A stretch of 64,000 nucleotides of DNA. Origin: Sphagnum magellanicum (lineage: Eukaryota; Streptophyta; Sphagnopsida; Sphagnales; Sphagnaceae). The notes under the pieces were generated by a model, which had not been told where the DNA came from, ran no database searches, and saw only the letters and a list, made by a program, of their open reading frames with translations. Position numbers and translations under genes: made by a program. Where the stretch lies: the NCBI GenBank assembly GCA_021904315.1, contig CM038923.1, forward strand, positions 19,288,038 through 19,352,037, given 5' to 3'. Below, piece by piece: positions 1-64,000 of the stretch (positions are counted from its first letter, which is position 1; every line of letters starts with the position of its first letter).

Positions 1-3000
1 AATATGCATATCCTCCCAGCCTCTTTTTTGGCAAAATCCCATACAATCCTTGTAGAACAAAAAATGAGATGGTATTTCTGAGTTTGAAACCAAGGCTTTC
101 TTTATGCAATTGCTTTCTCAGCTTTACCCACAAGCTATTTTATGACAATTGGATAACATTTGCTTACCTTCATGATTGCATTATATCTTCATTTGTTTCT
201 ATTATGTTTGATCAAAATTATCTTTGCACAACACTTCATGCAAACTTGCAGGTAGCTTTGTGTTCAAGGCTAATTGATTTCCCACTGAATGAAGTTAAAC
301 TAGGGGATTGAACATCTTCATTTCTCCATTAGTGTTTGGTGACATCTCATTAAAAATTTGAAGGAATTTGCTACAAAAAGATAATTGTTAAGTATGCTTT
401 TAAATGTTCAAAATGACTTAAAGAAACTATGTCATGCTTTGCTTATCACTTTTAAAAAAGGACTAGAGATAAAGTTTCAAGTCTGAAATTTAGTCTTATC
501 CAATTTTTGGATCTCTTTACTTTTGTGATTGTAATGTAATGTCATGAACTAATATATCATCCTTTAAACTCATTGACCTGTCACAACAAACATGGTGAAA
601 GAAAATTGTTGAGCATTAAATTAATCATGATAACCTAAGAGCTTCCTGCAACTTAGATTATTCCCTTAGATCATGTTGTGGGCAAAAAACTTTTTTGGTA
701 AAATTTTGTCACTTGGCAACAAAAAAAAGGGGGCTGGGAATCCTGCAAGGTTTTTTTTGGGGGGAAATGGCACAAAGTTGCCATATTTTGAGCAGAAAAA
801 ACTTGAATTTTCCTTAGCCAAATTTAGACCATAGCTTCTAGGATGTCACCGAAATATATTAGGTTTCCAAAAACAATTCTACTTTGCTCAAAGCCTGTAG
901 CCAAACTTGGCTAAGTCCTCTTCTGGAGGATTGCCAGTCCACCTACCTCGCACATTTGGAAAAAAAGCCCTGGTTATAGTCCTTTATCACACTACCTAAC
1001 ACATGCAACTTAAGAGATATATGTAGCCTATACATGATATGTTGCCGCCATCACATGTAACAAATCAACCAGATGCAATTGAACCACATTTGTAATAGTA
1101 GCCAACTTCTTGTGGTAGCATGTTTGGTGCATGTCAAAGTCATGTTGTGCCATTTGGTGCAGCATGGATGCTTCCATGACCTTTGCATGACTATTGTGGA
1201 GACAAGCATTGATGTGCCAACCCTTGGCATGGTTACTATGTCCTATGTGTTGCCACACTTGATAGATTTCAAGCTAATTGAAATGTCAGTTCAGGCTGCA
1301 TCCACCCTACCATCTAGATGAGGTAAATGGCATTGCAGACAAATTAGATAAGTGGTCATTCTAGATTTCCCCATCTCATCCCTCCAACATCAGCACTCGA
1401 AACTTCAGGACCTCATGTACTTTGTAAGATGATGGGGCCCATGATCACATCCAATGTTGTGGGTGTACTTTGTTGTAGGTAAAGATGGTCCCTTGGTTAA
1501 AACCTCCTTATTTTTGGCATGTAGCCTCCTTTCACATAGCAGACCATAGCCCAACTACATGTGTAGGGCTATGGTCAAATAATGCAGCGCCATGGGCATA
1601 ACATACAAAAATATTCAATATGTCAGAAAGTTTATGTCCACAAGTTTCAGTCATCCAAGTCAACCACATCTGTTCTGATTAATGGTTTCTCCCTTCCATA
1701 CAATCAATACTAAGGTGAAAATGAGGCCTCCTTTCTAAACTGGACCCATGGCAGGCTAACTCTATGTCCCAAACTCTCAAGTGCCCTTTTTGAAGACCGT
1801 ACTTGTGTGAACCTCATTTTATTGTTTGCATCATAACATGAAGTATGATGGTTGGCCATGGCCTGTTCACGTATAGTGGATTGCTGGGTCACAGGTAACA
1901 GTTGCAAATGAGGCATAGGAGCATTAAAGGAAACACACATTCTATTTGCAAACAACAGACCTTGCAATCCAGCATTCCCCTTGACCAGCATAAGTCATCT
2001 GTACACAAAGCATAATAGCTCCTCATGTACATGCTTCACCACTTGTTCACATTTAGTTGGTTGTGGTTTGACTTGAATCCTTTCATCAAACCATCTTTAT
2101 AGTAGGATCAAACCCTCCCATACAAAACTCTTCACTAGGAATTCCCAGTAATACTTTGGGCAATCGCCCACTTGGAAAGCATGTGGAGTCATTCTAACAA
2201 CAATGCAGAAACGCAAGTTACCCTTCTTATGTAGTCACGTAGAGAAATTTGGGCCATTCTAATGAGTAAAATCTAACAAGCTTGCAGGCCTACAAGCAAG
2301 TTCTCATGCAGTGCCATGATCAGTTGCTAATATAGTCATCTACAGTGATTCGGTCCTTTCTGTTCCTAACTGGCATTTAGGTGGCTCAAATGTTTTGGTC
2401 TTTGAGCTCAACTAGTTTTGTAGGCTGACAAGCAAGTTCTTGTACAATGGTCAGTTGGCAACAGAATCATCTGCAGCAATTTGGAGTCAATTGCGGGAGA
2501 TGATTATAACATTGTCTAAGTATCCTTCACTTGTGACATTATATACCACTAACCTACTTACTGAATTTCTGTAGCAAGTCCAGAAGCAATAGGAAGACAT
2601 AGCTATTATACTGGCTAGCAACTAACAACATAACAACATAGAAGGGGGACAACATACAGAAAAGAAAAAAGTAGTCTACATTCTTTTTAATCACAAAGTT
2701 GGATTGCCATAAAATTATGACAAAACCAAATGATAAGACTTTATACAGCCAGTGTCACATGTAGATATATCCAGACATAACCACTGTGATCTAGTTTTAG
2801 GTTTTGGCACTTACTTCACAAGAGACCTTTCACTACAAATAATTTAGAAAAAATCGATTCCTTTAGAATGGTATCATTTAACTGCAATTGGGGAAATGCA
2901 AAGAAACAGAAATCACAACATTATGATACAAATTCCAAGACAAGAGTTATAACAAAAATCTAATAGGTTGGTTTATTGGTTTCAACATGGAAGTGACTAT

Positions 3001-4074
3001 TGTGAAGTCCATGATATTTGGAGTAGAATTGCATAACAGCATTGCCATTTAGAGGACTGAACAGAACAGTGAGAGCTGTAACTGCAAGGTATGGTGAGAG
3101 GACATCACCTGGTATATTATGTGCCTCCCTTCCACAGATCCCCTTGGTCTTCACCAACCAGCCCTGTTGGGTGGACAGAAAATCTGCTCTGAAGCCAAAT
3201 TACACTCCCCTACATTGTCAGCAAAGCATCAGATATTTGCCTATCAGGGTTTTTCACTGATTACAGTTTTCTATTAAACTGCAAAAGGCAACCACTCTTC
3301 TATTGCTGTACATTTGTATCCAGTATTCAGAACTCAATTCTAGGAGAAGCACACCAAACTTGCAGTTACTAACCACTAACCCTTCCATGGTAATTCCAAT
3401 TTTCTGGTTTCATTTAGCCATTGTCTATTGTGCTGCAACCTGGAAATCATTGGTTTTAGTTGATTTGTCACTGAAAGCTCAAGTGAAGAGATGGACACAG
3501 GACACTCTGAGCAATGATGCCTTCTAATTGAAGGGAATCCTTTCTTCCACCTTCCATAGTAAGCCCCTCAACTATTGCAAAATCCTTTTCACATCCAACA
3601 TTAGCAATTCGACACAATTTGTCAATGGCTTGGGCACAACATTTCTTTCTCATATACCTAATATATCCCACTAAATACACAGTTTGGCCCTTGGGGATAT
3701 TACCAAATGTGATAGCTCTTTTTTTTTAAACCAAATTATACATATAGAACAACTAGCAAAAATAAAACAAAGAGCAAGGTTAAGTGTATTATCTCAAACA
3801 GGACCCTTGGTATTCCAACCATACAAAGCTCACCTCCTAAAGAAAGCAATAGATCCAAATAGAGTGGAAGGCATTTTCAGTCAAAGCTATATCAAAGCTT
3901 TTTCTTGAAGACACAGCAGGCTGCATCAATAGCTTTGTAAGAAAAACACTGCTAAAAAGGCAACTCTTCAGTTTTGATGAAAACAGAGGATGAAAGGCTG
4001 TCCACATGGGATGGGGGTTGCTGGAGCCCAAACAGATCAACAGGAAGTAGCATGAACTGACATTCCTGTACAAA
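1..4074. other. Non-coding stretch, no assignable gene
   Basis: AT-rich plant intergenic or intronic DNA. Short open frames occur on both strands, for example minus-strand frames at 2960-3157 and 3468-3680. The second has a protein-like composition, but I see no recognisable domain and no clean pair of splice sites. These could be further exons or 3' UTR of the unidentified minus-strand gene whose clearer exons lie at 4271-4839. I see no RNA gene, terminal repeat or transposase here. Confidence 0.5.
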
Positions 4075-4213
4075 CACTACGATTACAGGTCCAAAATAGC
4101 GAATCAACAAGGCTAGGAACTGCATCAGGCACAAGGAAAAAAACACTAAGATTACAAGTCCAAAATAGCGAATCAACAAGGCTAGGAACTGTATCAGGCA
4201 CAAGGAAAAACAG
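4075..4213. repeat. Two-copy 69-bp tandem duplication
   Basis: The unit starting at 4075 is repeated at 4144 with only a few substitutions. Both units contain the same ~45-bp core running from the 'gattaca' start to 'caggcacaaggaaa'. On the minus strand the period is a multiple of three, so the open frame there is also duplicated (23 residues per unit). It lies just downstream of the exon at 4271-4355, so it may sit in an intron or a terminal exon of that gene. Confidence 0.85.
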
Positions 4214-4270
4214 AGTCAATACTTTCATCTAGACTTGCTCAAGTTGCTGGGAATTACCTCAAAAACTTAC

Positions 4271-4839
4271 CTTGAAGCTTTTGTGGAACCAACAGCCTAA
4301 CAAGCCTCCCTCTAAGTTCTGAACAGAGAGTTCCATCACTAACAATATGAGTCACCTAAAGCCATTAGCAATTCAATCAGCAATTTAATCAACAATTCCT
4401 GCAATCATCTGCAAAGCTATTCAAGGAAGAAGCTTCAAATGTTGAGAGATACATGTGTAGAAAAACACCACACTACTGTATTCATGTTCTTGCGATTCTT
4501 CCGTTACATTACAAAGCCCCTTAAGTAAATACTTGCTTCCAAATGATTGACAGCCCCAGTGATATTGAACACAACCTAAGAAAATACACAATCTTGACTT
4601 CATTGAATCAAACTTTGATCACTCCAATATGTTGGAGTCAGAGATAGATACATACCTCGAGGGGCTTGTACAGTACAGTATAAACGTCCAGCAAATAACT
4701 CTTTGGAAGGTACAATGTGGTCATGACAGATTGATGATCAGTGCCAGAAATATGCACAACCCTCACTCCAGCAGCTTGCATGATTGCAGCAGAGAGCTCC
4801 ACCAATGCCTCTTTGGATGGTACACTTTGACTTGTTGTG
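4271..4839 (-). CDS. Unidentified multi-exon gene, two supported exons
   Basis: Two exons are well supported on the minus strand. Exon 4839-4656 (184 bp) follows an acceptor ending TTTAG and ends at a CTCGAG|GTATGT donor. It encodes 61 codons including SAAIMQAAGVRVVHISGTD and YLLDVYTVLYKPLE. Exon 4355-4271 (85 bp) follows an acceptor ending CTTTAG and ends at a CTTCAAG|GTAAGT donor, encoding VTHIVSDGTLCSELRGRLVR and a short tail. The first exon ends on a complete codon and the second begins in phase 0, so they join cleanly. A possible upstream exon lies near 5225-5260 (QTISMYGYELQ, donor CAAG|GTTAGC). I do not recognise the family. The gene would lie downstream of the cyclin L gene on the same strand. 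Its ends are not defined. Confidence 0.5.
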
Positions 4840-4849
4840 CTAAAGATTG

Positions 4850-6787
4850 AACACCAGTATCAAACAGATGTGCTCTCAATTCAACAACCGAGTTCTAAAC
4901 ACAGAACATAATGTGCATCATGAGATCTGTTATGCCTGCATTAGCAGGTCCTTGAGTGGGCACCCCCACCCCAAAAATTACCCAACCTGTAATGGTGAGG
5001 CATCAGAGATTCAAACCCAGAGAAACAGTATGAACTTCCTCTGTGTCCATCACAAACCAGTATATGAGGGATTGATGCACACCACACATCAGCAAAATCT
5101 GACCTCCCCATCTCATATCCAGTTGCCAGAAACTGCAGTAGGACATTGGATGAGGCCACACCTAACACATATACGATGCATACTCTCTGAAATGTGCTTT
5201 AGCAATTAGACATTTACTGATAAGCTAACCTTGAAGTTCATATCCGTACATTGAAATTGTTTGTGCTGAGGGGAAAGCTTTGTCACTCAAGTACCGCCAA
5301 AAAAGTGCCAAGCTTAACACCTAATGCACAACAGTACATATGCACCTGCTGCCCATCATCCAACACAACAAACAACAATAGATGTACTGCACAGGGCACA
5401 TACTACCTATACAGGGTTGCTGCAGCCATAATCAATTCCGAAAGATACTATCCAGGTCCAGACTAGCTTTCTTGTTTGATTCAGAAGGTGACATGCCTTG
5501 AAAGGAACTTAAAGATAGCACCACAACTCACCTGTCACTTCAACTTGTCATCGCCATAAGATGTGCTAAACTTCAGCAAAGCCTTGTCACTTTGCACCAG
5601 CACAGTTGAATATTATAATCCTAGAAGGCACAAAGTTCTAACAAGCAATGACTGATGAAAGAAAAATAACCTACTAGATGCATCTTGGTTACTGTGTGCT
5701 ACTAACTACCAACACGTGGTTTTGTATATGGATAGCTTCAGAAGTAGCTAAATACTACCCACAACCAGAAAAAGTTGAAGCAAACTCATGAGTGATTGAC
5801 CAGAAGATGAGATACGATAAACATTAATGAAACTAGCCCCACCCATACTAGCATTCACGGGAACAAATTGTTCTCCACAAGGAATGACAGAGGTATGCCA
5901 GAAACACCTGCTGCAGCTGTTCAAGAGCAGCAGAAGCTGATCAGGTCCCCACTTACAAATCCGCGTATATGAAGAGAGGATGCAGGCGCCACATTGTCCT
6001 CCTTCAGCACTGATGTGCTTCTGCTGGAAGGAGAGGCTGCGACAATGTTGTTCACATGCATGCAGATAGGTGGTCAGTAGAATGCATGTTCTTCAACAGC
6101 CAGTGCAAGGGCATTAGTGAAGGCTAACTAAGGTTTCCTATTAGACAAGACAAGACAAGATCCCCTACTTCAAGATGCAGGATTAAGACATGAATGCATC
6201 CAAGAGAACCTTGGCATTTACTGTTTATACATTAAAGATAGGTTGGTTTGTCATAAACTTGATGTGTGCAAGGCAGAGAAAACATCTGATTCGAAAAGCA
6301 ACATGTTAATTGCCTCAGACCACCCCATCACACATTTCAGCACCAAAACTATGTCTTTCAAAGAAGTCACATGCTAATGATATTGCCAAAATGGATTGTC
6401 TTTAATGCAGTGATAAATATGGTCCAGTAACTAACAACCCTACTGTGCACACTATGGTCTCCACAACACTGAATATGGGTCCAGAAACCGACCATGAAGT
6501 TGCCAAAAGGTCCCCATCCAGTCCTGATTGTTGCCAGGTACTCCACCTTGGTCCAGTTGAGTTAGGCCCCCTCTGCCAGATGAAGCTGGTAGACATCAGT
6601 TCATAATAAAAGCCACCTTCAATGGAGATCATAAGCACAATCCAGAAACAAATTTGGGCTATTCACCAACGCAGTACCATGAACCTATGAGATGTAAAAA
6701 GACCATGCATTCATGCATGCCCCATTCTCAGTCCATAGTCCTACTCATGAAGCATAAAAAGCTCTAGGACTACTAAGCCATCCCCTG
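4850..6787. other. Spacer between the unidentified gene and cyclin L
   Basis: No confirmed gene. Several minus-strand stretches look exon-like, for example near 5957-6060, which ends at a GGATTT|GTAAGTG donor-like site, but the reading frame is ambiguous there. The cyclin L 3' UTR must begin at 6787 and run leftward into this stretch. I see no convincing polyadenylation signal that would fix its end. Confidence 0.4.
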
Positions 6788-9700
6788 TCAGATATTCTGA
6801 TGATGACGATGGCGATCTTTTTCCCGAACCACTTCAAAGTCTCTATCTGCAATCACAAACACAAAGATGATGTTGAGCCTAGTTGTCATTTTATAGCATG
6901 TTAAACAAATTTTGGTTTTCGTCCAACACAATTGTGAATAATAGCACTGGAGGGCAATCCTATCAACTATCCATCAACTCTAAATCCCACAAAACAGTGA
7001 ACTGTGGTGCGACATCCATATCTGTAGGAGGTCTGCACTACTCCACTAGACTTTTACACTTAATTACCCTGTATGCACAGGGCTTTCCACATTGTAAAAG
7101 TGATCAAATCAAAAACATGGAATGCCAGATGTGTAGAGTAAAAAAGACACAATAATTCACCTTGAGAGGATGGATACTGCCATAGCTTCTCAGATTGACC
7201 TGAGAAAAGGCCAAGAACCTGATTAGCTGTGTGCAGAAGCCAAGGTACATAAAATCAGAAAGCAAACCACTGGAGCTTGAAAGCTAAAGAAATTGGAAAA
7301 ATGCCCATCAGTGCATGACACATGGTACAGACCACCAGAATCCCAAATTCACATGAATAGTGAATTTAGTTTTTGTAGGGGTGTGAATATTGATGTTTCA
7401 GATTTTGTGGAAAGACTCTTCAAAATACACTGTGATATGTGAAGCACACTTTTTTCAAGAGACTGAACACATCTTTCTCTGAACATTTTGTCACAACACT
7501 GTCAAACTTGCCTCAGGTTCTTGTGAGGCCAGAGAAGATGGTGGGCAAGGACCTCTAGTAGATCATGGCAGATATGCCTCCACATGTGTGAAGCTCACCT
7601 AAGTCCCTGCTTCTTTCCTTGTGTCGATACTCTTTACCCCTCCCACTTTCTCGCTCCCGCTCCTTTGCTTTCTCTCTGAGCCTTTCCCTGTCCTGATCCC
7701 TTTCTCGCATCCTAATCCGATCCCTCTCTCGCTCTGCATCCAAATCTTGGCCACTTTCCCGCTTGCGGATTTTAGACCTATCCCGTTCCTTCTCCCTACT
7801 TCTGTCCCCTGCTCCATCTTCAAGGTAATTAGCAGGCTTTTCCTTTCCTGATAAAGAATCACCCCTCAACTCCCCATTAGAAGTAGACCCTCGAACCTCT
7901 TCCAAATCCTTCCTCCCACTCTTGACAGTTGAGCTCTTTGTATTGTTTGAAGCCTCTACAAAAGTAGGATCCTTCGCAACCCCACCATCCAAGCTCGAAG
8001 TGGTCTGTACCTGGAGGACTGGGGCGGCTCCATTTGTCACCCTCTTCAACGATCCTCCCTGTAGATCAAAGATGCCTTACTTAGAATTCCTCACCTCCAT
8101 GACATTCAACAATAGGTGCCAGGAAGGTCACAAGCATATCTTCATGAAGACTGACAATTTCTCAATACTTATCATTTAAGTGAACCTAAAAAGAATTGAG
8201 AGAATTGGAACATTTCAGATCTGACAACAGTAACCAAACAGCAAGCATGAAAAAGAGGAATCCCAACGCAAAGGAAAAGAGGAAACCAAATGACAAATTG
8301 AGGAGCAGTTTGAACAACAGGAATTGTCATACACTAAAGCAACATGTATGATACTGACCACCTACCATAACATTCCCACTGATGTCATCGGTTCCAAAGA
8401 GTGGGTGTAGGTTAATGTCAAACATTAACCAACACATCTGAGCTTTGTCAAAAGACTGGCCGGAATGGGAAAACTAAGCTATGATGCTGGCTAGCTCCAC
8501 GCAACTTACAAGACAAGAGAAGACAAAAAGAACCACAATAAGATGGAGGAGAAAAAAACTAAAAGAAAGACCACTGCACTTGAGATTAAGAAGCTAACAA
8601 GAAGAACCCAGGACACCCAAAAACTTATACAAGTCACCAGACATAGAGCAAAATGTCAGAAGCCTAGCCATGGTGGCCAGTGCCTGGACCCAGTTTGAAA
8701 ATGGACCTTAGAAAAGGTGTTAAGGAGAGATTCAAGGTTCTTAGAAATGCAGTCAAGCCTGAAATATGCACAGCCAAAAACTTCCATATCAAAGTTTGCA
8801 CACCTAGGTTGCTTAAATTCTAATAAGAAAATTGACAGAAACATCCCCCAATACATCTACCTACAAAACCCAACATACATGGACATTATTTCTATCACTG
8901 AGAAAATCTCAGCATTAACCAATATTTGGAATAAACTGTGAGCATGGACAGAAATTAAGAGGGCACCTGTGTATCCATAGGAGAATCCCAGGCCTTGCTG
9001 GCCAAAACAAATGACTTGGAGCTTTGTCCAACTTCAATGTATTCAGCCTTTGGCTGCTTATACAGGGCTGCAAGAACCTTGCACACAGTCTGAACATCAC
9101 TCCATTTTGCATCAAATACTTCCCACCATCTGTTGGGCAGTGGCACTTTAAATCGTCGAGCTGCAGCATACACTACCCCACACGCCACTACCTCACTTTT
9201 GAAGCGAACACAAAGAATGGTGCGCAAGCTGGAACAAACAGAACCAAGGGGTTATCAGCTCATGTCACTAGGGAAAGAAAATGTATTAGGGCACAAAGTT
9301 TACACTGTCAGAAACAGAACAGATTGCATCTCAGCTTTTACAGCTAGGAGACCAATACAAAAAAAAGCAGGCATATTGACAAATGACACAAGCTCCTCAT
9401 CAAGCTGCAGATGACCTTACAACGTCCATGAGCCCTAGCACATCAAATACAGCACAACCACACAAGCTAATGATCAAGATCTGAAAGTACAAACAAACAT
9501 CAGAAAAATTCCAAAAGCAGCAATAATAAAACAACCTTGTGGAATTCTAATACCGGACAAACAATCCAAACAGCCAGAAAAGCATGAAGACACTTCCTAC
9601 AAAAATTATTGTTCACAAAGTGATTTCTTGCCCACATATTACCTGTCATTTGCAAGGTTCCATGCCTCCTGCATCAGCTCCACAGGTGCCTGAAGGGTCT

Positions 9701-10765
9701 TCAAATAGCTCATGATAAACTTGTGAGGGTGCTCCACATGGCATATAAACCCCATTTCCTTCAAAAGATGCCGTTCTGTCCTGATCAACGCAGTCCTCAT
9801 CTCAAAGTACTTCTGCAAACCACATGAGGCTCCAAGTTGATTACCAAGAGTGCTGAGCACCAAAAAAACAGGAAAAAAAAGAAACAGAATTGAGTGATTG
9901 AGCAAAAAGAGCAGACCTGTGAATTTAGATCAAGAATCTCAAGGGGAAGGTTATTGCGTCTACGTTCCATGCGCCAAAGGACTTGTAACACTACTGAAAT
10001 CTCTTTAGGGCTCTCCTCAAGCTTTGAAGCTAACCAAACACAACTTGCTGCAACATCCTGCAAAGACAACAGAACAACGGAGTGATTAGAGATGGGAAAC
10101 AAGGCAGAGAGAAGCCTGCAAATTTTTGAGAGACACAAGAATGATGAACAAGGTCTGATAACTGGCAGCAATCATGCAATACAGCACACAGCACGAGAGA
10201 AAACAAATTTTCGTAAGGTTCATAGGATCCACCATACCTTGACATTGAAGCGGGTAAATGATTTCTTGCAATAGAAACGATGGAAAAGCACCTGACCTGT
10301 GGCCATTACCGCCTGAGGCCTGTTCACATAGCGTCAAGGAAGAATACCGGAACAATCAAAACCCTAGAAATCCTAGAAACGATGAATTTGCAAAATGAAC
10401 AAAGCAATATAGAACGTAAGATCCCCTAAAAATCACCTATGCGAAAAAGAGAAAAAAACAGCAACAAAATCACGGACATCAACTTTTCTGCCATGATGAT
10501 GATATGTATCATTGCTAAGCCAAACTGAAGAAACAAACAAAACCGTTCCAAAAACTTGGACCAAAATATAAAAACAAGGTTTGGAGAAAGAGAAAGGGAA
10601 AGAGATGAACTACAATTTCAACAAGATGCCGCACTCCTGAATGAGCTCACAGCCGTAGACGCGCAGGAGAGTTTCAACATTTTCATCAACGCCATCCCTT
10701 CTGGAAGGCGAATCCAGTATCTGTTCATGCGACAAATAGAAGGTGTCGAGCGTGGTGTAAATCAT
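6788..10765 (-). CDS. CYCL1: Cyclin L (arginine-rich RS-type cyclin), complete
   Basis: Eight coding exons on the minus strand with GT/AG introns that keep phase: 10765-10614, 10319-10238, 10057-9917, 9812-9643, 9228-8967, 8058-7599, 7199-7161 and 6846-6788 (TGA at 6790-6788), giving about 454 residues. The start MIYTTLDTFYLSHEQ matches the usual cyclin L N terminus. Exons 1-5 carry the two cyclin folds (PQAVMATGQVLFHRFYCKKS, ASCVWLASKLEESP, RTERHLLKEMGFICHVEHPH, EAWNLANDS, SEVVACGVVYAAAR). Exon 6 is an Arg/Glu/Asp/Ser-rich tail like the RS domains of this family, and the last exons end in a basic His/Arg stretch. By family knowledge cyclin L partners CDK11/CDKG-type kinases and acts in the nucleus on transcription-coupled splicing. 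The length fits the family and no break is seen. Exon 7 (39 bp) is inferred from splice sites and phase; skipping it would also keep frame. Confidence 0.95.
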
Positions 10766-11190
10766 TTGTTCCTAAGAAGAAGAAGGATTTTGTTCCGAAC
10801 CACTACCAAACCAAAAAGAAGGCCTCCCCCCGAAAAAAAAAAAAAAAACCTCTTCAAACAACGCAACGCGATGGCCGTGATTTGAAATCGAAAATCCTAC
10901 AAGATTCGTGGACACAACAGAAGAGATTTGTCAAGAAACAAACACAAAAATCACAAAAACCAAGCGACGAGAGCGGTCAAATTCTCCCGTCTCTCCTCCG
11001 CGTAGGGTTTTCCTTCTCGTGCGCTCTTCCTATGAATACGTATCTCTCGGCGTAGGCTTTTGGTCCTTTTCTCGCGCGCTCCTCGTAGGAGTACGTATAT
11101 CTCCGCGTAGTGGTTAGGTATTCACACGAATACGTATTTCTTAGCGTAGGGTTCTCTTTCTCGTGCGCTATTTCGTATGAACTAGTAGGC
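10766..11190 (-). promoter_or_regulatory. Cyclin L upstream region with ~50-bp tandem units
   Basis: Immediately upstream of the cyclin L ATG. Units start with CGTAG at about 11001, 11051, 11106 and 11145, each followed by a C/T-rich stretch with a GTGCGCT-type core (weaker in the third) and then, in the first three, a TACGTA palindrome (11037-11042, 11092-11097, 11131-11136). A degenerate echo is visible near 11505-11570. This block is clearly richer in GC and CpG than the AT-rich spacer beyond it. It is therefore a candidate promoter/5' UTR, but I cannot place a transcription start. Confidence 0.45.
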
Positions 11191-14100
11191 CCCTGTGGCC
11201 ATTGGCCCAAGTTATTTAACCCTCTTTGTGAGGGCACCCATCCCAATACTATTCCAGTTAATTTGACTTTAAGAGTTATTATACAAAGAAGAAAGAACCA
11301 TTAATTACAATTCAAAATTAATTTCACTATATATATAGTCCCAGTTATTTCGTTTTGTAAAATTTCATTCCCAGTTAAGCATTTGATGCCCTATTATGCT
11401 GAAACTGGCTCTTCTCAACCCCCCTAATCAACTGACTTTACGGATGACTTTATTCGCTCTAAATCCAATAACTTCTGTTTTGTTGGTTTGAAAATTGTGG
11501 GTGCAAGGTTCTCTTTCTTGTGTGCTCTTGTATGAAAGGTGGTTCTCTTCCGGGTGTGCTTTGGCAATGAACTTGGCTCAAGTAGATTAAACCCTCTTGT
11601 AAGGTCACCCATCTCAATGTTATCGTGTGACCATCCCAATATTGTCGTAGTCAAGGTGTGTGAGCTTAACTTTGGAAATCTTTATGGAACCTTGCTAAAT
11701 TAATTATGAAAGAATTTTTTTAAAAAATAAAATCAATTGATTTCTATAGACAAATTCATTTTAAATTTAATAACTTTTGTTTGTTGATTTGAAATTTGTG
11801 AAACGACAAATGAAACGTGCACATTTGAGTGCTTTTCAATGATACCAAAAGGCAGAATGGGGGCCCTTCACAATTTGGGAATGTTACAACATGGTCAAAT
11901 GCAAACAAAATAAATAATTATCTATATAAAATTTTTAAAAATTCTCTTGCACTTGCTTTAGAACAAATGGTAAATACCCAATTATTATTATTAGGTCTTT
12001 GCATTACTTTGCACTACTAGTGACGATAATTAACATAAGATCAAATTTTCAACTAAAGTTTTGCTAATATTTCAATAAATTATTTAAGATATGATTAATT
12101 GCCATACATTCACAATCCAAGATCACATAGATTGTTCATGAAATCCTTTTCATTTCCATTAATTTTAAAGTATGAAATTTTATTTTTATCTACTAAAACA
12201 GTAACATTTATGACATTCATTATGTCTTTTTTGGTGTCTTTCAACATTGTATCCAACAACCTCAATCTCTTTGTTGCCCACTATTGTTCAATTAGAAAAT
12301 TTCACACTTAAATAAGTCCTCTTGATTTTTCTAGTGTCCTTTAGGGTTTTATTGTGCGAAATTTCATGTCGTTGCAAAAAGAAATTGGGAAACGTAGTAT
12401 TTCATAATAAAATTCCTTGTTTTGAAAAAGAAATCACCAAACAAATGGTTGTTTTAAGTCAATCTAGCTAGATTTTTAATCTTGATAATTATAAATAGTT
12501 AGTTTATAAAAAGATTTTGGGATGTTCTTTAACAATGTTACATCAAAAAATTGAAAAATAATAATTTTTGATCAAAAACTAATTTCATGTGAAAAAAATT
12601 GCTAAAATTCAAGACATATAAGACAATTTGCAATCATGAGGTGTAGGTCAGGAACTTTAATAATAGTTTAATATCCAGGTTTCAAACTATAAATAATATA
12701 TTGTTTAGTACATCATTAAACCTAAAACTGAATTTGAATGAAAAGATGAAACACAAATGCACTTAATTGTGAAACATGCATTCTTAAATAACAACATGTA
12801 GAAAGGAATCTCAAAGTTTCTAAAACATTGGTGTGATATATAATGATAGTAGGTTAAAAGACATGTGGTTTATGATTAACATGAAATTGATTTAACCAAA
12901 ATATTAAATATTTGAATAATGTAGAATTTAAAATTAAAAGTCAAACTTTGAACATTTTTCAACTACATAGAAAATGAAATTTAAATAAAATTTTAAAATA
13001 AAATTTGTGATTAATTTTCATGATTTTGAAAGTCTTGCCCATCTTAATTTGCACCCAATTTGCAAAAATTGGTATATTGTTCACAAACTAAATCAATTTT
13101 TTTCTCATTTTTTTTTGTCACTTTTATTTATTTATTTTATTAAGCTTTTAAGACAACAAGTCATGCATCCTCCCATGCATTTCATTGAAATAATAACACA
13201 CATTAAAAGAAAATTTCAAACCTTACAACATATTCATGGCATGTGGAAAACACATAATGTGATTTCATGCATTCATACTATTTTCAGAGTTGCTTAAATA
13301 CATTGGATTATTGTAGTACAAAGAAAGCTTGAACACATGTTTATAAAATATTTAATGAATTTTGAATATTTCATGTCAAGTATAAAATATTCTTGAATAT
13401 TCCAAAAGATTGTGTATTTTTTTTCACAAAATTTTGTTCTTTGCAAATTACAACAATTCAAATTAAAGATGTTAGGTTATTATTTTAATAAATAAAATGC
13501 AAATATAAAAGTTACATATATGTACTATTATATAATAAACAAGATGGATTATTTTCTTCCAATAGGTCATATTTGCACAAAAACATTAGGACACAAATCA
13601 CCAAATGAATTTACAAGACATGTGTACAAACCATTTGATATAATCAAGTTGTACTTGCTTTATAACAACATTTTCATTTTTTATCATCTTCTACAATGTC
13701 AATAACAATTCTCAAGGTTTGTATAAGTTGTAAGGATATTTTGAATTCACATAATAAGAAATTGATAAATTTTATATTATAAGTTTATGAGGATTTATCA
13801 TCCAACAATGCTATTTGTAATGTGGACAATGTTGGCCATCTATCCATATAATTAATAAAATTTGAAATTGAATTTTCAAATATTGAATCTCAAAAAAAAT
13901 AATGAAAACATCACAAATTCAATCTATTATGAATACATAAAAGAATCATTTTTATTCAAAAGAATATTCATGCAAAGGTCTATGTTCTATACATTTATGA
14001 TAAAAAAAATTGGATTGCCAAACATGTTATCCCAATAGATATTTCATAACCATTTATTTTATCACAAAACATACACAAATTCATTTTAGTTTATTTATTC

Positions 14101-17100
14101 ATATTATGTATGCAATCTTATAGCAATGTTTGCATGGCATTTTACATATATACTATTTTGTAAACACCCATGATTAAAGCTTATTGAAATATCCATGATG
14201 ATGGGTAGGGAAAGAAACCACACTGAAATGAATTACAATGTTAGAAATTATAATTTGAAATTAATCTTAAAAGGGGTCACCTTTCAAAATAATAATTTTA
14301 GCAAATGCCAAAAATCAAGCTCTAACAACTATGGTGTGTATAATAGTAAACTTAGGGAAAAGGATTTTCATTCACAATTGCTCCACAAAACCCTAAGGTC
14401 AACTATTTTTTTCTATGACCACATTAATCCAACATTACATTGGGTGAGTGGAAAACTATGGAGGATGCTAAACCTAATGCATGCAATTGGGATTTTGCAA
14501 ATCTTGTGGTGTTTTATATGCAAAAAAAGGATTGGGTTACTTCAATGAATCATAACAATTTTACTCACTTTCAATACAAGGATTTAAAGGACAATCATTG
14601 TTAGTTGTTTCAAAAATTAATGACTTTTCATCCAAAAAAATGTTTTTGTATTATTTCCCACAATTCTCATTTGCCCAATGGTAGAAACAATTAAATTTCA
14701 GTGGCTTGAATGTTTCAAACATCCACTCACATGTTAAAATTGAAGACATATTCCATGTACATTGTAAAGGTTTTGCAATAGGGATCTTTGATTTATTTTT
14801 CAATTTTCAATTTTTACCAAATGTTGACTAGACTAAATGGCCAATGGATGTTTGATGTTATGCATGGTGGTGCCCAATTTGTGGAAAATAATGGTCAAAA
14901 GTTGTGGGTCAAAATTTTTGGGGCACAATTGCATCAATAAAATTGCCCAAAGCATAAGTAAATGGAATGTATTTGTCCCCCATTTTCATAATTGGTGTTG
15001 AGATATGCATTCACGTAACCCAAAGTGAAACCATTAAATTACCATATTGCATTTCTCATTCAAATATATCAAAATGTTTGTTAAGCAACAAAACATTACA
15101 TCTTGCTTTAATCATCGTAAACACAAAAAAAATAATGTTCCACCATTTTCTAACACCATGATAATATAAAGTAAAAATTGCACCGTAATGCATAATGGCA
15201 AAGGGGTTCAAACATGTTAATATGTACCAAAGTAGTTATAATTAATTACTTAATGTTTCATATTTCAAAATGGTAACTTAAATTGGTGTTGAAATTTTTG
15301 GATTTACTTATGTATCAACATTCATGTGATGATACAAATAAGTTTGAAATCAATCTAATGAATAGTTTGAAATCACTTATAACCAATGTTTATTTGAAAA
15401 TAACATATCTTGGGCACATTTTTTAATATAAACCTCAGCATAATAGCATAATGAATTTTCGATGTTTATAAAAATATTTATAAAAACAAAATTTGAATAT
15501 TCCAAAATAAGTAATCATCTAAAAAATTTAAGCTTATTTTAATATTTCAAAAATATTCCTATCTAAATAATCACCTAAGGAAGCACATTTGGCTCATCAT
15601 ACTATGCATATGACATTTGTTAATTTAGGCTTTGCATGTTATTGTGAACTAACAATGACAATCAATTGATTAATTTATGCAAAAAATGAATTGATATTGT
15701 GCAAATTAACTTCCATCCAAATGAAAATATAGAATGAAATTTCATGCAACTTGAAGGGAAATTTAATTCAATTTAATTCAATCCAAAATTGGAACAAAAT
15801 TGGATTCAATTGAATTGAAAAGAAATGGGATTAAATTGGTGGAGAATTCATTGAAAATCTGCTTATGAATATAATGTTGAGAAAAATAAATAAATAAAAA
15901 TTTAAGGACACACATCCAAGAAAAGACACCATTTCATGCTTCTTTACTAGGGAATGGGCTAATTAGGTTTTAATCTTGAACTATCCAAGTGGCAACTATG
16001 ACTTATAAAACCTAAAGTTGATATATAGGATACATTCATTTTGATGAATCACTGTCACTAGGATTTTGAAGTAGATTACCACAATGTTTTTTTATTTACT
16101 TTCCAAATTTCCAATGTCATGTCATATGCAAGCATCCCAAGAAGGATTTAGCTTTAAATGGTGATAGGTTTAAAAAACATGTCCAATTTTTTCTACTTAG
16201 TATAGAAAATGCCCCTTTCTAAAATCCAAGAAGAAATGTAGTGAAAAAAATTTCAATTTTTTTATATTTGATGATTTTTTTAAAATTATAAATAAAAAAT
16301 ATACCACATATAATTCTTATTTTTCTTTTTTCTTTTTTTATTTTTTCATTTTCCATAATATTTTCACACAAAAATATGGCTAGGCTACCGTATTAACTGA
16401 CTTGGTTACGCACCAATAAATTATCTTTTTGAAATTTCCAAAAACATCAAAACACAATTTTTTTTAACTGATGAAGGGAACTGCCAAACTTTGAACCACA
16501 ATTTTTTATATTTTCAAAAATCACATAAGGACAAAACAAATCATGTTTCCATTAACCATTAAATTATTTGAATTATCACTATCAAAAGCTAATGCATGAT
16601 ATTTGGTAGGTGTTAATTTTATATAGCATGCCATATGTTGCATTTCAATCAAATGGTTAATTTTTCAAACAATTAAACTAATCATCTTTTAATTATTCAT
16701 TTGACAACACGTATGATTATCCTTATATCATTTATGACCTTTCATATCATTGTTGCCCAAACATGAATTTTCAATAAAATAAAAATTTGAACTATAAAAT
16801 CTTTTTTTTTTACTATGAAACATGTACATTGAAAGAAATATGATCATTATTAAAGGCACCTTGGTATTGAACTAGGCTAGATTTTATGGTATTGTCCAAA
16901 TGGTACCATTTGATAAAATTACTTTAAATTGATCAATTATTCATAATCCAAGTGAATTGTCCAAAATGGATAAGCTTCCCAAAGCTTATAAAATTTGAAT
17001 GCAAATAAAAATTAAAAAAGAGGACAAGGTTAGGGTTGTAAGGACTTTCCTTTTCAACAAGTCATTAGGGTTAACAAGTGGTGTTAATGGTAATATCTTA

Positions 17101-18383
17101 TTTGGGTGACAATGAAATTACACAAAACCTAAGACAAATTCTTAATTAGTTTCTTGTTATTTTATTGAATTGAATGGTGAAAAGTTTCAAAACGCATCTA
17201 CAAGATGATATGTTTCATGAATACCCCTTGATCTTTTCTGGTTGCACAAAACAAAAAAAGTTTTGACCTAACCTATTACAACCAAATACAAAAATATAAT
17301 GTTTTATTTTATAAAATTTTATAAAATTTTGGCGATTGAAAAACCCAAAGTCATTTCATTTTTTCATTTTAGTTTTCTCTTTATAGCAAACTTTTGCTAT
17401 AGCCTAACATGTTGTAATTGTCATTGAAATTTTCACAACATTATTATCACTTAATATTTATGTGTTACCTTCCCAACATACATATGGAATTCTTGAAGAA
17501 TGTCAATGAACCCAAAATGGGATTGAATGTTGAAAGTTTTGAGATTACACCTTGGGATTCCCACATGTTATCCACCTTGTTTTGATAATAATAATAATAT
17601 ATATGTGTGGACTATTTTGTGGGCATTAGGGTAATGAAGAAAACATCATTTTTTTGTAAGAACTAAGTACCTTTCTAGTCTTTGTTTTGAATAATTCATA
17701 TCCATTATGTAGGTGTTTGTGGTTAAAGGCTATAAGAGTTACATATATAAGAAGGTAGAAAGGTAAAGGTTGCTAAAGGAAGATAATTCTATTATATTAT
17801 GGTGTATATCCTTTTTTGACATCCATGATATTGTTAAGGAAGTCAAGCCATTCATGTAGAAACTAATGTCAAAAGAGGAAAAAATTATGTTGATTGTAAG
17901 AATAGGATGTAACCACGAGCATTCTTTTCATGAAAGGTCTGCCAATGAAGTATACATGTGGAAAATGAAAGGTTGAAGTTGAAAGGCATTGTAAGGTGCC
18001 TAAAGTAAATCTTGTATCAAGAGGGATAGAAAATCAATGTAATGTCTTGGGTTGGATTCCACAAAACATGATGGGGGATTGATGTAAATCTAGTATGATT
18101 GGCTTCTATGTTAAATATTTATTTTAGAATATTAATCTTCCCTAAATGTTTCTTTGTTGTTGGAACTCAATTTAGTGTGAATAAGGTTATAATTTTAATT
18201 GTGTTTCAGGCATTAATATTCAAGGTGTGTTTTTTGAGTTTCATATTTCATATTTTAAAATTAAAAAACATGTGCAAGAGGAACAAGAACATGTTGATGC
18301 CAAATGTGTGTTTGTATTCTATTTTTACTTTAAACTTGAATTCATGTTGTTGTAGGTGAATATATTTTGAAACATGAAAAAAA
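11191..18383. other. AT-rich spacer, no gene seen
   Basis: About 7 kb of strongly AT-rich sequence with only short random open frames. I see no transposase or reverse transcriptase motif, no terminal repeats that pair, and no RNA gene. Several homopolymer A and T runs are present. It looks like old, decayed intergenic DNA. Confidence 0.6.
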
Positions 18384-18674
18384 ATGTTTGCAATATGCAT
18401 GTTTTTATTTGTGCAATTTTATTTATGGAAGGGGGTGGCAGGATTGGACATACTGCAACTTCCAGGTTGCCGAGCATTTGTGTTGAAAGCCATGCTGATG
18501 TGGGCTATCCATGACTTCCCTAACTACGGTTTGGTATCTAGTTGTCAACACCAGGGTTACAAAACTTACCTCCATGTGGGTCAAGTACCGTGTCCAGATG
18601 GTCCAAGGAGTTGGGGAAGGCTGTTTTTGAAGGAAGAAGACGATGGTTGCATTTTATTAATTAAGGCATGTTGA
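18384..18674 (+). pseudogene. CACTA (En/Spm) TnpD transposase fragment
   Basis: A 96-codon open frame contains LYLWKGVAGLDILQLPG followed by FVLKAMLMWAIHDFPNYGLV and a HQGY motif. This is the typical central block of the Transposase_21 domain of plant CACTA elements (W-x-G-V ... F-x-L-x-A ... W-x-x-x-D-F-P-x-Y-G). Residues after the HQGY motif lose the expected Cys pair, and the frame ends soon after, so this is a short decayed piece of a protein that is normally several hundred residues. No matching terminal inverted repeat was found next to it. A second fragment of the same class lies about 650 bp away on the other strand. Confidence 0.75.
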
Positions 18675-19326
18675 TGGCAGCAGTAGAGACATTACAGCAG
18701 ATGTCCCTAGGCAGTAGATACAAATGAAGTAAAACCAATAGCTCATCTACAAACTTGTTTGAAACCCCATGCACCTAACACACATTCATCAATAACATAA
18801 TAGCTGCTAGCTTTGTGTTTTGGGCACCTGTGTACAAGGACTCACATGCTTCGCGCAAGGCATTTGCTTCATCTAAGAAGTCATCCTAATATGTAATAGG
18901 TGCTTTAGGCTGTTCTAGATTATTAACCTCTGCACCATTATCATCTAGTGGTAGGTCTGACTATTTAGGCATGCTCTCAAGAATGGCTGTTAATTGCTCC
19001 ATGATCAAAAATGCTTGTTACACCATGTTCACAATGTTTATACCATCCACTCCCGAGCTTGCGTTAGTTCTAACAACTTCCACAACTGGGGCTTCAGCAT
19101 CACCTATGTTAGTTTTAATAGCTTCCACAACCAGGTCTTCAACATCTCGAGGCACAAATAAATCATCCAGCATTTGTGCAACCTAGACACTGTCGTCCAT
19201 AACCTTTGCTGGCATATGGGCTTGTATTTTGGCTACCACACCCCACTTTTCATCAGAGTCATGGGGCTCCCTTGGCCCCTTCCACACCCTAAACATGGAA
19301 CTCTTCTGGTTGACCAACAGGTGTGC
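18675..19326. other. Spacer between opposed transposase fragments
   Basis: No reading frame longer than about 70 codons. A low-complexity plus-strand frame at 18971-19186 is Ser/Thr-rich with two similar blocks (STTGASASPMLVLIASTTRS), reflecting a short internal duplication, and is not a recognisable protein. It probably belongs to the same decayed CACTA element. Confidence 0.35.
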
Positions 19327-19542
19327 CTAAACAGTTGCAAGCAATAGAGGTCGACCACCTCCTACACATTTAGCACATGGACATTTCATTGTCGTAATGC
19401 CATGGTTGTGGGCCCAATCCACCTCTCTCTTCCACAGGCTATTATCCCTATTAGTAATCCTTTCAAGGTCTTCCAGGTCATGACACCTATAAGGATCATT
19501 TAGTTGCCTTACACCTGCATTGAAGCCACTGCCCATGCCCAT
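19327..19542 (-). pseudogene. Transposase-associated domain-like fragment (CACTA)
   Basis: A 71-codon minus-strand frame ends in WAHNHGITTMKCPCAKCVGG. The spacing of the basic/aromatic stretch, HG, and the C-P-C-x-x-C motif resembles the N-terminal Transpos_assoc domain that precedes Transposase_21 in plant CACTA proteins. It points away from the plus-strand Transposase_21 fragment at 18384-18674, so the two cannot be parts of one intact gene. Either the element was rearranged or two copies lie head to head. The match is by motif only. Confidence 0.45.
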
Positions 19543-21131
19543 TCTGTGTCAGCGAACCTGCAATGCCATAGATCCAGGTCTACCAGTTAGTCAAGTAGGT
19601 GCAGGGTATTGGGAACAACACGATCACATATATGGCAAGTAGGCAACCACTACTTTCTCCTCCTATATTCCAACGACAAAATCTTCCACCAGCCATCAAC
19701 CTAGTTAGCTATTGTGTAATGTCCCTCCCTCCTTCTCACCTCCATTGTTTGCCTTTGGATTAGGAAGAAAATAATCTATAATGTGAATGTCCTTTCCAGG
19801 AGTAGGATTGTCACGAGGCTGATCGTATTCACTCCCAAACATACCTACCGCTTGCTTATAGATGATTGATGCGAATTAAAGCTTACCATAGCGGGGTTGT
19901 TGTCACAAAACTTCCCAAGAATGGAACTTTCACCAATTTTCGAAACTAGACAACATGGGAACAGAAGCAAAGAGAAAACAACTACTCACAGTCAGGGTTG
20001 CTATATTGATCTTCAATGATATGGACAACAAAAAGGTAGCAGATTAACCGTATAATATAATGCAAATATCCAAAATATTAAGGTGATGACCCTAGTTGGA
20101 TATCGCACTGGTGCCAAACTTGCTTTCGCTAGTAATGTAAAACATTCTGACCCGTCCAGGCATGGATGGTGCTACACTAGAAAACGTTCCTTAAATAGTT
20201 GGAAATAGCATCACAAATCTGCTCAAAACTCCTAAAGCCCCAAACATCCTTGACAAGTTGTGTCCGACAACAAACAATGAAATAAGAAAGACTTTGAAAC
20301 AACTACTGTAAAAGAGTTAACATTCCAGGGGACCTTGGTTCACCCATGCCTTGGGCCCTATGCAACTCTACGACTCAACGTCGATATCCCTCACCCAACT
20401 TTCGATTAACACTAGGAGGTGGCTCTCCATGACAACATTGCGTAGGTTTGATACAGAGGAAAATGGCATAGAAACGAAAAGTAGCTCGACATTCTCCCAT
20501 CCACTCATCCCTTTCATCCACATCAACATAGTTGTTTCATTTTGCATTTTAAAATCAACTTTTAATGATGATTACATTGGGCAGAAAACTAACTCGTTTG
20601 ATGGAATGTTAAACAACATGTGGTATATCCCCTCTTCCTGATTTAGTGGGTGTTCCAGCAAGTGGAAATAATTAGCTATAGCATTCTGCAAATTTGTTTA
20701 GAAAATTGCATCATTATTTGTTCTCATTCATTTTATAACAATGTAGGTTTCATGGCTCTAGTTTTTAACATACTTATGGACCATAATGATTGCATGATTT
20801 ATATTGTTCACAGCCGACCATCCTCCCATATGTCGATTTCCATACACCCATTGCTCTCACACAAGTCCATACAAGTCATATTTATAATCACACTTAAAAT
20901 TCAATTGCCTTTACAATACTACCCTTCAATCATTGGCTTGTTATCCTACCAATATGTCATTCCAAAACTAGGGAGAGAGTTCACTAAGTCATCAACATAT
21001 TACAATATTACACAAAATGTTGGTGATGCTAAATGGTACAAGCTGGATGTTTATAATTGCAGTACTAGCATTGCCAGAAAATCAAACAAGTTTGAAAGTT
21101 GAACATTAACATCTTTATCATATGGGTTATC
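19543..21131. other. No assignable gene
   Basis: Mixed-composition DNA with short open frames, the longest on the plus strand at 20650-21102 and 20351-20641. I recognise no domain in either. The stretch may still belong to the CACTA remains to its left or be the 3' flank of the FHA pseudogene to its right. Confidence 0.4.
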
Positions 21132-24100
21132 CTATTGGGTTTCTTCATCAAAATAAGATTTTTCGTTACTATCTCCAATTAACTGATCATTTACACGCGC
21201 TAGAACTTCAATGTTGATGCGGGGAGATGTGGGGACCATCTCCCAAGTGAATGTGTTGGCTGAACCTTTCATTTCCTCATAGATGGCATCGTCCATTGCC
21301 CTCACCATTGTGGCAAGCCCATCTTGCTGCTTTTGCTGCATGAATGCAACCTCTGTAGTTGTTGACTGTAGCACTTGCATTTGAGAATCCCTGCTACCCC
21401 ATTAGCCTCCCATGGGTGGTTAAAGTGAGCCTGTCCTACAACTTTCATTATGATAGGGGCAAAAAATGTACACCATAGTCCTTGACCACATCACATTGCA
21501 TACCCCAACTTTGGTCATGGGCACAATGGCATGCAACTTTACACTTGCTTCACAAGCAACTTGTTACACCCATACCATGCAACTCTACACTTACTTCACA
21601 CACACCACACAGATTCCATTACAACATGGCACACAGTCTTCTTAGACCAGTCACTTTACACAAAGTTGGAAACCAGTCCTACCAATGGCTTTAAACAAAG
21701 CAATAATGGACAACCTTATGTATACTCCAATAGATGAATAAAACCCTAACCCCACATACCATAGTATGGCACGATCTCTTGTGCATTCCAGTTTTCGTTT
21801 TTTGAGTGCCAACTCCCCAGAGACTTCTTCCATCTCCTTGACCAAATTTGCAACACAACATTTTGCATCCTCCATGGCTACTTACAATCCCAACCATCCC
21901 TTTTACACAATGAATGCCACTTACTTTGAGTACAACTATCCAAATTCACACATGAATATTTCTACTTTATCATGTGTACTATAAATTTGGGCATGCACCA
22001 CAAAGTAGTTTGCTACCCTCCACAACAAGCAACCGGAATAACCATTACACTCTCCAGACACCACTTACCAAATTCTGTCGCATATTCTCAATCATGAGTT
22101 CGTTTTGTTGATCTGATTCCTGCATAAGGTGAGCACCCCCTTGCCCAAGTGCTTATAGGTAGTTATGTGACCAATTCTTAAAGCAGTGTGATAAACTTCA
22201 CGTGACCCTCATGCAGCAGGTTGAGGCACAACTACGTTGATGATCAAATGTGGGTGAACATATTGATGGAACCTTAACTAATAGTTGTTCAGAGACAAAG
22301 TGGGTAGTAGATATGTGTGGAGTAGATACCTGAAGAGACTTGATGATGTCCTCATTTGCCTTGTTATGAAGAGTAGCACATGTGATGACATGTTTTAGCT
22401 CCTCTGGTAATACATTACATGCATGACCTAATTCAGCCTTGTGTCTTTCATCTACCTATGCCTTGTCAGTGCTATGCTGAAAGCGCTCACATCCTAGTTG
22501 GTGCTCCAAGTCCTAAATGGTCCCCTTGTGCCTGCAATCATAGCAACAACCACATGGTCTGTCGGTCCCTACCCCTGAAGGAGAAACACATCACAACAAG
22601 AAACCCTCCACTACTTCTAGTGTCCCTTCCACTCAACACAGGCTCTACAAGAGAAATTCATTTGAGACATGGTGAGATTCTAATTGTTTTTTTGACATCA
22701 AGGTATGACATGGCTACATCGGCCAGATGCTGCTCCAAGCCATCTATGGTGGATTACTGATGTGATAGGGTGGTTGCAGACTCGTTTAATTGGTTTGTTA
22801 TAGCAGAAAGGTCCACTCGCATGGCTTCAATTTGGGCATAGTATTTTTGAGTCATCAATGCCCGAACTTCTTCTAGCTCTTGTACATGCACACAATAATT
22901 CCCATCAACTTCTACCTGACTACACCAAATCAAAGCCCCCAAACAAAAACAAGAATTCTGAAACACCTTATTCATCCACTTGAATCATAAGAATCTAAAC
23001 AACTTGGATGCATTAAATTAGAAATGGCACCCACTGCATCATGATTTGCAAAAGCTAGATGGTAGTCAGACCACAACTTCTCAGTTGCTTGAGTCTGTGT
23101 CCTTATTTGATGGCGTAGTTTCTGCTCCAACCCCACAAAAAAATAACTAGGAGGGGCCCAATAAAGGTTTAGAATGCAACTAGTGGGGTCTAACAATGTG
23201 GATATAAAAACTAGGGACTAGTAAGTGAAAGCATAAATGCATAAAGTCATATAATCAGAGTTCTTCCTATGACACATATACATGTTTTTCATTATTGGTC
23301 GTACAAGCTTAAGAACTCACTTCGTTTGAAGCTTCCAGACCCCAAACATAACTGAGTGTCACGGGACCTCTAGGACCTCCATTCACCAGACCTGGAACCC
23401 ACTTACAATTTTCCCCCCCTTCTTGATCCAAGTATTTTGCCATCCAACCCCGACAGGTGTGAGGTGATTAACAATTCAACTAAATTTCCCAAAGCAATGT
23501 TGTTGGCCCCCAACAAGCACACTGCCATTAGCCTGATGGTTACAGGGATGCTTACGAGATGGGATGGATTTTCTCTTAAGCATTGTTTCTCTATTGGCTA
23601 TAATATTCGGGGTATGGGGAGTTGTCTTGGCTAGCACCAATATGTAGACGAATGCAAAAGCATCGTTTGGAAGGCACATGCAAACAATGATAAACTCTTA
23701 AAGCTTGTGACTTGTGGACAACAAACTAATTAGTGTGCCCATGAGTATAGAAAAGCTCATGGATGTAGTGATAGTTGCAAATAGGATGAAGAGTTTCACC
23801 GTGCTTTGGTGGACCACCAAATGACACAATATCTCCATGCTGAAGTTCCACCTCCAAGCCACTCCTCAGAAGCTTTTGCTGGTTAACAAAGATTCCATTT
23901 GAGCTGCATGACAAGGGACATGGTTGTGAGCACCCCGAAAGAAACCATTGAGATTTGTAACATAAACTTGAGGCATGTCATGAGTCCATCTAGAAGTTCA
24001 AATCATGGATCCTTCCTAGAGCAGCATGAAATTAGCCACATACACATAGGAAATTAGGTACACTATGCATAATCAATGGAGCTGAAGTGTGGGGCAAGAA

Positions 24101-24297
24101 CCAACAGAACATAGTACCTTGAGTCTGTGATGCACATTGTGGCATGATCTCCAGCACTGAATTCATGGTTGGGAGGCTAAATGTTCCCATCTACATCACA
24201 AATTCGTCGAATGATTGTGCAATTTATCCCACTGACATTTGGGCCATCAATATGGCACGAGTTTTCTTTTACCATTCGACCTAAAATATGCTCCACC
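21132..24297 (-). pseudogene. FHA-domain coiled-coil protein gene, broken by stops
   Basis: Exons with canonical splice sites can be followed on the minus strand: about 24297-24195 (HILGRMVKENSCHIDG, VSGINCTI), 24156-24118 (ITDSS), 23903-23800 (SNGIFVNQQKLLRSGLEVEL then HGDIVSFGGP), around 23638, 23401-23321, 23121-22966, 22919 to ~22705, 22531-22330, 22119-22069, 21877-21760 and 21390-21132 (stop at 21132). Exons 24156 and 23903 join in phase to rebuild the SSNGxFVN signature of FHA phosphothreonine-binding domains. The later exons are Gln/Glu/Lys-rich and look like coiled coil. Three in-frame stops break it: TAA at 22756-22754, TAG at 22515-22513 and TAG at 22458-22456. It keeps introns, so it is not a processed copy. 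I cannot name the orthologue. The donor of the first exon is uncertain. Confidence 0.7.
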
Positions 24298-27200
24298 CTG
24301 CATAGCATTATGTGCACACCCTTCCAAGAAAAACCTTCAACCAATAATTATGCACAGAACACTATGAAAGGCTCAAAGAAAAATGCATTACAATATGACC
24401 AGCAAAAGGAGATTGTTATGTCAACAAGGGAGACATGAGGCCCATATGGCAACCTGTGCTTGGAAGCTAATGTAACTAGGTGTTGGTACCTGTGGGCGTG
24501 CATGTGCCTTTTCAGATATAACAGTCAATATGCCCCCACGCAATGATCACTGGTTGAGATGATAGGAGTTGCGCCATGGACTGGACATTGTGCCATCGGT
24601 AGGTTGGAACCTTATTAAATGTTGTAAGTTTCGGCAACACCACTATGGTCTCTTCATGTACACTGGTTGCTATTATCGCCAACTCATCCTGGACCATTTT
24701 TGCTCAAGCCTCCATGTCATTACCATCACACCCATAAGCTGTAGGGTGGTGAATGGCCCCATCCATCTCTCTTCAACTATCTAAACTAAGTACAAATATA
24801 TACCTCTCACAAAGGCTACTTGAAGGCAACCTGAAGATTGCTATCATAATTGCTCATTTCTTTTCCTCACTTACAACAATAAGACCAAATAAAAGAGCAC
24901 ATGGTCTAATATTTGCAACATCAACCAACCCTTTGTAAACCCTTGTGATCAATAACAAAACTAACTTTGGAAGCACAATAGTGTAAAAGCCCAATCATAA
25001 ACAACGATGGCAAGGCGCTGTTGCAAACATGAACCCTAATTTGCAAAACTTATTACCTCATTTGCAAAAACTAAGGCAAGGTAAATGATGTGGGCAATTA
25101 CATAGCGACCACAAGCAAAAAATGTTGGGTAGGTAAGTCTTTTGTCGATATATGATAGCATGGGTAAATGGTAGATGGAACGGGCCAAGGTGAATGGACC
25201 CATTGGGATCTTGCTGAAAACTTTGAAACCCATTTAAATTGCTTATAAATGTTTTAAATACCTATATATATCATCTCTAAAAACTAATACATGGTCCCTG
25301 AGTGCAAATCCATAGCTTTTGGGCAGTGTTATGTTCTATGGCAAGAATTCGTCATTTTGCAAAAAAGAAATGTCTCCAACTATATGGTCACTTTGCCACT
25401 TTTGAAAAAAAATGTAGGGCAATGGACACATTTCAAGGAAAAATAATATGGATTCATTGACATTTTTGGAGAAGTTGGGCTGATTTTTAGCTTCCTTATT
25501 TTAAATTGTTATATTTAGCTCAAAGGTTATAGAGATTCGCCTACATGTAGTAAGATTTATGATTTTTTATACTATTTATTTTGTAGACAGATTTGGCCAA
25601 ATCTTGTTGTGGCTAAACGCCACTTTGGTGCAACATGAAAGAACTGAAAAAATAAACACTATTTTTCGGGCCCTATATGGCCATTTAAATGGGTTCAAGG
25701 GTTTTTGTCATTATCCCAATGTGGGGGTCAATTCGCCCAGTTGAACGAACGTACGCTTCAACTAGTGTAATACCTTTGTTGGTTTGGCACCAAGGTGCCT
25801 AAGAATTTTTATTTATTTTTCAATGAAGTTCAACACTAAAATTATTATTTTTTCATAATTAGGCAATTTAGTTTTATTTTTCTAAAAACTAATAATCAAA
25901 TGTGTATGATATATAGGTAGGTAGTAGAGTCTAGTACAATTTTTATTTATTTATTTCTTTGGCACTTCCTTTTCAATTTCCAAAGTTTAGGCAGCATAGC
26001 AAGCAAAATATTTTCATAATTAATTAGATATCATCAAAATTAATTAAGTAGTGCCTAATCACCCAAGGTATTATGGTATCCTATATGGGGGCATTTAAAA
26101 ACGTAGTTGAATGTGCACCCTTTTAAATGCCCCATTTAATGTTTGTAAATGATTCAACTTTACCATGGTTCTAGTTTCTACATGATGGGCTAGTACATAT
26201 TTGAGGTTTAGGTGAGTGGGCAGTCAGGACTTAGCTATAGATTGTTCATAATTTATTTATTTTTAAATTGCAAATAGACGTAATAATACTTTTTGATGGA
26301 ATTGGAAAATAAAACCAAGGATGCAATTAAGAAATATAGGAAGGGAATAAATAACATGCCATCAGCAAATTGAGGGAATGACACTTGGAAGTCATGTAAC
26401 TTTTGACCCAACAACAAAACCTATCAGTTAGGTGTTGCTTTGTGAGAAAAGATGTTGAATGTTTGGTGAATGCCATTGATGAAACCAAGGGGTGTGTCAC
26501 ACTGTGGCCTTGCTATTTACATTTAAAAACATTTTAAGGCAAAGAAAAATTATGGATTTTGGCCCCTAGGTAGTAAGTCTGTTTTATACAAGGATTTTTG
26601 AAAGATGATATTTTGGCTTGTGCCGGTACCAGGTCTCACATGGTATCCAATATTATTACACAACACTCAAGACCTTCTCATTGGCCCTCCTCAACAAGGC
26701 TATGGTGTCCTACACCGTATGGCATGCAAGTGGGGGTCGAAGTCATCATCATCATCCAATTAATGGGTTGGGGAGATCCACACACCTTCTATTCACTTAG
26801 GTGATAAGAGGCTTCACATTTGAAACCTTCAAGGCCATTTTGCCCTTCTAGTGAATGGGGAAAAGTTGTGGGAACTATTAGAAGTGAAATGCAACTTTTT
26901 ATTTCTAACTTTCAATAGAACTTCACTTGGGTGATAAGGAGGTGCATGCCATTAGTTTATTGGCCCATACTTGCTAGGCAATTGCTAGGCAAGGATATTA
27001 TGACAAGACCATTATATAGTATACTAGCTTGAATGTACTTTAGCCACTATGTAGTAGGATGTATGTTTGGAGTCTTACAAATCAAACTTTGACAAATGTA
27101 AGGTCAGATTTCACACACCTGACTTGAATGAAAATATGTAATTTAATTTTACATAAATATTCATCCATTGCAAGTAAAATAATCGATTGAACATCAATCA

Positions 27201-27814
27201 CATGAAAAAAATAATTTTTAGTAATGTTATGTGAATTTTTTCATAATGTTAATTAATAAAACTATACATGGTAGGGCCACTATGTGAAACACACCTCGTT
27301 GACATGTGTGCATGCATAACCTCACCCAAGTGTTTTTAACCCTATTTGTTTCCAGACAAGGGTTATAATATTAATGTAATAGGCTTATATAGGGGTTGTG
27401 GAATAGGCTTGTGTTTAGTTGTGAAAAAAACCCTATATGGCCAATGAAATTGTTTGAATATGAGCCTTTAATTGTTTTAAGGAATTAACTTGAGCAAAGT
27501 GGTAGTTAAATGTTGTAATAGCCTTATAGGTTTGTGTCTAAATGCAAAGAAATATGATTTGGCCAATGGGATTGTTCAAATCATGCCTTTAATTGTTTTG
27601 AAAAGTAGCCTTGATGAATATGTGTGTGTATGTTGCAAGCAATGTTTTTTTAATGATGCATTTTCACCAAAATTTGACATGAAAAATATGGTTTCAAGTT
27701 TTGACTTATACATAGGATTTTACATGGAAGAAATGGCCCTAATTTTCACCAAATTGTAAGGGAAAAAATCCAAACAGTAAAATTTTAGATTTGGGATATT
27801 GCAGTTTGAATTTA
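24298..27814. other. No assignable gene
   Basis: The sequence just right of the FHA exons (to about 24.7 kb) could contain its 5' exon or promoter; a minus-strand frame at 24512-24697 is a weak candidate. Beyond that the DNA is AT-rich with short frames only. No paired terminal repeats or domain motifs were found. Confidence 0.4.
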
Positions 27815-27915
27815 GCTACCTACTATATATGAAAGTCTTTTATTCTTGACTACGAACTGCAATTAAGAACAATCTGTACTCAAGAATAAAAGACTTTCAC
27901 ATCTCATAGGTAGGT
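27815..27915. repeat. Short hairpin, 20-bp perfect stem within longer arms
   Basis: The arm at 27830-27849 is the exact reverse complement of 27880-27899, leaving a 30-nt loop. Pairing continues outward imperfectly to the CTACCTA/TAGGTAG ends, for total arms of about 35 bp. It lies in AT-rich DNA with no flanking gene. It could be a foldback MITE or a microRNA-like precursor; I see no target duplication that decides. Confidence 0.8.
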
Positions 27916-30161
27916 AGATTTTGCTACATTATTTTCTAGATGTTTGCCACCTGGGAGCGAGTCCGTACATTGTCCATGATCCCAACAATAACCCATTAAC
28001 CTAGGGCCACTTTAGACAAGGGTCCAAGGTTCAGGGTGCAACAAAATTGAGCATTCCTATTGATTGAAAGCCATAACTTGGACGAAAAGGCTTTACATGA
28101 AAGTTGAAAACCCAAAAAAAAAGGCAAATTCAAGCTAAACCTACATGGGACCTGTTTTAGAGCCAAAATCAATTGGTTCAAACCAAAGAATAGAGCTAAA
28201 AGGAGAGAATAATATGAAGAACCAATATGCAATTTAAGGTCTAAGGCAAGGTCGCATTCAAGGGTTTATTTTGCTTTAAATGGATCCAAATTGATTGTAG
28301 CAAAATTGGACCCTTGACCCTAGTCAAAGTGAGCTTTAATTAGCTTTAGTTCTCTCCTTTGGATTTCTTTAGTGTTTTTTTTAGTGGTTTTGATTTTTGA
28401 ATATCGTGATGGTTTTGGTGACTATGACCTATTAATTTTATTTGTAAATGATTCTGATTTTTAGTCTTGTCCTCTTTTGATTATGTTTTGCCTATTGTGG
28501 TGGCCCATTGTCAGGTTGCCATTCAACATGACCTTCTAATGTACTTTTTGGTTGTTATGTGATGGCCCCAATGGTCCCTTGCCTCTTTCCTCTTTGTGGT
28601 ATCCTCTAGAGAGGGCCTTAATTAGTAATGAACGTTACTATGTTCCTAAATCATTGACCCACGCATTAGTCCAAGCCAAAAATGCTGATCAAAAGTTTTG
28701 TAAATAGGAATTTCATGTAATAAATGGGAAGGTTCAGCATGCATTCATAATGGGCCTTGTTTTTCCTTTTGGAGGTAGGATGTTGGGGAATACATTTGTT
28801 TGTATTTTGCAACTTGGGGTCCAAAGAGGTGTTTCCATTGGGGGATGCTCAATGCTAAAAAAAATTTGTTAATGGGCCAATGAATGTGGCTCTTTAAAAG
28901 TCTAAAGAAAAGTTATGAGCACACACATGAACTATTTAATATGAATCACATTATATCACACTATATCTTAGTGATTCCTTTTTCAATTTGTTGTTGTAGT
29001 GCATTTGCCTAGCATTCCAAGAAGGCCTTAGCAAAATAATTGGCAGGAAGAAATATAAGGCTAGTATTTGACGACCTGCAAGTCCCCAGGAGCAGGGGTT
29101 TTCCCCATAAAATTAGGATTTTGCCAAGGTGGCGATCCTCCATATGACCATCTAGCAAAAATGGCAACCATCCATACAAATATTTACCTTATCAGGACTT
29201 TCAAAACTGTAAGTAACATTGTGTATATTTTTGCTTTGAAGAAACCAATTGTACATTGCTAGAGTTTTTCTATTCTATTCTTTTGCTGTTTAGCTAACCA
29301 AGGTCCCAAAAAAATAATTTATTGTATTTTTCAATATAAATTTTGCACAAAAGAAACATCAATGGGGATTAGCCTTTTCTTTATTGGTGAAGTAGGAAAT
29401 TAACATTAAAAATGTGAAAATGATGTGTATTCTGAAAGATTGAATCACTAGAAATAATCCCCCAAATTATTCTTTCTCAGATTCCTACATTTGGTTTTCA
29501 ATTAATAGCCAGAATTGTAGAAAGGTGATTAAAGACATGTGCTTTATATCTGGTCTATAGCTAGTTTGGTGACATCTTCCTAAGGAAGGTACCCACATTT
29601 TCTACATGTTCCAATGGATAATCACCACCTTGGTTAAATTAACAATATCCCAAAAAGAATAGTGATGTAATATCAGGAAAGGATCATTGAACCAAATCTA
29701 CATGTTTAGCGGCTCGAGGGCGACGACAAGCAGTAAGTGCTTGATAATCATTCAAGGTCAGTGATCATGGCGGCATGGGTTGAAAGGCATTTTTCAAAAC
29801 ATGCAATTCGTTGTGCAAAAAACTTCGAATCATGCCCGCATGTTCTCACCGCAATCACAAGACAACCTAAACCCAAACTACCTACATCACCCAGCAAATT
29901 GCTTTGCAAGGGCAATATTTTGCACCTTCGTGTGTTTGGATAGGAATTGTGTTTGGAACGATGGGATCGGTGGGTGCAAATAAGAATCGTGTAAACAATG
30001 AAATTGCAACTAGAAGCCCAAGGTATGAACGACGTGGCAGGATTCTGTTCAGAAGCCCAGAGTATTAGCAACATGGTGAGACTGTGATTAGAAGCTGAAC
30101 GTATGGGGAAAGGTTGCAACGACGGGTAGTGTTATGCACAAATCAACAAAGTTCACAAGCT
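27916..30161. other. No assignable gene
   Basis: AT-rich DNA with short frames on both strands. The minus-strand frame at 29748-30119 has no recognisable domain. A CACTAGAAA string at 29446 was considered as a CACTA terminus and not accepted, because its flank does not match any partner end. Confidence 0.4.
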
Positions 30162-30761
30162 ATGAGTCGACGCATCCATGGTTTAGAAGCACGTGTTTCT
30201 AAAATGGAAGGCAAATTGTGTGCCCTTTGTTTGGAGCTAAAGCAGGTCCAACAAATTTTAATTATAGACACAAATAAGTTTTCCCCATACATGCCAAATG
30301 TCTCACATCATGTAGAAGTGGAGGCCGAGGAACATCAAAGTCTGGAGGACCCACTAGCGGAGATGGTGAAGATCTTGGTGCCCAGCTGTGCTCATTTGTC
30401 TCCTAATTCATTAGTAGACCTTATGGTCAAACTAAGGCTTCAAGGGCAAGTCCCAGCTATACACAAGCCCCTTCAATCGTTCGTTGTCCAGACATTAGTG
30501 AAATCTTTGAAAGCACCATCACGCAAGAAACGTGTATTGTTTGGGGAGCTAGTTCCCAATACATTAGCTCGGAAAGGAATTTCGAATGTAGCCCCAAGCC
30601 GGTTGGCTGTGGTTGTGGCCGATGGGCAACAATTAGCGATGGAAATTAGATCGTTGGAACGGGACAAACATACCCAAGTGGTTGAATGGCAAGCAAGCAA
30701 GCAAGTTATCACTCAAATGCTCCCTGAATATGACACTCAAATTCTGACTCAAATCGATTAA
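30162..30761 (+). CDS. Orphan ORF with N-terminal coiled coil
   Basis: An uninterrupted 199-codon frame from the ATG at 30162 to TAA, one of the longer clean frames in the window. An upstream TTG at 30114 keeps the same frame. The first 50 residues are heptad-like (LEARVSKMEGKLCALCLELK), followed by a Leu/Lys/Arg-rich segment (APSRKKRVLFGELVP) and a polar C terminus. I recognise no family. It lies in repeat-rich DNA about 5 kb before a Transposase_24-like ORF on the same strand, so it may be an accessory ORF of a CACTA element. Codon pattern and neighbours do not prove expression. Confidence 0.35.
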   Translation: MSRRIHGLEARVSKMEGKLCALCLELKQVQQILIIDTNKFSPYMPNVSHHVEVEAEEHQSLEDPLAEMVKILVPSCAHLSPNSLVDLMVKLRLQGQVPAIHKPLQSFVVQTLVKSLKAPSRKKRVLFGELVPNTLARKGISNVAPSRLAVVVADGQQLAMEIRSLERDKHTQVVEWQASKQVITQMLPEYDTQILTQID

Positions 30762-32351
30762 TTGTGGTTGTTCCTTCCAGGGTTTCACAGATTGTGCAGT
30801 GAGACTACGAGGTGAGTATGTATGAATTGGGAACAATGGTTTTGTAAAGGAGTCATGCCGCATTGCCTCAACTATTCGGTAGATTTTGCATGTCTATAGA
30901 GGTTGAGTAGATAATTTTGACATTGTTCTTAGTTCAACTCTATGTGGTCCAACAATTGTTATGTAAGTGTTGGGCTACTATTCGTGACATTATTTAAGGT
31001 GGTTGGGTGCCCTTTTTTGGTTCCTTCATTAGGTATCCTTTGGTTCTGCTTCATTGTCACCTTCCTTGGGGGCTATGGCAATTTTTTCCCATTGTGCATG
31101 ATATGTGCAAATGTCTATAAGTTTAAACAAGGAAACCTAGCATTGTAGTTTGACAAATGAAAACAAAGGCCACAATTGAATTCTAATTTCAGGAAGTGCA
31201 TCATACATGGGCCAGACATAGGCTGGTATATGAATATAATAAACATACAGTTCTAGCTTACCAGCAATCGATTGGACGCGACGACAACAGTGGTTCCTTA
31301 TACTACTACGGCCTTACTACAACTAAAATCTATGAAACCTTACACTGATGTGCTTCAACAATTTCAAAACTAGGTCCCAGACAATTTGTTTACCAACTTC
31401 CAATTTGAAGGCCATGAGTCATAAGGATTTTTATAAGTTCACCACTAATTAGTTAATGGGTGAACGTTCAATATAGCGAGAATGTCTTTGACCGTAACAC
31501 AAGGCTAGACTGACAAAGCGTTTGCCACCTGCAAGAATGGAGTAGGTATGGATTTGAATCCATACCTGCAAGCAAGAGATCAACGAGTTACTGAGGTCTT
31601 GTTGCATGTGGAAGAATTAGGCCTGAAACAAGCCGCCTCCGCATTGTAAGTTCCGCCTAATTACCAAGCCTGCTAGATGTCTGCGTGCTACGAAGAGCCT
31701 CATTCCAACAAGCTCAATAAATCTAGGATTCTAAATATGAGGGTGGGCCAAGCTCTGCGATGAGCCGCGAAGAGGTTTTTGCATCTTGTCGAGTGGGTAG
31801 GACTTATAGTGTAATTAATTCATATGTTTGGACATTTGACAGATGTTCGGCCCATCGAAGCATCCCTAATCACATGCTTAGAACTTGAACCCTAGCCTAA
31901 CTAGTACATGCACTTGTTTTGTTGAATGTTTGCAATCCAATGTAGGCGAGAGTTTATGAGTGCACAAGCGAGGCATACGAAGAAGCCCAGACGACGCATT
32001 GAAAAACAAGCCTACAATCCACTCCCCTACCGAAAGAGCATGCACATTGCAACAACTCCGCGTCGTAGTATGGCAGAAGCAACGTGCTCGTTAATGGAAG
32101 GGTCCAGAGGCAAACGTGACACGTCCAATAGCAGTTCGGACAACCCAAGCAGTGAGTCCAATCGAACAAACAACAAGGTGCGTATACAAACATTAGTTGG
32201 CGATGCTCAAGTTGCATCATCAACAGCAAAGAAGATGCCCAAGTTGATTCAAAGTAAACGGACGCCTATTAAGTCACCAGAACAGTTGGATCCCCACATA
32301 AACCATGTCATTGTGTTTCCTAAATGGATTTCCAAAATAGGTGTAGCATAA
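30762..32351 (+). other. Repeat-like stretch with a basic ORF
   Basis: The plus-strand frame at 31926-32351 (141 codons) is rich in Arg, Lys and Ser (TKKPRRRIEKQAYNPLPYRK) and looks disordered; no domain is visible. A 10-bp perfect-arm palindrome with a 2-nt centre lies at about 31547-31568. The rest has no gene. Because nearby ORFs at 30162 and 35187 point the same way, this may be part of the same decayed transposon. Confidence 0.3.
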
Positions 32352-32528
32352 TCGAATCCCAATGTAAGTATTTCCTTGATTGTTCTTAGTTTTTCCCTGT
32401 TCTTTTCCCTTTCTGTCTTTCTTTGTTTCTTTGTTTAGTCTTTGTTGCGGGGTCTATTGCTAGCCAATAGTATGGCTGAATTTTCCCATTACTTCCAGAT
32501 CTGCAGCAAAAATTCAGTTCATAAAATG

Positions 32529-32720
32529 GTGCTTGTCACCGGCCTTTACCCACTGCAGGGAGCTAATAAAGTCAATGGTGTGTGTGTGTTTTTTTATCTC
32601 CCCTTGTTTGGTTATGTATGTGGCTTCATGAGGAAGTACTATCCTTGTTGTTTCTTCTTCATTGTGCTTGTCACCGGCCTTTACCCATTGTAAGGAGCTA
32701 ATGAAGTCAGTGGGGAAGTT
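32529..32720. repeat. Two direct copies of a ~50-bp sequence
   Basis: The stretch at 32529-32577 (from 'gtgcttgtcaccggcc') is repeated at 32664-32712 with few changes, a period of 135 bp. Its 3' part (gctgatgaagtcagtgggga-like) recurs at 61768-61793, so it belongs to a dispersed family. It has no coding content. It could be a piece of an LTR or non-coding transposon. Confidence 0.6.
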
Positions 32721-32773
32721 ATGATAGTTAATTCCCTATCATACATACTACTAGGGTACATAAAGCTTCTGCA

Positions 32774-34131
32774 ATGTTGTGGAGAAAGGGCAGCAAGCCT
32801 TCATTTGCTCATCTTAATAACAAAGTTTGGGTTCCTGTCAACGTTTTTCCTAATGTTGCTGTAAGTTTACCTTCTCCTTCTTTGCCAATTTCTAAGGAGA
32901 CCGGTTTTCCTTCTAATGATGTGCAACCAAATCATAGTGGGGTCCCTCACCTTTCTCCTCATAGAATTTTTGGCTATAGAGATTACAAAAGAAGGCTGGT
33001 TTTCCTTTCTTCTTTTATGTTTCAAGGTAAGTTTTCTATTGTTTTTCTCTCTAAGTATAAGACCAAGAATGTGGTTCGTATGCTTTTGTTGTTGTCTGAG
33101 TTTTCTCCTTTTGTTCTCGGTCTTGACGTTGGCCATGCTTTTCAACTGTCTAAATTCTGAACAATTTTATTAAGAGAAACGTTCCTTGGTCTTTCTCGTC
33201 AAGTGCTTCTTTCCTAGGCAGAGATCTCATTATCTCTGTTTTTGTTTCTTCTCGTATGGATGGTTTGAATTTTTCTTCCATTTTAAACCTTCCTTCTGTG
33301 TTAGATTGTCTTCCTCCTTTTGTTATAAAGTTTTGGTCCCCTCCCTTAGTTGCTTGGAAATATTTCAAAACCTTTGGTCAAGAGTTTTTCAACTATGGGG
33401 CGTTGGAAAACAAACCCCAAGATAAGAAAATCCCAGATGCAAGGGGTGGTGAACACTTTTTTGGAAAAGAATTGTAAACATGAATTGATTTGGAAATAGC
33501 AAATCACTCATAATGTTTGTATTCTGGATGCAGATTTAAGAAATGAAACTGTTGTTTGCAAGTTTGTTTTTTTTTACTACCTACTTTGCTATTTTTTTAG
33601 TGGAAAAACTAACTTTGCAAGTGGAGGAAAATTCAAAGCCAGAGTGCAGAAACACTCCAACAACAGAAGGAGAGAGATATATATATATATCTTGCTCTCT
33701 CTCTCGCAATCTTGTCCTCAAATTGTGAATTCTTCAACTTTCTTTTTCTTATTTCTTTAGTCTTTTAACCTAATATCAGAATGTAGTGAATTGCACTGGA
33801 AAACGAAGAATGTGGTGTTGTGAAAAGATCTATTCGTGTTTCTCAAGTTAATAAAATTATTCACTCGGGTTGTGCTTGTTTTTGTTTCCCTAGTTTTGTT
33901 GATTCCCATCATGGTCATGTTATTTCTACTAACCTTAATATCCTTTCAAGGCCCAACCTAATTGAGCTCTTTTCTAGAGGCACTAAGTTCAGAAGTGGCT
34001 TCTTGTCTATGTTGTCTATTGAAGAAGCTATTGATAAAGTTCTTAAGAAGTTTGTCAACAAGCAAGAAAAGCTTCTAGGAGTTCAAGGGATTTTAAGTGA
34101 ATGGAAGGCCAAAGTTCTTTTGTTTGTTTAG
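32774..34131 (+). pseudogene. Decayed retroelement-like ORFs
   Basis: Plus-strand frames at 32774-33160, 33256-33474 and 33820-34131 appear to be pieces of one protein. The second contains VLDCLPPFVIKFWSPPLVAW followed by FFNYGAL. The third contains SHHGHVISTNLNILSRPNLI followed by ELFSRGTKFR. This order (a proline-rich block, 'FNY', then H-G-H-V-x-T-x-x-L and a G-x-K-F-R motif) resembles the N-terminal region of a family of reverse-transcriptase elements that I recall from animals and seed-free plants. I see no reverse transcriptase catalytic motif here. Frameshifts separate the pieces. Confidence 0.35.
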
Positions 34132-35186
34132 AAGAGGACTCGTGCTTCCTAAATAAATAATCTTGGACTCCCCAGCAAATTGTGTGGAGCTGGCCCTTGG
34201 AGAGTATTTGTTGCCACAACCTTGTCAGCCACATGAAGAAATAATATGGAGTATTTGATTGTTTTCCTAACTAAGTTGTAGTGTTGACCTAAAGATCTGC
34301 TCCAATTCTTTTAGCACATAATTAGAGGGCACCTTACCCAGCATATTTTGTCCTCCTCTGTTTGCAGGACATTGTGAAAATCAGAATGGCCACTCTAGTT
34401 GTCATGATTCCTAAAAAATGCCCACACTTTCTTTGTTTTGTCTTGTGGTATCATGGGAAAAAAAACAATTGAAGCAGGTCTTTATGCTCATTAAAACCCT
34501 CAGTTATGGGCTTTACAAGAATTAGCCTTGTGTTTGGCTCCGTGTGGGCCCCTATTCTAGTAAATCCTTCGAGATCTGAAATTGATAAGGCTTCCCCACT
34601 TCTGTTGTAGTCTTTTGAATTATTCCCACTAGCATGTATGTGGGGTTGGTGAAGGCAGAAAGGCACATCAAAGAGAGTTTGTAGCACTGGCCCATCACAA
34701 AACACTGAAGGGGCAGTGCGGGTAACTTACGTTCTTCACCCAATACAAGGCCTAGGCCCAGGATGTGATGGGCAACCTTGGAAGCCAACTTGTGGAGGGA
34801 TACAATGTGGTGCACAGTCTATGCCACATTCTGGGCATTGTGGACACACAAACCAACAATTAAGTTGGCAAGGATGCTAGGAAAATTGTTGTCAAGGTAT
34901 GTGCATCAATACCAACGCTGCCCAAAATTGTGTTGGGCATGGGAATTTGCACTGTGGGGGGTTGATGCAACCAACCAGTGGGGGTGGGAATGGGGTCTGT
35001 GAAACAAGTGCGCAAGGGTTTGCCAAGCACCAAGTTGCAGGCATTGCAACGAATGGTGGCATGCCACAGATGTAGGGAGTTGGGGTGGAGGAGCCTCTCT
35101 CCCCTTCACAGGCTGTAATAAGGGCATAATAACGGTCTTTAAAAAGGACCCTAGAGATTGAAATTACAGAGCGACGCCAAAAAGGT
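34132..35186. other. No assignable gene
   Basis: Mixed-composition DNA with short frames on both strands. The final part (34.75-35.18 kb) probably belongs to the transposon that carries the Transposase_24-like ORF beginning at 35187, but no motif confirms this. Confidence 0.4.
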
Positions 35187-35702
35187 TTGCCACTTCATCA
35201 AGTGGAGGTGACAAAAAATGGAAAAATAGATGGGGCATGTGCTGGCAAGAATATATGGGATGACAAGATTTGGGGTTTTGCACCATGCCACCTCAACATG
35301 GCAATTGTGAAGGTGGGGGAGCAAAATGTTGTGGACATGGCTGAACTCCGCAGGGTAATGGACACTGAGTTTGAGTATCTTCATCATGAGTTGAGTGACC
35401 AGGGATTCAGAGACTATGTTAGACAATTCATGAAGTCTGAACGGTCTCGGCTAAAAAAACGGTGGATTATGCATGGGCACACAACGTGCCCTATGGGTGT
35501 GGAAACATCCCAGTGGGACACCCTTGTGGCATATTGGTCTGAACGTGCAACAAAGAAGAGGACTGACCAACTTACGGGTGCAAGAGGTGCAGTAATGAAG
35601 GTCAACAAATATGGACAGGGTGGAAAAGCAATGGCCGAACATAAATTGGTAACACATTGTCTTCAACCTACTATGTTCTGGGATGTTTGGTGCAATGGGT
35701 AG
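35187..35702 (+). pseudogene. Transposase_24-like ORF of a CACTA/En-Spm element
   Basis: A 171-codon frame. Its middle contains FRDYVRQFMKSERSRLKKRW, a basic His-rich step, then CPMGVETSQWDTLVAYWSER and a K-x-R-T-x-x-x-x-x-A-R segment followed by QGGKAMAEHKL. The W-x-x-L-x-x-Y-W-x-S core followed by a K/R-rich N/G-A-R segment and a G-x-K-x-x-A block is the pattern of the plant Transposase_24 domain, the second protein of many CACTA elements. The frame stops at PTMFWDVWCNG, where related proteins continue. The Ty3/gypsy element begins just after this point, so the ORF may have been cut by that insertion. Later pieces may lie at 44144-44972. Confidence 0.6.
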
Positions 35703-35708
35703 TTTGTG

Positions 35709-35770
35709 TTGCAATAGCTACAGACCTGTGCAGCTGTGCACAGGTCTATTAGCTGTAGACCTGTGCCTAA
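35709..35770. repeat. Compact direct and inverted repeat cluster
   Basis: The string AGACCTGTGCA is followed after GCTG by its exact reverse complement, and a third, direct copy (AGCTGTAGACCTGTGCC) follows at 35751-35767. The cluster lies at the boundary between the Transposase_24-like ORF and the LTR-like region, close to where the retroelement would have inserted. Confidence 0.75.
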
Positions 35771-35940
35771 AGTTTGTTGTGTTGCAAAAACTGGCATCCC
35801 ATCGAAGCCCATCTTTCTTTGAGATGTCATGCCCGTATGCATGGCCTCATGCATGATGGCTGGTTACGGGCATGCCCGTCATATCTTTTAGGGTTATTGT
35901 ATGGTTGTAAGGTTATGAATGTTCTTAAGTGACTATGCGC

Positions 35941-36395
35941 TATTAGGTTTAGGGTTTCAGCTTTTGGTGGCTGTATAAAAGGGTCAAGCCCTTCCCTTAT
36001 CCTTTAGTTTTTCTAGAATTCCTTTGTATGAGAGTTGCCTCCATAGTTCACTTGGATTTTCTAGATGCTCATGGTGGTTACTGCACGGCCACCATCTACA
36101 TACACCTTCACTACTTCTTTGCAATTTATTTTCAATTCTAGAAAAACTCTATTTCTTGTTGCTTCATGTTGAAAGTAAAAGATTTCTTGCACTTTTGAAG
36201 TTCTAGAGTTGTTACTACTGGTGTGGTGTTGTTGCTGCCAGAGGGAGCGCAAGGAGGGAGCGCAAGTTACTATTATTGTTACTAGGGGAGGGAGCTTTCG
36301 TGTTACGTTCAAGCCAACCAACAGAGTTGAGATCTTTGAACAGGTTTTAAAACTCCCCCTCCCTATTTCTTTCCATCTCTCTCCTGTGGCGACTT
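35941..36395 (+). repeat. LTR-like 5' end of the Ty3/gypsy element
   Basis: A TATAAAA box lies at 35974-35980, about 30 bp before a C/T-rich start-like stretch. The block from about 35978 to 36133 is repeated in inverted orientation at 43404-43560 with few mismatches, so it belongs to the element. A GGCGACTT string near 36390, just before the GC-rich leader, may be a worn primer-binding site; this is weak. The true 5' end of the LTR (upstream of 35941, perhaps near 35.7 kb) is not defined, and no same-strand 3' LTR was found in the window. Confidence 0.5.
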
Positions 36396-36424
36396 AGAAA
36401 TTTTAAAAAAAATAAAATAAATTA

Positions 36425-37040
36425 AGGTGGCGACGGCGGCTACCATTGTTGCAAAGCAACTAAGCACCGCCTGTTGTAGCGGCGCAAACTGTAACGTACA
36501 TCGTGTTGCCAACTCCAGCAGCGTTGCACAGCGCCGTAGCGAGTTCTAGCAACGCTGCACAACGTCGTAGCGAACTCCAACACGCTGTTGCATAGTACCG
36601 CAGCGAGCTGCAACAACGCTGCATAGCTCCGTCGCGAGTTGCAGCAGCATTGCACAACGCCGCCGTGAGCTTGTAGCAACACAATCATTACGAGTTCCAA
36701 CGCCATTGCTGCGAGCTCTAGCAGTAGCAATAGTAGCGCCGTAACGCCGTAGCAACAACAACGTTGCGCGTTGCAATGCCATCGCTGTTGCAACGTTACA
36801 ACACCATCGTTATTGCAGCGTTGCGCGTTGTAAATGACAATGTTGCCATCGTTGGACCTTGGTTCGTCTGTCGGACTTCCGTTCGTTCGACTGTCGCCCT
36901 GCGTCTTGCGCGCTTACCATCCTGCGTCTTGCTGCCATGCGTCCTACGTCTTACGCACTTATCGCCTTACGTCTTGCCATCCTGCGCCATGTCGTCCTAC
37001 GCCCTGTTATCCTACGTCCTGCCATCTACATCTTGCCTTT
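36425..37040 (+). repeat. GC-rich tandem repeats in the retroelement leader
   Basis: Two arrays lie between the LTR-like block and Gag. At 36511-36670 there are about five diverged 31-34 bp units, each built as 'ctccagcagcgttgcac' then 'cgccgtagcgag'. At about 36893-37035 a shorter ~12-bp motif close to 'cctgcgtcttgc' repeats many times. The sequence is dense in CpG and CNG sites, unlike the AT-rich DNA around it. Open frames through it are low-complexity artefacts of the repeats. Confidence 0.75.
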
Positions 37041-37380
37041 TCATCCAACATCTATTTGACTTCCGTGCAATATTTGTGTGTCACGGGTCATTCCCAACAA
37101 CGCATTTTATTCTTCAAATTGTACATTGTGTTAGGATTTTGTAGTTAATGTTGTGTACTATCACAACATTTTAAGGCATGGGACAACACCATGTCCTCGG
37201 ATGATGAGAGCACTACCGCTAGGCCAGAGCCCAGGTATTAGCTAACGAAATAACACACAATCTTTTGAGCCAATTTCTTTAAGTTCACGAGCATCACGAC
37301 GATACCATCAAGTGTCTACAACACCATCGTCGTCTAGTACAACTCCTATAAGGAATTCAAGCTAAGGTTACATTACATTA

Positions 37381-38811
37381 ACGATACATCAGAGTCCATT
37401 TGGAGGGGCTCATCAGTGGACTACGCCTGTTGTTGCACCTACTTTCGCACCATCACCGTATACTCCGTTGCAAGCTATGACTTCAACACCCATATACACT
37501 ATGGAGGTGAGCAGTTCCTTTGGGAGAATTGAGAAATTCAGCAGAAGGCCAGGTACTATTTCTTTGAAGGAGTTCAAAGTAACCTTCTCAACTGTGGTTT
37601 GTGAATTGGAGCTCAAGTATGGGGCTAATTACACCGAGGCGTTTGCATTCAAATAATTGGATGTCTATGAGCAACATTTTGCAAGGATTTTGGGTGTCAC
37701 CCAGATTCCCAATCTAACATACGCCATAGCCATTGCCACTGCCTCTCAAGCTGCATTGCAAGCTGCAATTGCACATCACGGGACTATGCCAAATAATCCA
37801 GACCCGGTACCTACCTCAGTAAACCTTTCTCCTTAGCAACTCATTATTGCTACTACAAACATTCCTCGCACAACTGATGCGCTTGCTGATCCAGTGGGGG
37901 AAATCTTTCGAATTCTTGAACTGGAATTTATAGTCAAAAGTTCTAAAAAAATTCTACGGCTCGCCACCTTCTCTCGACAAAAGGATGAAATGCTCAACGT
38001 GCTCTACAGGAGGCTTCTCAAACTCAAAGAGGATACCCAGAGCATCACCGACTTGGAAGCTGCCCACTGGTATCTTCGTTCGTTGGAAGGTACTCCAACA
38101 CTCCACGCGCAGGTTTTGCAACGAATCTTTGCAGAATTTGGAGACTCGTACACTTTGTTGGATGTGTACAACATTTCCGAAAAGTTGGAACTGGCTCATG
38201 CACACTATGAGGCCAGTACTATGAGGCCTCCATCACGTTCAAAGCCTCAACCTACACAAGTTGTGCCCACTAGATCATCACATTCTTCTTCAAGGACTAA
38301 AGCGGTGCACACGGCTACACCCATCCTACCTTCTTGCAACTATTGTGGCAATCCTGCCCACAAAGCTAGTGAGTGCAACATTCCTTCTGAAGATCTCTTT
38401 TGTGATTATTGTCGAAAAGAGGGACATCAGGAAGCTGTTTGTTTTGCCAAGTTCCCAGAGCGGAAGTAACTCCGATTACAATGGCAAAATCTGCCAGCAT
38501 CTTCCGCTGTACCTCACCCAAAAGCCAAGGCACCTCAGCCTTCCACTCAGGCTTTGCCCACCAAAGGTAATTCCGACAAGAATGTTAAGAAGAAGGAGCA
38601 CAATGCTGACAAGAGGGAGGTGCTTCAAGCGCATGCAATTCAAGTTCAAACTTTACAAAATGAACTCGAATCACTGAGGGCTCAACTTGCTAATCTAAAA
38701 AGCAAGTCCTCCCAACCAGCTAGTCATGCCCAACCTGTACAAGGTTCAGGATCACGAGAGGGACCTCCTAGGTCGTTCTACGGCCTTCCACACGATGCCA
38801 TGGTTGGGTAG
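37381..38811 (+). pseudogene. Gag of the Ty3/gypsy element (stop-broken)
   Basis: One reading frame runs through the whole stretch, interrupted only by stops: TAA 37654-37656, TAG 37834-37836 and TAA 38467-38469, ending at TAG 38809-38811. The N-terminal part (FRILELEFIVKSSK ... LEAAHWYLRSLEGTP) is the capsid-like helical region. Two CX2CX4HX4C zinc knuckles follow (CNYCGNPAHKASEC at 38335-38376 and CDYCRKEGHQEAVC at 38401-38442), the nucleic-acid-binding signature of Gag. A coiled-coil segment (VQTLQNELESLRAQLANLKS) and RSFYGLPHDAMVG come next. Every internal stop sits where a Gln codon would fit. By family knowledge this protein packages element RNA and drives particle assembly. Confidence 0.85.
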
Positions 38812-40290
38812 TATGTTCTTTCCACTCCACGTAATTCTAGTTTCACACCAGAAGTTGCTACTTCTTTTTGCCCTTCCTATGTCGCGGCACAAGAAGCTAG
38901 TGTGGCACCCAGAGTTTCTGCCACTAGTAGGTAATTCAAACCGATGGACTCACATCTGGTTCAAGTCCTATTACCAGGGCTAGAGGAGCTCGAGCAGTCA
39001 TGCCACAATCTTTTCGTCCTCTTAACATGGAAGAGGAACGCACCTTGTTGGCGAGGGGGGGGGGAGACTACTACACCACAAGCTATTAGGGCATCAAATT
39101 CTCGTGTCCCAGGAGTACATGTACATCAGGAAAACACACAATTTTCCACTGATCAGCTTATGGAATGCCAACTTCAAATGCATGAAGTGGCGCAAAAGCT
39201 TGTGAGTACACCATTGTTTAGTTTTCAAGATTTGAAGCTAAGCACCAAGGACATAATTGCAATCTTAGAGGATACTTTGAACATTACATCAGGTCCTCTA
39301 CCAATCCCTGATCCACATGCTACAGAGGTCCCATCCAACACCTTGGAAAGACAATCGATTGGCTCACATGTTGCAGATGGCGTTCGTAATTTGGTCATTA
39401 GTTCTAACATGGCTAAACTAGTAGGCTTTCCTACCTCTGATTTTACATTCACATATCAAAAGGAAGTTCAGAACACCTCACTTGTGGATTTGTTACTCAA
39501 CAAAGGTGTTGTGGATAGCCATTCTCTCCACAAAGTCTCTTACTCATTTTCGAAGGTGGTGCCTGGTGAGAGAACTTCCATCGCCACCAGAGTTACCATT
39601 GTTGACAATACTGGGTCAACAATCCAAGTGGGAGGACATACACCTAGAATAGTACTTCTTGACACAAGTGCCCAACCAGTGATTCTTGGAGTTAAATTTG
39701 CCAAGAAGATGGGCATGCTTGACTCCAAACTACGGAAATCTATGTGGCAAATTCGCACCGCTAGTGGGAGCGTAGAGGAGGTACTTGGGGAAAGCTCAGA
39801 ATTGATTACACTTAAGTTCAATGAAGGTACAGATCAAGAGCTTTGCTTATAGATCAGATGTTTAATCACCAATGCCACAAGTTATGATGTGCTCATCGGG
39901 CAAGAGGCCTTGTTTCCACTAGGTTTCACAATTGACAACTGGTTTGAACATGCATACTACCGAGTGGATTGGGAGACTGATGGCCACCACTTGGGATACA
40001 TACCCCTTGATTTACATGGGAACCATAGTCCTATGGCTCACCATTGTATGCTTAAGGAAGCACACACCATTTCCTACATCCAACAAGCTAGCCTCGAATG
40101 GATAGAGGGAGATGAGGAGGAGATAGCTTACGCTCAAGCTACTAAAAGCTTGAAGGAGGTTCCTACTGACATTCAACATGGACCAGAGGTTTTACAAAGG
40201 TTCAAAGTAGCTCACAAGCCTTTGCTCAAAGCTTTGTTTAGTTTTGAGAGCATGGAGAGCCATGGCGAACCGATTAAGCCATTACTTCGT
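38812..40290 (+). pseudogene. Retropepsin (protease) region of the polyprotein
   Basis: It continues the Gag frame. The protease core is RIVLLDTSAQPVILG with the catalytic Asp at 39661-39663; the usual D-T/S-G-A triad reads D-T-S-A, so the Gly is Ser here. The C-terminal flap region YDVLIGQEALFPLGF follows after TAG 39850-39852. Two compensating frame changes lie upstream: the frame slips near 38926-38937 (MPQSFRPLNMEEERTLLARG is in another frame) and returns at a run of ten G (39055-39064). The linker to the methyltransferase is acidic (EWIEGDEEEIAYAQ). By family knowledge the protease processes the Gag-Pol polyprotein. Confidence 0.75.
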
Positions 40291-41426
40291 CAACTAATCA
40301 CCTGGACACCACCTAAGGAAGGGATTACATTACTAGAGCTCTTTGGTGGTATTGGTACATGTTTCAAAGCCTTACTACAGTCAGGGATGGTGGTTCGGAG
40401 GTATTTCTACGTAAACATTGATCCTATTACAAAGCAAGTGGCGGCATCAAGAATGAAAGAGTTCACAACAAGATTTTCGCAACAATTTGCAACCACCGCA
40501 TGGAAGGCTAGTTTCACATTTTTACCCTCTGACATACAACTAATTCAGAAGAAGCATATGGAATTACTTGGCCTTGTCGACCTAATCATTTCAGGTTGGG
40601 AGTGTCAAGGATTTTCAGCGGCTGGATTTGGAGAAGGCTTAAGTGACACAAGATCTGGTATTTTCACGGACATGGTACGATTAATCACCTAGGCTCAATC
40701 CATTTCTCCTACATTTGGTTATGTAATTGAGAACACTCCTCAACTTGATCATAGGGAAAAAGTCTAGGAGCACTACACACCGGTCAAACATTACCTTGGA
40801 GAACCGCTCTTATTTGATGCGGCACAATGCAGTTCCTACGCGCACCAGTTGCGCAATTGGTGGACCAACTTGGCACCACTCTCAGTTCTGCAGCTAGCTC
40901 TGAAATACACTATCAGAGACCCCAACCTGCAGGTTTCTCACATATTGGATGATCAAAGTTCTTGCCAACCAGTTACAAGGCAAGAAAAACCTCCTTGGTT
41001 TCCTGTGAACACAATAGTAAAACCAAGAGGTGCTTGGCCCACCTTTGTCTCCTTCCTAGGAGCACACGCCTTTCAAGGAGATGGGCCAGGCCTGGTGTAT
41101 CGTCATTCTTCAACCACTTGGGATGAACCAAGCCTAGAAGAAAGAGAAAGGGCTATGGGGTTCCAAGCTAGCACTACTAGTCACACTAAGGTGACTAGAT
41201 TGGAGCGTAATGCTCTACTAGGGAGTGGCATGGACTTGAACTCCCTTACATGGTTGTTGGTAACTTGTGTACTCTTTCAAATGTACATAACACCAACACT
41301 GGTTCAATCAACTTGCAATTCTAGTGATGCAACCACATGGCACCTCAACCAAGTACACTTGCCTATCTTCAACACTCTACATTTCACTCTCAGTGTTGGG
41401 GGGGAAGAGGTACCATGTAATTTGAC
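40291..41426 (+). pseudogene. C5-cytosine DNA methyltransferase within the retroelement
   Basis: It continues the Gag-protease frame with no spacer. The C5-methyltransferase motifs appear in order: motif I ITLLELFGGIGT (LFGGIG at 40339-40356, SAM binding), motif II-like YFYVNIDP, motif IV VDLIISGWECQGFSAAG with the catalytic Cys codon at 40603-40605 (the usual Pro-Cys is Glu-Cys), then GLSDTRSGIFTDMVRLI, motif VI YVIENTP (40720-40740), a motif VIII-like block SYAHQLRNWWTNL, a target-recognition-like region, ERERAMGFQA, and motif X NALLGSGMDLNSLTW near 41211. The R-N-W-W-T-N-L and motif X blocks resemble DNMT3-type enzymes, whereas CQGFS resembles DNMT1/bacterial ones. Two TAG stops interrupt it (40690-40692, 40765-40767). 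The segment ends at EVPCNLT, where the pol part should continue. By family knowledge it would transfer methyl groups to DNA cytosine. Confidence 0.88.
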
Positions 41427-43403
41427 CAATGGTAATGAGGAGCGAGAAGGCTATAAATACGCTTAACTCTAAAGTGTCCAAGCTCCAAGTGCACCTTTTG
41501 AATAAGACCATGTCGTTCATGTGGTGGTGGAACCACTCTGTCGCCTTGTGGTAAGCATCGGACGAGGTGATTGTCCCTCCATGAATAGCGTTTGGACCGC
41601 TGTTGTATGCGATCTCGCTGACTTGAAGTAACTTGGGGAGGGTATTCCCCATGTTGAAGAAACCTCAGAGTGTTCAAGTCCTCCCATATATCGAAAATGG
41701 GCTGCTCAACCAAGTTGCATTGCAGTAGTGCAAGATAACTAGATGCCTCATATACATGTACTGCTGGAATCTGGTCAAAATCTTGCCTAGCTTCTGAAAA
41801 ATCTTCAGAGGTAGTGAGGGGTCTTCGTGACATGGTATCTGCATTTTGATGTGTAATACCAGGTCGGTGAATAACCTTGAACTCATACTCTTGAAGTATA
41901 AGCGCCCAACGAGCTAACTTACCAGTAAGTTTATCATTGGTCATCAACCATTTGATAAGCTGGTGGTCGATATATAAAGTGAAATTGGTGCCATAAAGAT
42001 AGGGCCTGAAATGTATGACGGCCCATACAACAGCAAGGCACTCCCCCTCGTATGAGGAGTAGTTGCTCTCAGCCTTGTTGTTGCTTCGAGATGCATAGGC
42101 GATAACATATTCCTTGCCTTCCTCATCAAGTTGGCCAAGAATAGCTCCAATACCAAGAGCACTCCAGTTAGTGTGTAGAATGAAAACCTTGTTGAAATCG
42201 GGTCTTCTCAGAATGGGGAACTCTGAAAGCTTTTCCTTGAGTGTGTTGAAAGCTTCCTGAGCTTCATCACTCCATGTCCAAGCAACATCCTTTTTTAACA
42301 ATGCATAGAGAGGATGAGCAATAGTACTAAAATCTTGGACATAAATTCTGTAGTAATTGCATAGTCCGATGAAGCTCCTCAATGTGTGAACATTAGTAGG
42401 ATTGGGCATCTCCAAAATGCCTACTACTTTGGCCCAATGAGCCATAATACCATCTGGCAAAATTCTATGTCCAAGGTAGATTATTGAGGTGATAGCAAAC
42501 TCACATTTTTTAGGATGGATCTTCATATTGACTTCATGGAGCCTCTTGAATAACTTTTCAAGATGAACCAAATGCTATAGGAGTCCCTTGCTATGCACCA
42601 GGACGTCATCTATGTAGCACTTTAGGAAATCTGCCCCTTCGAGAACCTGGTCCATGATTCGTTGAAAGAAGACAGGTACATTCTTCAATCCAAAAGGCAT
42701 CACAAGCCATTCCCATAACTTGTTGCTTCCATGGAATGTTGTTTTCTTGCGATCCTTCTCAGCGAGCACAATCTGGTTGAAACCTTGCTTCATATCCACA
42801 ATTGTGAAGATGTTTGAATCTCCAATGCTATCAAATAATTCTTCAGGGATGGGCATGGGGTACCTATCCTACGGTGTAACTAGGTTCAAAGGCCTATAAT
42901 CTCCGCACATCCTTTTCTCAATCCATAATCCAGCTGAATCTTTCTTTGCTGGCATTACTGTAGCAGCTACGAAATCAGAACTTGATGGCTGAATGAGACC
43001 GGCCTCATGGAGCTCTTTGCATCTTTCATCTACCAGTTCCCATTCATGTTTGCTCAACCTATGCCTCCTTCGATAGACGGGTGTCTCATTTGTAAGGTCT
43101 ATAAAGAACTACATGGTCTTACACCTACCTAAGTCTTTCATTGAGAACACAAACACATTTTCATACTTAATTAGCAAGTTTGTGACTTGGTCTCTTTCCT
43201 TTTTGGTGAGCCGGTTCCCCATAATGAAAGGGTAGTTGGAAATATTTGGGATGGAGTTGGAAAGTGTGTTTGAAGAACCTGGTGTATTGCGTTCTCCACT
43301 ATTCAACTGCGTAGATTCGTAGAAGGTTGTGATTGTTTCTCCAAAAGCTGATGCACCTCCAGGTGTATTAGACACAACTTGAGTCAAATTACATGGTACC
43401 TCC
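41427..43403 (-). pseudogene. Reverse transcriptase-RNase H-integrase part, inverted
   Basis: One minus-strand frame is broken only by TAG at 43111-43109, 42871-42869 and 42577-42575. In order from the right: EVPCNLTQVVSNTPGG, the RT N-terminal segment (YRPLNLVTP), FTIVDMKQGFNQI, MPFGLKNVPVFFQRIMD, the catalytic YIDD (42616-42605), the RT connection (YLGHRILPDG, LRSFIGLCNYYR), the RNase H domain (HTNWSALGIGAIL, YEGECLAVVWAV, ADTMSRRP) and the start of the integrase zinc-binding domain (VHLELGHFRVKR ... HYHW). RNase H has Asn instead of its first catalytic Asp (42169-42167). Integrase is cut at 41427, and its DDE core is missing. It is the Ty3/gypsy pol that should follow the methyltransferase, but it lies in the opposite orientation. 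Confidence 0.88.
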
Positions 43404-43560
43404 TGAAAATAAATTGCAAAGAAGTAGTGAAGGTGTATGTAGTTGGTGGCCGTGCAATAACCACCGTGAGCATCTAGAAAATCCAAGTGAACTATGGAGG
43501 CAACTCTCATACAAAGGAATTCTAGAAAAACTAAAGGATAAAGGAAGGGCTTGGCCCTTT
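43404..43560 (-). repeat. Inverted LTR/leader fragment joined to RT
   Basis: Read on the minus strand this matches 35978-36133 closely, from AAAGGGCCAAGCCC to TTGCAATTTATTTTCA, with a handful of substitutions. It includes an ATG (43510-43508) whose frame runs straight into the RT frame. Similarity to the left copy stops at 43560, near the expected start of transcription, so upstream U3 sequence is absent. Confidence 0.8.
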
Positions 43561-44143
43561 CATCTCAGCCTCCCTTGTGCATTGTGTATATATGTGTGTG
43601 CATGCATCTTTTTGATTAGTTTCTACCTTTAATTGGTTTTAGGCTATTTGTTTAATAGAGTTTCCTGCGGATTCACACCTTTATGACATTGTATGTCACG
43701 ACACTACACGTCACGACAAAGATGGCAGCTGTAGGTCTTGATTTTGTTAGCAACCCAAATACAGTAAGTGCTCAAATATTATTGCTTGTATTCAAATGTG
43801 GAAGGGGACAATCAAAGTGGAGCCCAAGTTATGCCACATAACAATATTTGCATACTTGTCAGGGGCAACAAGATTTACTTAGCTACTACTAGCCCTTGTA
43901 ATTTGGGCAAGTAAAAGCTATATTTGGGTATGTTATTTGAACTATCCATATAGGTATAAACATTGACTATTATGAACCCTTGGATCTAATACTATAAAGA
44001 CCAGGCATTGGGTGTTGTGTATCTAACACAAGTTGGTGTGGAGTGGTGGCTTACTGTGGCAGGAGTCTAATTCAACCTATCTTTCATCACAAATTAGAGC
44101 AATCAAAACCAAGCTCCCAAAAATGGTTGCGTAGGTAGAAAAA
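43561..44143. other. No assignable gene
   Basis: The right flank of the retroelement. A CACTACACGTCACG string near 43703 was considered as a CACTA terminus but does not match the ends found at 47065 or 47129. No open frame of note. Confidence 0.4.
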
Positions 44144-44972
44144 ATGTTTGAAGCAACTATTGCAAGAGGCATTGAACAACTTCATGCAACAATGGAGTCT
44201 ACCATGGCAAGGCTTTTAGCACAGGCAAATGCTGGGGTGCAAGGGCAAACGGGTGTGAAAACTAATATTGATACTGCAACAATGGCAGCAGTCCCTACCA
44301 TAGTAGTTGGGGCAGACCAACAATTGCACATAGGCTTTGACCCTATTAAGCTTGGGGTCGAGAATGGATCTGAAGTCAATGCCACTAATGGACAAGAGGG
44401 TCTAGCCCATGTTAGCAAGGTACGTTAAGGCCTTAGCACCATGGCATGTAATCTACACTAAGTCTAATGGCATGATACATTGAACAATAATAGATGTTGG
44501 AACTAGGGTTAACCAAAATTTGGTGGGATAGCAGAGCAAGAAGAAGACCAGGCTGGAGCCAAGGGAGGGTGTGAAGATAAGGGCATGCACTGGAGTGTGC
44601 AGGGTGTCAGTTGCAGAAGAAGAGGTGAGATTGAGGGTGCCTTGGGGGCTATGTGTGGTGACTTAAATGCATGGAAACAAACATAACAATCAGAAATAAG
44701 GCCAAATATGTTGTGGACCACTATTGGCTTAAGATGTATAATGGGATGTTGTGGGTGCACAGTTTCAGCTGGGGGATAAAGTAACATTGATTAGCTCTAC
44801 CAAGTTGGATGTCATTGCAATAGGTGTGGTGACATGTATTGGTGGGCAACAAGGTGTGCACCATTGCACCCAAGTTGACACTGGGTGGTATCGGATGCAA
44901 CTTGCAGAAATAATGGAGGGTTTTGGCAATACTGCCCTACTCATAACAAATGACAATGATGATCCACCTTAG
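44144..44972 (+). pseudogene. Later CACTA accessory ORF fragments
   Basis: Two plus-strand frames. The first, at 44144-44428, is preceded in frame by a TAG a few codons upstream and begins with a coiled-coil-like stretch (MFEATIARGIEQLHATMEST ... MARLLAQAN). The second, 44751-44972, contains FQLGDKVTLISSTKLDVIAI then GVVT and DTGWYRMQLAEI, a short beta-rich pattern like the small C-terminal domain that follows Transposase_24 in many CACTA proteins. Together with 35187-35702 they may be one gene split by the retroelement. Identification is by pattern only. Confidence 0.35.
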
Positions 44973-46400
44973 TTGCAGTTGAAGGATACAATGGGTAGCA
45001 GTTTGGTATGGAAGGGTCAATTCATGCATAAGGCAGTGAGTAGGAAACAAGTATAACTTATTTCTAGAATGGCCCACAAGGAATTCATCATTGGTCTCCC
45101 CACCTAGTTTGTAGAAAAACAATGAGATGTTTCCATACCATGGAGAATTTTGGGGAACGGTCTAGCATGCATTGTATGCTTCTTAGATGCAAACTACATT
45201 TTAGTCGATATGAGTATTAGTTTGAACGAACTAGGTTTAAGACCTTCAATGATCATGTGATATGCATCTTGATGTGGGAGGTTGTTTATATTTCAAACCA
45301 TAATTTATATGGTAGTGAGATATGTGTTTTTTGTGATATTGCTTCATGGAGTATCTACTCTCAAATTACAACCCACTTTAATGGCAATAATGGTAATGAA
45401 TATGAATTGACCATAGATAATTAGCTATTTAATTTGTAGTTTGAAGTGGAGTTAGTTATATGTATCCCATTTTTTTCAAGGTCAGTAAGGGGTACAAGCC
45501 TTAGGTGTTCATGGTTATTGATGTGATTTCAGAGGTGTTGGTGTAGGATGGGATCAAGTGCCCAACCTATGGCACATCCCGCAGGTGTTGGTGTGCTAAG
45601 GACATTACCAAAGGAACAAGTGAACTTTATAACAACCATCAGACTAGGTAGTCACAAGCCTAAAGTGTACTTGATGATGGGTGTGATTTGGCATGGTAGG
45701 TCTGTCATGTAGAGTGGGTTCTATTCTTGATCTTGTGGCATAATTTGTATTTGTATGTAGCTAACACCATCATGGGGTTGCACATAGTGACACATGTTAT
45801 GATGGGACATCCAGATGGAGTAGCCCTACTGTAGAGTTGGCCTCTAAATTCAATCATTGGGTGGGCTGACTATTTACTTCCCATATATTTGTACTAAAAA
45901 AATTCTTTCAATGTTGGGCCCAAACATGTGATTTGTGGCAATTTGCGTAGGAATGGACGATGGCACTAGACCCTAGTTGGTTTGTCTGATGTTAAGTAGC
46001 AGGAATGTTGTTTGGAGTATTGTTGATCATGGCAACAATGGTGCAGGTCAAGGAGCATTTAGAGCCAACAAGAGGACCCATGAGGGCGTGGATGTGGTTG
46101 TAGTTGAATGTAGCAATCTAAGCACTGCCAGGTTTTGAATATACTTACTTACATTGGAAGATGTGGGCTAAGATTGGGTTGTTGCACTAAGGACCTTGCA
46201 GGCAAAAAGGTGAACTCAATGTTATGTATGTTCAATTTTTCCCCAGTGAACCCATGTGGGCTGTTCAAATGCTTGGAATAGTTCATGTGTAATTAGACTG
46301 ATGACTGCAAGAACTTGTAACCCATTGCCATAGTAATAAAATTTATCCTGGTTTTGGTGGGAGCCCAAGCAAATTGGCATGTCAAGCTTAAACTACCAAA
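44973..46400. other. No assignable gene, probable CACTA interior
   Basis: AT-rich DNA with no frame longer than about 60 codons. It lies between the ORF fragments and the subterminal region of the CACTA end at 47065, so it is most likely transposon interior or 3' region. Confidence 0.4.
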
Positions 46401-46639
46401 TTCTTATGTAATTTTACCTTGGGTGCTTAAATTTTTGGGATTATAGGCAATTTATAAATGCTCCTACCATTGGGTTTCAAAACTCAACTGAAGTATATAT
46501 TGTGTTTATTATAAATATTAGGCCAAGCCATAAACGCTTAGGATCTACTGTGTGTAACATGAAATTGGACGACAAAAAAAATCATGCACTATCTGTAAAT
46601 AAATGCATTATTTAAAACTAAAATAAAAAATTGATTACC

Positions 46640-47065
46640 ACATGTCATAATCGTTATGAATAAAATCGAATGGTCCATATATATTGTAATTATTTAATAA
46701 TAAAGTAAATACCATATTAAAAGCCACGTGTCATAATCCTAGAACTTGAATCAGACGGGTAGTATTATTAGATGTCATGAAAAAAATTTAAATCAAATAT
46801 CCAATATACCACGTGGTCTCTGGGCATTAATGGAAAATAATAACCAAAATAATTGTTGAATATTGGCACCACATACGTATACTTATATTTTGTCATGAAC
46901 TGGTATTTGTACATTGAATAGTTTCCATTGAACCCCATTGTCGCCTACGACTAAAAACGATTGCAACTTGTCCAACGCGACTACATAACTTTTAGTTGTA
47001 GATGTCGCCTGCGACTAGAAAACAATCACAAGGACTAGTCGAAAAAGTCAACTTTTCTTCTAGTG
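46640..47065. mobile_element. One end of a CACTA element
   Basis: The sequence ends ...CTTCTAGTG at 47065; read inward on the minus strand it starts CACTAGAAGAAAA. Subterminal motifs of the type (C/A/T)GCGACTA recur at 46949-47030, as expected for transposase-binding repeats. ATGACACGTGG-type sites occur near 46724 and 46809. Its first ~400 bp are homologous to the left end of the next element (47129), including a CACGTG about 255 bp from the tip in both. The other end of this element was not found. Confidence 0.65.
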
Positions 47066-47554
47066 ATTACTTATGGGGATTTAATGTTGGCGGTTTTGGA
47101 TTATTAATTTGTAAATTTTAAATAAATACACTAGAAGAAAAACATATATTTTCAACTAATCTTTGTGAATAAATTTTAGTCGTAAGAGACATTTTGCAAC
47201 TAAAATCCTTTTAGTCGCCTAAGACAAGTCGCATGTGATAAATTAGTCACAAATCACAAAGGGTATTGTATGAAGGAAAAAGTCAACAAATACATTTCAT
47301 CCTTTGACTCCATTGTATACGTATTGTCACATACAACTAAGATGCAACTATTTTGGTCACAATTATGGGCAAATCATGTGCTGCCACGTGTCTTAATATT
47401 TGATTATTTAAAATATACATTATAAAATAATTATTATTTTGAAATAATCTAGGACGTTCAATTCAAATATTTGGATGATCTTATAATATGACACGTGGTT
47501 CAATGTAAATATGCCACGTGGCATTATAATTATAATTTAATAAAAAAATTAATA

Positions 47555-47795
47555 TTAGGTTGGTAGGTACTTAGGTTGGTACATAAATAGGTGCCTACAA
47601 TGTTAGACTACCTACCTACCTACCTACTTAGGTCAAAAAGTAAATACGTAGGTTCTACTTTCCTAGGTTAAATACCTATTCATATAGGTACATACTTAGG
47701 TAAGTAGGTACATAGGCCGACCTAGATGGCTAGGTTAAACTAAGTACCTACCTAACTAAATAAATAAGTAGGTTAGGGAGGTAAGTATTTTAGAA
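47555..47795. repeat. TAGGT/ACCTA-rich block inside the CACTA element
   Basis: A dense, irregular run of TAGGTA and TACCTA words in both orientations, including a fourfold TACC array near 47610-47627. Because both orientations are mixed, the strand can fold into several short hairpins. It carries no open frame. Confidence 0.7.
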
Positions 47796-49045
47796 TTATG
47801 CATTATTTATTTATTTGGTTTGGGTTGAGCCTTTTGATTAGTTCATCCCATGTGCACTAATTTCATAATGTGAAATTGGATTGGCACACCCCCTTGTTTA
47901 TATAATGTTCAAAGTAGGAATGAAAAACAAACAATATGGGATAAGTTTTGAAGTTGCAACTTCCTTACAAACTAAGTTGTAATTCCAAAACTTTCTTCAT
48001 GCCTTATTTTCTTAGTTTTCAGATTTTTAAACAATTCAAATGTTAGATAATTATTTAATTAATAATGATTAAATTTACATATATTTAAATTATAAATTAT
48101 ACACTACAAATATTCAGTATTCATTATCAATTACTTAAATAAGCAATAACTTTTTAATATTTAACAAACTAGCCTTTTAGTTACTCACAAGTTATTAATA
48201 CACACCTCATAAATAATTAAATAAATAAAATATTTTAAAATATTTTTATTAATTTTAAGAATCTGATTGAATTATATATAATATAATTAATTTAAAATTA
48301 ATTTAATGACTATAATTTCAAAGTTAAAATTTTAAAATATTTATTTCAAAATTATAAGTAATGAATTAACAATTGTTATTAGAAAGTAAATTCTTACAGG
48401 AATTGTTTAAAAATTATTATTCAACTAACTACATTATTTATTGTATATTTACATTTACTGTTGTAAATATTATTATAGGTCAAATAATTATTTTCTCTTA
48501 GTAATTATTAACTATAAATACAATAATTTGTCAAACATAACATTAATTTTCATAATTACTGTAAAATTATTATAAAAATATTTATCATAGATGATTAATC
48601 ACATAATTTTTTTAGATGACATTATTATATAATAATTCGTGAAATTACAATCAGTAAAATAATTATTTTAACTAGATTGTAATTTTTCCAAATTTTTAAT
48701 TCAGGTTTGAAGTTATAAATTAAAAAGTGCGAATAATTATGTTTAATTAGAAAATAATTATGCACATACTAATTAATTCTTATCTGAAATAATTACAATG
48801 ACTTGAAAGTAATGTCACATTATTTACATTACTTAATTTCTTCTAATATAAAAATATAAATTATATAATATACAAATTTATGTTATAACAATAATTAGAT
48901 TTAATAAACATAATCATTTATAATTATTTATAAAAGTGATTTATTATGGATAACACTTGTAGAAAAAACCTTTGCAACCCAATCAATAATGTTTTGAATT
49001 AGAATATAAATTTAAGATTCCAAAATAGTAATTCGGAATTCAAAT

Positions 49046-49980
49046 ATCAATTTTAGATCAAATAATTTTTTTGAAGTTAAATAACAAATTTCAGAATTGA
49101 AATGTCAATTTTCAGATTCAAATAATAATATTCAAAATTTAAAAGTCCATTCTAAGACTCAATTAATAATTTTTTGAATTGAAATATTAATTTTGAGAAT
49201 CCAAAATAATAATCTGGAATTAAAATTTCAATTTTCAAGTAAATAATTTCTTAAAATTTAAATTAAAAACTTCAAAATTCAAATATCAAATTTCAAGTTC
49301 AAATAAAAACATTTAAAATCAAGTTGTCGATTTTTAGACTTAATAAAAATTTTAAAACTGAAATGATAATTTAGAATTCAATTATCAATTTTTAGATCAA
49401 ATAATTTTTTTGAAGTTAAATAACAATTTTCAGAATTGAAATGTCAGTTTTTAGATTCAAATAACAATATTCAAAATTGAAATGTCCATTTTTAGACTCA
49501 AGTACTAATTTTCAGACTTGAATTTTTTAATTTTGAAAATACAAAATAATAATTTGGAATTTAAATTTCACGTTTGAATCAAATGATTATTTAAAATTTA
49601 AATGCAAAATTTTCATATTCATATAAAAATATTCAGAATCAAAATTTTTATTTTTTAATCAATTAATAATTTTTTGAATTGAAATACTAATTTTTGGATT
49701 CGAAAATATTAATTTAAAATTCAAAATCAATTTTTAGATCAAATAAGTTTTGTTGAATTTAAATTGAAAATATCATATTCAGATCAAAATTTTCAAAGTC
49801 AAGTACTATTTTAAACAATTGAAAGAATCATTTTCAGATTCAAATATCACATTTCAAATTCTAATATTCTTTTTAAAAAATTAAAATAAAAATTTTCAGA
49901 ATTGAAATATCAATTTTCAGATTTGAATAAAAAAATTCAAAGTTCAAATATTAATTTTGAGATTCATTATATGAACAATA
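49046..49980. repeat. ~340-bp nested AT-rich tandem repeats
   Basis: The string 'atcaattt(t)tagatcaaataa' recurs at 49046, 49384 and 49726, giving a period of about 340 bp, with similar intervening sequence in the first two units. Within each unit shorter blocks of about 25-30 bp (ttttcagattcaaataa / tcaattttcagaattgaaat) repeat imperfectly. It fills the right third of the CACTA interior. Confidence 0.7.
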
Positions 49981-50314
49981 TACATACGTATGCATATTAT
50001 ATATATAAAATTTTAGTACATACATTAAAATACACCCTTATGTCATTGTAGAATACCTTTAGGATGCAACTAATTTGGTGACTATTACAACTAATGGGAC
50101 ATATCAACCTATTAATGGATGAAAATAAATGTAAAATTGATACAACCAATAGGATGAAATTTTTAATAGTTGCATCATAGTTAAGAAAATGACCAAAATA
50201 GTTGAAAGTTGGTCGTGTAGTTGTAAGTATTCCCAAATCTAGTCGCAAATGATTACAAGTCGCATGTAGTCGTAAATGGAGTGGTTACATTTTGGTTGAT
50301 TTCTACTAGTGATA

Positions 50315-53300
50315 TCTATTCTTGTACTATAGTGATGTTGAACAAGAGTGTATACGCCTTTGCCAATTACTTTGCTTTGTCCATATGGTAAGGTATATGG
50401 CATGCCCCATCCACAAGTGTCATAACTTGGCTCCAATTGTCAATTCTCCAAAATTTGTTTTTGGCTCCAATACATGTTGAACCAAAACCTTGTTGACTTT
50501 GAATATTATATCCAGATAGAATGGGATTTTCTATTTGATATGAGGATTTGATTAAATATATCAATGTACCATAAATAAAATTTTGAATTTTGTTTTAGAT
50601 TTTGTATTAAATATGTTCTAATAATTATGAATATTTGACTATTGAAAACCAACAACCTATGCTTACACTATCAAGTTGTTGGTTAATGATGTCCATTTGT
50701 CAATTTAAGAAAAAATGACATCATTGATCTTTTTATTTCAATGTAATTACATGGACTACTAAAGAGACATTGACTTGTTGTAAAGAGCCACACAAAGAAC
50801 CACTATAATGCAAGTAGAGTTGTTAAAAATTGAAGTCATTAGCCTTCAAACTTTAAAAAAGTTGAACAATATGTCTTTTTACACTTTTATGAGATGTTGT
50901 ACAACATGTCTTCTACATCTTATTTAATTGTTAATAGTAGAAGGTGTTTTAAATCTTGGTGAAATAATCTATTGTTTGTTGAGTTTATCAATAGTCATTA
51001 TGTAAACTTTTGTAGCTTTAATTCCTTGAACTAGTTTTCAAACGTGTTTTAAAAAATAATTAGGGATTTATTTTGTCCTTCTTGCATGCCATGTACTTTA
51101 TTACACCATAACTAGGTAGAAATTGTCAAAACTAATTGGTGTTTAATAATTGAAGTCATCAAGCTCATGTCATTGCCATGACTTTGCTTGTAGGTGTTTT
51201 TTGTAATTTTTTGTCGGTTGTTAGTGTTATATGTTTGTAAATATTTGTCAAAAACCATGGCATGTTTAAAAAACACCACCATCAAATTCCATTTCTTCTT
51301 TTTTGGAAATGGTGGGATTGTTACTTTAGGTGAAGTTCCAACCCTATAATTAGTTTCTACAAGTATATAACTAGATATGGTCCAACATGTATAATGTTTG
51401 TTCTTTCCAAATTTGGCCCAAATTCAAGTACATTTTTTAGTTTGTATTGAAATTGATGAGCTTGGGTCTATGGTCCCTATTACATGCCCTTCCAAAAATA
51501 GGAAGGTTTCATGGCAAATCCAAATAAATTTCCAAAACACTTGGTAGCCAAATTCCCTAGGTTGAGCTATTCATAAGGGAAGATGGCCAAATCCACCATG
51601 TGAGGTGCAAAATTTGCACAAAAGTTGAATACAAGGATAAACTTTCGGTGCCCAAGTTGGATGGAGTCCATAAACATAGTGTGAGAAGGAAATGTCAGTG
51701 ATCTAAACTTGGACATAAAGTTGATGAATTTTACACCGGTTTTGATAGTTAACATGCAAAAAGTGAAAGGATATATGTCACTACATGGCATGATTATGTT
51801 ATTAACGCACCCCCAAGCTCCTTGATGGACTCAACTACAAGTTTAAAGGTAAGGACAACGGAAGGAAAAAAATTTGGGGCGCGCTCCCTAGCTCGTAACA
51901 CTTCGAGGGTAGAAGGGCGTGTTGGAATTTCAGGATGGGACTAGGAGATTAACAAGCACTTCAACTACTCACATGGACTTGCACAAACCAAACAATGAGT
52001 TGGTTAGTGCGTAGTTTGAACATTTTGGTGCATAGACGAACCACTCGCAAACACAGATTCACAAGACTCATCACATCCTAGATTTGGGGGAAGCCACCAC
52101 CTTCCCCCCTATAGTATACTTTGTGCTTGGCCATGGGACCAGCACCCAAATGGCATTTTGTCCCGGAACTCCCAAGTGGGAGTCTCGAAATTCCTAAATT
52201 TGAAACTTTCGTAACTTTGGAGGCTCGTAATTTTGTGTGAAGACCTTTGATTGAGGTGAGGTCTAAAGCAAAGTTGTATCTTTCGTCAGGAGCTTTCCAA
52301 TGGTATGTGGCACGCCACCTGCATGCAAGGAAATTGGGGCGATTCCTGACTTTTAATGGTCGGGAGTCAAATTGCCAATTTGATTCCCGACCCTTCTTTT
52401 GGCTTTAACTTGTGTTTTAAGTGTCCAAATGGGTCATGTGATCCCATTTTAAACATTTACATTTCAAGGGCTTTCCAATGATATAAAGAACTATCCAATA
52501 TAATGGGTTTTGACCTCTGCAATCGCTTTTTAAAAATTTGGGAGTCCACCGAAACTCCAACTCCCAAAGTGGGAGTTCATTTGGGAGTGTGGGGGTTCAT
52601 TCCCTCACATTCTCTTGCATTCCCAGGAGTATGAAATGTGGCTCCAAGGCTCACTCTTGGCCTGCACCTTCGCAAGCCCTTGCTTTGGTTACGAACCCAA
52701 GGCGAAGGTTACGACAATTATTGACCAAATGATTTTGTTATTGATTAAGAGAATGATTTTGGTTATTGTGTTTCATTTATTGAGAGAGGGTAAGTTGATG
52801 ATGGACTACGAATGCATGGAAAGATTTTTTCATTTTTAGAAAGTGGGTGATGACCTTGTTGTGAATAAAATTGCAAAGAACAATTATGAGTTGTTATGTG
52901 ATTGCGACATTGTTTTGGGGACCTTGACTTGTGTGTTGCCCATGTTGAAAGCAATGTCAAGCTTGTCCAAGCTAGCCTAAAGTATATATACAATTATATG
53001 CAATTTTGTGACCTCTATCATTGTCACTACTATTAATGTTACACATGTAATGTATGTGGACCCATTGACAAGGTATGATCACCCTTATTTTCAAATGTTT
53101 AATAACTTGTTGCATAACAATTATGATGCTTTCCAATGGTGTGGTACTTGGAACCACAAACCTAGCCTAGTGAATTATATGTTACATTTTAGTTCAATGG
53201 CCTTTTTTTCATGTTGCATAATACATGTTTTAGTACTAGACATGTGTTAGTTATGATGATTGATTAGGGAAGGTTGGAAGTACAAAGAGGCACTCAATGT

Positions 53301-54892
53301 GGAAGTGACATTTCTTGGTCAATCATTTAACAATTTTGAAAGCAAAATTTTATCACTTCAAGCCAATATTTACAAATGGTTCCTTGGTTGTTGGTTTGTT
53401 GGATCCATCATTGCTTGACAAATTTTTTGTAGTTGTTATTATAATCATGAAAAACAATTCCCATTGTGCCTTACATTCATCACCTAATTTGTAACAACAT
53501 AATAAAATTGTGATGATGATTGGCCTCCAATGCCATTGTAGATTTGAAGTTATTGGAGTATTTTGAAATTTGTGAAAGTTGGCCGTTGTTATGGTCCTAG
53601 GGAGTGAGGAGGACAAGAGGACCTTTCCCACATTCAATTTTATGAAATCTAAACTTTGTAATCGTTTGGCAATCCATTTTGACTTGGGCATTAAAATGTA
53701 TGCCTAAAACATTTATAGGGGAAAAGAAAATTGCATTATGGAAATTGGTAGAGATATGGTCATCCTAATATGTTAAAGGGTTGTTGGTTTTGTGGAAACA
53801 TTTGTAGGTGTAGATGTATGATTTTTTGGACCAAAATTTGGAATACTTATCTATGTGTTAGTTTTAACATAGTTTGGGTTCGAGAATTTTATAATTCGAG
53901 GTTGGCTTCTTTTCCAACAAGTTCATTACATATTCATCACTTTTTTTTTTTTGTTTTTTTTGGCATAATTCTAATAGGGTTGGGTGTAGTGGTTGGATTT
54001 TTTTAGGTTTTTGTTTTAAGGATAGAAGGAAAAGGATTGTGCAACAAATTTGCCCCATCACAATAGATAATTAGAACTAACATGTTGAATTTTGTCTAAA
54101 TTTTAAGGAGGTTTGTTTTGTGCATATTTTGTTGCATTCCAATTGGGAAGAATTGTTAAAAAAGATTGTGGTTCAACCCTTGCTAGATGAGATTGTAGGT
54201 CAATTGAATAATATTTGTCATAGATACCAACATCAACAAATTCCAACATTAGTCACCATTGTGTAGATGCATATGTGGTAGGTTTTAAAAAAATAACTTT
54301 GTCTTTTAGAGATCCCATGACTTTTTTTCATTTTTTCCTCTCTTGATTATCTATTGAGAATCCAAGTTGAGGTTCTTTATTTTGTTGTGTTTTATAAACT
54401 ATTCTAACTTCAATGATTGCAAGCATTCATTGGGGGATGCATATTTTTTGGTGTTCAGATTTACAGTGATGAGGGATATGTGGCAAAATGCAAAAGCAAT
54501 AGGAGACCAAGACAAAGTGGTCAAATTGCTTTTATGTAGGCCAAAATTTGACTCCAAAAGTTTTTAATTCAAAAATAAAAATAAAACTTGAATAGGGTTT
54601 TTCCTTGTCTTTGAATTGTGTAGCGCAATTTTGTTCAAATGTTCAAACCTTTAGCATTAGTCACATTATCCATATCTTCTAGTTATTGACATGACACATT
54701 GAATTCCATCATGAATTTGATATTGGTTGCAATCTCATAATTGGGGTTTTTATTCAAGTTACAAAATAACTTCAAACTTGGAACATCCATGTCACCAACA
54801 AATTTTGCTCCTAAAATACCATATATAGTCCACAATTTACATGAACCTAATGTGATATAGCTTGCCATGTTTGCCATGTTTTTCAATGAACA
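50315..54892. other. No assignable gene
   Basis: AT-rich spacer with short frames on both strands. The block at 51.85-52.70 kb has more GC and reads like an old LTR or transposon piece, but no terminal repeat pairs with it. No RNA gene or domain motif was seen. Confidence 0.5.
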
Positions 54893-54895
54893 TTA

Positions 54896-55266
54896 GAGCA
54901 TCTCCAGGGGTGCTCAGTATGTGAATCCAGACAGTAAAATTTATTGCAAAAATGTGAAAATGTGCCGGTTTAGCTCAGGAAATTGGTTTTCTGCACCAAA
55001 TTTGTGCAGCTTGCGGTGGCTGGTAAAAGGCGCAACACAGTTGTGCACCTTCAAAAAAAGTGTAATAAATTGGACCTAATTGCAGCTCAGTATTTCTGAT
55101 TGGTTGATCATAATGATTGGTCCACGTGGTTTGCTATTAGTAGTCCCCACATATATGTGCTTTCAGTTACAGTTTTATTAGTGGTGTTGCCAAAAATAAA
55201 ACAGCTAAACTTAGACATTTAATTTTATTATCCAGAGTGACGTACTGAGCACAGGTGGAGATGCTC
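54896..55266. mobile_element. PIF/Harbinger-type MITE (371 bp)
   Basis: It starts GAGCATCTCCAGGGGTGCTC and ends with the inverted equivalent (minus strand GAGCATCTCCACCTGTGCTC), giving a ~36-bp terminal inverted repeat with the first 11 bases identical. The 3-bp duplication TTA flanks it (54893-54895 and 55267-55269), as is typical for Tourist/Harbinger elements. No coding capacity. Confidence 0.9.
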
Positions 55267-55269
55267 TTA

Positions 55270-55580
55270 TCAAAGCATAATCTTTCCTCTAAAAATGAAG
55301 ACTCATTTTTGAAATTCCGCCCCTCTTTTTTTTTTTTCATTTTGATCCCATGATATTATCCTCAAAACAATTCAATCCCACCAATTCTAACAATCTCATT
55401 TGGCCACAAAAGTGTTGGTTTTTTTGGCAGAGTTCCTTCGTACCTACGCCATTGCCGGCAGCTGCTTTGTCTTTGGTTTTTTGATGATCGCCAAGCCGAG
55501 AGAGAGTGTGCTCTGAGGCTGTCTGTCCTCGTCCTCCTTTGTTTGTATCTCCTTCTCTACTAATGCCAGAAACTTCTGCA
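55270..55580. other. Spacer, no gene seen
   Basis: A short stretch between the MITE and the tandem repeat block. A minus-strand frame from 55337 to 55642 has no recognisable domain. Confidence 0.4.
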
Positions 55581-56540
55581 GATTTTGCATTGAGGTTTTG
55601 ATGAACATTCTCAATCCAGCTGACATCTGCGCGTGCAAGCATGCATCACAGCTTTTGTTGTGCAAATAAGAGAAATATCAAGTCAAAAGATTTCAAACAA
55701 TCAAGGAAGCTATCTATAATGCTCATTTGCCCTCTGGCAACAAAGAAAGAAAGAAAAAAAACCTGCGATTGCAATCATTCTTGTCATGATCATACTCGGA
55801 TATGTGCTGTGATCACGCAACACTGCAAAGGATCAGGAAAATCTGATGATCGTCAAACTCTGAGCGCTCTCGTCCTTCCTGTTTGTCTTCTTCTTATGTG
55901 TGAAATTCTGCAGATTTTGCATTCACCTTTTAATGGAAATTCTCAATCCTGCTGATGGCTCATCAGCGATGCATGCATCACAGTTTGTACAGAGCGAACG
56001 ATGCGCGATTTCAACAATCACGGAAGTTTGTACTCATTTTTGCCTCTGGGAAGAAAGAAAAGCGCAATTGCAACCATTCTTGTCATTTATCTTACTCGGA
56101 TCTTTGACCATACCTCTGCGGAGAAGGATCAGAAGATCTGATCATCGTCAAGCCAGAGTGCTCTCTCCGTTGTGTGTCTTCTTGTGGGAGAAACCCTGAG
56201 ATATTGCATTCACCTTTCTTGAGGAGAAATCTCAATCCAGTTGATCAAGAAAAGTGCGGTTGCAAAGATCCGCAAGAAGGATCTGTGATCATAACTCTAA
56301 CAAGATGGATCGGAAAATCTGATGAACTTCAAGCCTGTCCGAGTGCTCTCCTCTGTCTTCTTCTTGTGCGTGAAACTCTGGATTCACCTTTCTTGATGAG
56401 AAATCTCAATCCAGTTGACCATCTACGATGCACGCATCACAGTTTGTCCACGACTCCGGGTACAAGACTGTCTTAACGATAAAAAAAAATACTCATTTGT
56501 CTTTGGCAACAGAGAACACTGAGTGATTGCAATCATTCTG
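55581..56540. repeat. Imperfect tandem repeats of variable unit length
   Basis: The phrase 'gattttgcattcacctttcttgatgagaaatctcaatcc' recurs in diverged form at 55581, 55913, 56200 and 56381, so spacing varies from about 180 to 330 bp. Each full unit also carries 'cttactcggatctgtgatcac', a 'catcacagtttgt' phrase and a 'gagtgctctc...gtcttcttcttgtg' phrase. It lies just upstream of the OSB-like fragment and could be a duplicated promoter/5' UTR region. Confidence 0.65.
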
Positions 56541-57057
56541 AAGTCTCATTTGATCTTCTTACTCGGATCTGTGATCACACGGTACACCACTGCACAGCCT
56601 GATCGAAAACAGACCGCCGCCACGGTTTCTCTCTCCTTCTCGTCCAAGGATCTTAGGAATTGGTAAAACGAAACGCGAGAGCTGGAAGAGGAGAGAAGGA
56701 CAAACGGAGGAGGAGAACAGGGCGTGGTGGCTGGCAAAACTATCATCGAAAGGAAAAGGGATTCAAGAGAGCAAAGTTGGCCACAGCAACACGGGAAGTG
56801 CAGGTAATATTCTTGTCATTCACATTCGTACTCTCAGAATCAATTCAAGATCTGTAGATCAGAGAGAAATCCGAGAGAGAGAGAGAGAGCGAGAGAAATC
56901 CCTAGGCTTGCAAAAGGAATGGATTTTTCATCAATGTAGGAAGACATGGGTTTCTTTCATCTGTTCAAGCTTGCACTGAGCTGAAACATATTGAAACTGA
57001 TGATGGGTTGTCTTCACTTCTGGATGTGCATATCTGCCCCATCAAGAATCGAGAACA
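56541..57057. other. Purine-rich stretch, possible 5' region of the OSB-like gene
   Basis: It contains a GA-rich segment and a (GA)n microsatellite near 56868-56890. A basic plus-strand frame at 56660-56857 (RNARAGRGEKDKRRRRTGRG) is low-complexity and probably not a protein. A 5' UTR is possible. Confidence 0.35.
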
Positions 57058-57440
57058 TTGCTGGTACTATTGTGTGAAATGGGAGAAGGCCATTGTTGCA
57101 CTTGCAGGAGCTTTTTGAAACACAATGCGGTTCCTGGAGGCTGGAGAGAAAAGCTTATCTCAAAGTTCTTCTCAGATCCTTTGCAGTGGTGGGATTGCAG
57201 GTTGAAGAAGGCTAATGAATATGAATCCTGTCACAATTGTCTTGTTGACAGTGCCATAGCTTTGTTGGTTGTGATGATACTAGTATGGTCTGGAGAGAAA
57301 AGCTTACGTCAAAGGTTCTTTCAGATCCTTTGCTGTGGTGGATCACAGGTTGAAGAAGGCTAATGAATATGAATCCCTGATCACAATTGTCCTGTCGAGA
57401 CAGTGCCATAGCTTTGTTGGTTGTGATGATAGTATGGTCT
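57058..57440 (+). pseudogene. OSB-like PDF-motif fragment with internal duplication
   Basis: The first copy contains GGWREKLISKFFSDPLQWWD then CRLKKAN. The F-F-x-D/N-P-x-x-W-W-D-x-R-x-x-K-x-N pattern is the PDF motif of plant OSB proteins, organelle-targeted single-stranded DNA-binding proteins that limit recombination of mitochondrial or plastid DNA. The stretch starting 57143 is repeated from 57292 (period 149 bp, ending 57440). In the second copy small indels change the frame and produce TAATGA. OSB proteins can carry several PDF motifs, so the duplication may reflect the parent gene. No OB-fold domain or transit peptide was found upstream, so only a fragment is present. Confidence 0.55.
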
Positions 57441-57639
57441 GCAAGAATTCTCAGGAATAACATGGCTGATCAACTGGTTGTAGGTGAATGCAAATTTTTT
57501 CCAGTTTCAAGCACACAAGACACAGGATTGACTCCAGGGCTTGGAAACCCCATGGGTGGAAGTTGAGGTGGCTGCAATGCCACCAGGGCTTGTAGAATTG
57601 AGCATTTTCATCATGGATTAAAAGGCTTTCCCCATATCT

Positions 57640-58060
57640 CAAGGCTGGGGAACCTGAGAAGACAATAAAACATTTCAAAAAACTGGAACAAGAATGCAAG
57701 AGTCCTGCCATGTTCACTTTTGTTCTGGTCATGAATCGTGTGTGGTAGCTTATGAGCCCAGTTGAAGAGGGCAAGCATGATCATGAGAAGATCATTCATT
57801 ATGGTTTTGCATCAGATATGTTCATGGGGAGTAGCCTGGTGGACATGTATGCCAAAATGCAGCATGGAGGACACCTCTAGAGTCTCCACTATCAAGGTGT
57901 AGAGCCAAACCCTGTCACTATTGTTGGGGTATGGACTACTGCATTGTGAATGTAGTGGCACTTGAGGAGGGAACAAGCACACAATACCAGATCATTCAAG
58001 GTGGTTGCAAATCAAATGACTTTGTGGGGGAACAGCCAATGTTGTACTGTATGCAGGACA
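57640..58060 (+). pseudogene. PPR-protein gene remnant
   Basis: In shifting frames the plus strand reads a P-type motif end (MFTFVLVMN), then VEEGKHDHEKIIHYGFASDM followed by FMGSSLVDMYAK, and later GVEPNPVTIVGV and YQIIQGGCKSN. These are the standard phrases of plant pentatricopeptide-repeat proteins of the PLS class (G-x-x-x-H-x-x-I-I-x-x-G-F-x-S-D-x-F-x-x-x-S-L-V-D-M-Y-A-K). Several stops and frameshifts break it, and only two to three repeats remain. By family knowledge the intact protein would bind organellar RNA and often direct C-to-U editing. Confidence 0.75.
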
Positions 58061-61000
58061 TTTCTTGGTGAGTGTTCAATGAGATTGCCCTAACTCAATT
58101 TGTGTCTTGAACTTCCATGCTTCAAGGAGTTCCCATGATGCATGTGCACAGTAAGGAAGCTCTTGCACATATATGCACACATCTGCTCACAAAGATGTCA
58201 AGTGGGCCATTGCATTTGGGCTTATCAGCATGCATGCACGCATGCTTCCACCACTCCGCCACTTTAATGAATATGCAGGTACCCATGTGGCAATTGCCAT
58301 GCTTCCACCAACTTCATAACAAAGGTAGTCAAGAGAGAGCAAGTAGTAAGGGATGCCAATCAGCATCATCACTTTTGAGGATTGTTTGTTCCTGTAGAGA
58401 TTGTGAGTCACCCAACAGCAGTTCATCTACTCAGTGGGTCACATTCTTCTTTTGCTCCTAGCATGTGTCTCAAATGCATTGCAATTCTTCAAACAAATGA
58501 GGTAGAATTTTTCAGTTGTTGTCCAGTTTTTTCCTTCCTGGATTATCATAAGTAAGCATCTAAGCAGATGCTTCTCTGATTCTATGTACCTTGATGAAGA
58601 TTCTGATGGCAGCAGTTGTGGCATATGCCCTGAACCATCCTGTGATGATGATCTCAATTAGTCATAGCCATGACTCCACTGTTGATTTTGCATTACCAAC
58701 CAACAATTGAAGTGATAGGAATTAGAGGAAGTCTTAGAAGATCATCTTGTGCTTGAAATTGGTGTAAGGGATGCAGGAGTACAGTGTACAAGGTATGTGG
58801 AAGCTGGGATCTGAATGGGTATCTGGAAGTGAATGAGCCGCTGATTTTGGTGGGTGGCAGCTATGGCTATGTGTGTCCTGTTGTCTATTGCAAACATGGC
58901 TGTCAGTTCCATTAGTTCTCAAGTGGAGTGATACTGGCACTTCTCTTTCTCTCTTGCTCTCTAGATTTGTTGGAAACCCATATCTTCTTCTCACCAAATA
59001 GATTTGTGATGATACTATGCTTCAGGGTACTACACTAGAAATTCAGAGATGTGTAGAACAGGCTTCAGCTGTCTGAAGTGACATCTGAAGAAGCTCAACG
59101 GAGGCCTGTATTTTGCATGATCTGTGTCTCCAGGAGACCATTTCTTGTCTTTGTATTTCTGGCTGGTTATGATAGATCTCTGCAGAAAGTTGAATTTCCA
59201 TGCAATGTTTAGATCCTGAGCTCAATATGTTGTCCAAGGTGTTGAAATTGCCAACCTTTCTGGCAAAGTGGAAGTAGCCCCCACATTTCAGTTGCAGAAT
59301 TCATCAGGCATGATGCCATTTTGCTTTCATTAATAGTAGCTAAATGTGTCAAGTGAATGCTTGAGATTATTTGACTCTGGGTCATGTGAATGATGATTCT
59401 ATTTGAACCCTGCACTTGGGATGGTTACTGCATTTGCCTTTGCAGATGAACAGGTGATAAACAAACTGCAATCTAGTGTGAAAGCTGAAAAGCTTTGGTG
59501 AGTGTCAGAGCTGCTCATTGAGCTACTAAGACTTTCAACTCCTCGAGCAGGTGAAGGAACTAAATCAAGAGAGAAGCATTGGTAAAACTGCTGCTCTGGA
59601 GGAGTGTAGGCATTTCTCCAACAAATCTCTGCTGATATCCTTAATATTCCATTACAATATATTCATTTGGATGGTTAATCCTACACATTATGACGAGTTC
59701 ACATAGTGATTCTGGTTGAGTAAGTGTCCATGTCTACTTCTGTTTTCTGGCATCTTTGCTCCTGAGATGTGAGAGGATTCCTTGTCCTTTTGGGTTGTTC
59801 CTTAAATGTGTAGTTGAAATGAGCTAAATGGCAGTAACAGATGATGACAAAAAACTCAAATCTTGAGAGAATCTGCTGTCAGAAGCAAGGACTCTTATGA
59901 TAGAGGTGAAAGGACTGTTTAAAAGAACTGTAGGGCCTCATATGTTTGTGCTGATGTTGGGAATGACAAGAGCAAAGAGCAAGACATTCCTGCTTGTGTA
60001 TTGGGTTAACCATTATCATGAAAGTTAGCCTCAGAAGTTGAGAGGTTGATGGGTGTTTGTTCATTGCCTGCAGATTGTGGTTTCTCACCAGGTCCTCATC
60101 AGGCTTTGCACACGGTATTATTGCTCTGATTGAGACCATAGTGTTTGAATCTCTGTTGCTTTACAGTTGCAGAAGGGGAACTTGTGCATCTGTTTATGAG
60201 TGTAAGTTCCTGTCAGCTTGTGCCCATGTATGGTTCGGGTATGAATCATGATTGGGTCTCTGTTTGGAGCTGTCTTTTCTTTAGCTTTCAGTGGGTTGAC
60301 TGAAACTGACATGGCATCACTAGATGCAAGAGACCATTGATCATCATCACTAAGTTGCCATGAAAAGTGGTCAGATTCTAATTCAATGGGAGTGAAGAAT
60401 GGTTGTTTGACGAATGTAAATAATTCAGTGCAGAAAGTGTTGACTAGAAGAAATGACTGAGGGTGAATGGAATGTGAAGGAAATATCTGCGTTGGGTTTC
60501 CAATTTGAAATCTGTGTCTGTTGACCTTCCTCTAGGAAGATTTTCCATCCCTTCACTCAGAAACTTGGGTAAGCATCACTTAACCTATTTCTTCCTCTGA
60601 GTATGATTATATGCAGCACCAGTGTTGATTTCGTCCTTCTTGTATTAAATTTCTAGTGTGTGCAAAACTGTAACACATATATTCATGTGAATTTCCCCAT
60701 CAGATAAGAATTCTTTGAATTAGAATGCTCAAATTGGCATATTCTGGAACAGTTTTAGTCTTGAACTTGTACTGTTGTATATGTCTCTGTTTGCACAGTT
60801 GGTTGTGTAACAAAACTTCACAAATGTATTTATTCTGCAAATGTGTAACAATGGTATCCTGTACTGCCCTTTGATTTCCAGGTCTCAGGAGTTATCTCTA
60901 TCTCAGTGGATGTACACAAATGTGGCCTTGGAATTGCGATCTAGCACAAGCACAAGCTTCAAGAGGTTTGTGTCCATGATATCCTTGCCTGTTGAGCTAT

Positions 61001-64000
61001 TTCTGATTCCAATTTTTAGTCATCACAATATCCTCTTTGAGCTACTCACATAAATTTATGCATTTACTTGCACTCTCACTGCGTCCTCATATTTTGGGGC
61101 CAAAATTTCCCTTTTCAAGCTCCAGTCATATTCTGGTCCCCTGTCTTCTCTGGAACAGACTTCTCTGCCCAATGTTTCCATTGCTTCTGTAATATTGTTC
61201 TCACCAGAAAGACATTCCTCCATGTGGGTATGTTGGGGATGCATTCTGAACCCATAATATCACATTGTCAGGAGGTATGTGGAGACATGTGTATTCCTCA
61301 ATAATTCTTCTGAGCTCCACAGTTTTTCTGATATCATGACTGAGTCTTCTTTATAGCCTAAAGAAATGCAACAGAATTACTGGATGCAGAAATTTATAAA
61401 ATTCTTTGCTCTCAGTTCTGAGCACATTATTAAGAGGAAAGAAGAGAAAGGGAGACACTTAGCTTGCCAACCAAGCATGACACAGTAGTTGTTCTTCAAC
61501 CTATAGGCCTATTGCATCCATTTTGGAGGTAATCATTTCTGATTGTCATAAGGGGCAATGTGGTTGCTAATGCTCCCCTAAGGTTTAACCCCAGATGTAT
61601 AAGGTTTTGGGTGATTGGATGTGAGCCCAGTCTACTGGCTGGGTTGGCCATAGGATGTAACATTTAGCATGGATTAGTGGTGAATTGAACTTGCAAGGTG
61701 GTCATGAGTTCTAAAAACTTGAGCAATTGGCTTGCAAATTGTCATATGCTTTAACTATGCTCACTGTTGTGAGCTGATGAAGTCAGTGGGGAGTGAAGGT
61801 GATGGCCCGGTACTTTGCAAGTGATATCATGAGGTTACGAACCGTCATTCTTGTCGTGGCTTTTTGGTTTGGCTGCAGAATAGTTGTTTAATTACCTGTA
61901 TGTATTTGTAGAGTTGTGATATTGCTTATTAGTTGTTTGACAGCAAGTGCTGGAATGTTTTTTGATGTGGATCTTATGGATTCAGGAATTTGACATGAGA
62001 AAGTGCTATGACACATCAACCGGCATTACTTAGATTTGGCATTCTGAGGCCATGATCAACTGATTTCTCACTATGGTACTAGATCTGTTCCAGGCAGAGA
62101 CTGCAGGTGGATCGAGCTGAAGCACATTATGCAGAAGGTTCTTTGAAGCTAGTACTTGTGATGCTATCTGGTTTCATATGAGAGGTAATCTCTCTACTCA
62201 ACTACTCCCTCAGCATGGTAAGCTCAAGCTTTCTTATTCTCTTAAAAGTTGAACTGATGAATTGGATTTGATCTACCAATTATGCTTGGTGCTTGGGCTC
62301 TTAACATGGATCTATGATGAGCACAGTTCCAGTTTGTAGCTCGTAAGTGCCCATTTCTGTGCTGCCCATAGCATTGAGCGAAGCAGCTTGCTTGGATGCT
62401 GGCTGCATTGAAGTGATTTTGCACAATGCAAGCTGAACTTGTAATCAGGTAATGCAACAATTACAACCAAAGCAGGGGACAACAAACCAAAATGTGTTAT
62501 GCTGGAAAGCTACAAATATAGCATGGCATATATATTCAGGTTCAAGTTTGATCTCAAGGTGGAGAACCCAGGAGTAACTCTGTATCATTGCTTCTCTCTC
62601 CCCATGTCTGGGTCACCAGATTAGGGCTCTTGCCATACACATACCTGGAAAAATTCTTTGTGCTTTCGGGTTGAAGTTTTCTGGCCATGAAATAATGTTG
62701 GTTGTATGTTTGTGTTAGCACAGTAACAGAAACGATGCTGTATATTGCACCTTCAATTGCCGGAAGTAGAGCAGGTGGTTTAAATGCAGGAGCTTGTGAT
62801 GTAATGATGTCTTTACAAGAGATTGTGTGTCAATTGGCCATCCTGAAGATATGGATGCACTTGTTAAGAGGGCTTTGGATTTTGTGAAGCATGCATTGCA
62901 CTTGACAATCCATGGTGCACAAACAGCCTTCAAATCAACCCACAGAACTGGTTGCCAATTAAGGAATTCGAACAAATGTAATGTCTGTCTGAAACTTGAT
63001 TTGTACAAGTTTAATTGAAGGGATTTAAACTGGAAAAAAATTGTTTTGTGATCTAAGTTTTGGGTCAGGCTACAATGGAGATTGTCTGAAAGTTAATGGA
63101 TACCTCGAAGAAAATTGAAGCAGGGTAGGCTTGACGACTCTTTTCACTTCTGATGTGAATGCCAATGCTTGAATTGTGAGATGTTTTGTTGACTTCCATC
63201 CTATTCATTTTGTATGAGAAGCAGCTCCTATACAGTTGATGAGTCCATCCAGTGTAGCTTCAGATCCTTAACATCAACTTAATGTTAATTGGCTTCATTT
63301 GTAGTCTTACATGCTGGATTGGTGCAGGATCGAAGGACGGTATGTGCTGGGAAAATCAAGCATGGTAGTAATTTCATTCAGGTCCAGTGACACAGATTTT
63401 TCCAACATGAATCATGTTATGACATCAAAAGGACTTTGGAGTCTCAATGCATGGCACAATTGTTCAAGGCATGCTGGTGATAGATAGCTGATAAGAACTG
63501 CCTTACAGCATCTTATACCTATGTTGAATGCTTCACCATAATTGCGAGCATCTATTTGTAAAGCGTGCTATAGCTCTACAGCATACAGATGTTGATGATT
63601 GCCATGGTGGCCTTGCAAGCATTGTAACAGTAAACCTGTTTATCTCTTGACTCCTTCCCCATTTTCATCCTCTTTGCTCTGCTGCAACCTTTGAATGCAA
63701 GAGAAAAAGCTCCCTGTGATTACCAATCAGGTTCTTCTGCCTGCATTTTGAAGGACTGATGGTGCGTTGACTCAGAATGCCCTTGGTTGAGCTGTTGATT
63801 CCATGATAGATGGGGTGGACTACAATTTGTAACATGAAGCTTGTGTTGAGATTTGAACCATCAACCACTTGCAGGGTTGCCACAAAGCACTTGCTGATTG
63901 GTGTTTTGGGTTGTTGGATGATCAATTGACAGGTGCAAGAATCTGCAGGAAAGTTTTCAGGATGGTATGACACCTATCATCTATGGGGCAACAGCCAAGA
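58061..64000. other. No assignable gene
   Basis: About 6 kb of moderately AT-rich DNA with short frames on both strands. Many stretches have gene-like composition (polar words, possible splice sites), so introns or UTRs of an unseen gene are possible. I could not chain exons or recognise a domain. A copy of the 'gctgatgaagtcagtgggga' repeat seen at 32.5-32.7 kb lies at 61768-61793. Confidence 0.4.

What the first reader, a model, noticed from the sequence alone, without database searches (positions are those of the whole stretch)
37381..43560. Ty3/gypsy retrotransposon that carries a DNA cytosine methyltransferase between protease and RT
Seen directly: a single plus-strand frame goes from Gag zinc knuckles through a retropepsin into a full set of C5-methyltransferase motifs (LFGGIG, GWECQGFS with the catalytic Cys, YVIENTP, RNWWTNL, LLGSGMDLNSLTW), then reaches EVPCNLT, the same phrase that begins the reverse transcriptase frame. 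The order Gag-PR-MTase-RT-RH-INT is unusual. Established: capture of cytosine methyltransferases by retrotransposons has been reported in other eukaryotes (I recall dinoflagellates and a charophyte alga). Inference: in a land plant such an element could methylate its own cDNA or genomic copies, limiting damage to the host or hiding from sensors of unmethylated DNA.
Basis: partly seen in the sequence, partly recalled or inferred. Interest (0 to 1): 0.95.

Follow-up and report, generated by a model that had tools for sequence, protein, structure and literature searches.

The report
Moss retrotransposon with built-in DNA methyltransferase
A large family of jumping genes in what is very probably a peat moss carries its own DNA-methylating enzyme as a standing, conserved part; such elements were known from algae, and a published paper says land plants lack them.

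Summary
The methyltransferase (MTase) is real. Window 40129-41424 (+) encodes a broken C5-MTase (PF00145, E 2.8e-8) downstream of Gag and protease in one copy of a Ty3/Gypsy element (35825-43718). Elsewhere in the genome (439 Mb; fits Sphagnum divinum) the order Gag-PR-MTase-RT-RH-INT-PHD is seen, in one fetched copy as a single 2379-aa frame. All 92 scored RT loci have MTase sequence beside them. MTase dN/dS (0.25) is close to that of RT (0.27) and integrase (0.22), and 20 of 20 copies checked keep the catalytic Cys and Glu. The repeats are A-coding-B-A-B, the layout published for KnitGypsy-Dnmt3 of the alga Klebsormidium, with TG...CA ends and 4-bp target duplications. Two more MTase lineages occur in the genome, and a related element sits on a contig filed under a cyanobacterium. 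In that element and lineage 2 the MTase is followed by a leaky-type stop (UAG-CARYYA). Verdict: a new member of the known Gypsy-Dnmt3 kind, in a land plant. Methylation of its own cDNA is the likeliest role, and is inferred.

The parts
35825..43718 (+). whole rearranged copy of the Gypsy-MTase element; flanks GAGA (35821-35824) and AAGA (43719-43722), 3 of 4 bases alike
   Evidence: alignment to L009 element; ends TGTC...GACA and flanks
35825..36136 (+). 5' repeat A1
   Evidence: 93.7% to A of L012
36137..37473 (+). leader; 36426-36989 does not align to L009
37474..39240 (+). Gag (broken); two zinc knuckles at 38335-38442
   Evidence: tblastn of L009 gag piece, 81%; knuckles read from the sequence; no Pfam Gag match
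39241..40101 (+). protease region; active site DTSA, not DTGA
   Evidence: gag-asp_proteas E 2.5e-5, 25.2 bits, under the cut-off of 28.2; 90% to L009
40129..41424 (+). C5-cytosine MTase, DNMT3-type; TAG stops at 40690-40692 and 40765-40767
   Evidence: PF00145 E 2.8e-8 on the part before the first stop; 91% to L009; stops
41405..41425 (+). 21-bp stretch present again inverted at 43384-43404: junction of the inversion
   Evidence: overlap of element positions 5650-5670
41684..43363 (-). RT and RNase H, inverted, with stops
   Evidence: RT_RNaseH E 5.3e-37, RVT_1 E 4.1e-16; 94% to L009
41426..41683 (-). first 86 aa of the INT piece, inverted; rest of INT and the PHD finger missing
43407..43573 (-). 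fragment of repeat A, inverted (part of the 160-nt inverted repeat 35975-36134 / 43404-43563)
43558..43718 (+). 3' repeat B, ends ...CACGACA

Best explanation
The window holds one dead, internally inverted copy of an MTase-bearing Ty3/Gypsy retrotransposon of a moss. Shown: in this family the MTase is a standing domain between protease and RT. It is DNMT3-type, keeps its catalytic residues, has a dN/dS close to that of RT and INT, and has stayed with RT while the elements split into at least three lineages in this genome plus one on an outside contig. The element encodes RT-RH and a DDE integrase, has split repeats A-coding-B-GC-A-B, and its copies have TG...CA ends and 4-bp target duplications. 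Inferred: the MTase is made with Gag-PR; in lineage 2 and the outside element it lies upstream of a leaky-type UAG, so it would be present in the particle in Gag-like amounts rather than as scarce Pol. There it methylates the element's own newly made DNA (linear or circular), so that incoming copies look like the host's methylated repeats and are shielded from nucleases or sensors, or are inserted already muted, which limits damage to the host.
For: PF00145 and order; at least 96 MTase loci; 71 of 92 scored RT loci have an MTase match listed or 29 at most 2 kb upstream on the same strand, modal gap exactly 301 bp in 45; 20 more have MTase in fetched upstream DNA (16 over at least 418 of 440 aa, 4 partial: 95, 115, 271, 318); the 92nd is the window copy with MTase on the other strand. 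Median pairwise dN/dS for dS>0.08: MTase 0.249, RT-RH 0.274, INT 0.223, PR 0.299, Gag 0.339, PHD 0.124 (20 copies). 20 of 20 keep Cys, Glu, Asn and the first Arg, 18 of 20 the second Arg. Repeats. Perfect 4-bp duplications in 7 of 7 long-form and 5 of 7 short-form copies, 6 of 20 not assessable, and in both lineage-2 copies looked at. L010 has identical B1/B2 (178 of 178), a recent insertion. DNMT3A/B head the PDB matches of lineage 1, lineage 2 and L059. RT tree and MTase identities agree: lineage 2 is nearer to the outside contig than to lineage 1. Leaky-type stop in 4 of 4 lineage-2 loci and in L059.
Against: No activity, expression or methylome data. The published K. nitens relative gave no methylation in yeast (called inconclusive there). 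Lineage 1, the window's own, has Glu in place of the usual Pro before the catalytic Cys (20 of 20), which may alter or lower activity, and lacks the leaky stop (0 of 20 loci). The lineage-2 copies with that stop are broken elsewhere (L052 stops at 3466 and 6574; L053 at 2995 and many after 5656). The dN/dS values come from copies picked for long open frames. The tree does not decide whether the MTase came from a host DNMT3 or a phage-like enzyme.
Confidence: 0.55

Rival explanations
1. The MTase helps the element by acting on chromosomal copies: it adds methylation to resident copies and flanks, keeping copy number tolerable (self-restraint), rather than marking incoming cDNA.
For: At least 96 MTase loci coexist with the host; the PHD finger on INT could tether the integration complex to chromatin.
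Against: A trans-acting self-silencer gives single copies no obvious advantage, yet the MTase dN/dS is close to that of RT and INT. In lineage 2 and L059 the MTase lies on the Gag side of the leaky-type stop, which suggests a role in the particle.
Confidence: 0.2
2. The enzyme's substrate is RNA (genomic RNA or primer tRNA), or it serves as a non-catalytic nucleic-acid-binding part of the particle. The Pro-to-Glu change in lineage 1 marks such a shift.
For: Glu for Pro before the catalytic Cys in 20 of 20 lineage-1 copies, while lineage 2, lineage 3 (L071) and L059 have Pro. KnitGypsy MTase was silent in yeast.
Against: Catalytic Cys, Glu and Arg kept; the nearest relatives found are DNMT3A/B and phage enzymes annotated as DNA MTases.
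Confidence: 0.2
3. The MTase is a chance insertion in this copy, or a host gene read into a transposon.
For: None beyond the broken state of the window copy.
Against: 92 of 92 scored RT loci have it beside them; related MTases stand at the same place, before RT, in lineage 2, lineage 3 and L059.
Confidence: 0.01
4. The moss got the family by horizontal transfer from an alga rather than by descent from a streptophyte ancestor.
For: Lineage 2 RT is 70% identical to the outside contig but 55% to moss lineage 1.
Against: The host of the outside contig is unknown; three divergent lineages in one genome suggest long residence.
Confidence: 0.3

Closest known systems
KnitGypsy-Dnmt3 of the charophyte alga Klebsormidium nitens (de Mendoza et al. 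2018, PMC5890265; sections 9, 10, 11 and passages read)
   Same: Gypsy domains, DNMT3-type MTase inside the polyprotein, purifying selection on the MTase, and the same odd A-coding-B-A-B repeats.
   Different: Host is a moss; at least 3 lineages and at least 96 loci of one of them. In the text seen for K. nitens I met no mention of 4-bp duplications, a PHD finger (0 occurrences), a leaky stop or a Glu-Cys motif IV. Sequence kinship could not be tested: no K. nitens sequence was available to me.
SymbioDIRS-Dnmt3 of dinoflagellates (same paper)
   Same: DNMT3-type MTase in a retrotransposon polyprotein; A-coding-B-A-B repeats; enzyme shown there to methylate CG in yeast.
   Different: DIRS element with tyrosine recombinase; here a DDE integrase and target duplications.
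DNMT3A/DNMT3B and DNMT3-like phage MTases (phrog_116)
   Same: Best PDB matches are DNMT3A/B; best PHROG is phrog_116; one clade with DNMT3A, moss DRM and five phage enzymes against three bacterial and one IMG/VR MTase, 100/100.
   Different: Motif IV is (E/P)CQG(F/H)S, not PCN; about 27% identity to a DNMT3A fragment; no DNMT3 accessory domain met in the Pfam scans of the pieces.
Standard Ty3/Gypsy LTR elements
   Same: Gag-PR-RT-RH-INT, TG...CA ends, short target duplications (standard features recalled).
   Different: MTase, PHD finger, split repeats instead of two equal LTRs; RT only 35-37% identical to two other Gypsy families of this genome.

Membership tests
Ty3/Gypsy | RT followed by RNase H then DDE integrase (rve) | tested here: met
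   L009, L052, L059 by Pfam; in the window RT-RH only, INT cut
Ty3/Gypsy | two equal flanking LTRs | tested here: not met
   A-coding-B-A-B: 11 of 20 loci long form, 7 short form A...B, 2 unclear; lineage 2: L052 long, L053 short
Ty3/Gypsy | integrase-type insertion with short target duplication | tested here: met
   perfect 4-bp duplications in 7 of 7 long-form and 5 of 7 short-form copies, 6 of 20 not assessable; lineage 2, 2 of 2
DIRS | tyrosine recombinase and no target duplication | tested here: not met
   rve integrase found, duplications found; no tyrosine recombinase among the Pfam matches of the pieces scanned
Gypsy-Dnmt3 (KnitGypsy kind) | DNMT in the Gypsy polyprotein | tested here: met
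Gypsy-Dnmt3 (KnitGypsy kind) | A-coding-B-A-B repeats with Gypsy domains | tested here: met
   criterion from the legend read
Gypsy-Dnmt3 (KnitGypsy kind) | MTase of DNMT3 type | tested here: met
   place inside the DNMT3/phage clade unresolved
Gypsy-Dnmt3 (KnitGypsy kind) | sequence descent shared with the K. nitens copies | not testable with these tools
   no K. nitens sequence was available
C5-cytosine MTase | motif I, motif IV Cys, motif VI Glu-Asn, motif VIII Arg-x-Arg | tested here: met
   20 of 20 for motif I Phe and Gly, Cys, Glu, Asn and first Arg, 18 of 20 for second Arg; Pro before Cys replaced by Glu in 20 of 20
C5-cytosine MTase | methylates cytosine | not testable with these tools
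   needs an assay

The most novel reading that the evidence does not exclude
An old streptophyte clade of split-repeat Gypsy elements carries an MTase as a Gag-side particle enzyme (Gag-PR-MTase, then RT-RH-INT-PHD by readthrough of UAG-CARYYA), so that cDNA is methylated inside the particle. In the moss, lineage 1 does without the stop and has a changed catalytic loop (Glu-Cys), giving a changed substrate or sequence specificity. This would be a virus-like particle that writes host-type epigenetic marks on its genome before integration, inserted from a circular form whose B-GC-A junction is conserved across lineages.
Probability: 0.2. Interest if true: 0.85.

Novelty: new member of a known kind. 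Interest (0 to 1): 0.62.

Why it matters
[quoted passage not shown] passages read). Here what is very probably a moss carries them in at least three lineages, with at least one recent insertion and selection on the enzyme. If the host is Sphagnum divinum, it grows in sterile culture (PMC9946827, passages), so whether a selfish element methylates its own DNA becomes directly testable. The leaky-stop arrangement, if functional, says where the enzyme acts: in the particle.

Tried and rejected
Chance insertion of the MTase: rejected (92 of 92 scored RT loci). Plain LTR element: rejected by repeat mapping. DIRS: rejected (integrase, duplications). L001, L003 and L004 first looked like host DNMT3 genes; the RT frame behind the MTase showed a second retrotransposon lineage. 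L002, L005 and L030 look like moss DRM genes with rearranged motifs. A canonical host DNMT3 was looked for with a DNMT3-like phage MTase: of 10 matches 4 are lineage 2, 2 lineage 3, 3 the DRM loci and 1 a broken unassigned stretch, so none was found this way, by an exon-by-exon search. Viral contigs: three scans gave one contig, with an MTase that groups with the bacterial ones (L058 and L069), and nothing for RT. Genome contigs: 4 loci, of which only L059 informs. PHROGs: phrog_116 does not by itself show phage origin, since the DNMT3A fragment is closer to those phage enzymes (87-103 bits) than to the retrotransposon ones (50-62 bits). A spliced-RNA origin of the inverted part was dropped on reading the sequence: no donor GT at the junction in repeat A. 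No fold was predicted: the window MTase is broken, G000 loci are not accepted by that tool, and I judged a single-sequence model of L059 not worth a job. L001 is part of L052's place and L003 of L053's; with L004 these are three lineage-2 loci, L072/L074 the fourth.
Full report
What is in the window. The element runs from 35825 to 43718. On the + strand it has repeat A1, a leader, Gag with two zinc knuckles, protease and a C5-MTase; from 41426 it continues on the minus strand with part of INT, RNase H and RT, then an inverted scrap of repeat A, then repeat B on the + strand. Compared with a related copy (L009, 9037 nt from A1 to B), 5650-7628 is inverted, 7629-8870 is lost and 5650-5670 is present twice. 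The + frame has eight internal stops. With most of integrase gone this copy cannot move by itself.

The family. The window lies in a 438,994,042-base genome of 31 contigs. A published Sphagnum divinum assembly is 439 Mb with 20 chromosomes and a roughly 5-Mb chromosome 20 (PMC9946827; passages); all matches in my searches fell on contigs 1-20, and contig 20 is 4.72 Mb. NAC-domain matches (57 exon-level matches, about 25 genes by my pairing) fit a bryophyte (recalled). The species name is inference. PF00145 has 124 matches above its cut-off in this genome, 123 of 387 candidates scored; the MTase of L009 finds 97 matches at 96 loci, 96 of 1193 candidates scored, so copy numbers are lower bounds. 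Twenty loci of 10 kb were fetched, chosen mainly for long open frames. In one of them, L009, Gag-PR-MTase-RT-RH-INT-PHD stand in one 2379-aa frame; its Gag is known by zinc-knuckle motifs and by 23% identity to the lineage-2 Gag, which has a zf-CCHC match, not by a Pfam match of its own.

Is the MTase part of the family? Of the 92 scored RT-RH loci (of 5299 candidates), 71 have an MTase match listed or 29 within 2 kb upstream on the same strand, 45 of them at exactly 301 bp. For 20 more, 1.8 kb upstream was fetched and all 20 hold MTase sequence: 16 cover at least 418 of 440 residues, the others 95, 115, 271 and 318. The last is the window copy, with the MTase beside the RT on the opposite strand. 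Only close relatives are scored, so distant MTase-less kin are not excluded.

Repeats and insertion. Long-form copies have A1 (about 311 bp), coding region, B1 (about 178), a GC spacer, A2, B2. Of 20 loci 11 show the long form, 7 a short form A...B without terminal repetition, 2 are unclear; the short form is most simply B1/B2 recombination (inference). Ends are TGTC...GACA with small variations. Perfect 4-bp duplications flank 7 of 7 long-form and 5 of 7 short-form copies with both ends in the locus; L019 matches 3 of 4 bases, L017 does not match, 6 loci cannot be judged. In lineage 2, L052 has the long layout (with about 195 bp extra in A2) and the same GACA-GC-TGTC junction, L053 the short one, with duplications TTTC and CTTG. 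A1/A2 differ at 3 to 11 sites in 8 copies, B1/B2 at 0 to 8 in 9 copies; L010 B1/B2 are identical over 178 bp.

Other lineages. Lineage 2 (L001/L052, L003/L053, L004, and the older L072/L074) is a Gypsy element with PR-MTase-RT-RH-INT-PHD; against lineage 1 it is 23% identical in Gag, 33% PR, 40% MTase, 47% RT, 59% RH, 53% INT. A third, broken lineage (L070, L071) has MTases 55% and 66% identical to lineage 2, and L071 runs into RT-like sequence in L073. Outside the moss, L059, a 9285-bp contig filed in a cyanobacterial metagenome-assembled genome, carries zinc knuckles-PR-MTase-stop-RT-RH-INT-PHD. Its MTase is 50% identical to lineage 2 and 45% to lineage 1, its RT region 70% and 58%. Gypsy elements are not known from bacteria (recalled), so I read the contig as misfiled eukaryotic DNA of unknown host. 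It has the GACAGCTGTC junction once, at 7051 (up to one mismatch 0.28 expected by chance), and its ends overlap by 127 identical bases, so it assembled as a circle; no second A or B was found in it. It is either an extrachromosomal circle or a collapsed repeat.

The enzyme. DNMT3A or 3B head the PDB matches for lineage 1, lineage 2, L059 and the lineage 1+2 profile (profile: DNMT3A E 8e-15, entry 4onj, a plant DRM by recall, 3.5e-8, HhaI 5e-6, DRM2 1e-5). In a tree of 18 sequences over 169 columns the five retrotransposon MTases form one clade (98/95) inside a clade with DNMT3A, moss DRM and five phage enzymes (100/100), set against three bacterial and one IMG/VR MTase; the order inside is unresolved, and DNMT3A is a long branch. 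Phage enzymes score at least as well against the retrotransposon MTases as the DNMT3A fragment does, so capture from the host is not shown. In 20 of 20 lineage-1 loci the catalytic Cys, Glu, Asn and first Arg are kept, the second Arg in 18 of 20; the residue before Cys is Glu in 20 of 20 instead of the Pro seen in lineage 2, L071 and L059. Pairwise dN/dS medians (dS>0.08) are MTase 0.249, RT-RH 0.274, INT 0.223, PR 0.299, Gag 0.339, PHD 0.124; decay after insertion and the choice of open copies both bias these.

RT tree. Lineage 1, lineage 2 and L059 group against four sequences of two other Gypsy families of the genome (100/99), lineage 2 with L059 (100/98). With two outgroup families only, this supports one origin of the MTase-bearing clade without proving it.

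A leaky-type stop. Between MTase and RT, three lineage-2 loci (L001/L052, L003/L053, L004) read TAG-CAACTA, a fourth, older one (L074) TAG-CAACCA, and L059 TAG-CAATCA. All fit UAG-CARYYA, the tobamovirus-type readthrough context (recalled). Lineage 3 has TAG-CAACCC at the matching place in a broken copy, one base off the pattern. Chance is 1 in 512 per TAG; of 53 in-frame TAGs in lineage-1 copies none fits, and on the element strand the 9-mer occurs once each in L052, L053 and L059 and in none of 20 lineage-1 loci. Against over-reading: the lineage-2 copies have other stops (L052 at 3466 and 6574; L053 at 2995 and many after 5656), and the three TAG-CAACTA loci are 98% alike, so they are not independent. 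I infer that MTase is made with Gag-PR and that RT-RH-INT-PHD comes by readthrough. Lineage 1 lacks the stop, by loss or because it never had it.

Literature. KnitGypsy-Dnmt3 is described with Gypsy domains and DIRS-like repeats (sections 9, 10, 11 read). A 2025 paper (PMC12344493; [quoted passage not shown] Searches for Sphagnum with DNMT3 and retrotransposon (0 papers), for KnitGypsy-Dnmt3 (1 paper) and the listings (titles and abstract beginnings; passages of four papers besides de Mendoza et al.) showed me no report from a moss in this open-access library; subscription journals are mostly missing. The Sphagnum genome paper has no occurrence of retrotransposon, transposable or methyltransferase in its main text.

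Noticed in passing
L059 (CADCWO010000201.1): A Gypsy-MTase element filed in a cyanobacterial metagenome-assembled genome, with 127-bp identical contig ends: misbinned eukaryotic DNA, perhaps a circular form.
   Followed up: partly
L052 5536, L053 5536, L004, L074, L059 3489: In-frame TAG followed by CARYYA between MTase and RT, shared by lineage 2 and L059.
   Followed up: yes
L009:784-2220, L052:6577-8715, L059:5091-6632: PHD finger at the C-terminus of integrase (E 8.1e-12, 1.2e-8, 1.8e-10), with the lowest dN/dS of the six domains (0.124); it could guide insertion to marked chromatin.
   Followed up: partly
L070, L071, L073 (G000 C17:7310200-7311400, C1:2566100-2567900): A third, broken MTase lineage.
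   Followed up: partly
window 12001-18000 and 48001-50000: Stretches of unusually low GC (16-28%) in the window.
   Followed up: no
window 35187-35702: Weak match to a plant Ptta/En/Spm transposase (E 0.0025, below cut-off) just upstream of the element.
   Followed up: no
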